Below are positions 1 to 49,952 of a DNA stretch of 49,952 bases, piece by piece. Both the position numbers and the translations under genes were made by a program. Source of the stretch: a virus. The notes under the pieces were generated by a model. It was given only the letters and a program-made list of their open reading frames with translations, was not told the origin of the DNA and did no database searches. Each line of letters begins with the position of its first letter. The first letter of the stretch is position 1. Where the stretch lies: positions 1 through 49,952 of IMG/VR virus record IMGVR_UViG_3300006305_000004; one strand, given 5' to 3'.

Positions 1-186
1 AGCAACGAACCCGTATTTTTGGCGTAGTAAGCTTGTAGCTTCTTCCAGTTCTCCTCTGAGAGCTGATTCGAGTTCGTATGCTTCTCGTTCGTTGAAATAC
101 CATCCATGCTCTTCTTGTTTTTGTAGTATGTGTGCGACCTGATGTTCTAGTTGTACCCAGTCAGGTAAGGGTGGAAATGTTGGCAT
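1..186 (-). CDS. DNA polymerase (family A), N-terminal fragment cut by window edge, copy A
   Basis: Only the first 62 codons are inside the window. The reading begins MPTFPPLPDWVQLEHQ and matches the start of the complete polymerase gene at 43137-44399, with about 7 substitutions in 62 residues (for example N for D, E for A and Y for F). The ATG lies inside the 3' end of the exonuclease gene, in the -1 frame relative to it, with a 40-nt overlap and no clear Shine-Dalgarno sequence, so translation is probably coupled. The gene is not broken; it continues outside the window. Confidence 0.85.
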   Translation of the reverse strand, partial: MPTFPPLPDWVQLEHQVAHILQKQEEHGWYFNEREAYELESALRGELEEATSLLRQKYGFVA

Positions 187-689
187 AATTTATTTGTAAC
201 AATAACGTCTTGTTCGCTATAGTCCTCCATCTCCTTGCTCCATGCTGACCAGTCGGCAGTCTGTCCAAAGTTCCCTTTGTATTCTCCCAACCTGTGGCCA
301 TAGGACTCCAAAGAGTGGCGACCATAGAGTTTTGGTGGCATACCGTCAATCCTTGCCTTGCGGTCTACCTCTAGCATATCGGGGTGGTACAACCTCGACA
401 GTAGTAATGTATCTATAACTCTACCCTCTGGTTCAAAGAATGGGTAGACTTTCTTTATCATCGGTATGTCAAAGCCAATGATGTTGTGGCCAATAATAGT
501 GTCAGCGGTCATAAGATACGTGACACCTCTGCTGATTGGCTCGGCAGTTCCTGTATCGTTGTATCTGGTAGTCTCACCTGTCTCATAGTCAAGCGTGACT
601 AAGCAGTGTAAGCTAACGTCCTCTTGACTTAGAGGTGTTGTTTCCAGATCGAACAGGAGGGTAATAGGTTTTGTCTCTGAATTTTGCAC
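147..689 (-). CDS. 3'-5' proofreading exonuclease (DnaQ-like), stand-alone half of a split DNA polymerase, copy A
   Basis: The 180-residue protein has the three motifs of the proofreading domain of family A polymerases: Exo I FDLETT near residue 14, Exo II GHNIIGFDIPMI near residue 68, and Exo III YSEQDVIVT near residue 158. In T7 this domain is the N-terminal part of gp5; here it is a separate gene ending 40 nt inside the polymerase gene, and together the two are about as long as one phage PolA. The start is GTG, with no ATG available nearby. Both copies keep the same arrangement, so it is not a sequencing frameshift. It presumably acts with the polymerase as the editing subunit; a physical complex is inference. 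Confidence 0.85.
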   Translation of the reverse strand: MQNSETKPITLLFDLETTPLSQEDVSLHCLVTLDYETGETTRYNDTGTAEPISRGVTYLMTADTIIGHNIIGFDIPMIKKVYPFFEPEGRVIDTLLLSRLYHPDMLEVDRKARIDGMPPKLYGRHSLESYGHRLGEYKGNFGQTADWSAWSKEMEDYSEQDVIVTNKLCQHFHPYLTGYN

Positions 690-721
690 GTCTTTTCTGT
701 TCTCTGGTGGGTGGGTTCGGT

Positions 722-2308
722 CTAAAAATCTGTAGCTGGGTTGAACTCAACTGTGTCTTCGGGTTTAGTTTCATAGAATTGGCATGTAGATAGGTCATAG
801 CTCAGAGTTGTAGCAACGCCAACCTCTCCTGAGAAACGGTTTTTAAGCACTCGCAGAGTTGTAAGGTTAGCGTTAGCCTCTCCTTGCTGGTCTCGTTCCA
901 ATGCGATGACGCTATCGCTGAGCTGAGCGATCGAATGAGATCCTCGTAACTGGCCAAGTGATACGCGTCCGCCTTCTTCGTGTGAGTTACTGTCACTGTT
1001 TGTTCTCCGTAGGTGTGATACTAAAAATAGTGCGATACCTGTACGTTCAACTAATGATCTGAGCTTCGTCATTGTTGAGTCTATCATACGTCTTTCATCG
1101 CCGTCAAGACCACTTAATAATATAGAAAGATGGTCAAGAAATATAATACGGCACTCCAGTCCACTGGCAAGGTATTCGATCCTGTTGTAAATAACATCTG
1201 GGTCAAAGCTACCAAAGCCATCAAACAGAAAAACATTCCACTTTGCAAGAGTATCAGCAAAAGCAGACTCGAGTTCTTCTTTGTCATGTTCTCCAATGTG
1301 ATAGGGTTTACCAACGGCAGCGGACATAAGTCCTAGTGCTGTACGTTTGTTGTTTGCTTCAAGCTCAAGGATACCAACTGTCTCACCCTTCTGTGCAAGA
1401 TCAGCTGCGATAGCCCTGACCAATGAAGTCTTACCACTACCTGACCCAGCTGTAAGAGTAGTTAGCTCTCCGTATCTGATGCCATGTAGTTTTTCATTCA
1501 GTCCCTCGAAAGGGTATTCGTGGTCACAGGTTTTGGTAGGCTCTGTAACCAATGCCATGAGATTCTTACCATCAACAATACCGTCTGGTCTGTATGGCTT
1601 GGCATCCCATATGGCTCGCCTTATTGCCTCTCTGTCTTCAGCTTGGAGTGCATCGCTAGCATCTTTGTAAGCATCGAGTCTAGCAATCTTAACCCTACCG
1701 GCTGGGAGTATACTCGTGGCAGATTCAATGGCCTCACGCCCTGCTTCGTCGTTGTCGAAGAAGAGGACGATCTCTTGGTAGCCTTGCAAGAAGGGTATGG
1801 CTTTCTGCAAGTCTTTCTTGGCTGCTGCCGCACCATGAGGTAGGCTGACCATGGGCCAACCTGACATAACTTCGTAACAAGAGGCAGCATCTAGTTCGCC
1901 CTCTGTGATGACGATTCTTTTTCCGCTGGTGGGGAAAAGATGCTGGCCAAAGAGTTGATCTGATCCCTGACCTTCATAGTGGAAGTCCTTTGACTTTGTT
2001 TTAATCTTGAATCCAACAACTTGGCCGCTTTCATTATAATATGGGAAGCGGAGGGTGTTGCCGTGTCTGTAGATACGGTAGAATGAGTTGGTGGATTCGC
2101 TGATCCTTCGTTTTTGCAGCTGTTCAGCTGATCCGAGGAATTGTACTCGTTCATTATTCATTATGGGTGTATAGTTGTCCCCGTTTGCCGGGGTGTACGT
2201 TTGGCACGCAAAGCAGTACGCATGGCCGTCAGAGTAACGTGAGTTAGCGTCCGACGAGCCACAGTTGTTACATGGTTCGTGTGCCACAAATTCTGATTCT
2301 GTGTTCAT
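722..2308 (-). CDS. T7 gp4-like DNA primase-helicase, copy A
   Basis: This is a bifunctional replication protein of about 528 residues. It has an N-terminal zinc ribbon (CNNC near residue 14, then CFAC), a TOPRIM primase core with ITEGELDA and FFDNDEAGREA, and a C-terminal SF4 RecA-type helicase with Walker A AGSGSGKTSLVRA and Walker B RIIFLDHLSILLSG. It unwinds the fork and lays primers for the phage polymerase. I take the start at MNTESEF because its ATG overlaps the endonuclease stop as ATGA. Its linker between zinc ribbon and TOPRIM is the most diverged part compared with copy B, including a one-codon indel. Confidence 0.93.
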   Translation of the reverse strand: MNTESEFVAHEPCNNCGSSDANSRYSDGHAYCFACQTYTPANGDNYTPIMNNERVQFLGSAEQLQKRRISESTNSFYRIYRHGNTLRFPYYNESGQVVGFKIKTKSKDFHYEGQGSDQLFGQHLFPTSGKRIVITEGELDAASCYEVMSGWPMVSLPHGAAAAKKDLQKAIPFLQGYQEIVLFFDNDEAGREAIESATSILPAGRVKIARLDAYKDASDALQAEDREAIRRAIWDAKPYRPDGIVDGKNLMALVTEPTKTCDHEYPFEGLNEKLHGIRYGELTTLTAGSGSGKTSLVRAIAADLAQKGETVGILELEANNKRTALGLMSAAVGKPYHIGEHDKEELESAFADTLAKWNVFLFDGFGSFDPDVIYNRIEYLASGLECRIIFLDHLSILLSGLDGDERRMIDSTMTKLRSLVERTGIALFLVSHLRRTNSDSNSHEEGGRVSLGQLRGSHSIAQLSDSVIALERDQQGEANANLTTLRVLKNRFSGEVGVATTLSYDLSTCQFYETKPEDTVEFNPATDF

Positions 2309-2673
2309 CTTAACCAATCAATGGGGATTGCGTGTGCTGCCGCCCACTTGATGTTGTGTTTCTCACACCATTGGGCGTATGTAGTTTTGGATTTCTTACT
2401 GATCTTGTTGAATGGTGCTTGAAAGACCATACGAATGTCAAGGTGTGGGTTGTCACGAATGACGGCCTTGATCTTACGTCTGTCTTCTGAGTCCCAGTAA
2501 CCTTTGGTTTCTAGCATGACACCATTGAGCAGTACGAAATCAGGATTGTATTGGTGCTGTATGGTATAAGGAACTTGCTCGCCCTCATACACATACTTGC
2601 AACCAACTGTGTCTAGTAGTTCAGCAACGCTGACCTCTAGCTTAGACTTAAAAGTCTTCTTCTTCTTCGTCAA
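2305..2673 (-). CDS. T7 gp3-like endonuclease I (Holliday junction resolvase), copy A
   Basis: The protein aligns with T7 endonuclease I through FKSKLEVSVAELL (first catalytic Glu), NPDFVLLNG (catalytic Asp) and MLETKG (Glu-x-Lys). It resolves branched DNA and helps break down host DNA. No ATG exists in front of this conserved part. The nearest start is a TTG inside the acidic tail codons of SSB, conserved in both copies, giving 122 residues against about 149 in T7 and a 26-nt overlap with SSB. A +1 slip at the SSB stop (TTT TAA A) is the alternative. The 3' end overlaps the primase ATG by 4 nt. Confidence 0.85.
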   Translation of the reverse strand: MTKKKKTFKSKLEVSVAELLDTVGCKYVYEGEQVPYTIQHQYNPDFVLLNGVMLETKGYWDSEDRRKIKAVIRDNPHLDIRMVFQAPFNKISKKSKTTYAQWCEKHNIKWAAAHAIPIDWLR

Positions 2674-3226
2674 TGCTATCTTCGTCAGCCTTTTCTGGTT
2701 CTGTAGCTTTTGCAACAAAGCCTTCAGTCTTACCGAATAGGTCTGCAACTTCTTTGTCGTCCATGCTGTCTGCATCAACACCAGCGGCACTGCCTGCAAT
2801 CTCGACAACTTGTACACCAACTAGCTTGAGTGAACTACCATAAGTTACTCCATCCTTCAAGATGTATGGCTTCTGGAAAAAGCCTAGCTTTACAGTTGAG
2901 CCACCGTAGATCGGTGTCTTTGCATCTGTAACTGGTGTGCCTTCTGTGTCGACAACTGGTGGTTTCTTGTCCTCTCCCCATGAGAACTTGATCTTGAACT
3001 TACCATCAGCTACCTCTTCCCATGGTGTAGGCTTGAGTGTAGCTCTCTTTGGGTTCTTCAACTTAGACTCTGCCCACTTGAGGACAGCCTGTCTTTCTGT
3101 TTCAAGTGCGTCAATGATACTTGTGCCCACAATAGCTGCGAGTGAGTATCCGAACTTGCCGGGTTCTAGGATAGCTTGGAAGCCTTCTAGTTTGATAGCG
3201 TCTGTGACGTGTACGTTTTTGCTCAT
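2648..3226 (-). CDS. T7 gp2.5-like single-stranded DNA-binding protein, copy A
   Basis: The 192-residue protein starts MSKNVHVTDAIKLEGF immediately after the RNA polymerase stop. It has the length and position of T7 gp2.5 and ends in an acidic tail closing with an aromatic residue (DSIDEEEEDF), the tail that in T7 contacts polymerase and primase-helicase. It coats single-stranded DNA at the fork. Residues upstream of this Met in the same frame lie in the RNA polymerase gene and are not part of it. In copy B the tail has one extra residue (DSIPVEEEEDF). Confidence 0.9.
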   Translation of the reverse strand: MSKNVHVTDAIKLEGFQAILEPGKFGYSLAAIVGTSIIDALETERQAVLKWAESKLKNPKRATLKPTPWEEVADGKFKIKFSWGEDKKPPVVDTEGTPVTDAKTPIYGGSTVKLGFFQKPYILKDGVTYGSSLKLVGVQVVEIAGSAAGVDADSMDDKEVADLFGKTEGFVAKATEPEKADEDSIDEEEEDF

Positions 3227-3227
3227 A

Positions 3228-5579
3228 TTAACAAAAGAAATAAGTGGATTCAATAACCGACTCTGGCTGTAGGTCGCCAATGATCGGTGGTTCAGTCTCT
3301 GCCTGTATCTGGTCGGCAAAGGTCTGGAGATAGTCATGCTCTGCAAACAGAATCATGTACGTCTCCCTAATTATAGCAGATAATTTATCCATATCGCAAC
3401 ATCTGCTTAACACACTGTCATGGATTAGTGCGATTGGCTGATCGAAGCTACGCACAGCAAGGTGTAGCAGTGATGCGTCCAGACTATGGATGAGGTTAGG
3501 TGCAGTAGCAGCCTTGTGCCTGTTGATGTCAACCTCCTTCCCGTCTTCTACTGCGACGGATAGATCACAACGACCTAGTAGCTGTAGCTGGATGCGTTCA
3601 ACCTTTTTCTTGAAGTAACGCTGTCTGACTACAAAGCCAGAAGGAGTCGTCCATTCCACATACTCTTCACCACGTTTGATAGTCTTACCGACCTCAGTCT
3701 CGATCCATCTCATAACTGACATTGGCCCGGGCACAACTGCCCCCATAGCCGAACGAACTGATGTAACGATCTGAGTAAGCTGATCTTTGTCAACCTCGAC
3801 ACCCTTCTCTTTGAGAGCATCTTTGATGTAAGACCTATTAGAATATGGCTTTGCATTATATGGTATGGTCATTACAGTACGCTTTACACATTTTCTGTCC
3901 CACACACCTCGTACTGTCTCAGGTATGTATGGCTTTGACACATCTGCAATAACTTTGTACGCATCTTGTGGTCTGTCAGATGGTACAACATTTACGAGAA
4001 GTGCTGTGGTCTTATCCCTTGCCAAGCCTGCTAGTATCTGCAAACCAGAACAGGTAGCGTCGGTAGCCACGGGTAAGGAAGTAGTCAATCTTTGTTTGGT
4101 AATCACACACTGATGATACTCCTCGCAAGCTGCAAGGAATAACCAAGGCTCGTCTGCCCCCTCCCAATCTCCTAGATTACCTAGTGGATCAGATGAGACA
4201 CGTGAGACAAGCTCAAGATTAGCGTGTGTCCAGTCTAGACGCTCTTGCATCGTAGACTTATCCAGTCCGTATGTGGTAGCGACTTGGAAAGCGAGCCATT
4301 TCTCACTGCTGTCAGTATACTCCGCAGCGTTTGCAAACTGTAGCAATGACTTGCCAAAGTCTGTATCTTGTGGAGTAAGAAAAGCAGGGATAGGATAAGC
4401 TCGCCCCCTGTAGTCAAACGACCATGGTATGTAGAACTCTCTGTCTTTGAAGCGATTGACAGCTTCCATAGTCATACGTGTGCGACAGGATCTCTTGAAC
4501 TCTGCTGCTCTTTTGTTCATTACCTCTGCTGCTTCACGTCGATACTTCTTACGAGACTCTTTGTTCTCAGCTATATCGACTGGCTTAGGTGGTAGATCGT
4601 AATGAACGATAGGTAGGAACTTTCCAACACTTATCCCTCTGTCTTGTAACAGCATAGCGACATTGACTATGAACGGGTTTAACCGATATTTTACCTGTTG
4701 GATTTTGTTGAGAAAAGCGAGTGGGATTTCCCCCTGTATAAGGGCGTGATCGCCTCTTCTAACAAGCTCATGGCCTTGCATTACCTCGTTGAGTATATAC
4801 CCACCGACCTCCGTGTTTGACCAGTCTCTAGGCGGTACTAGCATAGGCCACGCTAAAGGGCTGAATAATTCTGCATTTGCCATGACTTCATCTTTGATGT
4901 CCATGAACTCTGCGGTCGGTGCAATAAACACTTGTGTCTTACGACCTGTGCGTATGCGTTGCTTGTAGAACCAGCCACTTGATGCCATAATGCAATCGAG
5001 TAACCAGCCACCAAGTTTGGTACGGATACTTGTACCCCAAGGTCGCCACTGTTCAATTCTATAGCGGTTCATCAGCGTCCTGATGACAACTAGCTTCTGT
5101 TGTGTGCCACAGGCTTTGTGCCAGTAGTTGTCCTTGAGAGTCTTGAGTAAAGCAGGGGCGGCGTGCTCGTAGTGTCGCATCTGACACTCGTCTTCAATAG
5201 CCTTGCCTATCATAGAACACACGTTGGTAGCTGTGTTGCAGTTGTCCTTGTAACCAAAGACATTATCGAATGTAACTTTACAAGCGATAGCTGCGGCAGC
5301 CAATGCCTCAATACTAGCTAGGTATTGGTGTATATCCTTGAAGGCAGCTCCATACTTGCCTTGATGTATTTTCTTGTTAGTGTCTTCGATACGTTGAACT
5401 ACACGTGGTAGTAACGCATCAATCGAAGCGATACCATATACTGTTGCAGAAGAGTACTGTTGTGCTTCTAGCTTATACGTTTGGTCACGCAGTCTTTTCA
5501 GACCCTGTTTGATCTGTGATCTTTCTAAGTTGACCTGTTCCGTGATTTGGTCTTCCGTTATATCTATCTGCGAGTTCAT
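3228..5579 (-). CDS. T7-like single-subunit RNA polymerase, copy A
   Basis: At 783 residues it is slightly shorter than T7 RNA polymerase (883). Recognisable blocks are SFDYRGRAYPIPAFLTPQ, motif A ATDATCSGLQILAGLARD with the metal-binding Asp, motif B CVKRTVMTIPYNAKPYS with the conserved Lys and Tyr, and motif C ALIHDSVLSR with the second Asp. The C-terminus is VIESTYFFC rather than FAFA. It would transcribe the replication and structural genes after host polymerase has read the early region. The overlapping 3' end of a small upstream gene covers its first 30 or so codons. Confidence 0.97.
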   Translation of the reverse strand: MNSQIDITEDQITEQVNLERSQIKQGLKRLRDQTYKLEAQQYSSATVYGIASIDALLPRVVQRIEDTNKKIHQGKYGAAFKDIHQYLASIEALAAAAIACKVTFDNVFGYKDNCNTATNVCSMIGKAIEDECQMRHYEHAAPALLKTLKDNYWHKACGTQQKLVVIRTLMNRYRIEQWRPWGTSIRTKLGGWLLDCIMASSGWFYKQRIRTGRKTQVFIAPTAEFMDIKDEVMANAELFSPLAWPMLVPPRDWSNTEVGGYILNEVMQGHELVRRGDHALIQGEIPLAFLNKIQQVKYRLNPFIVNVAMLLQDRGISVGKFLPIVHYDLPPKPVDIAENKESRKKYRREAAEVMNKRAAEFKRSCRTRMTMEAVNRFKDREFYIPWSFDYRGRAYPIPAFLTPQDTDFGKSLLQFANAAEYTDSSEKWLAFQVATTYGLDKSTMQERLDWTHANLELVSRVSSDPLGNLGDWEGADEPWLFLAACEEYHQCVITKQRLTTSLPVATDATCSGLQILAGLARDKTTALLVNVVPSDRPQDAYKVIADVSKPYIPETVRGVWDRKCVKRTVMTIPYNAKPYSNRSYIKDALKEKGVEVDKDQLTQIVTSVRSAMGAVVPGPMSVMRWIETEVGKTIKRGEEYVEWTTPSGFVVRQRYFKKKVERIQLQLLGRCDLSVAVEDGKEVDINRHKAATAPNLIHSLDASLLHLAVRSFDQPIALIHDSVLSRCCDMDKLSAIIRETYMILFAEHDYLQTFADQIQAETEPPIIGDLQPESVIESTYFFC
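4731..4752 (-). repeat. 22-nt repeat shared with the post-terL region; promoter-like, inside RNA polymerase gene
   Basis: On the minus strand this reads CGATCACGCC followed by CTTATACAGGGG. It matches 21 of 22 positions with a site just after the terL stop (10699-10720). The TTATACAGGGG part resembles the melting and initiation part of T7 promoters (CTATAGGGAGA). Inside RNA polymerase it also encodes protein, so the second role is a guess. Confidence 0.35.
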
Positions 5580-5703
5580 CTTGTATTTGTGCTAGTAGGT
5601 GTTTTCTGACCTCATCATAGTGAGGGTGGTCTTTGCTTAACATGTCTAATGCTTGTTTGTGGTAGGTGTAAACGTCATCAGACGGAATAGTTCTCTTTGT
5701 CAT
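5485..5703 (-). CDS. Small conserved protein upstream of RNA polymerase, copy A
   Basis: The protein has 72 residues starting MTKRTIPSDDVYTYHK (76 if the ATG four codons earlier is used). It is helical and charged, with no domain that I recognise. The last 95 nt overlap the start of RNA polymerase in another frame. The protein is identical in copy B although the DNA outside the overlap carries synonymous changes, which supports real coding. Its start overlaps the 3' end of the gene before it, so it is probably translated as part of the early polycistronic message. Confidence 0.7.
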   Translation of the reverse strand: MTKRTIPSDDVYTYHKQALDMLSKDHPHYDEVRKHLLAQIQDELADRYNGRPNHGTGQLRKITDQTGSEKTA

Positions 5704-6007
5704 TGTCTGTAACATATTTTAGTGGTATCAAATGTTGTATATCGTTGTGTGTGCATACAGTAAACTCTGTCTCAGCACCAGCGATCAACTCTTTGACCTT
5801 TTTCTTTGCAGCTGCACCTGACTTGTACACGTGTTCTGTGACCTTGTTGGTTCTGTGATTACGTGCACGAATCATGCAATGATACTCTGTTGGCATCTCC
5901 CAGCCGTCTATCTTCCAAGACATGAATGTCATGAACTCAATAGGCTCGAACCACTCAGCTGGGCAGTTCTTTATCATGTTGTAGTTGTTTGGAAATTCTT
6001 TCTTCAT
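5678..6007 (-). CDS. Early-region protein of unknown function, 109 residues
   Basis: It starts MKKEFPNNYNMIKNCP and contains a lysine-rich middle (KSGAAAKKKVKEL). No family is recognised. It overlaps its neighbours on both sides (53 nt and about 26 nt), typical of the packed early region of T7-like phages. The last 20 codons reappear at the end of the window (copy B) with synonymous differences only, which shows purifying selection. An internal Met at residue 11 is an alternative start. Confidence 0.7.
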   Translation of the reverse strand: MKKEFPNNYNMIKNCPAEWFEPIEFMTFMSWKIDGWEMPTEYHCMIRARNHRTNKVTEHVYKSGAAAKKKVKELIAGAETEFTVCTHNDIQHLIPLKYVTDNDKENYSV

Positions 6008-6173
6008 TGTAGTGATGATGTTTGTCTAGGTAGATGTCCTCAAGAGTGGTATTCCAGTGCCACTTGGCTATGTGTGCAGCCCTGTATGCAGCTTCGATAT
6101 CGTCACGAGCAAACAGGTGTATGTGTTTACCTGTGCCCATGCGAGCTCTGTAGTAATAGTACTTGTCGGTCAT
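5955..6173 (-). CDS. Early-region protein of unknown function, 72 residues
   Basis: It starts MTDKYYYYRARMGTGKHIH and is rich in Tyr, His and Ala-Arg. No domain is recognised. The ATG sits in an ATGA overlap with the small basic gene before it and is preceded by AAGGACGCAC. A very similar leader (CACAAGGACG, then GCACATGAC) stands in front of the 99-residue early gene at 9382-9681. Confidence 0.65.
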   Translation of the reverse strand: MTDKYYYYRARMGTGKHIHLFARDDIEAAYRAAHIAKWHWNTTLEDIYLDKHHHYNEERISKQLQHDKELPS

Positions 6174-6310
6174 GTGCGTCCTTGTGATGATTGTGATGTC
6201 AGCTTTTTGATGAGCATTTTAGTACGCTTGCGGGCAGCTTGTACCATGCGTGGCTTGGCCTTGTACTTGGGCTGCTTGCGGCTGTGGTGCTGCCAGTTCG
6301 GTGTAGTCAT
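6170..6310 (-). CDS. Small basic protein, 46 residues
   Basis: The product starts MTTPNWQHHSRKQPKYKAKP and is strongly basic throughout (many Lys and Arg, few acidic residues), so nucleic-acid binding is plausible but unproven. It is linked by ATGA overlaps to genes on both sides. These overlaps, and a sensible protein, favour this frame over a longer low-complexity frame covering the same bases. Confidence 0.6.
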   Translation of the reverse strand: MTTPNWQHHSRKQPKYKAKPRMVQAARKRTKMLIKKLTSQSSQGRT

Positions 6311-6480
6311 AGCTTGATGAATGGGTAACATGGCTCGTGCATATCATTTGGATAGAACCAATCGACCAGTTCGTACTCGAGAGAGTTACAATGGTTCTCT
6401 GCATAGGTGTGAGCCTTTGGGTTATTGTAGACAATCTCAGGGTCTACGTCAACCTTGATGAGCATATATAGTGGTTTCAT
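6307..6480 (-). CDS. Small early protein, 57 residues
   Basis: It starts MKPLYMLIKVDVDPEIVYNN and ends CYPFIKL. No domain is recognised. Its ATG overlaps the stop of the 158-residue gene as TAATG, and its own stop overlaps the next ATG as ATGA, giving an unbroken chain of coupled small genes. Confidence 0.65.
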   Translation of the reverse strand: MKPLYMLIKVDVDPEIVYNNPKAHTYAENHCNSLEYELVDWFYPNDMHEPCYPFIKL

Positions 6481-6956
6481 TACAAGTACCCCGCTATCTC
6501 ACAGCCGGGCTCGTCGTAGAACCATGAGACTGATACGTCAGGATACTGCTCTCTGATGGCAGAGCATATAGCTTCTGGTGGCGACCATGCTGTGTTGAAC
6601 TCAATCTCTGTAGATTCGGGGTCATCATCCGTGACTACTACGTCGTATGCGTCCCACTTGGTATCCCAGTTGGCTAGTCTCCAGTCGTACCATCTGTCGT
6701 CTTGTCTATCTGTTGATTGAAAGAATGGCACGTAATGTCCGTTCTCAGCCGTGGGCTGTACTGGTAACTCGCCAACCTTACCTCTGTCATATACTAGACC
6801 TTTTACGTCGCTAGACATGAGAGGTGTGTTAGCCCAGTCTGGTTCTGGTATAATCTGACCAAAGCAGTTCTCGTCCTCGAATATCTGCTTCAGCTTGGCC
6901 ACAGCTTCTGTGTTAGCAGAATAAAATGTGACCCTGTTGTGGCAATGGTTTGGCAT
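6480..6956 (-). CDS. YubB/DUF1281-like ferredoxin-fold protein
   Basis: The 158-residue protein opens MPNHCHNRVTFYS and carries WDTKWDAYDVVV, FNTAWSPPEAIC and SWFYDEPGCEIAGYL, a pattern that I recognise from the DUF1281/YubB family found on plasmids and phages. The biochemical role of the family is not established. The protein is acidic and complete. Assignment is from remembered family pattern, not from a search. Confidence 0.7.
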   Translation of the reverse strand: MPNHCHNRVTFYSANTEAVAKLKQIFEDENCFGQIIPEPDWANTPLMSSDVKGLVYDRGKVGELPVQPTAENGHYVPFFQSTDRQDDRWYDWRLANWDTKWDAYDVVVTDDDPESTEIEFNTAWSPPEAICSAIREQYPDVSVSWFYDEPGCEIAGYL

Positions 6957-6968
6957 AGTTATCTCCGA

Positions 6969-7886
6969 TTAGTTTTTGTTGTATCTGTCAAGTAGCTTGG
7001 TGTAAGCTGCGTCTTTTATAGTTATAGCATAGTTTTCGTCATCTGCAATGATCTCTAACAAATTCTTAAGGAACTTGTTTTCATCTGCTGATATACCTAC
7101 AACTCTGCCTGACTTGGAACCCTTAGCCTTAGCTGGTGTCTTCTTGGCTGGTACTAGCTTCTTAGCTTTGATCTTGGATACAGCTGGTGCATCTTTCTTG
7201 AGTGATGCTTCGAGTTGTTTGACTTGCATTGAAGCCTTGGCATCTGCGATAGCCTTATCTATATTGGCCTGCTCCTGTGCTCTCTCTTCTGGTGTAGTAG
7301 AGAAGTCATATACAGGTAGGTCTGATTTGTTTGGTGTTGTTGTCATGGGTGTAATAATGAATGATGGTTTACGTGTTGGTATGCGTAGATAGTTGGTAGC
7401 TAACCACGGCTTGGTGTTGAGGTAGCGTTTGTACGCTGTGATAGTGTCGATAGTATCGTCGTACTTGAGATACTCTGGCATGGCACGTGTGAAGATACCG
7501 ACCTTGCGTGATGCGTCAGACAACATGAGATTGTTGAATGACTTGTGGTAGATACGTTCGGCCTGCTCGATAACATCAAGACAGGTATGCACCTTGCCAT
7601 AGCGTAGGTTGTACTCGTGACACAAAGCATAGCCGTGTCGTATGAGCCACGCTAGATTGTATGGTGTAGCGGCAGCCCACATTGTGCAGGGATGCTTGCG
7701 AAAAGCACCATGCTGAGTACGATAGGGTGTGCCGTCCTTCTTGTATAACTTGCCCACACCATAATACCAATCGCTGTATATGATAGCAAGCATCTGGCAA
7801 GTCTCGAGTGGCATCTTGACTATGTGCTTGTCGGGTAGGTTGCGAGCCGATTGTATCGGGCAGGGATCTGTTACAAAGATGTTCAT
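6969..7886 (-). CDS. Conserved phage protein with DKHxVKMPLE motif and a Lys/Ala-rich tail
   Basis: The protein has 305 residues when started at MNIFVTDPCPIQSARN; the open frame extends upstream through the tRNA but that part is not protein. DKHIVKMPLETCQML followed by HPCTMWAA is a family pattern common in marine phages, where it is often left unnamed or loosely annotated as a pyrimidine-dimer glycosylase; I do not see firm catalytic evidence. From about residue 190 the chain becomes Lys/Ala-rich and low in complexity, suggesting a flexible nucleic-acid-binding tail. It has its own strong promoter placed so close that the mRNA may be leaderless. Confidence 0.7.
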   Translation of the reverse strand: MNIFVTDPCPIQSARNLPDKHIVKMPLETCQMLAIIYSDWYYGVGKLYKKDGTPYRTQHGAFRKHPCTMWAAATPYNLAWLIRHGYALCHEYNLRYGKVHTCLDVIEQAERIYHKSFNNLMLSDASRKVGIFTRAMPEYLKYDDTIDTITAYKRYLNTKPWLATNYLRIPTRKPSFIITPMTTTPNKSDLPVYDFSTTPEERAQEQANIDKAIADAKASMQVKQLEASLKKDAPAVSKIKAKKLVPAKKTPAKAKGSKSGRVVGISADENKFLKNLLEIIADDENYAITIKDAAYTKLLDRYNKN

Positions 7887-7892
7887 ATCTAT

Positions 7893-7921
7893 ATTATAGT
7901 TCGGTTTTTTGATTCCGTCAA
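7893..7921 (-). promoter_or_regulatory. Strong sigma70-type promoter
   Basis: Minus strand: -35 TTGACG (5 of 6), 17-nt spacer, -10 TATAAT (6 of 6). It lies between the tRNA and the 305-residue gene. Only six bases separate the -10 box from the ATG, so transcription should start at or within a base or two of the start codon. A host-type promoter here would let host polymerase express this gene and everything downstream, including RNA polymerase. Confidence 0.75.
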
Positions 7922-7942
7922 CGAAATGTGTTGAAATCAAAA

Positions 7943-8014
7943 CGATTCTACGGGGAGTCGAACCCCGACCATGTCCGTGACAGGGACACGTTCTGACCAT
8001 TAAACTATAGAATC
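7943..8014 (-). tRNA. tRNA-Asp (anticodon GUC)
   Basis: It has a complete cloverleaf: acceptor GATTCTA/TAGAATC (7 bp), D-arm GTTT/GAAC, anticodon stem TGTCC/GGACA with loop CTGTCAC (anticodon GTC), a 4-nt variable loop, and T-arm CGGGG-TTCGACT-CCCCG. The discriminator base is G, as expected for Asp. CCA is not encoded, so the host enzyme must add it, as in cyanobacteria. It sits between early protein genes and just upstream of a promoter. Confidence 0.95.
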
Positions 8015-8020
8015 AGGAAA

Positions 8021-8061
8021 GGCACTTGTGTAGAGCTCCACATAAGGGTACAACTTGTGCC
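8021..8061 (-). other. Possible stem-loop between a small gene and the tRNA
   Basis: GGCAC near one end pairs with GTGCC at the other, with a short extra GT/AC pairing inside. It separates the 52-residue gene from the tRNA and might guide processing of the tRNA out of the early message. The pairing is modest. Confidence 0.3.
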
Positions 8062-8067
8062 AGTATG

Positions 8068-8226
8068 CTATTCCAATGGAACAGCGTTGCCGTTGTGTAT
8101 GACCTTCTTCTTAAGAAAGACATACGTCTCGTAAGGACAATCAGTCCATGTACCATGTGATACCATCCAGTCATAACCTAGTAGTACTGGTATCATGGCT
8201 TTGTCCTCTATGTATGTGTTAAACAT
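8068..8226 (-). CDS. Small early protein, 52 residues
   Basis: It starts MFNTYIEDKAMIPVLLGYDW and ends GNAVPLE. No domain is recognised. The ATG overlaps the stop of the gene before it as TAATG, which supports the start. Confidence 0.6.
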   Translation of the reverse strand: MFNTYIEDKAMIPVLLGYDWMVSHGTWTDCPYETYVFLKKKVIHNGNAVPLE

Positions 8227-8450
8227 TAGTCTTCCTCCTCGTCGTATTCTTCTCTTCCGTCTGCTATCTCCAAGCAGAAGTACTCAAGCAGTTGTCTAAC
8301 TGTGAGATCAGGTACTTCTATCATGTCTCTTAGAAAGCTACTGAATGAGTGTCTGTTGCCGTCAACCATGTAGTAGTACTCCTGTATGTAGTCGCACTGC
8401 CATTTGAGTTGTTCTGGTGTCTGTTGTGGTTGTGGTAGTGATGTTGTCAT
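8226..8450 (-). CDS. Acidic early protein, 74 residues
   Basis: It starts MTTSLPQPQQTPEQLKWQCD and ends in a strongly acidic run (DGREEYDEEED). There is a Tyr-rich segment (QEYYYMVDG) and a probable helix with RDMIEVPDL. No family is recognised. An AAGGAG ribosome binding site lies close upstream of the ATG. Small acidic early proteins of T7-like phages often bind host enzymes, but nothing here shows a target. Confidence 0.65.
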   Translation of the reverse strand: MTTSLPQPQQTPEQLKWQCDYIQEYYYMVDGNRHSFSSFLRDMIEVPDLTVRQLLEYFCLEIADGREEYDEEED

Positions 8451-8458
8451 GTGTCTCC

Positions 8459-8665
8459 TTAAAATGTATCAACGTGTTCTTCAAGCACCCAAGCGTCGCC
8501 TGTCTCCTCACCAGAGCCCATTGTACCCGGCACGCTTATGTAAAAGTGACCCATGTGCTCTCGTATGTGTGCTTCTGCTTCCTCGACTGTCAAATCTGGG
8601 TCGCCTGTATAACTGACGAAGCCCTCCTTGAGGCATCTGAATACGTGTGTTATCTCGTCTGTCAT
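8459..8665 (-). CDS. Acidic early protein, 68 residues
   Basis: It starts MTDEITHVFRCLKEGFVSYT and contains DLTVEEAEAHIREHMG. Acidic residues clearly outnumber basic ones. No domain is recognised. Its ATG overlaps the stop of the 143-residue gene. Confidence 0.65.
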   Translation of the reverse strand: MTDEITHVFRCLKEGFVSYTGDPDLTVEEAEAHIREHMGHFYISVPGTMGSGEETGDAWVLEEHVDTF

Positions 8666-9096
8666 TAGTTCTTACCTCCGTCGATAAGTCCAAGACTATC
8701 CTTACGTATCTGTAACTCGATAGCTAGTACCTCGTCCTCGATCTCCTTTCTTGGTCTGCTGTGTAAGTCCCACTTGTGTCCAATGTCAGCGGCAAGTACG
8801 TCAAGGTATAGATAGAATACGTCTTTGATGTAGTCCATCTGATCCTGTGGTGTGTGATCTGTCAAGGTGTATGCTTTCTGCATCATGCCGTAATGATTCC
8901 ATGCGTCAGGTGAGTCAAGCAAGTAGTGGTGCATGTAGTCAATGTTATCCTTGTAGTAAGCTAGTACCTTGTCCCACTCTTTGTGGTGTATAGCTTTACG
9001 CCAAGAACCATGTAGTAGTATGTCCTTGATCTCAAGTGGATTGTATGCGTTGAGTATCTCTACAATAGGTTGGTCTATAGGTGCGTGATTGGTCAT
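8665..9096 (-). CDS. Early-region protein of unknown function, 143 residues
   Basis: It starts MTNHAPIDQPIVEILNAYNP. It is mostly helical, rich in His, Tyr and Asp, with no membrane segment and no motif that I recognise. It sits in the coupled chain of early genes with one base or less between neighbours. Confidence 0.65.
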   Translation of the reverse strand: MTNHAPIDQPIVEILNAYNPLEIKDILLHGSWRKAIHHKEWDKVLAYYKDNIDYMHHYLLDSPDAWNHYGMMQKAYTLTDHTPQDQMDYIKDVFYLYLDVLAADIGHKWDLHSRPRKEIEDEVLAIELQIRKDSLGLIDGGKN

Positions 9097-9097
9097 G

Positions 9098-9379
9098 TTA
9101 AATAAACTCCATTGATGGTGTGATATAGTGTCCTACTGCGTCCTGTAGGAACATGTCTTTGTATAGCTGCACTACGTCTTCGATAGCTTGCTCATTGTCA
9201 GTCTCGATTGAGACTTGTTTGGTCAGCTCATGTACAGACTTCCAACATCCGTTTGCGTCTGTGACCATGTAGCCATCAAAGTGTGAGTCAAGTACCTCGT
9301 CGCAGTACATCTGCCAGTCAAGGTCTGATACGTAGTCAGTGTCCTTGATGTTGCGGCCAAATGTAAGGTGGTGTAGCAT
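9098..9379 (-). CDS. Acidic early protein, 93 residues
   Basis: It starts MLHHLTFGRNIKDTDYVSDL and contains DLDWQMYCDEVLDSHFDGY and ETDNEQAIEDVVQLYKD. The pattern is reminiscent of small conserved cyanophage proteins but I cannot name a family. It is acidic and soluble. Confidence 0.65.
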   Translation of the reverse strand: MLHHLTFGRNIKDTDYVSDLDWQMYCDEVLDSHFDGYMVTDANGCWKSVHELTKQVSIETDNEQAIEDVVQLYKDMFLQDAVGHYITPSMEFI

Positions 9380-9381
9380 AA

Positions 9382-9681
9382 TTAACTAAATTCGATAGTG
9401 TCTCCTGATGGTGTGTAAGCTGTGACCTTAGTAGTGTACTCGCCAAGCTCTGTGTTGAGTAGTGCTGCGGCAAGTGTCTGCTCGTTGGTCATACATAGTG
9501 GTGCTTGCTCGAATACGTCCGTGAACTCGTCGTTGTCAAGCTCGAGCCACACTACGTTCTGTGTGTCGTCAGACTCTGACCTTGTGTAGTCAAGCCCGAT
9601 AGCGTCGAGTAGCTCCTCGCAGTCAATGTCGATCTCGACTGCCACCTTGTAAGGTATAGGTGTGTCATGTACTGTGGTCAT
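9382..9681 (-). CDS. Strongly acidic early protein, 99 residues
   Basis: It starts MTTVHDTPIPYKVAVEIDID. By eye it has about 22 Asp/Glu against 3 Lys/Arg, so its net charge is strongly negative; this would fit a DNA-mimic or host-enzyme inhibitor but no homology supports a specific role. It is the first gene after the 9.74-kb promoter and has an AAGGACGGAC leader like the one before the 72-residue gene. Confidence 0.65.
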   Translation of the reverse strand: MTTVHDTPIPYKVAVEIDIDCEELLDAIGLDYTRSESDDTQNVVWLELDNDEFTDVFEQAPLCMTNEQTLAAALLNTELGEYTTKVTAYTPSGDTIEFS

Positions 9682-9734
9682 GTGCGTCCGTCCTTGTGAT
9701 TGTGAAAATTTTGGAATCTTTGTCTCATACCTTT

Positions 9735-9763
9735 ATTATAGCATCTTATTTTGAGACTGTCAT
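9735..9763 (-). promoter_or_regulatory. Sigma70-type early promoter with extended -10
   Basis: Minus strand: -35 ATGACA (5 of 6), 17-nt spacer, -10 TATAAT preceded by TGC (extended -10). It lies about 50 bases upstream of the 99-residue early gene. The TGCTATAATAA core is shared with the promoter at 10.17 kb. Confidence 0.75.
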
Positions 9764-9838
9764 GAGATGTGTGGAATCTCAAATAAGACAAATGCGTCGC
9801 ATGAGACTGATTGTGAATGAGTGTGAGATATGTGAGTC

Positions 9839-9937
9839 TCAACACACTTTCACTGGTCTTGATTTGACACGCTTGACAAACTGAGACTTACGTCTACGAC
9901 TCATGGTAGACGGCATCTTGATATACACATATGTCAT
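9839..9937 (-). CDS. Tiny basic protein, 32 residues
   Basis: It reads MTYVYIKMPSTMSRRRKSQF and continues basic to the end (VKRVKSRPVKVC). It begins a few bases after the stop of the 65-residue gene. An internal Met (MSRRRK) is another possible start. It may be a real arginine/lysine-rich early peptide, but it is too short to be certain. Confidence 0.4.
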   Translation of the reverse strand: MTYVYIKMPSTMSRRRKSQFVKRVKSRPVKVC

Positions 9938-9940
9938 TGA

Positions 9941-10138
9941 CTAGACTCCAGCGAAGGCTAACTGAGTCTCAGGCTTGAGATTGACTGCTAGGCCTAGTGT
10001 CTCAAGGTTCGCAATATCTTTAGCATTGATAGTCTTCTTACCTGTAAGACTTGTGAGAGCAGCAGCATATACTGGATCTAACACATAGTGTAGTTCTCTT
10101 CCGAAGGCTTGTGTCTTAACTGTCTTGATGTTGGTCAT
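9941..10138 (-). CDS. First early gene, 65-residue protein of unknown function
   Basis: It starts MTNIKTVKTQAFGRELHYVL and contains a TGKKTINAKDIANLETLGL segment. No domain is recognised. A strong AAGGAG lies nine bases before the ATG, downstream of a host-type promoter, so it should be among the earliest and most strongly made phage proteins. Confidence 0.7.
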   Translation of the reverse strand: MTNIKTVKTQAFGRELHYVLDPVYAAALTSLTGKKTINAKDIANLETLGLAVNLKPETQLAFAGV

Positions 10139-10170
10139 GTTTGGAATCTCCTTTTATCTCTTATGTACTT

Positions 10171-10199
10171 ATTATAGCAGTCCAAATTGAGATTGTGTT
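10171..10199 (-). promoter_or_regulatory. Early promoter with extended -10
   Basis: Minus strand: TGC followed by a perfect TATAAT; the -35 position (AACACA, 17-nt spacer) matches only 3 of 6, so activity probably rests on the extended -10. It is placed right for the 65-residue first early gene, with a strong ribosome binding site in between. Confidence 0.65.
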
Positions 10200-10463
10200 G
10201 AGATTTCAGCAGTCTCACACAGTATTATTTGAGTCACATGAGTCGCACATGATTGTGAGTCTAAGACTGAGATGATACTGATACAAACTAGAACGCCAAC
10301 AGATAGCGAGTCGTATGCGTCTCAACAGTCCAGTGCGTCCTTGTTGCGCTGAGACTCACTGGATTCGTCGGACTCATGAGTCTAATTGTTCTGTATTATA
10401 CTGCTACTGGCAAGGGGGATTTCCGACCGTGCTGCATACGTATATCGACTTCTCAAATTTCTG

Positions 10464-10619
10464 TCATTTTTTCTTGAATAAAGACTCTAAATACTGCTTC
10501 TTTAACTGTAAACGCTGCTCTTTGATGTTTAATAAAGGCCATCTTTCCACCTTTAGGGCGTATTTGACCTTCTTCCATCGAGCTAGCAAGGCCCTTTCTA
10601 AGGCTGCAAATAGCTTCAT
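10464..10619 (-). CDS. Small Lys-rich protein after terL, 51 residues
   Basis: It starts MKLFAALERALLARWKKVKY and ends in KKK; predicted as a single basic amphipathic helix. It occupies the place of T7 gene 19.5, between the large terminase gene and the genome end. There is no obvious ribosome binding site. The rest of the interval between it and the first early gene holds no gene that I can support, only the promoter, the GANTC cluster and a weak extra TATAAT at 10395-10400. Confidence 0.45.
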   Translation of the reverse strand: MKLFAALERALLARWKKVKYALKVERWPLLNIKEQRLQLKKQYLESLFKKK

Positions 10620-10647
10620 AGTGATTAGTTGGAGTAGGTTATTAAGG

Positions 10648-10668
10648 AATATCCACTCATAGGATATT
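10648..10668 (-). terminator. Stem-loop AATATCC/GGATATT after terL
   Basis: It is a perfect 7-bp stem with a 7-nt loop, directly following the larger hairpin at 10672-10706. There is no U-tract, so it may be a processing or packaging structure rather than a terminator. Confidence 0.45.
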
Positions 10669-10671
10669 AGG

Positions 10672-10706
10672 TACAGGAGAGGAGTCCACCCTTCTCTTCC
10701 CCTGTA
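10672..10706 (-). terminator. Long hairpin just after terL
   Basis: TACAGG pairs with CCTGTA, and the stem continues for about 13 pairs with one mismatch and one G-U. It begins about 17 bases after the terL stop. There is no following U-tract. It could end late transcription, or it could be part of the end-processing signal of the concatemer. Confidence 0.5.
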
Positions 10707-10720
10707 TAAGTGCGTGATCG
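10699..10720 (-). promoter_or_regulatory. Candidate phage RNA polymerase promoter after terL
   Basis: Minus strand CGATCACGCA followed by CTTATACAGGGG, then AAGAG. It matches 21 of 22 positions with a site in the RNA polymerase gene and resembles a T7-class promoter core (TATA-x-GGG-A). T7 has a promoter (phi-OR) at this same place, between gene 19 and the right end. The proposal rests on position and resemblance. Confidence 0.35.
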
Positions 10721-10722
10721 AC

Positions 10723-12459
10723 CTAACGCCAGTTATAGTGGTCGTTATAGTCGTCTAGACCCTGACATTCACGCCTTTGGTCAAGATCATACCCCATTAC
10801 GAGGTGATTTGCGCTTGCTTGAGGGTTATCAAGGAACTCTGCAAGCGTTTGTTCCCATTCTTCGCTCTTTCTAAGCCTAATTTGGTCTTGTGCAGAGATA
10901 GATAGGGCATCTGTGAAGTATTTTACACCTTGAGCTAGACAATCTAGCCTATCATCGTGTTTTACAGCCCTTTTATCTCGACACATGCGACTCATCTGAT
11001 AAAATAGCATATAGAGGAGCCTTTCTTCAGCTGGACTGTCTTGGTTGGACGCATAATCCCAATCAATGACACCACGGTCGACAATAAGACGATGCTGATT
11101 AAGAACAGGCTCAAGTGAGTCGATAATTCTGTCTTCTTTCCGAACATTTGCACGTACCTCTTCAATATTGATGTTTTGTTTCGTGTTGATAAGATGTTTC
11201 TTAAATAATTCACCTACGATGCCATCTCCAAAGTTTGTCTCAATAACCAAGCTTGTAACTCCATAGTCTCTGCATTTGGAAAGGATGTCGAGCAAGGTAC
11301 GATCCGAGTACCCGTCTCTGTAGGCTGACATCTCATGCAGATAGATGAGTCCATTTCGTTGAGAGAGGAAGGCGGCAGCTGTTTCATCCGTTCCACGACC
11401 GCTTGGGTCAACGCTGCAAATCGTTTCATCATAACTGCTCCACTCTCCCACGAGTTGCATTGGAGAGTAAAAGTAATCACCCGGGAGGCCGACGGTTGGG
11501 GCATCTCGAATGACTTTACTAGGATCGCTGCACCATATGATGTTTTCGGGAGCAGTGTTAGGGTTAACAGAAGTGACGATAAGATCAGCCATCTTAAGGG
11601 GGAATTTTTGTGCATCTGATAAGGTTGTGTCTAATTGAAACTGAAGCATAAAGTTGCTACGACCCATAGATGCTTCACGTTCTATGAGATCTTCGTCTGT
11701 GAATCTATCATCTGTTGGAGCCCATTCTTCCGCACCCATATCAACATCTTCTTGGATTTCGGGTGCAAGGATCCCCTCATATTTAGATAGCTTGTCTTGT
11801 CTTGGGTATCTGGCCGGCCAAACAAGTGGTCGATAATTCCGCTCCGCGAGCCTACGATAAATAGTAAAAGTAGTCTGAGGAGTCCCGAGATACATAATAC
11901 GAGAATCGCTTTTCGGCGTAAGGATGGATTCTGCTTCTGTGCAGAGTTGTAAGAGTTTTTCACGCATGAACTCCGTAAGTGAGTTACCCGGTACTTCTAC
12001 GTCATCCAAGATCATCAGGTCTGCACGAGATCCTGTCAGCTGTCCGGTGATACCAACTGACTTGACTGATGGTGCTTGGTGTGGGCTACAGTTAACATCA
12101 AAGCTGATCCTTGACCATCTACTGTCGTCCGACTTAGGTTGGAGGTGCTTTAACCAAGGTGTGTCTATGATGAGTTTCTGTAGAAAGATAGACATGTTGT
12201 CTGCACGTTCTTTTGATGCAGAGATTATCATGACCTTTCTTTCTGGGTCGTTAAATAGTGTCCATAATACAAACGCACCAGTAATCCACGACTTACCTAC
12301 ACCACGAAACGCCTGCACTTGCAAACGCTTCGGGCCGTTCTGTAGGTAGTCCGCAATAGCGTACTGTGCCCTCGTAGGACTAGGCAAGCCCAGCTCTGCC
12401 CACAATGCCTGTAGGAAGAGCTTGAAGTCTTGCTGTAGTAAAACTAGGGAATTTTCCAT
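10723..12459 (-). CDS. terL: Large terminase subunit (T7 gp19-like)
   Basis: The 578-residue ATPase-nuclease packages DNA into the prohead. The ATPase half has Walker A FRGVGKSWITG and Walker B LMILDDVEVPG; the nuclease half has CSVDPSGRGTDETAAAF, VIETNFGDGIVGELF and HDDRLDCLAQGVKYF, giving the acidic metal-binding set. Length matches T7 gp19 (586). It ends the late gene order; hairpins and a possible promoter follow the stop. Confidence 0.95.
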   Translation of the reverse strand: MENSLVLLQQDFKLFLQALWAELGLPSPTRAQYAIADYLQNGPKRLQVQAFRGVGKSWITGAFVLWTLFNDPERKVMIISASKERADNMSIFLQKLIIDTPWLKHLQPKSDDSRWSRISFDVNCSPHQAPSVKSVGITGQLTGSRADLMILDDVEVPGNSLTEFMREKLLQLCTEAESILTPKSDSRIMYLGTPQTTFTIYRRLAERNYRPLVWPARYPRQDKLSKYEGILAPEIQEDVDMGAEEWAPTDDRFTDEDLIEREASMGRSNFMLQFQLDTTLSDAQKFPLKMADLIVTSVNPNTAPENIIWCSDPSKVIRDAPTVGLPGDYFYSPMQLVGEWSSYDETICSVDPSGRGTDETAAAFLSQRNGLIYLHEMSAYRDGYSDRTLLDILSKCRDYGVTSLVIETNFGDGIVGELFKKHLINTKQNINIEEVRANVRKEDRIIDSLEPVLNQHRLIVDRGVIDWDYASNQDSPAEERLLYMLFYQMSRMCRDKRAVKHDDRLDCLAQGVKYFTDALSISAQDQIRLRKSEEWEQTLAEFLDNPQASANHLVMGYDLDQRRECQGLDDYNDHYNWR

Positions 12460-12468
12460 TTTTTCGGT

Positions 12469-14691
12469 TTACTTCTTCTTCTTTTTAAGATTTAATTTTT
12501 TTTGCAACGTATTTAAAGTATCATCTATAAGATTATCTGGCAGATCTTCAAATAAACCTGTTTGACCTTCGCCTGCATTTTGCATCCTAATATCATACGC
12601 ATCAAGTATCTTTCTCATTTGAGCAGCAGTTATATTTTCTCCACCAAACTTTTCTTCAATTTTTACAAGAAGTTTTTGGAAACTCTTTTGAGCTTTACGT
12701 AGCTGAGGAGTAAATAGTATTTCATCTATTAATTTTGGAGATCCAGTTGGTATAGCTTTATGTATAAGAGATATATCTTCTATTAATTCATCAAATTGAC
12801 GTGGTCTATAGCCACCTTCTGCTAATTTATCTCTAACAAAAGGTTTATAATTTACATTATTAGTTTTAACAAAACCAAGCTGTTTGCTAGTCAATAGTCT
12901 TTGCATAGTTTCTTGTATATCATTGTAGTCTGTAGCTAACGCAGCATCAGCAAGTCGTTTATAAGCTGCTTGTGCCTCTTCAGCTACGGTAGCAGAGTCA
13001 GCTATAATTCTTCCTAGCTCTCTGGCTTTGGATTCTCTAAAAGCGTCACTCTGTGACATGTTTATCAAGACATCATCAGTAAAGAATTTTTCTCCAGATG
13101 GCCCTATAGCATCACTTAAAAATAAGTGTGCAAGATAATGAGGTGAGTCTACGTCAGCTGTGCCACCAACTAGACGTATAAAGTTTTCTTGTTCAGAACC
13201 TAGTCCATCTAGTGATTCTTTCATAATCTCATTGACTCGTTTATACATAGGACTGTTAAAACCTAGTCCATCATATATACCCATTATACCTTTTAAAGCT
13301 GCAATGTGATGTACGTTTGATACATCCATACGACCGGGTGTATACTTACCAGTCAAACCTAGTAGCTCTGCTGCTGGTTTAAATGTCTCACGAAACTCAG
13401 CTATATTAAAATCTTTAAATGCTTTAGTACCAGCAGTGCCTGCTCCACCTGACATTATTACATCAAGGTCTGTTTCAAACAGTTCAATGTATGCTCTACC
13501 ATATTGCTTAGGCCGCATACTATCTCTAAACAAACGATAGTCAAAGTATAAGAAACCATCATCGTTTCTTCTTACAAACTCTGGTACTTGTCTAGCTGCT
13601 CGTCGTATTCTTGCATACTCTTTACTCTTTGGATCTATGTTAGCTTTTCTAAGCGATTCGTCAGCTACATCGTAGCGATTACGTTGACTTGCTAAGAAAT
13701 CACTTAAATCACCACCCTTTGGAAGACTTCCACGACCTTTTATAGCAAACGCTGTAGCAGGCTTCAACTCTTCTACTTGAGGTACTCTCCTTGATATAGT
13801 ACCATCAAGATTTAGTGTATCTGCAACAAATGCTGTCCCTTTATTTATCTTATTTTTCAAAGCTTTATATGCTTCTCCACCATCTTTGATACCAAAAACA
13901 GAACCAAGAAGTCCACCAGCTACAAAGCCAGATGCTAAATCTGTAGTGGTTACTTCTTCTCCTCTACCTAGTTTTGTACCTGTTACGTCAATAGCACCAG
14001 TAGTACCACCTTTTAACACACTTTTGTAGAATCTGCCTGCTTTAGTAGCAGCTCTAAATGGCTGTAATCCGGGTATTAGACTAGCAGCAGATGCAGCAGC
14101 CATTTCACCTTGGTTTATTTCTTTTTCTCCTCTTATTTTCTGGTTTGCCCAGTTAAAAAAAGCAGATCCGGGAGCTTGTATTGCTGTACCAGCTCCGGGT
14201 ACAAACGTATCAGCTACTATACCAGCAGCATCAAGACCTAAGTTTCCAAAGATTTCAACTAAAAGACCTCCGGCAAACCTAAGTCCATCATTATCTTTTA
14301 TATCATCTAGATATGTAGGTTTACGTTTATAATTTGGGCCAAAGATATCTTCTGGTTTAGGTTGACCTTTTAAGTTACCCTCTGTCTGTATGTCAGCATC
14401 AGGACGTAAACGTTCCTTTCCTTTGTAATATCGACCCATTTGACGTGATATTCTACGTCTTCTTTCAATAGAAGTTTCACCGGGTCTATCTTCTAGTATA
14501 TCATCTATTCGTTTTTGTTCTTCTTCTGCTCTTTTACGTAACTCTTCATTACCTTTTGTACGCTCCTGATACTCTCGATTACGACGTTCTAGATTTCTTT
14601 TAACATATTTATCTAATCCTTTTTCTGGGTCATTAGGATCAATCTCTTCGTTTTCATCTAGGTCGTCTTGTAGTATGTCATCTTCATTCAT
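12469..14691 (-). CDS. Large protein of unknown function inserted in the terminase module, 740 residues
   Basis: The N-terminal 130 residues are highly charged (DDLDENEEIDPNDPEKG, then Arg/Glu-rich). Residues about 135-275 are Gly/Ala-rich with hydrophobic stretches such as GTAIQAPGSAFFNWANQ and SGFVAGGLLGSVFGIK, which look membrane-active. The C-terminal part is helical and ends KKKKK, with an isolated NVHHIAALKG that recalls an HNH-type motif but lacks the rest. T7 has no gene of this size here. An ejected virion protein or a nuclease toxin are possible readings; I do not recognise the family. It is visibly richer in A and T than terL. Confidence 0.8.
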   Translation of the reverse strand: MNEDDILQDDLDENEEIDPNDPEKGLDKYVKRNLERRNREYQERTKGNEELRKRAEEEQKRIDDILEDRPGETSIERRRRISRQMGRYYKGKERLRPDADIQTEGNLKGQPKPEDIFGPNYKRKPTYLDDIKDNDGLRFAGGLLVEIFGNLGLDAAGIVADTFVPGAGTAIQAPGSAFFNWANQKIRGEKEINQGEMAAASAASLIPGLQPFRAATKAGRFYKSVLKGGTTGAIDVTGTKLGRGEEVTTTDLASGFVAGGLLGSVFGIKDGGEAYKALKNKINKGTAFVADTLNLDGTISRRVPQVEELKPATAFAIKGRGSLPKGGDLSDFLASQRNRYDVADESLRKANIDPKSKEYARIRRAARQVPEFVRRNDDGFLYFDYRLFRDSMRPKQYGRAYIELFETDLDVIMSGGAGTAGTKAFKDFNIAEFRETFKPAAELLGLTGKYTPGRMDVSNVHHIAALKGIMGIYDGLGFNSPMYKRVNEIMKESLDGLGSEQENFIRLVGGTADVDSPHYLAHLFLSDAIGPSGEKFFTDDVLINMSQSDAFRESKARELGRIIADSATVAEEAQAAYKRLADAALATDYNDIQETMQRLLTSKQLGFVKTNNVNYKPFVRDKLAEGGYRPRQFDELIEDISLIHKAIPTGSPKLIDEILFTPQLRKAQKSFQKLLVKIEEKFGGENITAAQMRKILDAYDIRMQNAGEGQTGLFEDLPDNLIDDTLNTLQKKLNLKKKKK

Positions 14692-15014
14692 CTTATATGT
14701 GATAGAATAGTTTGTTCTCTGTCAGTGATGCCGAATGTCGACCTCATCCAGTCCAGCCAGTCTTTACTACCTTTTTCCTGATTGCATCTTCGACAAGATG
14801 GCACGACATTCGCCGTTTCATCTCTACCCCCTCTGCATTTAGGGCGTACATGGTCGATGGTGAGTTGTTGTAATTCATAAGTTCCTCCACAATAAACGCA
14901 TTGACAATTAAAGTGCTCTTTGATAGCTCTTCTCCAGAGCCTTTTAGATTCTGAACTCGTCATGGTTATTAAGTTGTGTAAATAGTAATCAGGTGTTGGT
15001 AGTAATGGGGTCAT
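14688..15014 (-). CDS. HNH endonuclease in the terminase module
   Basis: The 108-residue protein has a textbook HNH core: CVYCGG, then LTIDHVRPKCRGG, ENVV-like TANVVPSCRRCNQEKGS, with two CxxC zinc pairs. Small HNH proteins next to terminase genes assist DNA cleavage in packaging in some phages, and can also be mobile elements; position fits the first role. The first ATG overlaps the stop of the gene before it (ATGA), and the 3' end overlaps the 740-residue gene by 4 nt, so it is well integrated in the operon. Confidence 0.9.
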   Translation of the reverse strand: MTPLLPTPDYYLHNLITMTSSESKRLWRRAIKEHFNCQCVYCGGTYELQQLTIDHVRPKCRGGRDETANVVPSCRRCNQEKGSKDWLDWMRSTFGITDREQTILSHIR

Positions 15015-15253
15015 TTTTTGCGACTTTTACGGTTAATTGATGGCTTTTGTGTTCTGCCCTTGGTTGTGCTACCCTTATAATGTGCGGCATCGAGGCCATC
15101 ACGGTTGCCATATGTACCAAGTTTCTTATTAAGTTTGTTCGCATTGACTCGTATTGCTAAACCTTTCGGTGTTTTGTTGTACTTAGCCTGCTGCTTGCGA
15201 CGCTTGGCCGCAGCTTTAGGATTCTTCTTGTAATAGCTAGAAGTTTTTGCCAT
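15011..15253 (-). CDS. Small basic conserved cyanophage protein, 80 residues
   Basis: It starts MAKTSSYYKKNPKAAAKRRK and is rich in Lys and Arg to the end, with GTYGNRDGLDAAHYKGS in the middle. I recognise this pattern from many cyanophages, where it has no assigned function. DNA binding is likely from charge alone. Confidence 0.75.
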   Translation of the reverse strand: MAKTSSYYKKNPKAAAKRRKQQAKYNKTPKGLAIRVNANKLNKKLGTYGNRDGLDAAHYKGSTTKGRTQKPSINRKSRKK

Positions 15254-15500
15254 AGACTTTTCTCTTAACTAAAGATGGATCTACAGTTGGTATGATCTTG
15301 TTGAGTTTGTCCAAGGGACTACCCTCGTAAGCGACACCTGTGATGTCATTAGTCTTTAGCCAATCACAAGCTGCTTTTAGATCTTGTACTGTTGCTTCTC
15401 CACTCTTGATTCTGCGTAGAAAGTCCTCTGTAACAAGGTAGTGTAGCTCGTTAAAACTCTCTTCGGTTGCTTTCTTGGGTATAACCCTTGGATTCTCCAT
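15237..15500 (-). CDS. terS: Small terminase subunit (T7 gp18-like)
   Basis: It is 87 residues from MENPRVIPKKATEES. The segment FLRRIKSGEATVQDLKAACDWLKTNDI is typical of the helical DNA-recognition part of small terminase subunits in this phage group. T7 gp18 is 89 residues. It would recognise concatemer DNA and hand it to the large subunit. An upstream ATG adds ten residues that overlap the preceding gene and is less likely. Confidence 0.75.
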   Translation of the reverse strand: MENPRVIPKKATEESFNELHYLVTEDFLRRIKSGEATVQDLKAACDWLKTNDITGVAYEGSPLDKLNKIIPTVDPSLVKRKVYGKNF

Positions 15501-15501
15501 A

Positions 15502-15660
15502 TTATTCTGGTAATAAGTTTTTCTTGACAAGAGCTGTTAGCTTGTCATCTACTGTGTTGTCAGTAGTCTTACTGTATGCCTCTAGTAGATTTACTACAAG
15601 CTGCTTTACAGCTGTGCTGCCCAAAAACTTGAACAGTATTGGTTTAATTAGTGCAATCAT
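15502..15660 (-). CDS. Small conserved protein, 52 residues
   Basis: It starts MIALIKPILFKFLGSTAVKQ and ends KNLLPE. It has one amphipathic to hydrophobic N-terminal helix. The pattern is familiar from cyanophages, function unknown. Its ATG overlaps the stop of the preceding gene as TAATG. Confidence 0.65.
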   Translation of the reverse strand: MIALIKPILFKFLGSTAVKQLVVNLLEAYSKTTDNTVDDKLTALVKKNLLPE

Positions 15661-15797
15661 TACATTGATGGTGTGTCTAGGTCTGCTTCATCTTTTACAA
15701 AACGTCCAGCGTCATCACGCTTTGCTTTTGTTTTTCTTTTTGGTTTCTTCTTAGCAGCTTCTGCTTCTAAGGCTTTTAATCTTGTGTGTGTGCTCAT
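15660..15797 (-). CDS. Small Lys-rich protein, 45 residues
   Basis: It starts MSTHTRLKALEAEAAKKKPK and ends DLDTPSM; the middle is basic (RKTKAKRDD). Function unknown. It has a 4-nt type overlap with the preceding gene and TAATG overlap with the next one. Confidence 0.6.
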   Translation of the reverse strand: MSTHTRLKALEAEAAKKKPKRKTKAKRDDAGRFVKDEADLDTPSM

Positions 15798-16387
15798 TTT
15801 TGCCAAGGCCATTTTTTCTTAGGTTTGGGTGGTTGTAAGGCAGAGATAGGTACGACATCTTGGCATAGTACTACCATTTCTGATTTAGGATGGAATGTAA
15901 AGCCACGCTGTCTAAGTTCTGCACATTTCAACGCACGGACTAGCTCATAGTCTAGTCTCATTTTTTCTTCCTGACGTTTAGCTATATCTCTACATTGCTG
16001 TAGACCTTTACGATCTAAGGGAATCATAAAGTTAACTTGAAAGCCCCAGTTCTGATTGATGTTATAACTATCTTCAGCTTCTGGTCTTGTATCGTTGCCC
16101 ATATAGAAAGGACTAAACGTCATGGTAGACCCATTACATTGTATGTTTGGGCCATATACCTGACGTGACGATGCACCGTTGTTTTGAAACTGTACGGCTT
16201 GGTTCGTCACATTACCCGTAGCTGCTGCTACAGGATTTGATTTATTTACTGTTTCTCCTTCAGCATATACAGGTGTTACTGAGAGAAGACAGAGAGCGAT
16301 GTAGTAGTAGAGTTTATTGAATAGTTGCGTGTATAATCTCGCTGCTCTACTATGCCTGCTGCTCTTGTTGTTGTTTCTAAACTCCAT
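15794..16387 (-). CDS. Exported or membrane-anchored conserved cyanophage protein, 197 residues
   Basis: A hydrophobic segment (KLYYYIALCLLSVTPVYA) ends in a plausible signal-peptidase site. The mature part carries AAATGNVTNQAVQFQNNG, NIQCNGSTMTFSPF and a Cys-containing C-terminal half ending PKPKKKWPWQK. I recognise the pattern from cyanophage genomes, without known function. Envelope localisation suggests a role in lysis or in the cell surface; that is inference. The first 112 nt overlap the preceding gene in another frame, so the true start may be the Met or a later codon before the signal segment. Confidence 0.7.
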   Translation of the reverse strand: MEFRNNNKSSRHSRAARLYTQLFNKLYYYIALCLLSVTPVYAEGETVNKSNPVAAATGNVTNQAVQFQNNGASSRQVYGPNIQCNGSTMTFSPFYMGNDTRPEAEDSYNINQNWGFQVNFMIPLDRKGLQQCRDIAKRQEEKMRLDYELVRALKCAELRQRGFTFHPKSEMVVLCQDVVPISALQPPKPKKKWPWQK

Positions 16388-16638
16388 GGTAATGTGTTGT
16401 CAGTAACTGTAAATACTGAATCACCACCGGCAATACCGGCACTTGCAGATGCCGTTATGTTAGTCCCAGACCAAGTGTTCACGGCTGCACCGAAGACTTG
16501 CACTTGCTCTGTCTCTACGATAGTTTGAGTTGTTGTAGTTGTACTGTTCATTGACCCTGTAGTAAACTGAGGGGTGACAGTGTTAGCTCTTGCTACTGCG
16601 GGTGATAACAGGGCTAAGAGTATGATTAGTTTTTTCAT
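16276..16638 (-). CDS. Secreted conserved cyanophage protein, 120 residues
   Basis: A clear signal peptide (MKKLIILLALLSPAVARA) precedes a Thr/Ser-rich beta-type domain ending in TSLSVFSQ. The same signal-peptide plus SLSxFSQ pattern is familiar from other cyanophages. Function unknown. It overlaps the next gene, which is also exported, by more than 100 nt. Confidence 0.75.
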   Translation of the reverse strand: MKKLIILLALLSPAVARANTVTPQFTTGSMNSTTTTTQTIVETEQVQVFGAAVNTWSGTNITASASAGIAGGDSVFTVTDNTLPWSLETTTRAAGIVEQRDYTRNYSINSTTTSLSVFSQ

Positions 16639-16922
16639 ACTTTTGGTTGTTTGTCTTTTTCACCTTTTGTTCTACCTGTAGATAGTCCAAAGGTTGCTAG
16701 GGCTCCAGTAAAAATTGAAGCAACGAACGTGATGTCCGATGATGCTCCAGTCTTTTTAACCATAGGTAGCTCTACGTAGTTTAGTGTTATGATAAAACCA
16801 GACCAGATAACTACACCTAGACGCACCATGGCTCCTAGTATTTGCATCTGTTCGTCATGGTCATCTACATTCTCTTTTATTTTTCTGAGGATGCCTTTCT
16901 TTTCTGGCGGTTTTGTTTCCAT
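16635..16922 (-). CDS. Two-segment membrane protein, holin candidate, 95 residues
   Basis: A charged N-terminus (KENVDDHDEQMQILG) is followed by two hydrophobic segments (LGVVIWSGFIITLNYVEL and ITFVASIFTGALATFGL) and a charged C-terminus. Size and topology fit a holin, and this is the usual place for one after the tail genes, but no sequence motif proves it. The pattern is conserved in cyanophages. Confidence 0.6.
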   Translation of the reverse strand: METKPPEKKGILRKIKENVDDHDEQMQILGAMVRLGVVIWSGFIITLNYVELPMVKKTGASSDITFVASIFTGALATFGLSTGRTKGEKDKQPKV

Positions 16923-17257
16923 TTGTTTATCTTGCCTTGTAAGAACTTTTGTATTTTATCTTTCAACGCATTGATTACAGGTTGTGTAACAGTCGCAGCT
17001 GCTACAGCAGTTACAGCAGTAACCGATGCAGCAATCAGGACTTCTTGCGATGGTAAAGTGATACTAGGTAAGGGCGGAAAGTGTATTTTTGGTGGGGGGT
17101 TGTCTGTTGTTTGCACCTCCTTTGTACCTTCGGGTCTTCGTAAATCGCTCGGAGGTACGACCAAAGGTTGATATGAGGGAACATCTGCTGTAGGGAGAGG
17201 TAAAGAGGGAGTTTGCAGTTGTACTGCGTCTGGCAGTTTGATGGTAGGCAGTTCTAT
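16877..17257 (-). CDS. Pro-rich membrane-anchored conserved protein, apparently without a standard start codon
   Basis: The reading frame runs from ELPTIKLPDAVQLQ through LVVPPSDLRRPEG and a Pro-rich stretch to one membrane segment (VLIAASVTAVTAVAAATV) and a basic tail. The N-terminal ELPTIKLPD and VVPPS patterns are familiar from related cyanophage proteins, so the protein should begin there. The only codon with a good ribosome binding site is ATA, in GGAGATAGCAGC-ATA, precisely where the other junctions of this array have ATG. The next usable codon is a TTG 31 codons later, inside the conserved part. 126 residues if ATA is used. Confidence 0.6.
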   Translation of the reverse strand: MELPTIKLPDAVQLQTPSLPLPTADVPSYQPLVVPPSDLRRPEGTKEVQTTDNPPPKIHFPPLPSITLPSQEVLIAASVTAVTAVAAATVTQPVINALKDKIQKFLQGKINKWKQNRQKRKASSEK

Positions 17258-17832
17258 GCTGCTATCTCCTGTGCTGTCATTGTTGATATGGTTCTTGAAT
17301 AGTAACTACTGTTGCTATCGTCTGCTGTTGAATTAATAACTATTACATAATTACTATTGTATGGAGTTCCAGTTTGCCACTTGTACTTAACTGCACTTGT
17401 TGTATTCGGAGAATCTAAAATTGTCATAGATCGTTCAGCGACGTTTGCTGTCTGCGTTTGACCCATTTGCATAGTATATCTTTCTCTGCTTCCATCAGCA
17501 TCACCTATATAAGTAGTCAACTGAGCATAAGAGTTACTACCAATCTGTCTCCATAGATTAAAACCCCCAGAAGAGTGGCAACAAGCTGTTATTGTAGTAA
17601 TAAGAAGAATCTTACTTGATGCTGCACTAGGAGTTATAGTTAATTCAAAACCTGTAATATCTACCATAGTTTGAGATTGTACGGATTGTTTACTGGTTTT
17701 TACTACTTGAACAGCTTGAAGAACTTTACCTGTACTTGTATTTGGAAATGCTACCTTACCATCTGAACTAAGCGTAATCCCGTCAGAACTAGCTGACGAG
17801 TTACGTATTGAGTCTACGATTATTCGTGACAT
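17254..17832 (-). CDS. Tail-fibre-like paralogue 6, 192 residues
   Basis: It has a variable N-terminus (MSRIIVDSIRNSSASSDGIT) followed by the array's shared domain: GKVLQAVQVVKTSKQSVQ, DITGFELTITPSAASSKIL, ILDSPNTTSAVKYKWQTG and a C-terminus STMTAQEIAA. It is the last of six paralogues. The domain is common in marine phage tail-tip or fibre-associated proteins; the exact role is unknown. A GGAGG site precedes the ATG. Its last codons form the ribosome binding site of the following gene. Confidence 0.7.
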   Translation of the reverse strand: MSRIIVDSIRNSSASSDGITLSSDGKVAFPNTSTGKVLQAVQVVKTSKQSVQSQTMVDITGFELTITPSAASSKILLITTITACCHSSGGFNLWRQIGSNSYAQLTTYIGDADGSRERYTMQMGQTQTANVAERSMTILDSPNTTSAVKYKWQTGTPYNSNYVIVINSTADDSNSSYYSRTISTMTAQEIAA

Positions 17833-17843
17833 TATCTACCCTC

Positions 17844-18143
17844 CTATGGTTTTGGGTAATCTGCCTTTACCTTTGCAACGTGATCTTTCCATGTAGTAGT
17901 TCCGTTTACTGCGTCCCAATACTGCATGTCTAGCTGGTCGCCTACAGAGGCGTAAGCTGCTGCTCTGTCAGACTGATATTTGATTGCTGCGGCTGCCTTG
18001 TCTAATTCTGTGCGAGCTGCTGCTACTTTGACAGCATCAAGTGTTACTGACTTGCCGTCTTTGTCAAACGCTCCAGCGGAGTCGTCTATTGATACTACTG
18101 TGCCTGCATATGCAGAGTAGATTGCTTCGTGATCTAATGCCAT
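17844..18143 (-). CDS. Small protein inside the paralogue array, 99 residues
   Basis: It starts MALDHEAIYSAYAGTVVSID and ends DHVAKVKADYPKP. It is Ala/Asp-rich and helical, unrelated to the paralogues around it. The pattern is familiar as a small conserved protein near tail fibre genes of marine phages. A chaperone or fibre-attachment role is possible but unproven. Confidence 0.65.
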   Translation of the reverse strand: MALDHEAIYSAYAGTVVSIDDSAGAFDKDGKSVTLDAVKVAAARTELDKAAAAIKYQSDRAAAYASVGDQLDMQYWDAVNGTTTWKDHVAKVKADYPKP

Positions 18144-18164
18144 TGTTGTAAAAAATAATTGTTG

Positions 18165-18767
18165 TTAAGCTGCTACTTCCATAACGGTTATTGTTGAAAC
18201 ACCGTTTGTCATGTAACTATAGTTGTCTAAAACAACTCCACCATTAATTCCAATAGTATAAGCAGAAGAATATGGAGAGTATGCTTGTAATTTATAAGTT
18301 ATTGCAGATGTTGTATTTGGAGAATCTAAAAAACTTTGAGCTATTGTATCTGCAATTACATAACTTGAATCATAACTTCCGAAAGAAGCTCTAGTCTGAC
18401 TTGTGGCACTTGCGTTTTGATCTCCAATAAAAATTGTACTATCACTATCTCTAACTAAACGCATAGCATAATAAACAGCATTAGAGAAAACCACTAAAGA
18501 GTAGTTAACCAAAACTTTATTAGAAGCGGAACTAGGAGTGATACTGACACTCATGCCTGCAATATCAGTTAAAGTTGTCGATTGGATAGTTGTTCTATTT
18601 GTCTTAACTGTTTGAACAACTTGCAAGATTTTACCAGCAGTAGTTGTTGTAGCTACTGTACCATTTACATCTGGCAAAGTCAAAACTCTATGTGCACCAC
18701 CTGTTGTTGATGCTGGAGCCTGTAAGGATACTGACCCAGAGGTAGAGCCTACTAATTTTACGGTCAT
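18165..18767 (-). CDS. Tail-fibre-like paralogue 5, 200 residues
   Basis: The start MTVKLVGSTSGSVSLQAPAS is fixed by the ATGA overlap with paralogue 4. An N-terminal module with VLTLPDVNGTVAT resembles the modules in the main tail fibre. The shared domain follows: GKILQVVQTVKTNRT, DIAGMSVSITPSSASNKVL, FLDSPNTTSAITYKLQ, ending TITVMEVAA. The C-terminal codons read GGAAGTAGCAGC with no overlapping ATG, so the chain of coupled starts pauses here. Confidence 0.7.
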   Translation of the reverse strand: MTVKLVGSTSGSVSLQAPASTTGGAHRVLTLPDVNGTVATTTTAGKILQVVQTVKTNRTTIQSTTLTDIAGMSVSITPSSASNKVLVNYSLVVFSNAVYYAMRLVRDSDSTIFIGDQNASATSQTRASFGSYDSSYVIADTIAQSFLDSPNTTSAITYKLQAYSPYSSAYTIGINGGVVLDNYSYMTNGVSTITVMEVAA

Positions 18768-19297
18768 GCTGCTATCTCCTGTGCTGTAATAGTTGAGATT
18801 CCATGAAACCATCCAGCATCCCAAGTTCTATTTAAGTATGTTGTACCAGAATGTGTTTGCCACTTTAGTCCATATGTAATTGCACTTGTAGTGTTTGGTG
18901 TATCTAAAAATTGAAAACTATGTCCACCATACCTTGAACCTCCACCATGAGAAAAAGTACCATCTTCATCATCTGCATAATTACTTGGAGCTGCTATATC
19001 CCCGTTAGTTGAACCGCCAACAGTTCTTGTTAAACGAAATACAACTTCAGAACTTGTACTTGCAATATATAAGTGACCTGAATATAAAATTTTACTACTT
19101 GATGATGATGGCGTAATAGTAACTGTTAATCCAGATATATCAGAATAAGTTCCTGAGCTTGTACTGGTAGTATCAGTTTTAACAGTTTGTACAACTTGCA
19201 AAATTTTACCTGTAGTTATACCTGTTAAGTTACCGCCTGCTCCAACGTAACTTGTTGCGGTTACTACACCGCTTGTTCCATTTATTGTTACTGGCAT
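18764..19297 (-). CDS. Tail-fibre-like paralogue 4, 177 residues
   Basis: It has a short N-terminus (MPVTINGTSGVVTATSYVGA) and then the shared domain with GKILQVVQTVKTDTTS, DISGLTVTITPSSSSSKIL, FLDTPNTTSAITYGLKW and STITAQEIAA. The 3' end GGAGATAGCAGCATGA provides both a Shine-Dalgarno sequence and the ATG of paralogue 5. Confidence 0.7.
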   Translation of the reverse strand: MPVTINGTSGVVTATSYVGAGGNLTGITTGKILQVVQTVKTDTTSTSSGTYSDISGLTVTITPSSSSSKILYSGHLYIASTSSEVVFRLTRTVGGSTNGDIAAPSNYADDEDGTFSHGGGSRYGGHSFQFLDTPNTTSAITYGLKWQTHSGTTYLNRTWDAGWFHGISTITAQEIAA

Positions 19298-19618
19298 TTA
19301 TATTATTGTCCATGTTTCGCCAGAACCTACAGTTACTGTAGCTCCTGAGTTTACTGTGATTGGCCCAAAACTACCAGCGTTCATGTTATTAGTAATCGTG
19401 TAGCTAGTTGTTACTGTAGTGCCATTCTCCCAAAAGATCTTGTCCGACCCACCGCCTGCCGCACCAGCACTAGCTTCAGCCCATGTAAGGCCGCCAGCAG
19501 CACTAGATTTTGCAGTTAGTACATAATCATTGGTAGGAGTATTGTCTATATTAAGATCGGCTTCTTTGATAGAACCATCTTTGATTCCATCTCCACCTGT
19601 TATTTGTGTTAGTGCCAT
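19298..19618 (-). CDS. Short copy of the tail-fibre C-terminal module, 106 residues
   Basis: It starts MALTQITGGDGIKDGSIKEA (ATG in a TAATG overlap) and ends with IFWENGTTVTTSYTITNN and SGETWTII, closely matching the last 45 or so residues of the main tail fibre. It contains none of the shared domain of its neighbours. It looks like a free-standing fibre tip, probably arisen by partial duplication, and interrupts the paralogue series. Confidence 0.7.
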   Translation of the reverse strand: MALTQITGGDGIKDGSIKEADLNIDNTPTNDYVLTAKSSAAGGLTWAEASAGAAGGGSDKIFWENGTTVTTSYTITNNMNAGSFGPITVNSGATVTVGSGETWTII

Positions 19619-20199
19619 TATGCTGCTACCTCCATAACTGTAATTGTGCAGGGACACCTCATATGCTGATTATAGTTACCATTTTCTCCTGTAGTACATA
19701 ATCTGCCATAATAACTAGTATTAAAAACTTTCATTAAAACACCGTAAGTATGAGAGTTAGTATCTGCTGGTGTATCTAGAAACATAAAACTAGCTTCATC
19801 AGCATGAGAAGTTGAAGAAACTCTAAATCTCATTGTTCCTGATTCAGCATTATTTCCTGATGCAGCACCTATTGTATTACCATCTATGGCTGAACCATCT
19901 TTTGCTAACTTAAAACCAACGGCATAATCAGATCCACTATTACCACCATATAAAGTTACGTTTACTAATATTTTATTACTTGTAGAAGCTGCTGTAATTG
20001 CTTGAGTTAAGCCTGTAACTGCTACATAACTTGAACTATTTGTAGAAAAAACGTCAGTTTTTACTGTCTGTAAAACTTGTAAAATTTTACCAACACCACC
20101 TGATAGGTTAGATATAGTTGTACTTCCGTCAGCAGCTAGAACAATATTGTTAGAACCAGAGGAAGCATGTTTTAAATTTGTTGCGTTTAAAGTTGCCAT
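19618..20199 (-). CDS. Tail-fibre-like paralogue 3, 193 residues
   Basis: The variable N-terminus MATLNATNLKHASSGSNNIV leads into GKILQVLQTVKTDVFS, VAVTGLTQAITAASTSNKIL, MFLDTPADTNSHTYGVLM and ITVMEVAA. Together with paralogue 1 it carries the GDTNxHTYGV-type variant of the FLDSPNTTS motif, so the family has at least two subtypes. TAATG overlaps at both ends. Confidence 0.7.
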   Translation of the reverse strand: MATLNATNLKHASSGSNNIVLAADGSTTISNLSGGVGKILQVLQTVKTDVFSTNSSSYVAVTGLTQAITAASTSNKILVNVTLYGGNSGSDYAVGFKLAKDGSAIDGNTIGAASGNNAESGTMRFRVSSTSHADEASFMFLDTPADTNSHTYGVLMKVFNTSYYGRLCTTGENGNYNQHMRCPCTITVMEVAA

Positions 20200-20813
20200 T
20201 ATGCTGCTACCTCCATTACTGTTATTGTGCTTGCTACTCTTGCCCCATAGCTATAGTCATTATCACCAGACGAACGGTTTACATAAACAGTAGTATCATA
20301 AGTTGAGCCTGCTGTTGCTTGTACTTTATAAGTTGTTGCTGAAGTAGTGTTAGGTGAGTCTAAGAAATTAAAGGACATAGGAGTAATCTCCAAATTATAT
20401 ATTGACGACTGTGTTCTACGAGACATTGTACTTGATTGTCTGTTACTAGAAGAATCACCTACAGCTATACCTGTAGAACCTCTTGCCAATCTAACGTGCA
20501 AACTACCAGTGCCTACAGCAGCAGCAACGGTAGCTACTACTAAAATTTTACTTGATGTAGAAGAAGGAGTAATGGAAACTGATAGTCCTGATATATCAGT
20601 AAAATTACTTGTATTAGCAGATGAAAAAGAGGCTGTATCAGTTTTAGTTGTCGATACAACTTGTAGTATCTTACCTGTATCTCCGACGGCTAATGTGCCA
20701 CTACCAGTTCCGGGTACAGTCAACTCAATAGCTGCGTTACCAGTTGTACTGGCTGGCCCTTTGATAGCAACTGTACCTCCACCGCTGTCTGCGGTTAGTT
20801 TTAATTGACTCAT
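20199..20813 (-). CDS. Tail-fibre-like paralogue 2, 204 residues
   Basis: The N-terminal module MSQLKLTADSGGGTVAIKGP with LTVPGTGSGTLAVGDTGKIL resembles modules of the main fibre. The shared domain has DISGLSVSITPSSTSSKIL, FLDSPNTTSATTYKVQA and STITVMEVAA. Its ATG overlaps the stop of paralogue 1 (ATGA), with GGAG supplied by the last codons of that gene. Confidence 0.7.
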   Translation of the reverse strand: MSQLKLTADSGGGTVAIKGPASTTGNAAIELTVPGTGSGTLAVGDTGKILQVVSTTKTDTASFSSANTSNFTDISGLSVSITPSSTSSKILVVATVAAAVGTGSLHVRLARGSTGIAVGDSSSNRQSSTMSRRTQSSIYNLEITPMSFNFLDSPNTTSATTYKVQATAGSTYDTTVYVNRSSGDNDYSYGARVASTITVMEVAA

Positions 20814-21388
20814 GCTGCTATCTCCATTGCTGTAACTGTTGATATTCCTGTTGAGTTAGTAGCATTATTAGTGCTATCTTCACGATTCAAATAAACTGTT
20901 TGAGTACTAGCTGATGTGTGTCTAAGTCTAACTCCGTAAGTGTGAGCATTTGTATCTCCGGGTGTATCTAAAAATACTATAGGTATAGTGTTACAATAAC
21001 GAACACCATTTCCATAATCTCCAGCAGCAGTAACTCTTCCGATACCACCGCTGGCATCACCGATAGCAGTAGTCAAAACGCTTCCATCTTTATCAATAGT
21101 GACATAGTTTGATTGTCTATTTGCTACGATTTGATAAATTAAAAGAATTTTATTAGAAGAAGAACTTGCAGTTATACTAACAGTTAAACCTGTAACAACA
21201 GCGGAATTAGATCCAGAACTAACGCTTTCACTAAACTGATCTTTTTTAACTGTTTGTTTTACTTGAAGGATTTTTCCTCCATCTGGTATTACACCACTTG
21301 CTATATCGGCACTTTGTATTATTCCGTCTGGTAAACCACCAACGGATATACCGGATACTGTGCCAGACCCGTTTAATGTTATAGGCAT
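20810..21388 (-). CDS. Tail-fibre-like paralogue 1, 192 residues
   Basis: It is the first paralogue after the main tail fibre. The N-terminus is MPITLNGSGTVSGISVGGLP; the shared domain has GKILQVKQTVKKDQFS, VVTGLTVSITASSSSNKIL, FLDTPGDTNAHTYGVRL and STVTAMEIAA. It starts three bases after the fibre stop, so the fibre and array are one transcription unit. Confidence 0.7.
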   Translation of the reverse strand: MPITLNGSGTVSGISVGGLPDGIIQSADIASGVIPDGGKILQVKQTVKKDQFSESVSSGSNSAVVTGLTVSITASSSSNKILLIYQIVANRQSNYVTIDKDGSVLTTAIGDASGGIGRVTAAGDYGNGVRYCNTIPIVFLDTPGDTNAHTYGVRLRHTSASTQTVYLNREDSTNNATNSTGISTVTAMEIAA

Positions 21389-21391
21389 AAT

Positions 21392-23236
21392 TTATACGAT
21401 TGTCCAGTTTTCTCCAGTACCGATTGTTACAGCAACACCATTATTGATTGTTACAGGGCCAGCTGACATTGCATTGTAGCCGTTTGTAATTGTATAGTTG
21501 GTTGTTACTGTTTGACCATTTTCCCAGAATATTTTATCTGTGCCACCACCTGTAGCTCCGGCTGCTGATTCGACCCACTCCATACCATTGGACGTATATC
21601 CAAGTACTTTGTCTGTGCCAGAAGGTGCAGCGTGTATATCTAGCTTGGCTTCTGTTATACTGTCGTCTGCTAACTTACTACCAGCAATAGCTGCTGAAGC
21701 ATTTATGTCAGCATTGACAATAGTACCATCTACAATTTTAGCAGATGTAACTGAATCGTCAGCTGGAGTTGCAACACTTATTGCGAGTCCGAGGGTGAGA
21801 ATAAAGAAGTCAGCACCGCTAGCAGGGGCACTGGCAAATATAATATCGTTACCATCAATAGCAAATCCTTCGCTTGGACTGGTTCCACTATTAGGTTTCT
21901 GAATGACTCCATTGATGCTAACAAGATGTGCTTGAGCATTTGTACCGGGGTTTGATAGTGTAAATCTTGTAGCAGAACCATTAAAGGTTGCACTACCACC
22001 GCCTGAGCCACTAGAGCTAGACAGTGTGTTGATTGATATATTTTGATTTCCGCCTGCGGCTGCCCAGCTTAGATTACCGTTAGAATCTGTTTTTAGAAAC
22101 TGACCATTTACTATATTAGATGGTAATGTCAGTGTATAGCTTTGTGCAGCACTATGAGGTGGTGACTTAATTTTGACACCATGACTGTTTGCTGAACAGT
22201 TAAGTTGCAGTGTACCATCTGCACCGCCTGCGCCTTTGATTTCTACAACACCTGTACCGTTAGGTGTTACTTTAATATTACCGTTAGTTGTGCTTGTAGT
22301 AATTTCGTTTGTCTGTACATCTAAGTTACCACCAAGCTGTGGTGTAGTATCAGATACAACTTCAGAACTAACAGTTTCAAACTCTAGAGCTGTACCACCT
22401 GAGTTTACTTTGACTGTTTTACCACCCTGTCCTGTTAGACTGGAAGGTGTATCTGTAAGACCAGCAAAGTTACCAGCTGGTGTTGTAACTGTAACAAACT
22501 CAACAGCATTACCAGATGAGTTTACCTTTAGTGTTTTACCAGCTGCACCTGTAAAGTTAGTTGGTGTGTCACCTAAACCTACAAAGGTTGTAGCACCAGC
22601 ACCAGCTGTTATGCCTGCTAGTTTGGTTTTTTCTGCATCTGTAAAAGCGTTAGTGTCAGAGTTAGCTTCATAAGCAGTTTTAATTTCTGCGTTACTTTGA
22701 TCTGCTGTTGCACCAGCTTCTATACCATCAAGTTTACTGTGGTCAGCGTCAGTAAATACATTACTGTCACTTGCACTTTCTACTAATGTTCTAATCTCTG
22801 ATGCTGTTTGGTCAGCTGTTGCTGCTGTTTCTATACCGTCAAGTTTTGTCTTATCTGCTATAGACATAAGTCCGGACGCAGATGTTGATACGTTACCTAG
22901 ATTTTGCTCTTCTTGTGCAGCAAATAGTAACTGCTCGTGATTAGCATTGAGGTCGCCTGCCTTGACTGATGACCCTGCCGTATATGTAGCCTTTGCAACA
23001 TCTACACTTGTATCACGAAAGATACGTATCTTTGCAGGGCTAGTTGGTATGTTGCCTGATGTAAATACTACATTACCACCACCTGTAGTAGTGTAGCCTG
23101 TTATATTGTAGTGTGTGCTTGTTGTTTTTAAAACACCGTCTACTTGTACTTTTACATCTGACTCTTGTATAGAAGGGAAAGAAAACGCTTTGGTTGCATT
23201 TCCATCCCCAGTGTAGTCTACGAATGTTGTTGCCAT
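21392..23236 (-). CDS. Tail fibre (T7 gp17-like)
   Basis: The first 120 or so residues are the T7 tail-fibre attachment domain (FVDYTGDGNATKAFSFPSIQ, YTAGSSVKAGDLNANHEQLL). Then come repeats: three copies of a TKLDGIEAGATADQS-type unit and two of a FxGLxDTPxxxTGxxGKTxKVN unit. A phage-fibre module (LTLPSNIVNGQFLKTDSNGN) follows, and the C-terminus is IFWENGQTVTTNYTITNG to the end. At 614 residues it is near T7 gp17 (553). It binds the host surface; the repeats and tip are the parts expected to set host range. Confidence 0.9.
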   Translation of the reverse strand: MATTFVDYTGDGNATKAFSFPSIQESDVKVQVDGVLKTTSTHYNITGYTTTGGGNVVFTSGNIPTSPAKIRIFRDTSVDVAKATYTAGSSVKAGDLNANHEQLLFAAQEEQNLGNVSTSASGLMSIADKTKLDGIETAATADQTASEIRTLVESASDSNVFTDADHSKLDGIEAGATADQSNAEIKTAYEANSDTNAFTDAEKTKLAGITAGAGATTFVGLGDTPTNFTGAAGKTLKVNSSGNAVEFVTVTTPAGNFAGLTDTPSSLTGQGGKTVKVNSGGTALEFETVSSEVVSDTTPQLGGNLDVQTNEITTSTTNGNIKVTPNGTGVVEIKGAGGADGTLQLNCSANSHGVKIKSPPHSAAQSYTLTLPSNIVNGQFLKTDSNGNLSWAAAGGNQNISINTLSSSSGSGGGSATFNGSATRFTLSNPGTNAQAHLVSINGVIQKPNSGTSPSEGFAIDGNDIIFASAPASGADFFILTLGLAISVATPADDSVTSAKIVDGTIVNADINASAAIAGSKLADDSITEAKLDIHAAPSGTDKVLGYTSNGMEWVESAAGATGGGTDKIFWENGQTVTTNYTITNGYNAMSAGPVTINNGVAVTIGTGENWTIV

Positions 23237-26200
23237 TTATTTAGGTATGTTGAGGATGTTTGCTGTGTTTCTTCTCTTCTGTCTTTGGGCTATGGTTTTC
23301 TTTCTCTGCTCTTCAATTAACTCTTGAGCTTCTGGTATGTTACGAACTTTTGCCCATGCAATTCTACGAGCTCTTCTAAACAATCTATCTATAATAATAT
23401 TATGATAGTAGTCTCTAGCATTGTACTGTGCACGCTTGCCTGCACGAATATCAGCATACATCTGTTCAATAGATGCTAATATTCTTTTGTCTTTTGCTAG
23501 CTTGTCTAGTTCTAGTTCTAAGTTTTGATCTCCGATAGCTTTCTGAAACGCAGATCTAAGATAAGGTGAGTCAGTAAGATTAGTGCTATCTGGTGCATAA
23601 TATGTCGACAGTCTTAGATCATACCCACTGTCAAACAACATGTTTCTACCGGGACTTTGATCTAAGTTCAAAGATACAGGACTAACTGCATTGTACATTC
23701 TAGTTAAGAAGTCCCATGATTTAAGTGGTTTACCATTAAGTAAATCATACTTGATAGGCAGTTCTTGTACAGGAGTAAGTGCTGTTAGCTTTTCTGTTAA
23801 TAAGTTACGGTTACGTATAGACTGGTCAATACCAGATCCTAACTCACGCATGTAAGGTGTAAATAGTTGACCAAGTTCGTTACGTAAACCTGCTAAAGGT
23901 ACAACGTTGTTACCTAAGCCTGCTATGATTCTATTGAACTGGCCGGGTCTACCACCAAATAAGTCTACAAATGACTGTATACCAGCTAGGTAAGACTTAC
24001 TTGTAATAGCCTGAGCTATAACTAATGATATTTTTTGTAGTTCTCCTTCTGTCCACTCTTCACCCATAAGTTCACTTGCGTCACCTACGTCAGCGATTGT
24101 AGACATAATAAGGTTAAATGGTTCAAAGTTATCATAACCAACACGTACAGCACCTAGCTTTATAGTTCTTGGCTCCCACTTACCATCTAGCCACATCTGT
24201 CTCTTCTGTCTGTCAACTGGGCCATTACCGTTAAGATCACCACGCATCCATGCCATAGCTGCCATAAATGTAACAGCAGAACCTATTGCCAATCGGCCTG
24301 TTTGTAATGCCTGTGCGTTAGCTAGCTCTTCAACTGTGGTAATACCATACTGACGTACACTGCCTAGATCTTTAGGATTAGCAAAAGCAATATCATTAAA
24401 CTCTTTGACTAAGAAGTTAAAACCGGGTGTATATTTACCTGTTAGTGCAAGACCGTTGACACCAGTTCTAGCAAACAAAAAGAATGGTTTAGCTAATGGT
24501 GTAGCTGTAAATACATCGTTTAGACCTTTTGCAAAGCCTGTAAGCTCCTGTGTAAGTGTAACTTCTTTACGTGCAAATGATAAAGCTTCATCTGTGATGT
24601 TACCAGCAGAATCATATAGCTGTGAGTAAAAATCATCTTCGTAAGCTTTCATCAGTTTACGAGTTATCTTTGGTGTAGATATGCCATTGTTCTGTAGTTC
24701 CAAGACTCTACGCATAGCCTTTTCACGCATCTTTGCACGTCCAAGTATAAAACCAAACGCATCGTCAGTTGCCGCCATAATCTTAGTAGAGTATGTGAGC
24801 AAGTTACTATTGTTCATTTGACGTGCCATGTTAGCTACACGAAATGCTGCTGTTTCTCCGGGTGTGGCTCTACCACTATCTTCTGCCCAACGACGTAAGA
24901 TTTCCCAGTTCTCATCACCTCTGGTAAAGTCTACATAACGAGTCTTAATACTTGATATGTCACCCTTCCAGTATGAATTTAGTTTAGTTCTAAATAATTC
25001 AAACGACTCAGGTATAGCTTCTACCATAGCGTTTATAGACGCAAGACTAGATCTAAGTGTAGCTGTGTCACCGTCAAATGGATAACGTATAGCAGCACCT
25101 AATGCTGTAGATAAAGGTCTTAAGAATGTTGCAGCAGATGTACCCATGATCGCTCGGACTGGTGTTTTTGGGCCAGATAGTATACTATGACTCATTACAC
25201 CTTCTAGCTCACGTATCATAGCACCTGTACGGTCTACACCACCTTCTGTTAGCTTACCACCTTTTATAATAGTACGAGCCCACTTGTCAAAGTCATCGAG
25301 TGAGTTGACATCTTTCATCATAGAGAAAGCCTCGAACACAGCCTGTAGTAACTCATCGTCACCATCTTTTGAGATTTTCAATACAGAAAGTATAGACTCT
25401 CTTGTGTCAGCCATCTCCTGTGTCATCGCATCATCTATAGCTCTTTTACGTGCCTTACCAGCACCTAACGCTCTAAATGAATCTGACTTTACAAATCTAG
25501 CTTTTTTAGTTTCATACAAAGCTGTAAGCATTGTGTCAACTATCTGCTTAGCTGGGCCATCTATATCATTGAGATTGACTATATCCATTATCTCTCTACC
25601 AGCTATACCTGTATCTCGTAACTGTCTTAACAGTGTACCAGACACTAGGTCAGCAATAACAACGTTCTTCGATGTCCATACTTCGACACCATCAATAACA
25701 TCGTTAGTTTCATACAACTCTTTGAGATACTCTGCTGGTGACATATCAACAGCATTTCTACCTTGTGTTATACGCTGGTGTCCTTCTACAGCTTCTCTAA
25801 ATGTAGCTGCTAGAGCTCGCCTGTCGCCTTTTGCAGCTGCCAAGTCTTTTGCAAACTTTTCGCTACTAACAAGTCCTTTGTATATACGTTCAACAGTTGC
25901 ATCATCTGTACCGCCTTTGAGTGCTATACGCTCACGTTCTACTGGTGTAGTTACAGAACCTGTAGATCCTTCTTCAGAACCCCACTCGTTACGTGTACGT
26001 GATAACTGTTGACGAGCTACTTCTGGTTCAACCTCGGATGTGTGTGCCCCTTGGTGTGGCTCTGCTACAGGAGCATTTTTATCTGCTCTAAACTGTACTT
26101 CGCCCTCTCGTAGCTGCGCTATACCAGCTTCAACTGTTTGATCTTTTACACTTTTATTTCTTGCAGCTATCTGGTCAAGCACTGGCTTACTACCTTTCTT

Positions 26201-26947
26201 AAGGCCATAAGCTAGTCCGTCAAAAAATAGACCTATACCCATACCTTCTACGATGTTTTTTATCTTCATCATAACAGGATGGTCTGTGTCTTTGGTAGCT
26301 AGTGGTGTGTCAAACCAGCCGTATCTTTCACGCAATGCACCCATAGCGTTCATCTCGTCTGACTCTTTAGATACAAGGTCAGACACAGCACCTATAGCTG
26401 CACCTCTTGCAAGGCTACTGCTAGCTACACCGGCTAGGCCAGCTGGTATTGTAACCAAACCTGTAGCTGCTGCTGCCTTAGCCGCTGCAACTGTACCAAG
26501 TGCGAGTGTACCAAAGTGTACTAACCCACGTAGCTGTTTACCCCACCATGTTTTGGTTTCGATAGGGTTATCGTAAGAGTCAAAAGGAGTCCACTCTGGT
26601 TTGTAGAATCCTTTTTCTTCTTTCTCTCTTTGCATTTCACCTGATATCGCATCTACTGTACGCTCAGGAAATGTTGCAATCGAAGACGCAGTATCTTGTA
26701 TACCACCAGATAGAATAGACTGCCCTTCTTTTATAAAAGCTTTAGCACCCCATGAATCGGCGTTACGAGGGTCAACTTGTTCATCGACCCTCTGCTTTTG
26801 CTCCGCTGTTTTTTCTGCTTCTACAGCTTGTTCTGCTTGCTCTTTCTTTTCATACTCATCTATAAACTCACCATATTTTTCTACGGCAGCCTTAGAAGCT
26901 TCTATATCTAAAGAGTAAGCATCACCATAGTTTGATTCTTCTATCAT
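23237..26947 (-). CDS. Internal core/DNA ejection protein (T7 gp16-like)
   Basis: The 1236-residue protein sits in the T7 gp16 position (1318 residues). It has a charged N-terminus, a Gly/Ala-rich hydrophobic stretch near residues 140-190 ([20 protein letters not shown]), and long helical regions. I see no lytic transglycosylase motif at the N-terminus, unlike T7 gp16. A role in forming the channel that carries DNA through the cell envelope follows from position and composition. It overlaps gp15-like by 4 nt. Confidence 0.8.
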
Positions 26948-29799
26948 CTGTTTCTAGTTCCTCGACTGGTTAAATTAGGATCTCTTTCTTCTGGTTCTGG
27001 ATCAGGTATACGTTCTTTTGCTACAATCTCATCTATCTCTTGTCTCTTAGGTACACCAGTAACAAATCTGTAACCAGCCTTGGCTAAGTTATCAGTACCA
27101 TACTTTTCAAGATCTGTTACAAACACCTTTGCAACTTGTCTTTGCATACGACCAAGATTAGTCATGTCATAGCCTTCTAGTAAAGGAAATACCTTTTTAA
27201 TGGCTTGTGCTTCTTCATAGGTAAAGGTTGTAGCTTCTACCCAAGCTGCGTTACTATTTACAACAGTAAGTCCAGACATAGCATTTTTACGTCTAGTAAT
27301 ATTGTTTTGTAATTTTAAGAAACGCATAGCTGTTTGTACGTCTTCTGTTATCTTTTGACCGGGTTTAGCACCTAGCTGTTGTAATAAGTCTAATGCTTCA
27401 AAACCACCAAAACCATAGTAGCCTATATTAGTAGCATCAAGATTATAGACAGCATTTTCTAGTTCTGCAAGAGTCATTTCTTGTAAAGATTTAACCTTGG
27501 GTAATCTAGATAGTTGTCTAGGTGTTTTACCTTTAGATTGAGCTACCAACTTAGGTGACTCTATACTATCAAACGTATTGTTAGGGCCAGCTTTCATAGC
27601 GGTGGCTGCGGCAGTAACGGTTGGTAGTGACTCTGCACTTACTTGAAAGAATTTACCTTCAGTAGGTTTGTTGAGTAAAGCTATTCTATCATCTTCTGTA
27701 TAAAACTCCATAGTCTCATCCCACTTAGCAATAGTAGCAGACCTATCAGTTGTTAAATAGTTTATTGCTCTAGCTCTATACAAAAACTTTTCTAAGCTAG
27801 TCATTGGCACTTTTTTACCATTGACCATTCTATACATAGGTACCTCATCATAGAAACTGATAACATCTTGGTTCATATTTCCGCCACTATCTACCCAACC
27901 TTTTGCTCTTTCAAAGTTATTTTTCTCAGCTAGGTTTGTAGCTTCTGGTGCATCTTTTAGACTTTCATCATTTATATATGAGTCCACAAACTCTTGCTTG
28001 GCTTTTACTAAAGGTATACTTACAGAACCACCTATACTCAAAGGTGCATCATAGACATTGTTATCTAAGTTAGTTTTAGTTAGCTGATAAACTTTATTCA
28101 TATGCTCTTGAATTGTTAGAGTTTCATCAGCTCCGGATGGTAAAGCAGCTAAAGTTTGCTCTAATTCTGGTAATGACTTACGAAACTTATTATTAAAGTC
28201 GGCTACCATACGATTGTATATCATATTATCTGAGCCAACTAATTTTTTATCACCAGCTTTATCATCATAAATATGTTTAAGAACAGCAGTTTTTATAAAG
28301 TCTTCGTGTACTGTATTTATTTGATCTTGATAAGTAGATTGTTGATTAACCTCTGTATCATTTACACCTGTATCAGCCTTAGCTAAAAGAGCATTTAGTT
28401 TGTCCGTAAGTTTAGGTTGACCCTCTATTGTTGTATCATATAAAAGAACACCATCACCATCAACTTGGTTACGTGCATAGTTTATCCACTTAGATTGTAG
28501 TACTACTAAGTTAGCATCACTAAGAAACTCTTTCATTTTTACAGGATTATTTCTTAGTTCAGCCATTGGCTTATCTATGTTTTCTACATCCCACTGATAT
28601 TTTAGATTTGTTTTACGCTGCTCCAAGTTATCTGCAGCAGCTTTTTGTTGATCCTGTAACGCACCGATAACACGTCTTTCAAATCTTTCTTTGAGTTGTT
28701 TAGAGACAATATTGTCAGGTACGTTTAGTAGACCGTTATACTCTTTACCATTTATTACAATCTTACCTTCATCCAAAAGCTTGTTTAAATTATCTGGACT
28801 AATTAAAGTACCTTCACCACCAGCAAATGCGTCTTTTTGAATGTCAGATATAATCTGGTCTTCTAAATACTGAAACGCTAGTGGGTAAGATCCGGGAGCA
28901 TTACCAAACTTTGTTGCTCTAATTTTATCAAGTAAACCACCTGTGCTAAATATAGCATCAGAATCATTGTTAATAACAGCTTCTCGTATGTCAGAGTTTA
29001 GTTGAGCGTTTCTAGCGTTTTCTAGTTTTACTTCTTGATTAGCAGCCCACTTAGCTCGAAGACCTGATCTAGCCTCCATAAGCTTTGGTGTGATTCTTTT
29101 TATATATCTTCTAAGAGTACGCTCGTTTGTAATATCAATATTGTTTTCCAAAGCTTCATAAAGAGCTGCACCTAGTAGAGTTTTTACACCTTTATCTATT
29201 TCATCAAAAGCTTCGCCTGTAGTAGTAATACCATCAAGACCTTTACCAGCCATCGTATTACCCAACACAGGTTTAAACTGATCTCCTATAGAAGATGCAA
29301 CTTTTTTTATATTAGCACCTTCTATATTTGTATGTAGTAAGTTGTATGCAGCTTCGTTAGTAGCAACTTTGTCATCACCAGTTTGTGTTTGTGCTTCTTT
29401 TTCTAACTCAAAGTCAGCATCTTTTCTTTCAAATTCAATTTGTTTTTCTTGAGCATTGAATTGTTCTACAACTTCGCTCTGAACTTCACCAGCTTGACCA
29501 AGCATAAAGTCAAAGCCTTCGTTTTCTTTTTCTACTGCCTCAGATACTTTTTTAAATTGAGCTGCTGCTGAAAAAACTCCGGCAACTTGCTTCATAGTAT
29601 TGAGAAAGCTACCTTTATCTTTTACTCTTTCATACTCCTTAACACTGTTAAAAAATGCCACAGTGTTAGGCATATCAATAGTTTCTTGATTTTTAATTAT
29701 AGCATCTGTAAGATCAGCTTCTTCAGATCCATAGTTGGATTTAGAGGAGCTCGTAAACGCATCACGAGCCACTCCAAGCTGTCTATTAAACTCCGACAT
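26944..29799 (-). CDS. Internal core protein (T7 gp15-like)
   Basis: The 951-residue protein, in gp15 position, is dominated by long charged helices (for example EFERKDADFELEKEAQTQT) and has no membrane segment, as expected for the soluble ring component of the ejectosome. T7 gp15 is 747 residues. The start overlaps the preceding gene by 14 nt and the stop overlaps the next ATG (ATGA). Family assignment is from gene order and general character. Confidence 0.8.
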   Translation of the reverse strand: MSEFNRQLGVARDAFTSSSKSNYGSEEADLTDAIIKNQETIDMPNTVAFFNSVKEYERVKDKGSFLNTMKQVAGVFSAAAQFKKVSEAVEKENEGFDFMLGQAGEVQSEVVEQFNAQEKQIEFERKDADFELEKEAQTQTGDDKVATNEAAYNLLHTNIEGANIKKVASSIGDQFKPVLGNTMAGKGLDGITTTGEAFDEIDKGVKTLLGAALYEALENNIDITNERTLRRYIKRITPKLMEARSGLRAKWAANQEVKLENARNAQLNSDIREAVINNDSDAIFSTGGLLDKIRATKFGNAPGSYPLAFQYLEDQIISDIQKDAFAGGEGTLISPDNLNKLLDEGKIVINGKEYNGLLNVPDNIVSKQLKERFERRVIGALQDQQKAAADNLEQRKTNLKYQWDVENIDKPMAELRNNPVKMKEFLSDANLVVLQSKWINYARNQVDGDGVLLYDTTIEGQPKLTDKLNALLAKADTGVNDTEVNQQSTYQDQINTVHEDFIKTAVLKHIYDDKAGDKKLVGSDNMIYNRMVADFNNKFRKSLPELEQTLAALPSGADETLTIQEHMNKVYQLTKTNLDNNVYDAPLSIGGSVSIPLVKAKQEFVDSYINDESLKDAPEATNLAEKNNFERAKGWVDSGGNMNQDVISFYDEVPMYRMVNGKKVPMTSLEKFLYRARAINYLTTDRSATIAKWDETMEFYTEDDRIALLNKPTEGKFFQVSAESLPTVTAAATAMKAGPNNTFDSIESPKLVAQSKGKTPRQLSRLPKVKSLQEMTLAELENAVYNLDATNIGYYGFGGFEALDLLQQLGAKPGQKITEDVQTAMRFLKLQNNITRRKNAMSGLTVVNSNAAWVEATTFTYEEAQAIKKVFPLLEGYDMTNLGRMQRQVAKVFVTDLEKYGTDNLAKAGYRFVTGVPKRQEIDEIVAKERIPDPEPEERDPNLTSRGTRNR

Positions 29800-30571
29800 T
29801 TACTACCTCCATGTCAACGTCTATTTTACTGTAGTCAACAGTTAGATAGTTTTGATCTATACCTACAGCCATAGGATTCTTCTTAACTACATCTTGAGCC
29901 ATAGCTCCACGGAATCGTACGTCACCGCCTTTGTAGTTAAATTCATATATTTTGTAGCCTTGTGGTGATACACCAACTTCTACTACATTTTCTTTTACTC
30001 TTATATCAGATAGAGCAAAAAGATACTTAGCACTTGCTGCAATACTTAGTCCACTTTGAGCAAGGGACAATGCACCTCCAAGTCTGTTTGATGGTGGCAG
30101 CATTACTGGTGGTGGCGGCTGTGCGGGTAATCCTAGTTTCTCTCTAGCTCTTGCTTGAAAGCTTCTAAAGTTACGCATAGCTGTGCTTTGTTTCTGTGCG
30201 GCCTGTCTACCGACTACAGTATTTACTACACCTTCAATGCCTGCTTTTGTTTGTAAGTATTTAGTTAGTGCAGATCTTCCAAATGATCTGGCTCTACCAC
30301 CTTCGTTTGCTTTTTTACTACTTAAATATTTAGCATAGGCTTTTTGTTGAGCTAACCTACCAGCACCTATCTGGTAGTTTATATTCTGTCTGATGTCGCT
30401 TTGGTCACGACTCAAGCCTATAACTGATCTATCTAAGTTACGTGCAAACTGTGTTTCTCTATTCCAAAATGATAATGCTCTTTGTCTGTGAAGAGCGTCT
30501 TGTTTTTGAGCTTCGGCTCTGGCTTGTGCCCTAGCTCCAGCGTTAGCGTCTACGCACACGGCAAAATTCAA
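29786..30571 (-). CDS. Internal core protein (T7 gp14-like) with C-terminal S74 chaperone-like segment
   Basis: The N-terminal two thirds are Ala/Arg/Gln-rich helix (ANAGARAQARAEAQKQD), as in gp14 proteins, with one weakly hydrophobic stretch (LSLAQSGLSIAASAKYLFAL). The last 75 residues match the start of the intramolecular chaperone of endosialidase/Peptidase S74: SDIRVKENVVEVG, YKIYEFNYKGG, FRGAMAQDVVKKNPMAVG. The domain looks short, ending before the usual C-terminal helices. The first codon here is TTG; GTG four codons later (then CVDANAGARAQ) is equally possible. It overlaps the preceding gene. Confidence 0.75.
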   Translation of the reverse strand: MNFAVCVDANAGARAQARAEAQKQDALHRQRALSFWNRETQFARNLDRSVIGLSRDQSDIRQNINYQIGAGRLAQQKAYAKYLSSKKANEGGRARSFGRSALTKYLQTKAGIEGVVNTVVGRQAAQKQSTAMRNFRSFQARAREKLGLPAQPPPPVMLPPSNRLGGALSLAQSGLSIAASAKYLFALSDIRVKENVVEVGVSPQGYKIYEFNYKGGDVRFRGAMAQDVVKKNPMAVGIDQNYLTVDYSKIDVDMEVVNVGV

Positions 30572-31028
30572 TAAATGTTACATTGTTTGGCCCATGTTTT
30601 AACTTACGTAAAAACTTGAAACCTAGAAACTTTAGCAGTCTAAGATGTGCTTTGTTTCTACTGTCAACTATATTCCAGAGGAGTGGCTCAGTACGGCTAT
30701 CGACATACCGTTTGGCCTCTCTTGCAAATGTAATTGGGTATCGGTGTATATCTGGAGTGCAAAGCATCCATATGTCACCTTCTTGTCCTACTCCGGCCAT
30801 GCCAGCAGTCTTGCCGTCAGGCACTGTGAAATACACGTAGGAGGGATTCTGAGACATTAGAAAGGGTAAGGCGGTAGGATCTATCCCATGGCCTTCTTTG
30901 ACCTCTCTGTGGTCATCTGGACGGAGATTAGAGGCCACTTCCTGAGCAGCCTCCAATGTGATTGGGTGTATATAATTAGACACGTTGATAAAATCTGGGT
31001 GAATAGTCTCCTTCCCAAGATAACGCAT
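30543..31028 (-). CDS. gp13-like protein with GNAT-type features
   Basis: The 161-residue protein lies between tail tube B and gp14-like, the place of T7 gp13. YVYFTVPDGKTAGMAGVG and the final NKAHLRLLKFLGFKFLRKL are GNAT-fold-like, as in the gp13/DUF2833 family. T7 gp13 is needed for internal virion assembly. The first 53 nt overlap the tail tube gene, so the exact start is uncertain. Confidence 0.7.
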   Translation of the reverse strand: MRYLGKETIHPDFINVSNYIHPITLEAAQEVASNLRPDDHREVKEGHGIDPTALPFLMSQNPSYVYFTVPDGKTAGMAGVGQEGDIWMLCTPDIHRYPITFAREAKRYVDSRTEPLLWNIVDSRNKAHLRLLKFLGFKFLRKLKHGPNNVTFIEFCRVRRR

Positions 31029-33774
31029 GTAGCGTAGCTGGGGCAGGGTGTGAAGATTTGAGCTTTAAATCTACGTTTGTGTTACGTTCGTAGACTGGGA
31101 TAGTTTTGATAAACTCTTCGAGATATGGTGCATCAGATGCGTTGTACTCGTCCAGTTCTGTTGATTCGTATACTTCTGTGTAGTCAGGTTTACCGACTCG
31201 TTCAAGTGTTGTTTCATAAAGTCCAATCTTTCCAAAGTGTATTTTAACTCTATGTAAAATTAGAGATGAGTTGACATCGGCAGATACCTTTTCTCCTTGA
31301 CCTTTTGTAGGATAGAAGGTAGGAAATGTAACCTCGTAGTCGTAGATGTAACCTATTGTAAGTGTCACACCTGACCAGTTACCCGGTAAAGTAAAACTTG
31401 TACCTGATACTGTAGGTTTTGCGTACCGTCCAACTCGTGTAGATGATGTGTTTGTATCAATTACTACTAAATCATAGTTAGGCGTGGTAACTGTATTTAG
31501 CCAACTAACACCAGTAAAGGTAGTTATATTCGTAGTTGCGTTAAAGCTGCCGCCGCTAACAGTAGTATGATTATCCACATGTAATAAGAAGTCGACATTA
31601 TCTTGTACTATGCTAGGGTCTGAATCAGCCTGCACTAATTTTATACTCTGTAAATAATAGTCACTATCTAGAAAGAAGTACTCATCATTGATAATAAAAT
31701 GATATATTAGAGGATTGTTAAGCTTCCATCTAAACCATGCAGCCTGTTGTCGTTTATTGGCTATCTGTAAATACTTATAACCAAAGACTATATCTGAGTT
31801 TGTTTTGCCCATCAATACTATAGAGTTTTCTCTAGAGTTAGTAATTAGGTCTATATCTTTTGGTAGAAGAGTAGGTACAATCTTACTTACCTCTACCACG
31901 TTTGGTTCTCCTTCTCTCTGTACGTTTGCCATTTCATTGAAGCGGCTAAACTTACCTGAGTTATCTATATAGGCAACAGTTGTACCTAGAGATATAGGAG
32001 GTATGGTTTCATTATAATTAAATGTTGCTACACTACGCAGTTTAGCTGTATCTGGATTCAGAACTGTGTCATCAGATGCTAACAAGAACTGTTGGTTTGT
32101 ACTAAACACAAGCAAACCTGTATTGATTTCGATACCATCAAATAGTTCTGACGGAAACATAGATGCAGCAGATATATCTATCGGGTCACTTGCTGATGTT
32201 GTAAGTGCTGATTCTACAAAGAAGTCAGGTATACCAAGGGTTCCCGGTCGTGAGGTTATGACGTTTTCACCTGACAACAGTGCTAGCCTGTTACGGAAAA
32301 ACAATACTTTGTTAATACGTTTACCTACAAAGCTAGGTAATGGGTTAGTTGTATCATCACCAACTCGCCTATCTTCATACGTAAACTGCCGTACAGTAAA
32401 TGTAGTTGCAGCTGTACGTTGTATTACAAGCGGCATATTAGTCAATGTTTTAGCTATGCCGGGTTTAGCACATTCAGACCAAGATCCGGAGCCGTCTTGA
32501 TTGTTCTCTCCATCAAAACGTACATAGTAGTCATCTTCATCTGCCATTCGAGAGTTAGAAATCTTAACTATATAACCATGCTTACACTGGGTTGGTAAGT
32601 TTGTTACGTCGTTAACAGAACTCTGCATAACTCGCATAAGATCTTCTTCTACAACTTCTACGTTAAATGCGTTAGCACTTGATAAATACATACCAGAACC
32701 GATAATCTTAGCACTGATACCTGATATAGCATCTATCTCTGCTTTTAAACTGCCCAAAATAGCATCAGCAGTGACAGCAGTCTGCGCATCAAACGGTGTA
32801 GGAGCTGGTCTAATAAGACCTAAATTAGCTTGTACAGTTGTTCTTTCGTGATCTACCACTTTGATAGTATATGTAGCAGCGGCATCTGGTGTACCATTAC
32901 CATTAGTATCTGCGCCGCCTGCGGCTGCTGTAAGTGTAGCTGTAACTGTATCGTTTGTTACATAACCTTCGCCACCATGTAGAAGTACAGCTTCTCTATT
33001 GTAGCTACATCTGTAGTTTTGCCCACCAGCACCGTTTTGGTTAGCACTATAATTAGGACTTACACCTTGTTGCCCAAGAACATTAAGTCTAAATATTAAA
33101 TTTGTTTTAGTACCAGAATCTATACTAAATACTTGTGTACCTATACCGGGACAATGACCTGTGCCATCTGTTTCGTCAAGATCATCACTCTGTATTTCAA
33201 TACGTGTAGCACGATCAAGAGTTTGTGTGGTAGTATTGTTTGATATGTTTAGTCCATACTGCCTACCGTTTTCTGTACGTAGTAACTCTATGAAAGCGAA
33301 GTGAGCATCTGGTGTAGCATCTGTAGTTCCCGTTGTCCCAACGAGAGTGTTAGCATTAGTAGTATCACGATTAGTAACAAAGGTGGTATCATTGATTGTA
33401 AGTGTCTGTAGATTTTCTGGTGTGCTTGTAGCTAAATAGTTTTGTATAGCTGTTTGGCCACCTGTACCGTAGGCTGTAGTCATTAGCTGTCCATCGTTAC
33501 AACGCCAGACTCTGACTTGGCCATCAGCTGCTATCTGTCCAATATAAGATCCTTCTGTTTCGTCACGAAAGTAGTGAAACCACGAACCTCCACTCTGTAC
33601 ACTGGTAAGAGCATCGGTTCCTATTCTTTTAGCACCCGGCCTTTTGAAAAGACCTTTGGTTACATCTGGTATAGCGTTGATAGAATCTGTAACCTGACCG
33701 GGAAATTTCAAGTTATCAGGCTGCTCTGATATACCCAATGAGTATTGTGGAATGGTTTGTGTTACGCCTGCCAT
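30976..33774 (-). CDS. Tail tubular protein B (T7 gp12-like nozzle)
   Basis: The 932-residue protein opens MAGVTQTIPQYSLGISEQPD and has the beta-rich composition and length of the gp12 nozzle family (T7: 794). Segments such as LFKRPGAKRIGT and NRLALLSGENVITSRPGTLG are typical. It forms the distal tail tube to which fibres attach. The ATG overlaps the stop of tail tube A. Confidence 0.9.
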   Translation of the reverse strand: MAGVTQTIPQYSLGISEQPDNLKFPGQVTDSINAIPDVTKGLFKRPGAKRIGTDALTSVQSGGSWFHYFRDETEGSYIGQIAADGQVRVWRCNDGQLMTTAYGTGGQTAIQNYLATSTPENLQTLTINDTTFVTNRDTTNANTLVGTTGTTDATPDAHFAFIELLRTENGRQYGLNISNNTTTQTLDRATRIEIQSDDLDETDGTGHCPGIGTQVFSIDSGTKTNLIFRLNVLGQQGVSPNYSANQNGAGGQNYRCSYNREAVLLHGGEGYVTNDTVTATLTAAAGGADTNGNGTPDAAATYTIKVVDHERTTVQANLGLIRPAPTPFDAQTAVTADAILGSLKAEIDAISGISAKIIGSGMYLSSANAFNVEVVEEDLMRVMQSSVNDVTNLPTQCKHGYIVKISNSRMADEDDYYVRFDGENNQDGSGSWSECAKPGIAKTLTNMPLVIQRTAATTFTVRQFTYEDRRVGDDTTNPLPSFVGKRINKVLFFRNRLALLSGENVITSRPGTLGIPDFFVESALTTSASDPIDISAASMFPSELFDGIEINTGLLVFSTNQQFLLASDDTVLNPDTAKLRSVATFNYNETIPPISLGTTVAYIDNSGKFSRFNEMANVQREGEPNVVEVSKIVPTLLPKDIDLITNSRENSIVLMGKTNSDIVFGYKYLQIANKRQQAAWFRWKLNNPLIYHFIINDEYFFLDSDYYLQSIKLVQADSDPSIVQDNVDFLLHVDNHTTVSGGSFNATTNITTFTGVSWLNTVTTPNYDLVVIDTNTSSTRVGRYAKPTVSGTSFTLPGNWSGVTLTIGYIYDYEVTFPTFYPTKGQGEKVSADVNSSLILHRVKIHFGKIGLYETTLERVGKPDYTEVYESTELDEYNASDAPYLEEFIKTIPVYERNTNVDLKLKSSHPAPATLHALSWEGDYSPRFYQRV

Positions 33775-34385
33775 TATCTCCTTAGATTTCTAAATGGTTG
33801 ATATGTTTGGTATGCTGTGCCCTCTGGGAATCCCATCATGCTGTGGTCAGCTTGGTTGCACTCATACTCTTGTAGTGCAGCTCTTGCCTGTTGCTCCTGT
33901 ACTCCTAATAATCTTACTAACCCTGCGTTAGCAACGAGTTGTGTAGCTGCGATTCTAGATGCTCTGTATACTATGTATCTTTTAAATGGAATAGGTAGAT
34001 CTTCAAATACATATAACCTGACAACATCAAGATCTATGTCACCATCAAACTCGTCTGTGTGATCTGTCTTGTCATACAAGAATCCATTACGACGTATAAG
34101 GTCATGGTGTCTACGAGCTTGATTATCATGTAAGTCCATAGAAATTATGTCGTTACTTATTGCAATCTTCTTGTTTGCATCTGGTGTAAACTTTACATGA
34201 TACTCTGTGTTGAAATGCCAGCCTTCTGACTGTGTATCAACGTTAGCATCACGTAGTAAATTAAATATAAAAGACACCTCTGGGTTGTCAAAGTTAAGAG
34301 TTGTAAGAGGTGCTTGTCCGATAGCTCCCAGTATAGAGTTCACTGCGGATAGTTCGGTATCGGTGTCAATAGTTGTGGTAGCCAT
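33774..34385 (-). CDS. Tail tubular protein A (T7 gp11-like adaptor)
   Basis: The 203-residue protein contains ELSAVNSILGAIGQAPLTTL and the YRASRIAATQLVANAGL helix region characteristic of gp11 proteins (T7: 196). It forms the ring connecting portal and nozzle. It is the first gene after the capsid terminator, so its expression should be lower than that of the capsid. Confidence 0.92.
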   Translation of the reverse strand: MATTTIDTDTELSAVNSILGAIGQAPLTTLNFDNPEVSFIFNLLRDANVDTQSEGWHFNTEYHVKFTPDANKKIAISNDIISMDLHDNQARRHHDLIRRNGFLYDKTDHTDEFDGDIDLDVVRLYVFEDLPIPFKRYIVYRASRIAATQLVANAGLVRLLGVQEQQARAALQEYECNQADHSMMGFPEGTAYQTYQPFRNLRR

Positions 34386-34386
34386 A

Positions 34387-34410
34387 AGAAAAAAGGGAGC
34401 CGAAGCCCCC
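34387..34410 (-). terminator. Rho-independent terminator after the major capsid gene
   Basis: Minus strand GGGGGC-TTCG-GCTCCC followed by six T: a six-pair stem (one G-U) with the very stable UUCG loop. It lies about 15 bases after the capsid stop, the same place as T-phi after T7 gene 10. Partial termination here would give more capsid than tail mRNA. Confidence 0.93.
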
Positions 34411-34424
34411 GTATAAAAATAAAA

Positions 34425-35615
34425 TTAAGCGTTAGCTGGGTATGTAGTACCAAATCCAGATGGCTTAGTTGTTGTTCCAGCGAACAATTCAACACAAGCA
34501 GCTGGGTTTAGGAAGTCTGCTCCCATAGCTAGTCTTCCAAGGATTACGTCACCTTGGTATACAACTGAAACGTCACCTGAAGTTACCTGAACCTGTGGGC
34601 CGATAGCTTCTACAACACCAGCAGCTTCTCTTTGGAAGATAAGTCCGCATGTGTTTGCAAAGTCGGTTGAGTTTCCGTAGTTGTTATTGATACCTGTAAC
34701 TGAAGCTCTTGCATCTTCTGTAGACTCAGAGATGAATGAACCTGTGTTACCGGGGTCAATAGTTGCAAGGTCAGTACCAGCAGATGCACCTGATGAAGGA
34801 GCATACTTTGTACCATACTTGCTGAAGAATGGGATGTTCATTGACTTGAAGATCTGGATGCCTGCAATTTCAATGATACCTTGTCCACTCTGTAGAGCTG
34901 TACCTTGTACGTCTCTGTTTACAAGACCATTAGAACCGATAGCTTGTATAAGTTCGTAGTACTGTCTTGGGTTTAGGACAGCAACTCTGCCTTCAGTTCC
35001 AACACCTTTCTCGTCTAGTGCAGCAGCTGCATCATAGAAAGCTGAGATTAGGTGTGTTGAGTTGTAAGCATCGTCTGCGTCTGATCCAGCACCAACTTGG
35101 ATCTGTGTTCCACCGGGCTCTACAAAGTTAGTCATAGAAACAGGAGAAGCCTGTCTAGCACCTTTTGCGATAGCACGGAAGATTAATCTGTCATACTTCT
35201 CTGCAAGAGCATAACCGATTTTGTTGGAGATTTCACCACGTAAGTCGTAGTGTGCAAGTGTCTCGTCTAGCTCATAAACGAAAGCACTGGAGATAAGAAG
35301 ATCATCTATTGTGATTGTCTTCTCAGCTACTGGAGGAGCCTTTTGGTCGTTACCTAAAATGCTCTGGCCGGGTGTATGATACTCGGCTGTTGTGCGACCA
35401 GTGTAGATGAACTGCATAGACTTACCTGATGTAAGTGTTCTCTTCTGCACTAAGTCTCTAGCGATTGTATTTCTCTGGAAGCCTTTAAACATCTCTCCAC
35501 TGAACAGCTTCAAGTAAAGGGCTCTAGGATCACTACCGCCGTTTAACGCACCCTGTCTTGTGAGTTGTGTTGGGTTAACGTTAGATTGATGATCGAAAGA
35601 TCCGGGGTATGCCAT
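34425..35615 (-). CDS. Major capsid protein (T7 gp10-like)
   Basis: The 396-residue protein has an HK97-type fold by family. ALYLKLFSGEMFKGFQRNTI, TSGKSMQFIYTGRTTAEYHT and VAVLNPRQYYELIQA are hallmark segments of T7-like capsids (T7: 345). It forms the shell. The leader before it is long and structured (palindromes and hairpins), and the ATG has only a weak purine run before it, unusual for the most abundant protein. A stem-loop terminator follows. Confidence 0.95.
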   Translation of the reverse strand: MAYPGSFDHQSNVNPTQLTRQGALNGGSDPRALYLKLFSGEMFKGFQRNTIARDLVQKRTLTSGKSMQFIYTGRTTAEYHTPGQSILGNDQKAPPVAEKTITIDDLLISSAFVYELDETLAHYDLRGEISNKIGYALAEKYDRLIFRAIAKGARQASPVSMTNFVEPGGTQIQVGAGSDADDAYNSTHLISAFYDAAAALDEKGVGTEGRVAVLNPRQYYELIQAIGSNGLVNRDVQGTALQSGQGIIEIAGIQIFKSMNIPFFSKYGTKYAPSSGASAGTDLATIDPGNTGSFISESTEDARASVTGINNNYGNSTDFANTCGLIFQREAAGVVEAIGPQVQVTSGDVSVVYQGDVILGRLAMGADFLNPAACVELFAGTTTKPSGFGTTYPANA

Positions 35616-35644
35616 TTCTTTATAGAATGTATTGGTTTACGTTC

Positions 35645-35702
35645 TTCAGTACTGAAATTTTTTTTGGCCATATTTTTGTGGTCTATCCCACCGTCTAGAC
35701 GG
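35645..35702 (-). other. Two perfect 12-base palindromes in the capsid leader
   Basis: TTCAGTACTGAA (35645-35656) and CCGTCTAGACGG (35691-35702) lie 30 and 76 bases before the capsid ATG, separated by an A-rich run. They could be protein-binding sites, RNase III-type processing hairpins or mRNA stabilisers. Confidence 0.55.
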
Positions 35703-35735
35703 ATTGAGGTATCTGCCTTAGCAGGCTCGCTCCAA

Positions 35736-35782
35736 TAGAGATGGGAGGACTTGAACCTCCCTGTACGGCCTTAACCGATTAC
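35736..35782 (-). other. tRNA-like 3' half in the capsid leader
   Basis: The minus strand has GGGAGG-TTCAAGT-CCTCCC, a perfect T-arm with the invariant TTCRANT loop, followed by ATCTCTA, like the 3' acceptor strand and discriminator of a tRNA. Before it is an imperfect hairpin GTAATCGG/CCGTAC. No D-arm or matching 5' acceptor strand (AGAGATG) was found at the right distance, so it is not a complete tRNA. A tRNA-derived attachment site or a degraded tRNA are possible. P-SSP7 is known to carry a tRNA-matching att site. Confidence 0.5.
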
Positions 35783-35824
35783 TCTTGTGTACTTAATGCC
35801 ACGATATACGTAGGTTACAGTCAT
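35771..35824 (-). CDS. 17-residue YRG peptide before the capsid gene
   Basis: It reads MTVTYVYRGIKYTRVIG. The ATG has a good GGAGAG site four bases upstream. The YRGxxY pattern is that of the short DUF4278 domain found in cyanobacteria and their phages, reduced here to its core. Real translation is plausible because of the ribosome binding site and motif, but the size demands caution. Confidence 0.5.
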   Translation of the reverse strand: MTVTYVYRGIKYTRVIG

Positions 35825-35839
35825 TGTACTCTCCATATA

Positions 35840-35883
35840 CCAAGCCCCGTTCCATGCTTGGGTGTCATGCGTCCCTTGCGGGA
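35840..35883 (-). other. Two hairpins between the small-gene block and the capsid leader
   Basis: CCAAGC/GCTTGG with a 10-nt loop (35840-35861) and TCCC-TTGC-GGGA (35872-35883, with flanking CGTCC/GGACG pairing possible). No U-tract follows. Together with the palindromes and tRNA-like element they make the 280 bases upstream of the capsid gene highly structured. Confidence 0.45.
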
Positions 35884-35898
35884 TGAACGGACGGCAAG

Positions 35899-36135
35899 TT
35901 ACTTCTTGCGTCGTTTGTGGTTGTAGTTTATACGACGACTACTTGTCTTTGTTCTGTTGAACTTGGCCTTCTCGCCACTCGACATCTCACCTGTAGTCTT
36001 AGGTGTTTTAGATGACACACGTCTAGATGGTCTGCAAGCTGGGTAGCCTTTACGCTTCTCACCTTTCTGTCTGCCACAGGGCTTACCAGTTTTGGTGTCA
36101 ACCCATTTCTCTTGGAACCATCTACGTAAGCTCAT
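35899..36135 (-). CDS. Basic conserved cyanophage protein, 78 residues
   Basis: It starts MSLRRWFQEKWVDTKTGKPC and has CGRQKGEKRKGYPACRP, the pattern of a small Lys/Arg-rich family (DUF5872-like) common in cyanophages. Function unknown; nucleic-acid binding is likely from charge. ATGA overlap with the preceding gene. Confidence 0.75.
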   Translation of the reverse strand: MSLRRWFQEKWVDTKTGKPCGRQKGEKRKGYPACRPSRRVSSKTPKTTGEMSSGEKAKFNRTKTSSRRINYNHKRRKK

Positions 36136-36296
36136 CTTCTTTTCTTTTTAGTGTAGCCGGGTGCTGTTCTTTTTACACCACCTGATTTGACCTGACCCTT
36201 ACATACCTTAACAGCGTATGCGTTTGCGTATGCAGAGGGGTAGACCTTAAACTTTCTTTTGGCAGCTGCTTTACCGCGTGGACATAATTTACCCAT
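36132..36296 (-). CDS. Basic conserved cyanophage protein, 54 residues
   Basis: It reads MGKLCPRGKAAAKRKFKVYP, continues SAYANAYAVKVCKGQ and ends TAPGYTKKKRR. The SAYANAYAVKVCKG segment is shared by many cyanophages. It is basic with two Cys. Overlaps of TGATG and ATGA link it to both neighbours. Confidence 0.75.
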   Translation of the reverse strand: MGKLCPRGKAAAKRKFKVYPSAYANAYAVKVCKGQVKSGGVKRTAPGYTKKKRR

Positions 36297-36352
36297 CAGC
36301 GTTTCTTACCTCCATGCTTGCAGCCACATTTAGATCCTTTCTTGTGTGCCAT
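36296..36352 (-). CDS. 18-residue Cys/Lys/Gly peptide
   Basis: It reads MAHKKGSKCGCKHGGKKR. The CGCxH arrangement could bind a metal. It is supported mainly by TAATG and TGATG overlaps with the genes on both sides in an otherwise gap-free chain. Confidence 0.45.
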   Translation of the reverse strand: MAHKKGSKCGCKHGGKKR

Positions 36353-36570
36353 TATGCTTTACCTTTTTTGTTTTTCATCATTTTCTTAAGCCTTCTCTGC
36401 TCTTCGATTGCTTTATCTAGGTTTGCTCCACCAGTAAAGTCATCATCTTTGAGTCTTTTTTGTAGGTTCTTAAGATTTCTAGGTGTTATATCCATGGCAA
36501 GTTTACTGCCTTTTCTCTCACGCTCTTCGATCTGTTCTGGATCGTCGTCACGCATCCTGTATGTTTTCAT
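36352..36570 (-). CDS. Small charged helical protein, 72 residues
   Basis: It starts MKTYRMRDDDPEQIEERERK; an earlier Met in frame would overlap the preceding gene. It is a charged helix with a basic end (KKMMKNKKGKA). Function unknown. Confidence 0.6.
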   Translation of the reverse strand: MKTYRMRDDDPEQIEERERKGSKLAMDITPRNLKNLQKRLKDDDFTGGANLDKAIEEQRRLKKMMKNKKGKA

Positions 36571-36571
36571 G

Positions 36572-36826
36572 TTAGCACTTCCATCTGCGTAAGGCAAGTG
36601 CCTTTCGTGTAGGCTTGCCGTTTGGTTTTTTGAGTGGGCCTTTCATGCCAGACATGCGAGCACAAAATGACCTCTTTCTAGCCCCTCCTCCGGGCTGTGG
36701 AGCTTTGAGATTAGAGCCAGTGGCACGATTGTACTTGGCTCTTCCCTTAGCTGTCAGGCCGCCTTTGCGACTCTTCTCACCTCTTCCGAGAGACAGGCTT
36801 ACTCCCTTTCGTTTTCTTTTTGCCAT
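36572..36826 (-). CDS. Basic conserved protein (DUF6321-like), 84 residues
   Basis: RGEKSRKGGLTAKGRAKYNR, then ATGSNLKAPQPGG and SFCARMSGMKGP, is a strongly conserved phage pattern. It is Lys/Arg/Gly-rich with a few Cys. The role is unknown; such proteins cluster next to capsid genes in cyanophages. Confidence 0.75.
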   Translation of the reverse strand: MAKRKRKGVSLSLGRGEKSRKGGLTAKGRAKYNRATGSNLKAPQPGGGARKRSFCARMSGMKGPLKKPNGKPTRKALALRRWKC

Positions 36827-36935
36827 TTCTAAGTTTTGCGAAGTCAGCTCCTGTGATTTTATCTCGGGGTGGTGCTACTCTGGCAATCTTCATTTGCTTG
36901 GCAGAGTACTTCTTCTTACCAGCTGGCTTAGGCAT
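36777..36935 (-). CDS. Basic conserved cyanophage protein, 52 residues
   Basis: It starts MPKPAGKKKYSAKQMKIARV and has PRDKITGADFAKLR, the MKIARVA...DFxKLR pattern of a small cyanophage family. Its end overlaps the DUF6321-like gene by 50 nt, and its ATG overlaps the hli stop as TAATG. Confidence 0.7.
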   Translation of the reverse strand: MPKPAGKKKYSAKQMKIARVAPPRDKITGADFAKLRNGKKKTKGSKPVSRKR

Positions 36936-37069
36936 TACAGGATACCGGGTATGATTTGTCCTGTAGTGATGTATGTGCCGATAGCGATTACGAATCCTAT
37001 CATTGCTAGTCTTCCGTTTAGCTCTTCAGCTGGATGCCATTTCTGGTTTTCGTGGTTGTGATGTGTCAT
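36935..37069 (-). CDS. hli: High-light-inducible protein (Hli), phage-encoded
   Basis: The 44-residue protein has the chlorophyll-binding helix signature of Hli/CAB-type proteins: AEELNGRLAMIGFVIAIGTY followed by TGQIIPGIL. The Glu, Asn and Arg of ExxNGRxAM are present, as is the TGQ turn. Host and phage Hli proteins bind chlorophyll in thylakoids and protect photosystem II assembly; phage copies help keep photosynthesis going during infection. Here it sits in the small-gene block beside the capsid gene, with no psbA near. It is the strongest single sign of a cyanobacterial host. TAATG overlap with the next gene. Confidence 0.92.
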   Translation of the reverse strand: MTHHNHENQKWHPAEELNGRLAMIGFVIAIGTYITTGQIIPGIL

Positions 37070-37071
37070 AG

Positions 37072-37254
37072 TTATACTGGGTAGTTGTTGTTTTCTTTGA
37101 AGACATCTCTCTTCTTCTTGTTGTTCTTTGCTAAAGGATAGATCAGCCCCGGTATTGGGAGCTGTCTATAGTACTCCTTCTTCTCTGGTTTGAATACATC
37201 ATAAGGAGAGCGTGGGTCTGAAGTAGGTTTCTTCTTTCCTTTCTTCTTGTCCAT
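37072..37254 (-). CDS. Small Lys-rich protein, 60 residues
   Basis: It starts MDKKKGKKKPTSDPRSPYDV and contains YYRQLPIPGLIYPLA. Function unknown. It is the gene before hli in the transcript and overlaps the stop of the preceding peptide gene (TAATG). Confidence 0.65.
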   Translation of the reverse strand: MDKKKGKKKPTSDPRSPYDVFKPEKKEYYRQLPIPGLIYPLAKNNKKKRDVFKENNNYPV

Positions 37255-37364
37255 TACTTTTTCTTCTTCTTAAGTTTCTTTAGCTTTTCTAGAGCCATCT
37301 TTTTCTTCATGGCTGGTGTCATTTTTTTCTTTGGCTTCATTCCGCCACCGTAATGTCCGGGCAT
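37254..37364 (-). CDS. 36-residue Lys/Met-rich peptide
   Basis: It reads MPGHYGGGMKPKKKMTPAMK and ends in a Lys run. The MPGHYGGGMKP beginning is familiar from cyanophages. It starts just after the scaffold gene. Confidence 0.6.
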   Translation of the reverse strand: MPGHYGGGMKPKKKMTPAMKKKMALEKLKKLKKKKK

Positions 37365-37366
37365 AG

Positions 37367-38164
37367 TTAAAACTCCAAGTCTGATCTGTCTAGTTTTTGT
37401 ATTACGTCTTGTCTGTAAGCTGGATCTCTGTCGTAACGAGGATCATTCATCGCTGCGACTAGCTCTTGCTGACTGCGGAAAACGTCACCGCTGTTTTGTG
37501 GGGCTTTGCCTGTTACCATTCTACCTTCTACTCCATTTGCACTATCGTATTCTGCTTTGAGCCCAGACACTGCTAACTGTATAGCCTGTACACTGCCTGT
37601 ATTTACGACTTCATCAAATGCAACGATTTGGTCTTGTGGTAAATTAGTCTTAGCCCAGTTTACTATTTGAGCATACTGCTGCTCACCGCCTGCTGAGTTC
37701 TTGATCTGGTTGATCTGAGCTGTAGTGATCTCAGCCGGTGGAGCACCTTGCTGCTGAAACTCTGGATTCTGTGACACTTCCATGTACGCCTTGATTAAAT
37801 CTTGGCTGGACATAGAGGAGAACTTAGCCATAGTCTCAGGTGACAACTTGTTACCATTGTCAAAGTACTCCTTACTAGCGTCAGTGATAAGAGTAGCACC
37901 CTCGGACATCTTTGGTGTATCCTCGGGCTGCTCCTCCGCACTGGCTGTTTCGGTTTCCGTCTCTTCTTTTTTCTCTCCAAGTTTAGCCTGTAACTCTATG
38001 TAAGCTTTCTCTAACTCTTGAGCACTCTTATACTTACCAGCATAAACTTGCTCTTCTTGTTGAGATATAGATTCACCAACAGCTAGAGAGTCTTGCTCTT
38101 CTGCTGTTAGATTATCTACAGTTGTTACATTCTGTGGCTCTTGGTATGATAATGTTTCTGACAT
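37367..38164 (-). CDS. Scaffolding protein (T7 gp9-like)
   Basis: The 265-residue protein is acidic and Gln/Glu-rich in its N-terminal half (EEKKEETETETASAEEQPED-type composition), with a more ordered C-terminal half. Position between portal and capsid and low complexity fit a scaffold that guides shell assembly and then leaves. T7 gp9 is 307 residues. Confidence 0.85.
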   Translation of the reverse strand: MSETLSYQEPQNVTTVDNLTAEEQDSLAVGESISQQEEQVYAGKYKSAQELEKAYIELQAKLGEKKEETETETASAEEQPEDTPKMSEGATLITDASKEYFDNGNKLSPETMAKFSSMSSQDLIKAYMEVSQNPEFQQQGAPPAEITTAQINQIKNSAGGEQQYAQIVNWAKTNLPQDQIVAFDEVVNTGSVQAIQLAVSGLKAEYDSANGVEGRMVTGKAPQNSGDVFRSQQELVAAMNDPRYDRDPAYRQDVIQKLDRSDLEF

Positions 38165-39745
38165 TTACTCTTGTGGTGGTTGTAAGTTACTTAACACAGC
38201 TGCTGCTTGATCTGCTAACTCTGGATTCTTAGTAGGATCCATGAGTGGTGTACCAGCAAGCTGACCGGCTTGATCTACAAGTGACTGATTAGTCTTATCT
38301 TGTACTGTCATTTGCTTCATCTGTTCTAGCTGCTCGGCTGTACGTACAAGATTAAGTACGTCGATACCTTGTGCTGCTGCTAATCGTTTGATAGCTTCGC
38401 TTGGGTCTATGTATTTTACCAGAGCTTCTGGCCCTAGTGTCTGTGCAACTGTTTGTATAAATCTAGTCAGGGATTCGTTGTCCTGTCCTCTACCTAGACT
38501 ATTAATACCAGCAACTATCTTTGGTCTTACGACATCTTTTGGTAGCCTTGGTATCTGATTAGATCTCTGTAGTATTAACAGAGTTCTGTTGAGGTAGGGT
38601 ACTAAAAACTCTACCGTTAACAAGCTGAACAGGCCGCCAAGGGATTGTTCTAGCTCTAGCTGTGTAAGGCGTACCTCTTCAGCTGTAACTCTTTCTGCGT
38701 TCCTGATGTTCATAACCAAGAAAGCTTCAAGTATTCTTCTTTCTATAGTTGCTGCCATGTTTGCAGCTGTAGCAAAGTCTGCTGTCTTACCGACTTGCAC
38801 GACTCCTACATCTTCTGGTCTACCCTGTATGATAGCTCCGTTACCAGCTTTGGCAAGAGTACCCGGCTTGGTTGTTGCAGAAGGTGAGACAAGAAAGACA
38901 ACTTTACTTGCCACACTTGCTCCTTCTACAAGAGCTTGAGATAACCCATCGAGACTCCTTAGATCCCCAATGAACTCTTCTACTCTACCACGTCCGTAGT
39001 CCTCTCCGTCTACTGTATTGAATCGAAGCACTAACCATGGTGAGGCGTTCTTCGGTGCTGTGCTCTGGCTACCTTCTAGGATCATGTCGTCCACTTCTTG
39101 ATGCCATCTCCAACTACCGCTACTCTCATCCATCTTAACACAGGTGTATACCTCAGCGTCGTCTTCTGTAGCACCATATTCCCCATTCGGGCTGTCAGTA
39201 GGTGGGGGTGCTATGCCCAATACTTTTCTACTAACCATTTCTTTTGTAACGATCTCTATAACGTTACCGTTGCCATCTCTTTCTACAACGTATCTGTTGA
39301 GAGGATAGTGTTTTAGGCCATCTTTGCTCATGAATACAAGAGCATTACCAGATACGATTAGATGCTTCAAGGCTTGGTGAACTACAACTCGATCGCTTGA
39401 TGCAGCTATGTAGTCCATAATCAGTCTCTCTATCTTTGAGAATGATAAGTCTAACTCACTCCGCATCATAGGGTCAAGCGTTTGGCCTAGCTTGTCATCC
39501 CTAACCTGTAGTTTGAAAAAAGCTGTTTGCGGTGGTAGTATTGCTAACATAAGTTTTGCTGCAAGTGTTACCACGGCTTTCGCTCCAACTGACTGGAAGG
39601 GTTGCAATAGCTGTCGCTTGCCTGTAGAGTCGTCATCTCTAGTGACAAGATATGGTAAGGTAAGTTCAGAGCACTCAACTGCCATGTCTAGAAACTGTGT
39701 TCTGCCTGACGATAGCATTGAATATCTTTCCCTTGCCTTATACAT
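38165..39745 (-). CDS. Portal protein (T7 gp8-like head-tail connector)
   Basis: The 526-residue protein has the T7 connector pattern: LVTRDDDSTGKRQLLQPFQS, VTLAAKLMLAILPPQTAFFK, NIRNAERVTAEEVRLTQLEL. T7 gp8 is 536 residues. It forms the twelve-fold ring through which DNA passes. The start overlaps the preceding small gene by 8 nt. Confidence 0.95.
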   Translation of the reverse strand: MYKARERYSMLSSGRTQFLDMAVECSELTLPYLVTRDDDSTGKRQLLQPFQSVGAKAVVTLAAKLMLAILPPQTAFFKLQVRDDKLGQTLDPMMRSELDLSFSKIERLIMDYIAASSDRVVVHQALKHLIVSGNALVFMSKDGLKHYPLNRYVVERDGNGNVIEIVTKEMVSRKVLGIAPPPTDSPNGEYGATEDDAEVYTCVKMDESSGSWRWHQEVDDMILEGSQSTAPKNASPWLVLRFNTVDGEDYGRGRVEEFIGDLRSLDGLSQALVEGASVASKVVFLVSPSATTKPGTLAKAGNGAIIQGRPEDVGVVQVGKTADFATAANMAATIERRILEAFLVMNIRNAERVTAEEVRLTQLELEQSLGGLFSLLTVEFLVPYLNRTLLILQRSNQIPRLPKDVVRPKIVAGINSLGRGQDNESLTRFIQTVAQTLGPEALVKYIDPSEAIKRLAAAQGIDVLNLVRTAEQLEQMKQMTVQDKTNQSLVDQAGQLAGTPLMDPTKNPELADQAAAVLSNLQPPQE

Positions 39746-40004
39746 TTAGTCCTCCAGTGCCTTCTCCACCGCCACCGGTGTTGATATTGATTTTAAGAGC
39801 GTCTGTACCTGTTCTTATAGCCGCTCCACGTGTGTCATCTTTCTTTGAAGATGTACCATACTCAACGCCTGCTGTGTCATCTGGATCTAATAATTCTTTT
39901 TTACTAGGTAGTCTAGCAGCTGATACTAAGTCTGGCTGTCTAGGCTGGATTGGTGCTGGTGTTGATACTGGGGTAGGTGATCTCCTACCAAAACTAATAC
40001 ACAT
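39738..40004 (-). CDS. Small disordered protein before portal, 88 residues
   Basis: It starts MCISFGRRSPTPVSTPAPIQ and ends in a Gly-rich stretch (NTGGGGEGTGGLNV). It is Pro/Thr/Gly-rich and likely unstructured. A comparable small gene precedes the portal gene in many marine T7-like phages; function unknown. Confidence 0.65.
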   Translation of the reverse strand: MCISFGRRSPTPVSTPAPIQPRQPDLVSAARLPSKKELLDPDDTAGVEYGTSSKKDDTRGAAIRTGTDALKININTGGGGEGTGGLNV

Positions 40005-40005
40005 G

Positions 40006-40191
40006 TTATTCGTTCAAAATAGATTTTATATATTGTACCACTTCCCATTGTCCGGAGCGATACATGATGGAGGCTATATCCTCCTTGGGGTGGACAGGAT
40101 ACCAAGCGAACTTGGATTCCAAATCCTCGACAAGCTTCTCGAGTTTCTCAGAATGAAAACTAAGCGTATTGAGGGAGGTTGGTGTTTGCAT
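40006..40191 (-). CDS. Small conserved protein, 61 residues
   Basis: It starts MQTPTSLNTLSFHSEKLEKL and has IASIMYRSGQWEVVQYI, a pattern shared by cyanophage proteins of this length. Function unknown. Its start overlaps the end of the RNR beta gene by 32 nt; an earlier Met is inside that gene and unlikely. Confidence 0.65.
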   Translation of the reverse strand: MQTPTSLNTLSFHSEKLEKLVEDLESKFAWYPVHPKEDIASIMYRSGQWEVVQYIKSILNE

Positions 40192-40873
40192 GTTCAAAGA
40201 ACGCTGGCATGCGAGCTGCTTTTGTGTCGGCAAACTGTGGTGCTTTGCCTTCATACATCAGCCGGTCGCTCGCATCCAGCCAAAATGATTTGTCTAGGTG
40301 TTTGTCCGGTGAAGTTTTTAGGGGTTGTAGTACCCAAGATATAGTTGCCTTCCGAAGCTTATCCAAACTAGGGCTAGGACGAAGACCAAGCTCGGCACAA
40401 ACCAAGCTATTAGTCGCCACGTGAATCTGTTCGTCTCTGGATATATCAGCTGATACTGTTCTAAGAGCTGCATCACCAAGAAAACGAAACATAGGCAATA
40501 AAACAAAGAATATAGCTCGCTCGGCCACGAGGGCTTTTGCGATAGTGTGGTCAGGGTGTTGTATCCAAGCATCTCTTAATCTTATCGCCTCCATTTCAGC
40601 AATCGGATCAGCCCCATGGGATTCAACAATGAAGCCCAGAGCGAGATCATGCTTAATCTCATCTTTAACGTTTGACTCAAGAAGTGTCCTCGCTGCGAGC
40701 GGGACTTCTTTCTCCAAGCCTTGTGTAATAAATTCTCCAACTGGTAGCTCCATATGACGTATTGCGAGAGCACGCTTGATGGTTTCTTCAGCACCAGATC
40801 TTACCTCCCCTTTGGTGGGTTTTACGGGAGTCCATGTTCTTTTTCTTTCTAATAATTTTGTATAAGGGTTCAT
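40160..40873 (-). CDS. Class I ribonucleotide reductase small subunit (beta), ferritin-like, radical Tyr absent
   Basis: The 237-residue protein has the diiron carboxylate set of R2/ferritin-like proteins: a candidate first ligand at E42 or E47, E72-xx-H75 (DEIKHD), E118 (VAERAIFF) and E148-xx-H151 (SRDEQIHV). R2 of E. coli carries its radical Tyr122 four residues after the ExxH histidine; the equivalent here is Leu79 (EIKHDLAL). The protein is also much shorter than usual R2 (about 375). It should pair with the alpha subunit next to it to supply dNTPs. The radical or cofactor must differ from the classic Tyr type; the subtype is inference. Cyanopodovirus RNRs were re-annotated as class I with an overlooked small subunit, which this fits. 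Confidence 0.8.
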   Translation of the reverse strand: MNPYTKLLERKRTWTPVKPTKGEVRSGAEETIKRALAIRHMELPVGEFITQGLEKEVPLAARTLLESNVKDEIKHDLALGFIVESHGADPIAEMEAIRLRDAWIQHPDHTIAKALVAERAIFFVLLPMFRFLGDAALRTVSADISRDEQIHVATNSLVCAELGLRPSPSLDKLRKATISWVLQPLKTSPDKHLDKSFWLDASDRLMYEGKAPQFADTKAARMPAFFEHANTNLPQYA

Positions 40874-42243
40874 TGTTGGCAGTCACATTCGATTTTGTTA
40901 TCAAGAATACCATCCAAATAATCCTGTATGTCAGTGTCTCCAAGTGCTGCATAAGCGTCAGACTTATCTTGAACATCACCCATAACTTGCAATGAATAGT
41001 ACAAAGAGGTCTGTGGACTTTCAAGCCACTCCTCTATAAATGCTTCATCATATCTAATCATGTCGCTCCAGCTGTTGAAGCTGTAGCCATGAAGCAATCC
41101 TGTCCTATCGAGCATCTTCATGATTTCGTCTGCTACACGCTTGTATGCGTCCCATCCTACTTCACTTGCTATCTCAACGTTACCGTAGTTGACTCTATCT
41201 ACTCCGAACTCGCCGGAATCTCTGTCAACCATTCTAGCTATTGGTGGTGCTATCTCGGGTGTGCATGTAAAGCCGTCTAGGTCTTTACTGCGATAGCTGC
41301 AACTGGCAGTGGGTGCAATAGCGAACGCCCTTACCATGTTATTTTCTCTTGCAATCTGAGCTGCCTCAAAGACTGCATTGTTTAGTGCCCAAGCGGCACA
41401 GCCTGCTTCGTTGTTAGCCGAGTGGCCAAGGTTTACCAAGCGGAGTGCCTCTCCGAATTTCTCGTACGTGATGTTGTATCGTCTGAGGAAGTTGGCAAGA
41501 CCGAGCACTCCAAGCCCCACTTGTCTGTCAACTTCTGGGGTAAGGTACTCTCCAGATTCTCCAACACCTGTCCGGCCATGGAGATCACACAACTCGGACA
41601 TACCTGTAACGAAAGCCTCTTGTAGATCGTCGAGTGTACAGGCACCGAGATTGACATGCTGTAACAAGCAAGTCCCACGTGAGGGCAAGTATACCTCAAG
41701 ACAGACGTTCCCATAGATACGCTCCCCGGATTCGGTGTATTTGATTTTGTTGAGCCAGATGTCTCCTGATTTGATTCCATAAAGTAAAGCGTCCTTAACG
41801 TCTTGTTCTGCAAACTTCCACATGTCATCGTCGATGTCGATGCAACGCTTGACCCAAGGCAGTTCTGATCTGGAAGCTGTAATAAAGTCCACCGCATCTG
41901 GGTGGCATAGGTCGAGGTGCAATACAATAGCACCATTTTTGTAAGCTCCACCTCTTCTCAAGGTTTCGTTTAGAGCTGAATATATTTTGCCAAAGCTGAC
42001 TGGGCCAGTAGCCACAAGTCCTTTGTCATTAGTATGACCGGCTGGTCTAAGCTTTGATAGGTGGATAGCACAGCCAGCACCAAATCTTAGTGCGTGACTT
42101 GCAAACCTCCAGCTAGCTTCGATGCCATTGTCACCTTCCATGCTGTCTTCGACAACAAAGGTTGTGCATGATACAGGCAGCCTCGATTGCGGATCGTCGA
42201 TCCAAGACTGTACCCGTCCAGTGCGGGAGATAAAGTTAGACAT
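40870..42243 (-). CDS. Ribonucleotide reductase large subunit (alpha), short class I form
   Basis: This 457-residue enzyme converts ribonucleotides to deoxyribonucleotides. Active-site features are C26 (VSCTTFVV), the NxCxE motif in GNVCLEVYLPS, the partner Cys in RGTCLLQHVNLGAC, and the Tyr-Tyr pair in TSLYYSLQ that carries the radical in class I enzymes. The C-terminus ends CDCQQ, a likely redox pair. It lacks the ATP-cone and is far shorter than cellular NrdA (about 760). Such enzymes were once called class II in cyanophages; the Tyr-Tyr pair and the adjacent beta gene argue for class I. Overlaps the beta gene by 4 nt. Confidence 0.9.
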   Translation of the reverse strand: MSNFISRTGRVQSWIDDPQSRLPVSCTTFVVEDSMEGDNGIEASWRFASHALRFGAGCAIHLSKLRPAGHTNDKGLVATGPVSFGKIYSALNETLRRGGAYKNGAIVLHLDLCHPDAVDFITASRSELPWVKRCIDIDDDMWKFAEQDVKDALLYGIKSGDIWLNKIKYTESGERIYGNVCLEVYLPSRGTCLLQHVNLGACTLDDLQEAFVTGMSELCDLHGRTGVGESGEYLTPEVDRQVGLGVLGLANFLRRYNITYEKFGEALRLVNLGHSANNEAGCAAWALNNAVFEAAQIARENNMVRAFAIAPTASCSYRSKDLDGFTCTPEIAPPIARMVDRDSGEFGVDRVNYGNVEIASEVGWDAYKRVADEIMKMLDRTGLLHGYSFNSWSDMIRYDEAFIEEWLESPQTSLYYSLQVMGDVQDKSDAYAALGDTDIQDYLDGILDNKIECDCQQ

Positions 42244-42244
42244 T

Positions 42245-42466
42245 TTAAATAAAGTTTATTAAATTTTTTAGATTGTTACCTAGTATAAAGTTTTGTTTTT
42301 GTAAAGCAAGGAAGACTGTAATTACATCCTCCTTGTTTGTATCGTATCTTTCTCTGAGTTTGTTCTCAACTAACTTCAATTTGAACTCCTGTTCCAGAGT
42401 CAACTTGGTACTCGGGCGTAGGTGTCCAGAGTCTTGGTTCTTGTTTTTGGGAATCATAGTCCTCAT
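42245..42466 (-). CDS. Small helical protein between exonuclease and RNR, start uncertain
   Basis: The distinctive part is LTLEQEFKLKLVENKLRERY to NNLKNLINFI. The ATG chosen lies 100 nt inside the exonuclease gene; the non-overlapping portion contains no ATG, and a TTG in front of LTLEQEF would give about 52 residues. The pattern is vaguely familiar from cyanophages; function unknown. Confidence 0.55.
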   Translation of the reverse strand: MRTMIPKNKNQDSGHLRPSTKLTLEQEFKLKLVENKLRERYDTNKEDVITVFLALQKQNFILGNNLKNLINFI

Positions 42467-43130
42467 CTGTAAGTATTCTGGCTAGCCTTGCATTACAGAG
42501 AGCATCTTGTTCTGTGAGCCCCTTGTCTTCAAAAGCTTTGACAACTGTAGCCCAGCTGTAGCCCTCTTTCTCGAAAAGAGTTGTTGCTCTCTTCACTCCG
42601 ATCCCGGGAACTCCACTGTAGCCATCTGTCTGGTCGCCTGCTAGCGTCTGTATCAGATGCCACTTTGCACCCTCTTCTGGTGTGATCGTTGTGGTGTCTT
42701 CGAGATTGTATAGCTTGCCGGGGATCTGTCTCATGTCTTTGTCAGGAGAAACAATGATATTCCCTTCAAACTTGGTGGCAAAGATGCCCATAGCATCATC
42801 GGCCTCCAGTTGTGGCATGACAATAACGTCATACTCAATCTTAAGTCCTGATATGACACGTTTGTATCCGCAGGGCTTCTTTCTGTTTCTGTGACCCTTA
42901 TAATCTGGGTAAATTTTTTTCCGAAAATTTTTAGAGTCGCTAAAAAACAGTGTTGGCTTCGCAAAAGAGCCAAATTGCATTTGTATGTTAGATATTTCAC
43001 GTTTTACTGCACTATAGGCTTCTGAAAAGTTAGAAGTCACTAATATTACGTCTTCTCCGTAGTCTATCTCTGTTTCACAGGCTGCACAGCACTTGTATAC
43101 TATGTAGTCTGCATCAATTAGTAATTTCAT
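42366..43130 (-). CDS. 5'-3' exonuclease (T7 gp6-like, FEN family)
   Basis: The 254-residue protein has the metal-binding sequence of flap/5' nucleases: LLIDADYIVYK, YPDYKGHRNRKK, PQLEADDAMGIFA, VSPDKDMRQIPG and the helix-hairpin-helix region GDQTDGYSGVPGIGVKRA. It removes RNA primers and degrades host DNA to recycle nucleotides. T7 gp6 is 300 residues. It follows the polymerase after 6 nt. Confidence 0.92.
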   Translation of the reverse strand: MKLLIDADYIVYKCCAACETEIDYGEDVILVTSNFSEAYSAVKREISNIQMQFGSFAKPTLFFSDSKNFRKKIYPDYKGHRNRKKPCGYKRVISGLKIEYDVIVMPQLEADDAMGIFATKFEGNIIVSPDKDMRQIPGKLYNLEDTTTITPEEGAKWHLIQTLAGDQTDGYSGVPGIGVKRATTLFEKEGYSWATVVKAFEDKGLTEQDALCNARLARILTDEDYDSQKQEPRLWTPTPEYQVDSGTGVQIEVS

Positions 43131-43136
43131 GGTGGT

Positions 43137-44399
43137 TTAGTGTACGTCAGCCCAAGTATATCCGATCTTAGCTTCTGCTGCGATGGGACATCTTAGATTG
43201 TAATGTTCGCCGGCCAATCTGGCGGCTGTTTCGAGCCATTTTGCAAATTCTTCTGCAAATCTTGGATAACATTCGTAGTTTAGCTCGTCATGTACGAATG
43301 AGAGTTGATGTCCGTCGGGTGGTAGACATTCATTCACAATCACCATCCATCTTTTGGCGATCGTCGCTGCGCTTCCCTGTAAGAGGTAATTGAGAAACTT
43401 ATGCCCTTTGTCAACGCTGATACGCCTGCCGTCGATGGCGTTTGCATAACCACGTTTACTAGCTTTCTCACAAGCGAGTAGCAAATCTGCAAGACCCGGA
43501 ATGGCAGCAATATAAGCCTTACGAATCTCTGCCCCTTTGACAGCAGCGGCTTTTTCGGACAATAGCTTATCATAACTGTATCCTAGTTTGGTATTCCCAG
43601 CCCCGTAGAGGAAGGCATAGGTAACTGTTTTAACTTGTCTTCTGGTAATTCCAATCCTGTCGGCATTTGTTTGATGACTATCCCCCGTAGTAAGTATTCG
43701 TTGATACCGGCCATTATCATACCTCGAAAGGTAATGAGCAAGCATACGGAGCTCAATGCCACTAAGATCCGCGGAAACCATTTGATAGGTAGGAGTGGCC
43801 CGGAATAATTTTCTGACTCTTTCATCTGATGGTACTTGTGCTAAGTTTGGTTTTCTGTGTGAACATCTGAATGTGCTGGTTGCAACCCCACAGTGGTGGT
43901 GAATACGATTACACGTCGTAGATAGCTTCTGCCATGCGTTCACGCCTTCCGAGATCATCCCCAATTTCTTGGTAATATCTAGACATTTCAGAAACAAGAG
44001 GGCTGTCTCCGACCCAATATCTTTCAATACTGTCTCGTCTACGACCGGCTTGCCGGTGGCTGTTCTCTGTGTTGGTTTCCAATTTTCGTGGGTCTGTAGT
44101 ATCCATGCTATGTGGTCTCGTGAGGTGGGGTTAAGTTGTTTAAGTTTTGTAAATGGGCATCCTTGTACGTACCCTTGTGGCCTGTTATTTCGCTTAGGTG
44201 TAAACACTGTTCCAGCAACGAACCCGAATTTTCTGCGTAATACTTCTGTAGCTTCTTCCAGTTCTCCTCTGAGAGTTGATTCGAGCTCGTAGGCTGCTCG
44301 TTCGTCGAAATACCATCCATGTTCTTCTTGTTTTTGTAAGATGTGTGCGACCTGATGTTCTAGTTGTACCCAGTCAGGTAAGGGTGGAAATGTTGGCAT
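43137..44399 (-). CDS. DNA polymerase (family A), polymerase domain only
   Basis: The 420-residue protein has motif A SADLSGIELRMLAHYLSR, motif B RRQVKTVTYAFLYGAG and motif C SFVHDELNYECY, with both catalytic Asp residues. The residue equivalent to E. coli Phe762 is Tyr (KTVTY), as in T7, a state reported as associated with virulent phages. There is no exonuclease domain; that is the separate overlapping gene before it. With the exonuclease it makes about 600 residues against 704 in T7 gp5, so the region that binds thioredoxin in T7 is probably short or absent. The ATG has no obvious ribosome binding site and depends on coupling. Confidence 0.93.
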   Translation of the reverse strand: MPTFPPLPDWVQLEHQVAHILQKQEEHGWYFDERAAYELESTLRGELEEATEVLRRKFGFVAGTVFTPKRNNRPQGYVQGCPFTKLKQLNPTSRDHIAWILQTHENWKPTQRTATGKPVVDETVLKDIGSETALLFLKCLDITKKLGMISEGVNAWQKLSTTCNRIHHHCGVATSTFRCSHRKPNLAQVPSDERVRKLFRATPTYQMVSADLSGIELRMLAHYLSRYDNGRYQRILTTGDSHQTNADRIGITRRQVKTVTYAFLYGAGNTKLGYSYDKLLSEKAAAVKGAEIRKAYIAAIPGLADLLLACEKASKRGYANAIDGRRISVDKGHKFLNYLLQGSAATIAKRWMVIVNECLPPDGHQLSFVHDELNYECYPRFAEEFAKWLETAARLAGEHYNLRCPIAAEAKIGYTWADVH

Positions 44400-44902
44400 A
44401 GTTTATTTGTAACAATAACGTCTTGTACACAATAGTCCTCCATCTCCTTGCTCCATGCTGACCAGTCGGCAGTCTGTCCAAAGTTCCCTTTGTATTCTCC
44501 CAACCTGTGGCCATAGGACTCCAAAGAGTGGCGACCATAGAGTTTTGGTGGCATACCGTCAATCTTTGCCTTGCGGTCTACCTCTAGCATATCAGGGTGG
44601 TACAACCTTGATAGTAGTAGTGTATCTATAATTCTACCCTTTGGTTCAAAGAATGGGTAGACTTTCTTTATCATCGGTATGTCAAAGCCAATGATGTTGT
44701 GGCCAATGATCGTGTCAGCATCCATAAGATACGTAACACCTCTACTGATTGGCTCTTCAGTTCCTGTGTCGTTGTATCTGGTAGTCTCACCTGTCTCATA
44801 GTCAAGTGTGACCAAGCAGTGCAACTCAACGTCCTCTTGACTTAGAGGTGTTGTTTCCAGATCGAACAGGAGGGTAATAGGTCTTGTCTCTGAATTTTGC
44901 AC
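44360..44902 (-). CDS. 3'-5' proofreading exonuclease, copy B
   Basis: It has 180 residues with the same three Exo motifs as copy A (FDLETT, GHNIIGFDIPMI, and YCVQDVIVT in place of YSEQDVIVT). The metal-binding Asp/Glu are unchanged. GTG start and the 40-nt overlap with the polymerase gene are conserved, although the bases just before the polymerase ATG differ (AAACTATG against AAATTATG in copy A). Here the complete polymerase partner is in the window. Confidence 0.87.
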   Translation of the reverse strand: MQNSETRPITLLFDLETTPLSQEDVELHCLVTLDYETGETTRYNDTGTEEPISRGVTYLMDADTIIGHNIIGFDIPMIKKVYPFFEPKGRIIDTLLLSRLYHPDMLEVDRKAKIDGMPPKLYGRHSLESYGHRLGEYKGNFGQTADWSAWSKEMEDYCVQDVIVTNKLCQHFHPYLTGYN

Positions 44903-44934
44903 GTCTTTTCTGTTGTTTGGTGGGTGGGTTTGGT

Positions 44935-46518
44935 TTAAAAATCTGTAGCTGGGTTGAACTCAACTGTGTCTTCGGTTTTAGTTTCATAAAATTGGCAAGT
45001 AGATAGGTCATAGCTCAGAGTTGTAGCAACTCCAACCTCTCCTGAGAAACGGTTTTTAAGCACTCTAAGAGTTGTAAGGTTAGCGTTAGCCTCTCCTTGC
45101 TGGTCTCGTTCCAGTGCGATGACGCTATCGCTGAGCTGAGCGATCGAATGAGATCCTCGTAGCTGGCCAAGAGAGACACGTCCCCCTTCTTCGTGTGAGT
45201 TACTGTCACTGTTTGTTCTCCGTAGGTGTGATACTAAAAATAATGCGATACCTGTACGTTCAACTAATGATCTGAGCTTAGTCATTGTCGAGTCTATCAT
45301 ACGTCTTTCATCGCCGTCAAGACCACTTAATAATATAGAAAGATGGTCAAGAAATATAATACGGCACTCCAGTCCACTGGCAAGGTACTCGATCCTGTTG
45401 TAAATAACATCTGGGTCAAAGCTACCAAAGCCATCAAACAGAAAAACATTCCACTTTGCAAGAGTATCAGCAAAAGCAGACTCGAGTTCTTCTTTGTCAT
45501 GTTCTCCAATGTGATAGGGTTTACCAACGGCTGCGGACATAAGCCCCAGTGCCGTACGTTTATTGTTTGCTTCAAGCTCAAGGATACCAACTGTCTCACC
45601 TTTCATAGCAAGATCAGCTGCGATAGCCCTGACCAATGAAGTCTTACCACTACCTGACCCAGCTGTAAGAGTAGTTAGCTCTCCGTATCTGATGCCATGT
45701 AGTTTTTCATTCAGTCCCTCGAAAGGGTATTCGTGGTCACAGGTTTTGGTAGGCTCTGTAACCAATGCCATGAGATTCTTACCATCAACAATACCGTCTG
45801 GTCTGTATGGCTTGGCATCCCATATGGCTCTCCTTATTGCTTCTCTGTCTTCAGCTTGGAGTGCATCGCTTGCATCTTTGTAAGCATCAAGTCTAGCAAT
45901 CTTAACCCTGCCGGCGGGGAGTATACTCGAGGCAGATTCAACGGCCTCACGCCCTGCTTCGTCGTTGTCGAAGAAGAGGACGATCTCTTGGTAGCCTTGC
46001 AAGAAGGGTATGGCTTTCTGCAAGTCTTTCTTGGCTGCTGCCGCACCATGAGGTAGGCTGACCATGGGCCAACCTGACATAACTTCGTAACAACTGGCAG
46101 CATCTAGTTCTCCCTCCGTAATAACAATTCGTTTTCCGCTTGTCGGGAACAAATGCTGCCCAAAAAGGGTGTCTGAGGAAGAACCTTCGTAGTGGAAGTC
46201 CTTTGATTTTGTTTTGATTTTGAAGCCAACAACTTGTCCATTGCTGTCATAATATGGGAAGCGTAAGGTATTGCCATGTCTGTAAATCCTATAGAACGCA
46301 TTTGTTGCTTCACTGATTCTTCGTTTTTGCAGCTGTTCAGCTGATCCGAGGAACTGTACATTTGTATTCATTCTGTATGGTGGATTGTCCCCGTCCGCCG
46401 GGGTGTACGTTTGGCACGCAAAGCAGTACGCATGGCCGTCAGAGTAACGTGAGTTAGCGTCCGACGAGCCACAGTTGTTACATGGTTCGTGTGCCACAAA
46501 TTCTGATTCTGTGTTCAT
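44935..46518 (-). CDS. T7 gp4-like DNA primase-helicase, copy B
   Basis: It is 527 residues from MNTESEF, whose ATG overlaps the endonuclease stop. Zinc ribbon, TOPRIM and helicase motifs are identical to copy A. Differences gather just after the zinc ribbon (DGDNPPYRMNTNVQ against NGDNYTPIMNNERVQ) and near residue 110 (EGSSSDTLFGQ against EGQGSDQLFGQ), which are linker positions; the catalytic core is almost unchanged. Confidence 0.93.
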   Translation of the reverse strand: MNTESEFVAHEPCNNCGSSDANSRYSDGHAYCFACQTYTPADGDNPPYRMNTNVQFLGSAEQLQKRRISEATNAFYRIYRHGNTLRFPYYDSNGQVVGFKIKTKSKDFHYEGSSSDTLFGQHLFPTSGKRIVITEGELDAASCYEVMSGWPMVSLPHGAAAAKKDLQKAIPFLQGYQEIVLFFDNDEAGREAVESASSILPAGRVKIARLDAYKDASDALQAEDREAIRRAIWDAKPYRPDGIVDGKNLMALVTEPTKTCDHEYPFEGLNEKLHGIRYGELTTLTAGSGSGKTSLVRAIAADLAMKGETVGILELEANNKRTALGLMSAAVGKPYHIGEHDKEELESAFADTLAKWNVFLFDGFGSFDPDVIYNRIEYLASGLECRIIFLDHLSILLSGLDGDERRMIDSTMTKLRSLVERTGIALFLVSHLRRTNSDSNSHEEGGRVSLGQLRGSHSIAQLSDSVIALERDQQGEANANLTTLRVLKNRFSGEVGVATTLSYDLSTCQFYETKTEDTVEFNPATDF

Positions 46519-46880
46519 CTTAACCAATCTATGGGGATTGCGTGTGCTGCCGCCCACTTGATGTTGTGTTTCTCACACCATTGGGCGTATGTAGTTTTGG
46601 ATTTCTTACTGATCTTGTTGAACGGTGCTTGAAAGACCATACGAATATCAAGGTGTGGGTTGTCACGAATGACGGCCTTGATCTTACGTCTGTCTTCTGA
46701 GTCCCAATAACCTTTGGTCTCTAGCATGACACCGTTGAGCAGTACGAAATCAGGATTGTAGTGGTGCTGTATGGTATAAGGAACTTGCTCGCCCTCATAC
46801 ACATACTTGCAACCAACTGTGTCTAGTAGATCAGCAACGCTGACCTCTAGCTTAGACTTAAAAGTCTTCTTCTTCTTCAA
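46515..46880 (-). CDS. T7 gp3-like endonuclease I, copy B
   Basis: It has 121 residues from the TTG that is conserved in position just before KKKKTFKSKLEV. Catalytic Glu, Asp and ETK residues are the same as in copy A. The codon after the TTG present in A is absent here, yet the TTG and the Lys run are kept, which supports TTG as the true start. Confidence 0.85.
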   Translation of the reverse strand: MKKKKTFKSKLEVSVADLLDTVGCKYVYEGEQVPYTIQHHYNPDFVLLNGVMLETKGYWDSEDRRKIKAVIRDNPHLDIRMVFQAPFNKISKKSKTTYAQWCEKHNIKWAAAHAIPIDWLR

Positions 46881-47439
46881 CTGGAATACTATCTTCGTCA
46901 GCAGGCTCAGGAGCTGTAGCTTTTGCAACAAATCCTTCAGTCTTACCAAATAAGTCTGCAACTTCTTTGTCGTCCATGCTATCTGCATCAACCCCAGCTG
47001 CGCTGCCCGCAATCTCGACAACCTGTACACCAACTAGCTTGAGTGAACTACCATAAGTTACTCCATCCTTCAAGATGTATGGCTTCTGGAAAAAGCCTAG
47101 CTTTACAGTTGAGCCACCATAGATAGGTGTCTTTGCATCTGTAACTGGTGTGCCTTCTGTGTCGACAACTGGTGGTTTCTTGTCCTCTCCCCATGAGAAC
47201 TTGATCTTGAACTTACCATCAGCTACCTCTTCCCATGGTGTAGGCTTGAGTGTAGCTCTCTTGGGGTTCTTCAACTTAGACTCTGCCCATTTAAGAACAG
47301 CTTGTCTTTCTGTTTCAAGTGCGTCAATGATACTTGTACCCACAATAGCTGCGAGTGAGTATCCGAACTTGCCGGGTTCTAGGATAGCTTGGAAGCCTTC
47401 TAGTTTGATAGCGTCTGTGACGTGTACGTTTTTGCTCAT
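46858..47439 (-). CDS. T7 gp2.5-like single-stranded DNA-binding protein, copy B
   Basis: It has 193 residues, nearly identical to copy A except in the acidic tail region (TAPEPADEDSIPVEEEEDF against TEPEKADEDSIDEEEEDF). The terminal acidic-Phe ending is kept. Start two bases after the RNA polymerase stop. Confidence 0.9.
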   Translation of the reverse strand: MSKNVHVTDAIKLEGFQAILEPGKFGYSLAAIVGTSIIDALETERQAVLKWAESKLKNPKRATLKPTPWEEVADGKFKIKFSWGEDKKPPVVDTEGTPVTDAKTPIYGGSTVKLGFFQKPYILKDGVTYGSSLKLVGVQVVEIAGSAAGVDADSMDDKEVADLFGKTEGFVAKATAPEPADEDSIPVEEEEDF

Positions 47440-47440
47440 A

Positions 47441-49792
47441 TTAACAAAAGAAATAAGTGGATTCGATAACCGACTCTGGCTGTAAGTCGCCAATGATCGG
47501 TGGTTCAGTCTCTGCCTGTATCTGGTCGGCAAAGGTCTGGAGATAGTCATGCTCTGCAAACAGAATCATGTACGTCTCCCTAATTATAGCAGATAATTTA
47601 TCCATATCGCAACATCTGCTTAACACACTGTCATGAATTAGTGCGATTGGCTGATCGAAGCTACGCACAGCGAGGTGTAGCAGTGATGCGTCCAGACTAT
47701 GGATGAGGTTAGGTGCAGTAGCAGCCTTGTGCCTGTTGATGTCAACCTCCTTCCCATCTTCTACTGCGACGGATAGATCACAACGACCTAGTAGCTGTAG
47801 CTGGATGCGTTCAACCTTCTTCTTGAAGTAACGCTGTCTGACTACGAAGCCAGAAGGAGTCGTCCATTCCACATACTCTTCACCACGTTTAATAGTCTTA
47901 CCAACCTCAGTCTCGATCCATCTCATAACTGACATTGGCCCGGGCACGACTGCCCCCATAGCCGAACGAACTGATGTAACGATCTGAGTAAGCTGGTCTT
48001 TGTCTACCTCGACACCCTTCTCTTTGAGAGCATCTTTGATATAAGACCTATTAGAATATGGTTTAGCATTATATGGTATGGTCATAACTGTACGTTTTAC
48101 ACACTTTCTGTCCCACACACCTCGTACAGTTTCAGGTATGTATGGCTTTGACACATCTGCAATGACTCTGTACGCATCTTGTGGTCTGTCAGATGGTACA
48201 ACATTTACGAGAAGTGCTGTGGTCTTATCCCTTGCCAAGCCTGCTAGTATCTGCAAACCAGAACAGGTGGCATCAGTAGCCACGGGTAAGGAAGTAGTCA
48301 ATCTTTGTTTGGTAATCACACACTGATGATACTCCTCGCAAGCTGCAAGGAATAACCAAGGCTCGTCTGCCCCCTCCCAATCTCCTAGATTACCTAGTGG
48401 ATCAGATGAGACACGTGAGACAAGCTCAAGATTAGCGTGTGTCCAGTCTAGACGCTCTTGCATCGTAGACTTATCCAGTCCGTATGTGGTAGCGACTTGG
48501 AAAGCGAGCCATTTCTCACTGCTGTCAGTATACTCCGCAGCATTGGCAAACTGTAGCAATGACTTGCCAAAGTCTGTATCTTGTGGAGTAAGGAAAGCAG
48601 GGATAGGATAAGCTCGCCCCCTGTAGTCAAACGACCATGGTATGTAGAACTCTCTGTCTTTGAAGCGATTGACAGCTTCCATAGTCATACGTGTGCGACA
48701 GGATCTCTTGAACTCTGCTGCTCTTTTGTTCATTACCTCTGCTGCTTCACGTCGATACTTCTTACGAGACTCTTTGTTCTCAGCTATATCGACTGGCTTA
48801 GGTGGTAGATCGTAATGAACGATAGGTAGGAACTTTCCAACACTTATCCCTTTGTCTTGTAACAGCATAGCGACATTGACTATGAACGGGTTTAACCGAT
48901 ATTTTACCTGTTGGATTTTGTTGAGAAAAGCGAGTGGGATTTCCCCCTGTATAAGGGCGTGATCGCCTCTTCTAACAAGCTCATGGCCTTGCATTACCTC
49001 GTTGAGTATATACCCACCGACCTCCGTGTTTGACCAGTCTCTAGGCGGTACTAGCATAGGCCACGCTAAAGGACTGAATAATTCTGCATTTGCCATGACT
49101 TCATCTTTGATGTCCATGAACTCTGCGGTCGGTGCAATAAACACTTGAGTCTTACGACCTGTGCGTATGCGTTGCTTGTAGAACCAGCCACTTGATGCCA
49201 TAATGCAATCGAGTAACCAGCCACCAAGTTTGGTACGGATACTTGTACCCCATGGTTTCCACTGTTCAATTCTGTAGCGGTTCATCAGCGTCCTGATGAC
49301 AACTAGCTTCTGTTGTGTGCCACAGGCTTTGTGCCAGTAGTTGTCCTTGAGAGTCTTGAGTAAAGCAGGGGCGGCATGCTCGTAGTGTCGCATCTGACAC
49401 TCGTCTTCAATAGCCTTGCCTATCATAGAACATACGTTGGTAGCTGTGTTGCAGTTGTCCTTGTAACCAAAGACGTTATCGAATGTAACTTTGCATGCGA
49501 TAGCTGCGGCAGCCAGTGCCTCAATACTAGCTAGATATTGGTGTATATCCTTGAAGGCAGCTCCGTACTTGCCTTGATGTATTTTCTTGTTAGTGTCTTC
49601 GATACGTTGAACTACACGTGGTAGTAACGCATCAATCGAAGCGATACCATATACTGTTGCAGAAGAGTACTGTTGTGCTTCTAGCTTATACGTTTGGTCA
49701 CGCAGTCTTTTCAGACCCTGTTTGATCTGTGATCTTTCTAAGTTGACCTGTTCCGTGATTTGGTCTTCCGTTATATCTGTCTGCGAGTTCAT
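47441..49792 (-). CDS. T7-like single-subunit RNA polymerase, copy B
   Basis: It has 783 residues. By eye I find four substitutions relative to copy A: I5T, R to K in EQWRPWG, R to K in LLQDRGIS and K to R in DAYKVIAD. All catalytic motifs are the same. This is the least diverged gene of the repeated module. Confidence 0.97.
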   Translation of the reverse strand: MNSQTDITEDQITEQVNLERSQIKQGLKRLRDQTYKLEAQQYSSATVYGIASIDALLPRVVQRIEDTNKKIHQGKYGAAFKDIHQYLASIEALAAAAIACKVTFDNVFGYKDNCNTATNVCSMIGKAIEDECQMRHYEHAAPALLKTLKDNYWHKACGTQQKLVVIRTLMNRYRIEQWKPWGTSIRTKLGGWLLDCIMASSGWFYKQRIRTGRKTQVFIAPTAEFMDIKDEVMANAELFSPLAWPMLVPPRDWSNTEVGGYILNEVMQGHELVRRGDHALIQGEIPLAFLNKIQQVKYRLNPFIVNVAMLLQDKGISVGKFLPIVHYDLPPKPVDIAENKESRKKYRREAAEVMNKRAAEFKRSCRTRMTMEAVNRFKDREFYIPWSFDYRGRAYPIPAFLTPQDTDFGKSLLQFANAAEYTDSSEKWLAFQVATTYGLDKSTMQERLDWTHANLELVSRVSSDPLGNLGDWEGADEPWLFLAACEEYHQCVITKQRLTTSLPVATDATCSGLQILAGLARDKTTALLVNVVPSDRPQDAYRVIADVSKPYIPETVRGVWDRKCVKRTVMTIPYNAKPYSNRSYIKDALKEKGVEVDKDQLTQIVTSVRSAMGAVVPGPMSVMRWIETEVGKTIKRGEEYVEWTTPSGFVVRQRYFKKKVERIQLQLLGRCDLSVAVEDGKEVDINRHKAATAPNLIHSLDASLLHLAVRSFDQPIALIHDSVLSRCCDMDKLSAIIRETYMILFAEHDYLQTFADQIQAETEPPIIGDLQPESVIESTYFFC
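48944..48965 (-). repeat. 22-nt promoter-like repeat in RNA polymerase gene, copy B
   Basis: It is the same sequence as in copy A at 4731-4752, one mismatch from the post-terL site at 10699-10720. Confidence 0.35.
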
Positions 49793-49916
49793 CTTGTATT
49801 TGTGCTAGTAGGTGTTTTCTGACCTCATCATAGTGAGGGTGGTCTTTGCTTAACATGTCTAATGCTTGTTTGTGATAGGTGTAAACGTCATCAGACGGAA
49901 TAGTTCTCTTTGTCAT
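49698..49916 (-). CDS. Small conserved protein upstream of RNA polymerase, copy B
   Basis: It is 72 residues, identical in protein to copy A, with at least one synonymous change in the part that does not overlap RNA polymerase (TAC against TAT for a Tyr). This supports it as a real gene. Confidence 0.7.
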   Translation of the reverse strand: MTKRTIPSDDVYTYHKQALDMLSKDHPHYDEVRKHLLAQIQDELADRYNGRPNHGTGQLRKITDQTGSEKTA

Positions 49917-49952
49917 TGTCTGTAACATATTTTAATGGTATCAAGTGTTGTA
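49891..49952 (-). CDS. 3' end of the 109-residue early gene, copy B, cut by window edge
   Basis: The last 20 codons are present (HLIPLKYVTDNDKENYSV and the two before). Base changes against copy A are synonymous (His CAC for CAT, Leu TTA for CTA). The 5' part lies beyond the window. Confidence 0.7.
   Translation of the reverse strand, partial: QHLIPLKYVTDNDKENYSV

Follow-up and report, generated by a model that had tools for sequence, protein, structure and literature searches.

A 50-kb marine podovirus contig with a diverged terminal overlap is very probably a mixed-strain assembly running past one turn of a 44.2-kb genome

The Prochlorococcus phage P-SSP7 has a linear genome with direct terminal repeats of 206 bp, yet it was first assembled as a circle, and T7-like phages make concatemers through recombination at such terminal repeats (PMC3350473). 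Repeated genomes in IMG/VR were called probable metagenomic assembly artefacts with CheckV (PMC8116208), and the 'concatemer' topology class of MetaVR is likewise ascribed to assembly and screened for by a 21-mer frequency above 1.4 (PMC12807716). The contig described here resembles these over-length records in holding more than one genome length, which in their case was attributed to assembly, but it comprises only 1.13 copies and its copies are 4% apart. DTR (circular) metagenome contigs, which have identical ends of k-mer length, share with it the overrun of a circular assembly path; here, in contrast, the ends extend over 5.7 kb and are not identical, since the path would have switched to another strain.

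The window, that is the whole stretch of DNA analysed, is 49,952 bp long and spans all of the public virus record IMGVR_UViG_3300006305_000004. Self-BLAST revealed a sole long repeat, with positions 44214-49952 matching positions 1-5739 on the plus strand (95.9% identity over 5,747 columns, E = 0). The sequence-only reading of this DNA had reported a second diverged copy at a net offset of 44,213 bp, and its coordinates were exact. Copy A opens at contig base 1 and copy B closes at the last base, with no sequence beyond them, and both contig ends fall inside a copy. Since the window is the whole record, the overlap is strictly terminal. The contig amounts to 113% of a unit genome, about 1.13 times round a 44,213-bp unit, and the earlier claim that it spans more than one genome and joins two alleles is borne out by the terminal overlap and by the circular continuity shown below. 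The unit of 44.2 kb is also the size expected for T7-like cyanopodoviruses, usually 44 kb according to the same reading. The repeat is an overlap of the two ends of a 44.2-kb genome, long and diverged, and not a module repeated within a larger replicon. The contig divides into three parts:

1 to 5739, minus strand: terminal copy A at the left contig end (self-BLAST; Pfam and PHROG matches), with the start of DNA polymerase, the exonuclease subunit, primase/helicase, endonuclease I, the gp2.5-like SSB, RNA polymerase and an upstream small ORF.
5740 to 44213, unstranded: single-copy backbone (junction ORF test; Pfam; PHROGs), with early small genes, terminase, tail, capsid, portal, ribonucleotide reductase (RNR), exonuclease and most of DNA polymerase.
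44214 to 49952, minus strand: terminal copy B at the right contig end, with the same genes as A and 96% identical to it.

On its gene content, the source can be assigned to the T7-like (P-SSP7-like) marine podoviruses of the Autographiviridae, and its unit genome measures 44,213 bp. Every major gene is on the minus strand, and the order is that of T7-like marine podoviruses (Pfam, PHROGs): RNA polymerase, gp2.5-like SSB, endonuclease I, primase/helicase, a DNA polymerase encoded as separate exonuclease and polymerase genes, 5'-3' exonuclease, ribonucleotide reductase, portal, scaffold, capsid, tail genes (assigned by synteny with P-SSP7), HNH endonuclease and a T7-type terminase. The order of the T7-like RNA polymerase, primase/helicase, pol A, gp2.5-like SSB, endonuclease I, portal, capsid and terminase is conserved, and terminase-region DNA is 72-76% identical to that of P-GSP1, P-SSP2, P-SSP3 and P-SSP7. 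The replication genes used in the comparisons are:

147 to 689, minus strand: DNA polymerase 3'-5' exonuclease subunit in copy A (phrog_403, phrog_17), its own gene in both copies, at 44360-44902 in copy B.
722 to 2317, minus strand: primase/helicase (gp4-like), copy A (Pfam Toprim, DnaB_C).
3228 to 5579, minus strand: T7-like single-subunit RNA polymerase, copy A (PF00940, PF14700), at 47441-49792 in copy B.

The window shares with P-SSP7 (Tiamatvirus, Autographiviridae; 45,176 bp) the gene order and the T7-like RNA polymerase and terminase, and differs from it in having a replication module at each end of the contig and in lacking recognisable psbA, hli, talC and integrase genes. Neither psbA nor hli was recognised between capsid and portal (34425-39745), nor were talC and integrase found, though the nearest named relatives are Prochlorococcus phages. 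A protein of 343 amino acids, encoded at 6969-8000 between RNA polymerase and terminase, combines an N-terminal pyrimidine-dimer glycosylase domain (PF03013) with a match to the phage DNA-binding family phrog_624; no counterpart is noted in the P-SSP7 annotation. The exonuclease and polymerase genes of the DNA polymerase overlap by ~40 bp, and the split is kept in both alleles. P-SSP7 has its DNA polymerase likewise split (017A/017B), annotated there as a split or programmed variant, and the presence of the split in both copies and in P-SSP7 rules out an assembly error at the junction as its source.

In a global alignment, A and B showed 206 mismatches together with a few short, mutually compensating indels, and both copies are 5,739 bp long. 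Codon changes were 40 synonymous against 4 non-synonymous in RNA polymerase, in agreement with the earlier description of mostly synonymous differences and cancelling indels, and 59 against 13 in primase/helicase. Across the four genes tested, dS was ~0.08-0.19 and dN 0.002-0.023 (dN/dS ~0.03-0.16). The differences are unevenly spread (index of dispersion 4.8): exactly identical tracts reach up to 266 bp, while the most diverged block, at 1900-2200 in primase/helicase, shows ~22% divergence. Sequencing error is ruled out as their origin, since the changes are mostly synonymous and are found in independent contigs. By these measures, the differences between A and B resemble those separating living alleles.

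Continuity at the two boundaries between copies and backbone was examined with the ORFs that cross them:

43137 to 44399, minus strand: DNA polymerase A, polymerase domain (PF00476, E = 1.4e-37), spanning the backbone/B boundary at 44213/44214.
5678 to 6007, minus strand: small ORF spanning the A/backbone boundary at 5739/5740 (phrog_9569).

When position 44213 was joined to base 1 of allele A, an intact polymerase ORF of 420 amino acids resulted, of the same length as with B, and joining 49952, the end of B, to 5740 gave a 109-amino-acid frame identical to that given by A. Each of the two copies therefore joins the backbone in frame at both junctions. Both boundaries are also traversed, with one copy of the module, by the related contigs L003, L005, L007 (the same as G007) and G001, which have ~93-96% identity over the module and backbone on both sides of it; at 92-96%, these relatives are different strains from the window. 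Because both joins are intact and the relatives are single-copy through both boundaries, A and B are alternatives at a single locus of one circular map.

Each allele is found in nature as a haplotype of its own. When A and B were aligned with five independent marine contigs, at least one allele was present in relatives at all 232 A/B mismatch columns, and both were present at 143 of the 232. The affinities are local: at columns 1751-2250, A agrees with G007 at 98-99% and B with L003 and G001 at up to 100%, and outside these columns the affinities of A and B to relatives change. No closer contig from the same sample was found, the nearest in IMG/VR being ~95-96% identical. These comparisons show a phage population that recombines, with A and B as two haplotypes from it, each of which may contain internal phase switches. 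In the 1900-2200 block, A matches G007 while B matches L003 and G001, in part almost exactly, which suggests that this segment has been exchanged between strains.

We conclude that the contig is, with high probability, a mixed-strain assembly of one 44,213-bp phage population that overran one turn onto the allele of a second strain. Linear phage DNA with short terminal repeats, together with replicating concatemers, would give a circular assembly path. With a single strain, the path would close and leave a short identical end repeat. Where at least two co-occurring strains, ~4% apart in the replication module, contribute reads, the assembler would exit the module along allele A, round the backbone and re-enter along allele B; as the strains differ at the meeting point, closure would go unrecognised and the path would run on along the other allele until its support ends. 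The ends not being an exact match, the circle would be neither closed nor the overlap trimmed. This assembler step, and the origin of A and B in different virions, are what we infer behind the diverged overlap, the circular continuity of both alleles, the single-copy relatives, the alleles found in nature and the recurrence in unrelated contigs described next. The average 21-mer frequency of the contig is 1.07, against the cut-off of 1.4, and an exact terminal repeat is absent from it, so that k-mer-frequency and exact-repeat tests both miss it.

The same anomaly was found in related contigs of similar length. Among eight 44-50-kb contigs collected by way of related proteins, the window included, six have a diverged terminal overlap at one genome length: besides the window these are G001 (~75% identity, ~2.3 kb), G002 (93%, 560 bp), G004 (~77%, ~2.8 kb), G015 (90%/75%) and G016 (97%, 155 bp). 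G005 has an identical end repeat of 98 bp, and G003 has no terminal overlap. The contigs are cut at places scattered over the map (tail genes, near capsid or portal, replication module), and because of this scatter the cuts mark no packaging site.

Microviridae genomes are ssDNA circles of which one unit is packaged, and they served as a control: if dsDNA concatemeric replication were needed for the pattern, such unit-packaging circles should lack diverged ends. The 80 Microviridae contigs used were chosen through relatedness to the phiMH2K capsid protein: identical ends were seen in 34, divergence at one genome length was scored in 19, and 27 showed neither. Leaving aside the weakest calls, L478 (70%, 212 bp) and L479 (97.98%, 99 bp), at least 17 of the 80 have diverged ends. 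The divergence is small in 11 of the 19, at 2% or less over 101-345 bp. Two of the 19, L448:1-8670 and L435:1-7113, consist of ~2.0 and ~1.6 genome copies that follow one another head to tail and are ~80% identical; these are extreme cases of diverged over-run or possibly real dimers. Because Microviridae show the same pattern, diverged over-run is not tied to T7-like replication but is a property of mixed-strain metagenome assembly.

The order of copy A, backbone and copy B is also expected from a natural inter-strain concatemer, in which two co-infecting strains would have recombined end to end via their terminal repeats inside the cell, more than one unit then being sequenced. We consider this origin improbable. 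T7-like phages do recombine at terminal repeats into concatemers (PMC3350473), A and B are alleles of one recombining population, and the order and spacing of the parts agree with such a molecule. However, a concatemer is not required, given that unit-length circular Microviridae share the pattern, and overlaps down to 75% identity, as in G001 and G004, suit population mixtures better than recombination partners. The intact ORFs resemble those of a consensus assembly and not of a raw noisy long read, and with exact A/B tracts as long as 266 bp, short reads, if used, could not have phased 50 kb. There is no specific support here for a natural inter-strain concatemer, which, if true, would offer a glimpse of strains recombining as they replicate in the ocean.

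A true tandem duplication of the replication module within one replicon, with later divergence, would account for one record carrying two intact copies under purifying selection, but we find it barely credible. The offset is that of the whole genome and not of the module, the copies end exactly at the record ends with no unique outer flanks around the module, and both full-length and junction-spanning relatives are single-copy; moreover, a genome of 50 kb that encodes two RNA polymerases would exceed that of P-SSP7 by ~5 kb. Headful packaging with ~13% terminal redundancy would fit the over-unit length, but it is ruled out by the diverged copies (within a clone, redundant ends are identical and do not differ by 4%) and by a terminase and gene order like those of T7 and P-SSP7, a lineage with fixed ends (206-bp repeat in P-SSP7; PMC3350473).

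The candidate site of the natural genome ends lies away from both contig ends:

8226 to 10722, unstranded: region between terminase and early genes, candidate site of the natural ends (short direct terminal repeat; P-SSP7 map, PMC3350473).

By analogy with that map, the natural genome ends should fall in this region, and the linear contig G003 begins and stops within it. Nothing in the window corresponds to the left 2.5 kb of P-SSP7, and for that reason the natural terminus is placed only approximately. A packaging site at the contig ends is ruled out, base 1 lying inside DNA polymerase and related contigs being cut at scattered places.

Of the three causes that the sequence-only reading had left side by side, the recurrence in IMG/VR contigs, Microviridae included, strongly favours assembly chimerism, and the single-copy relatives strongly oppose tandem duplication. 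Its view that each explanation would be informative was too generous, as the likely cause is routine; the biology is ordinary, and the main weight of the finding is a data-quality warning. In effect, the contig holds one complete genome of 44.2 kb, to which 5.7 kb from a second strain is attached. Such records are taken for linear by exact-repeat tests, and the whole replication module, RNA polymerase included, is counted twice. The pattern is common both in the Microviridae control and among the long relatives that were checked, so testing for inexact terminal overlap would recover complete genomes and avert false claims of duplicated phage modules. Each such contig also yields a pair of co-occurring natural alleles.

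An end overlap was seen as well in the isolate record of P-GSP1 (L216:1-44945), whose ends are 99.2% identical over 357 bp, and the deposited genome probably overlaps itself by ~355 bp.
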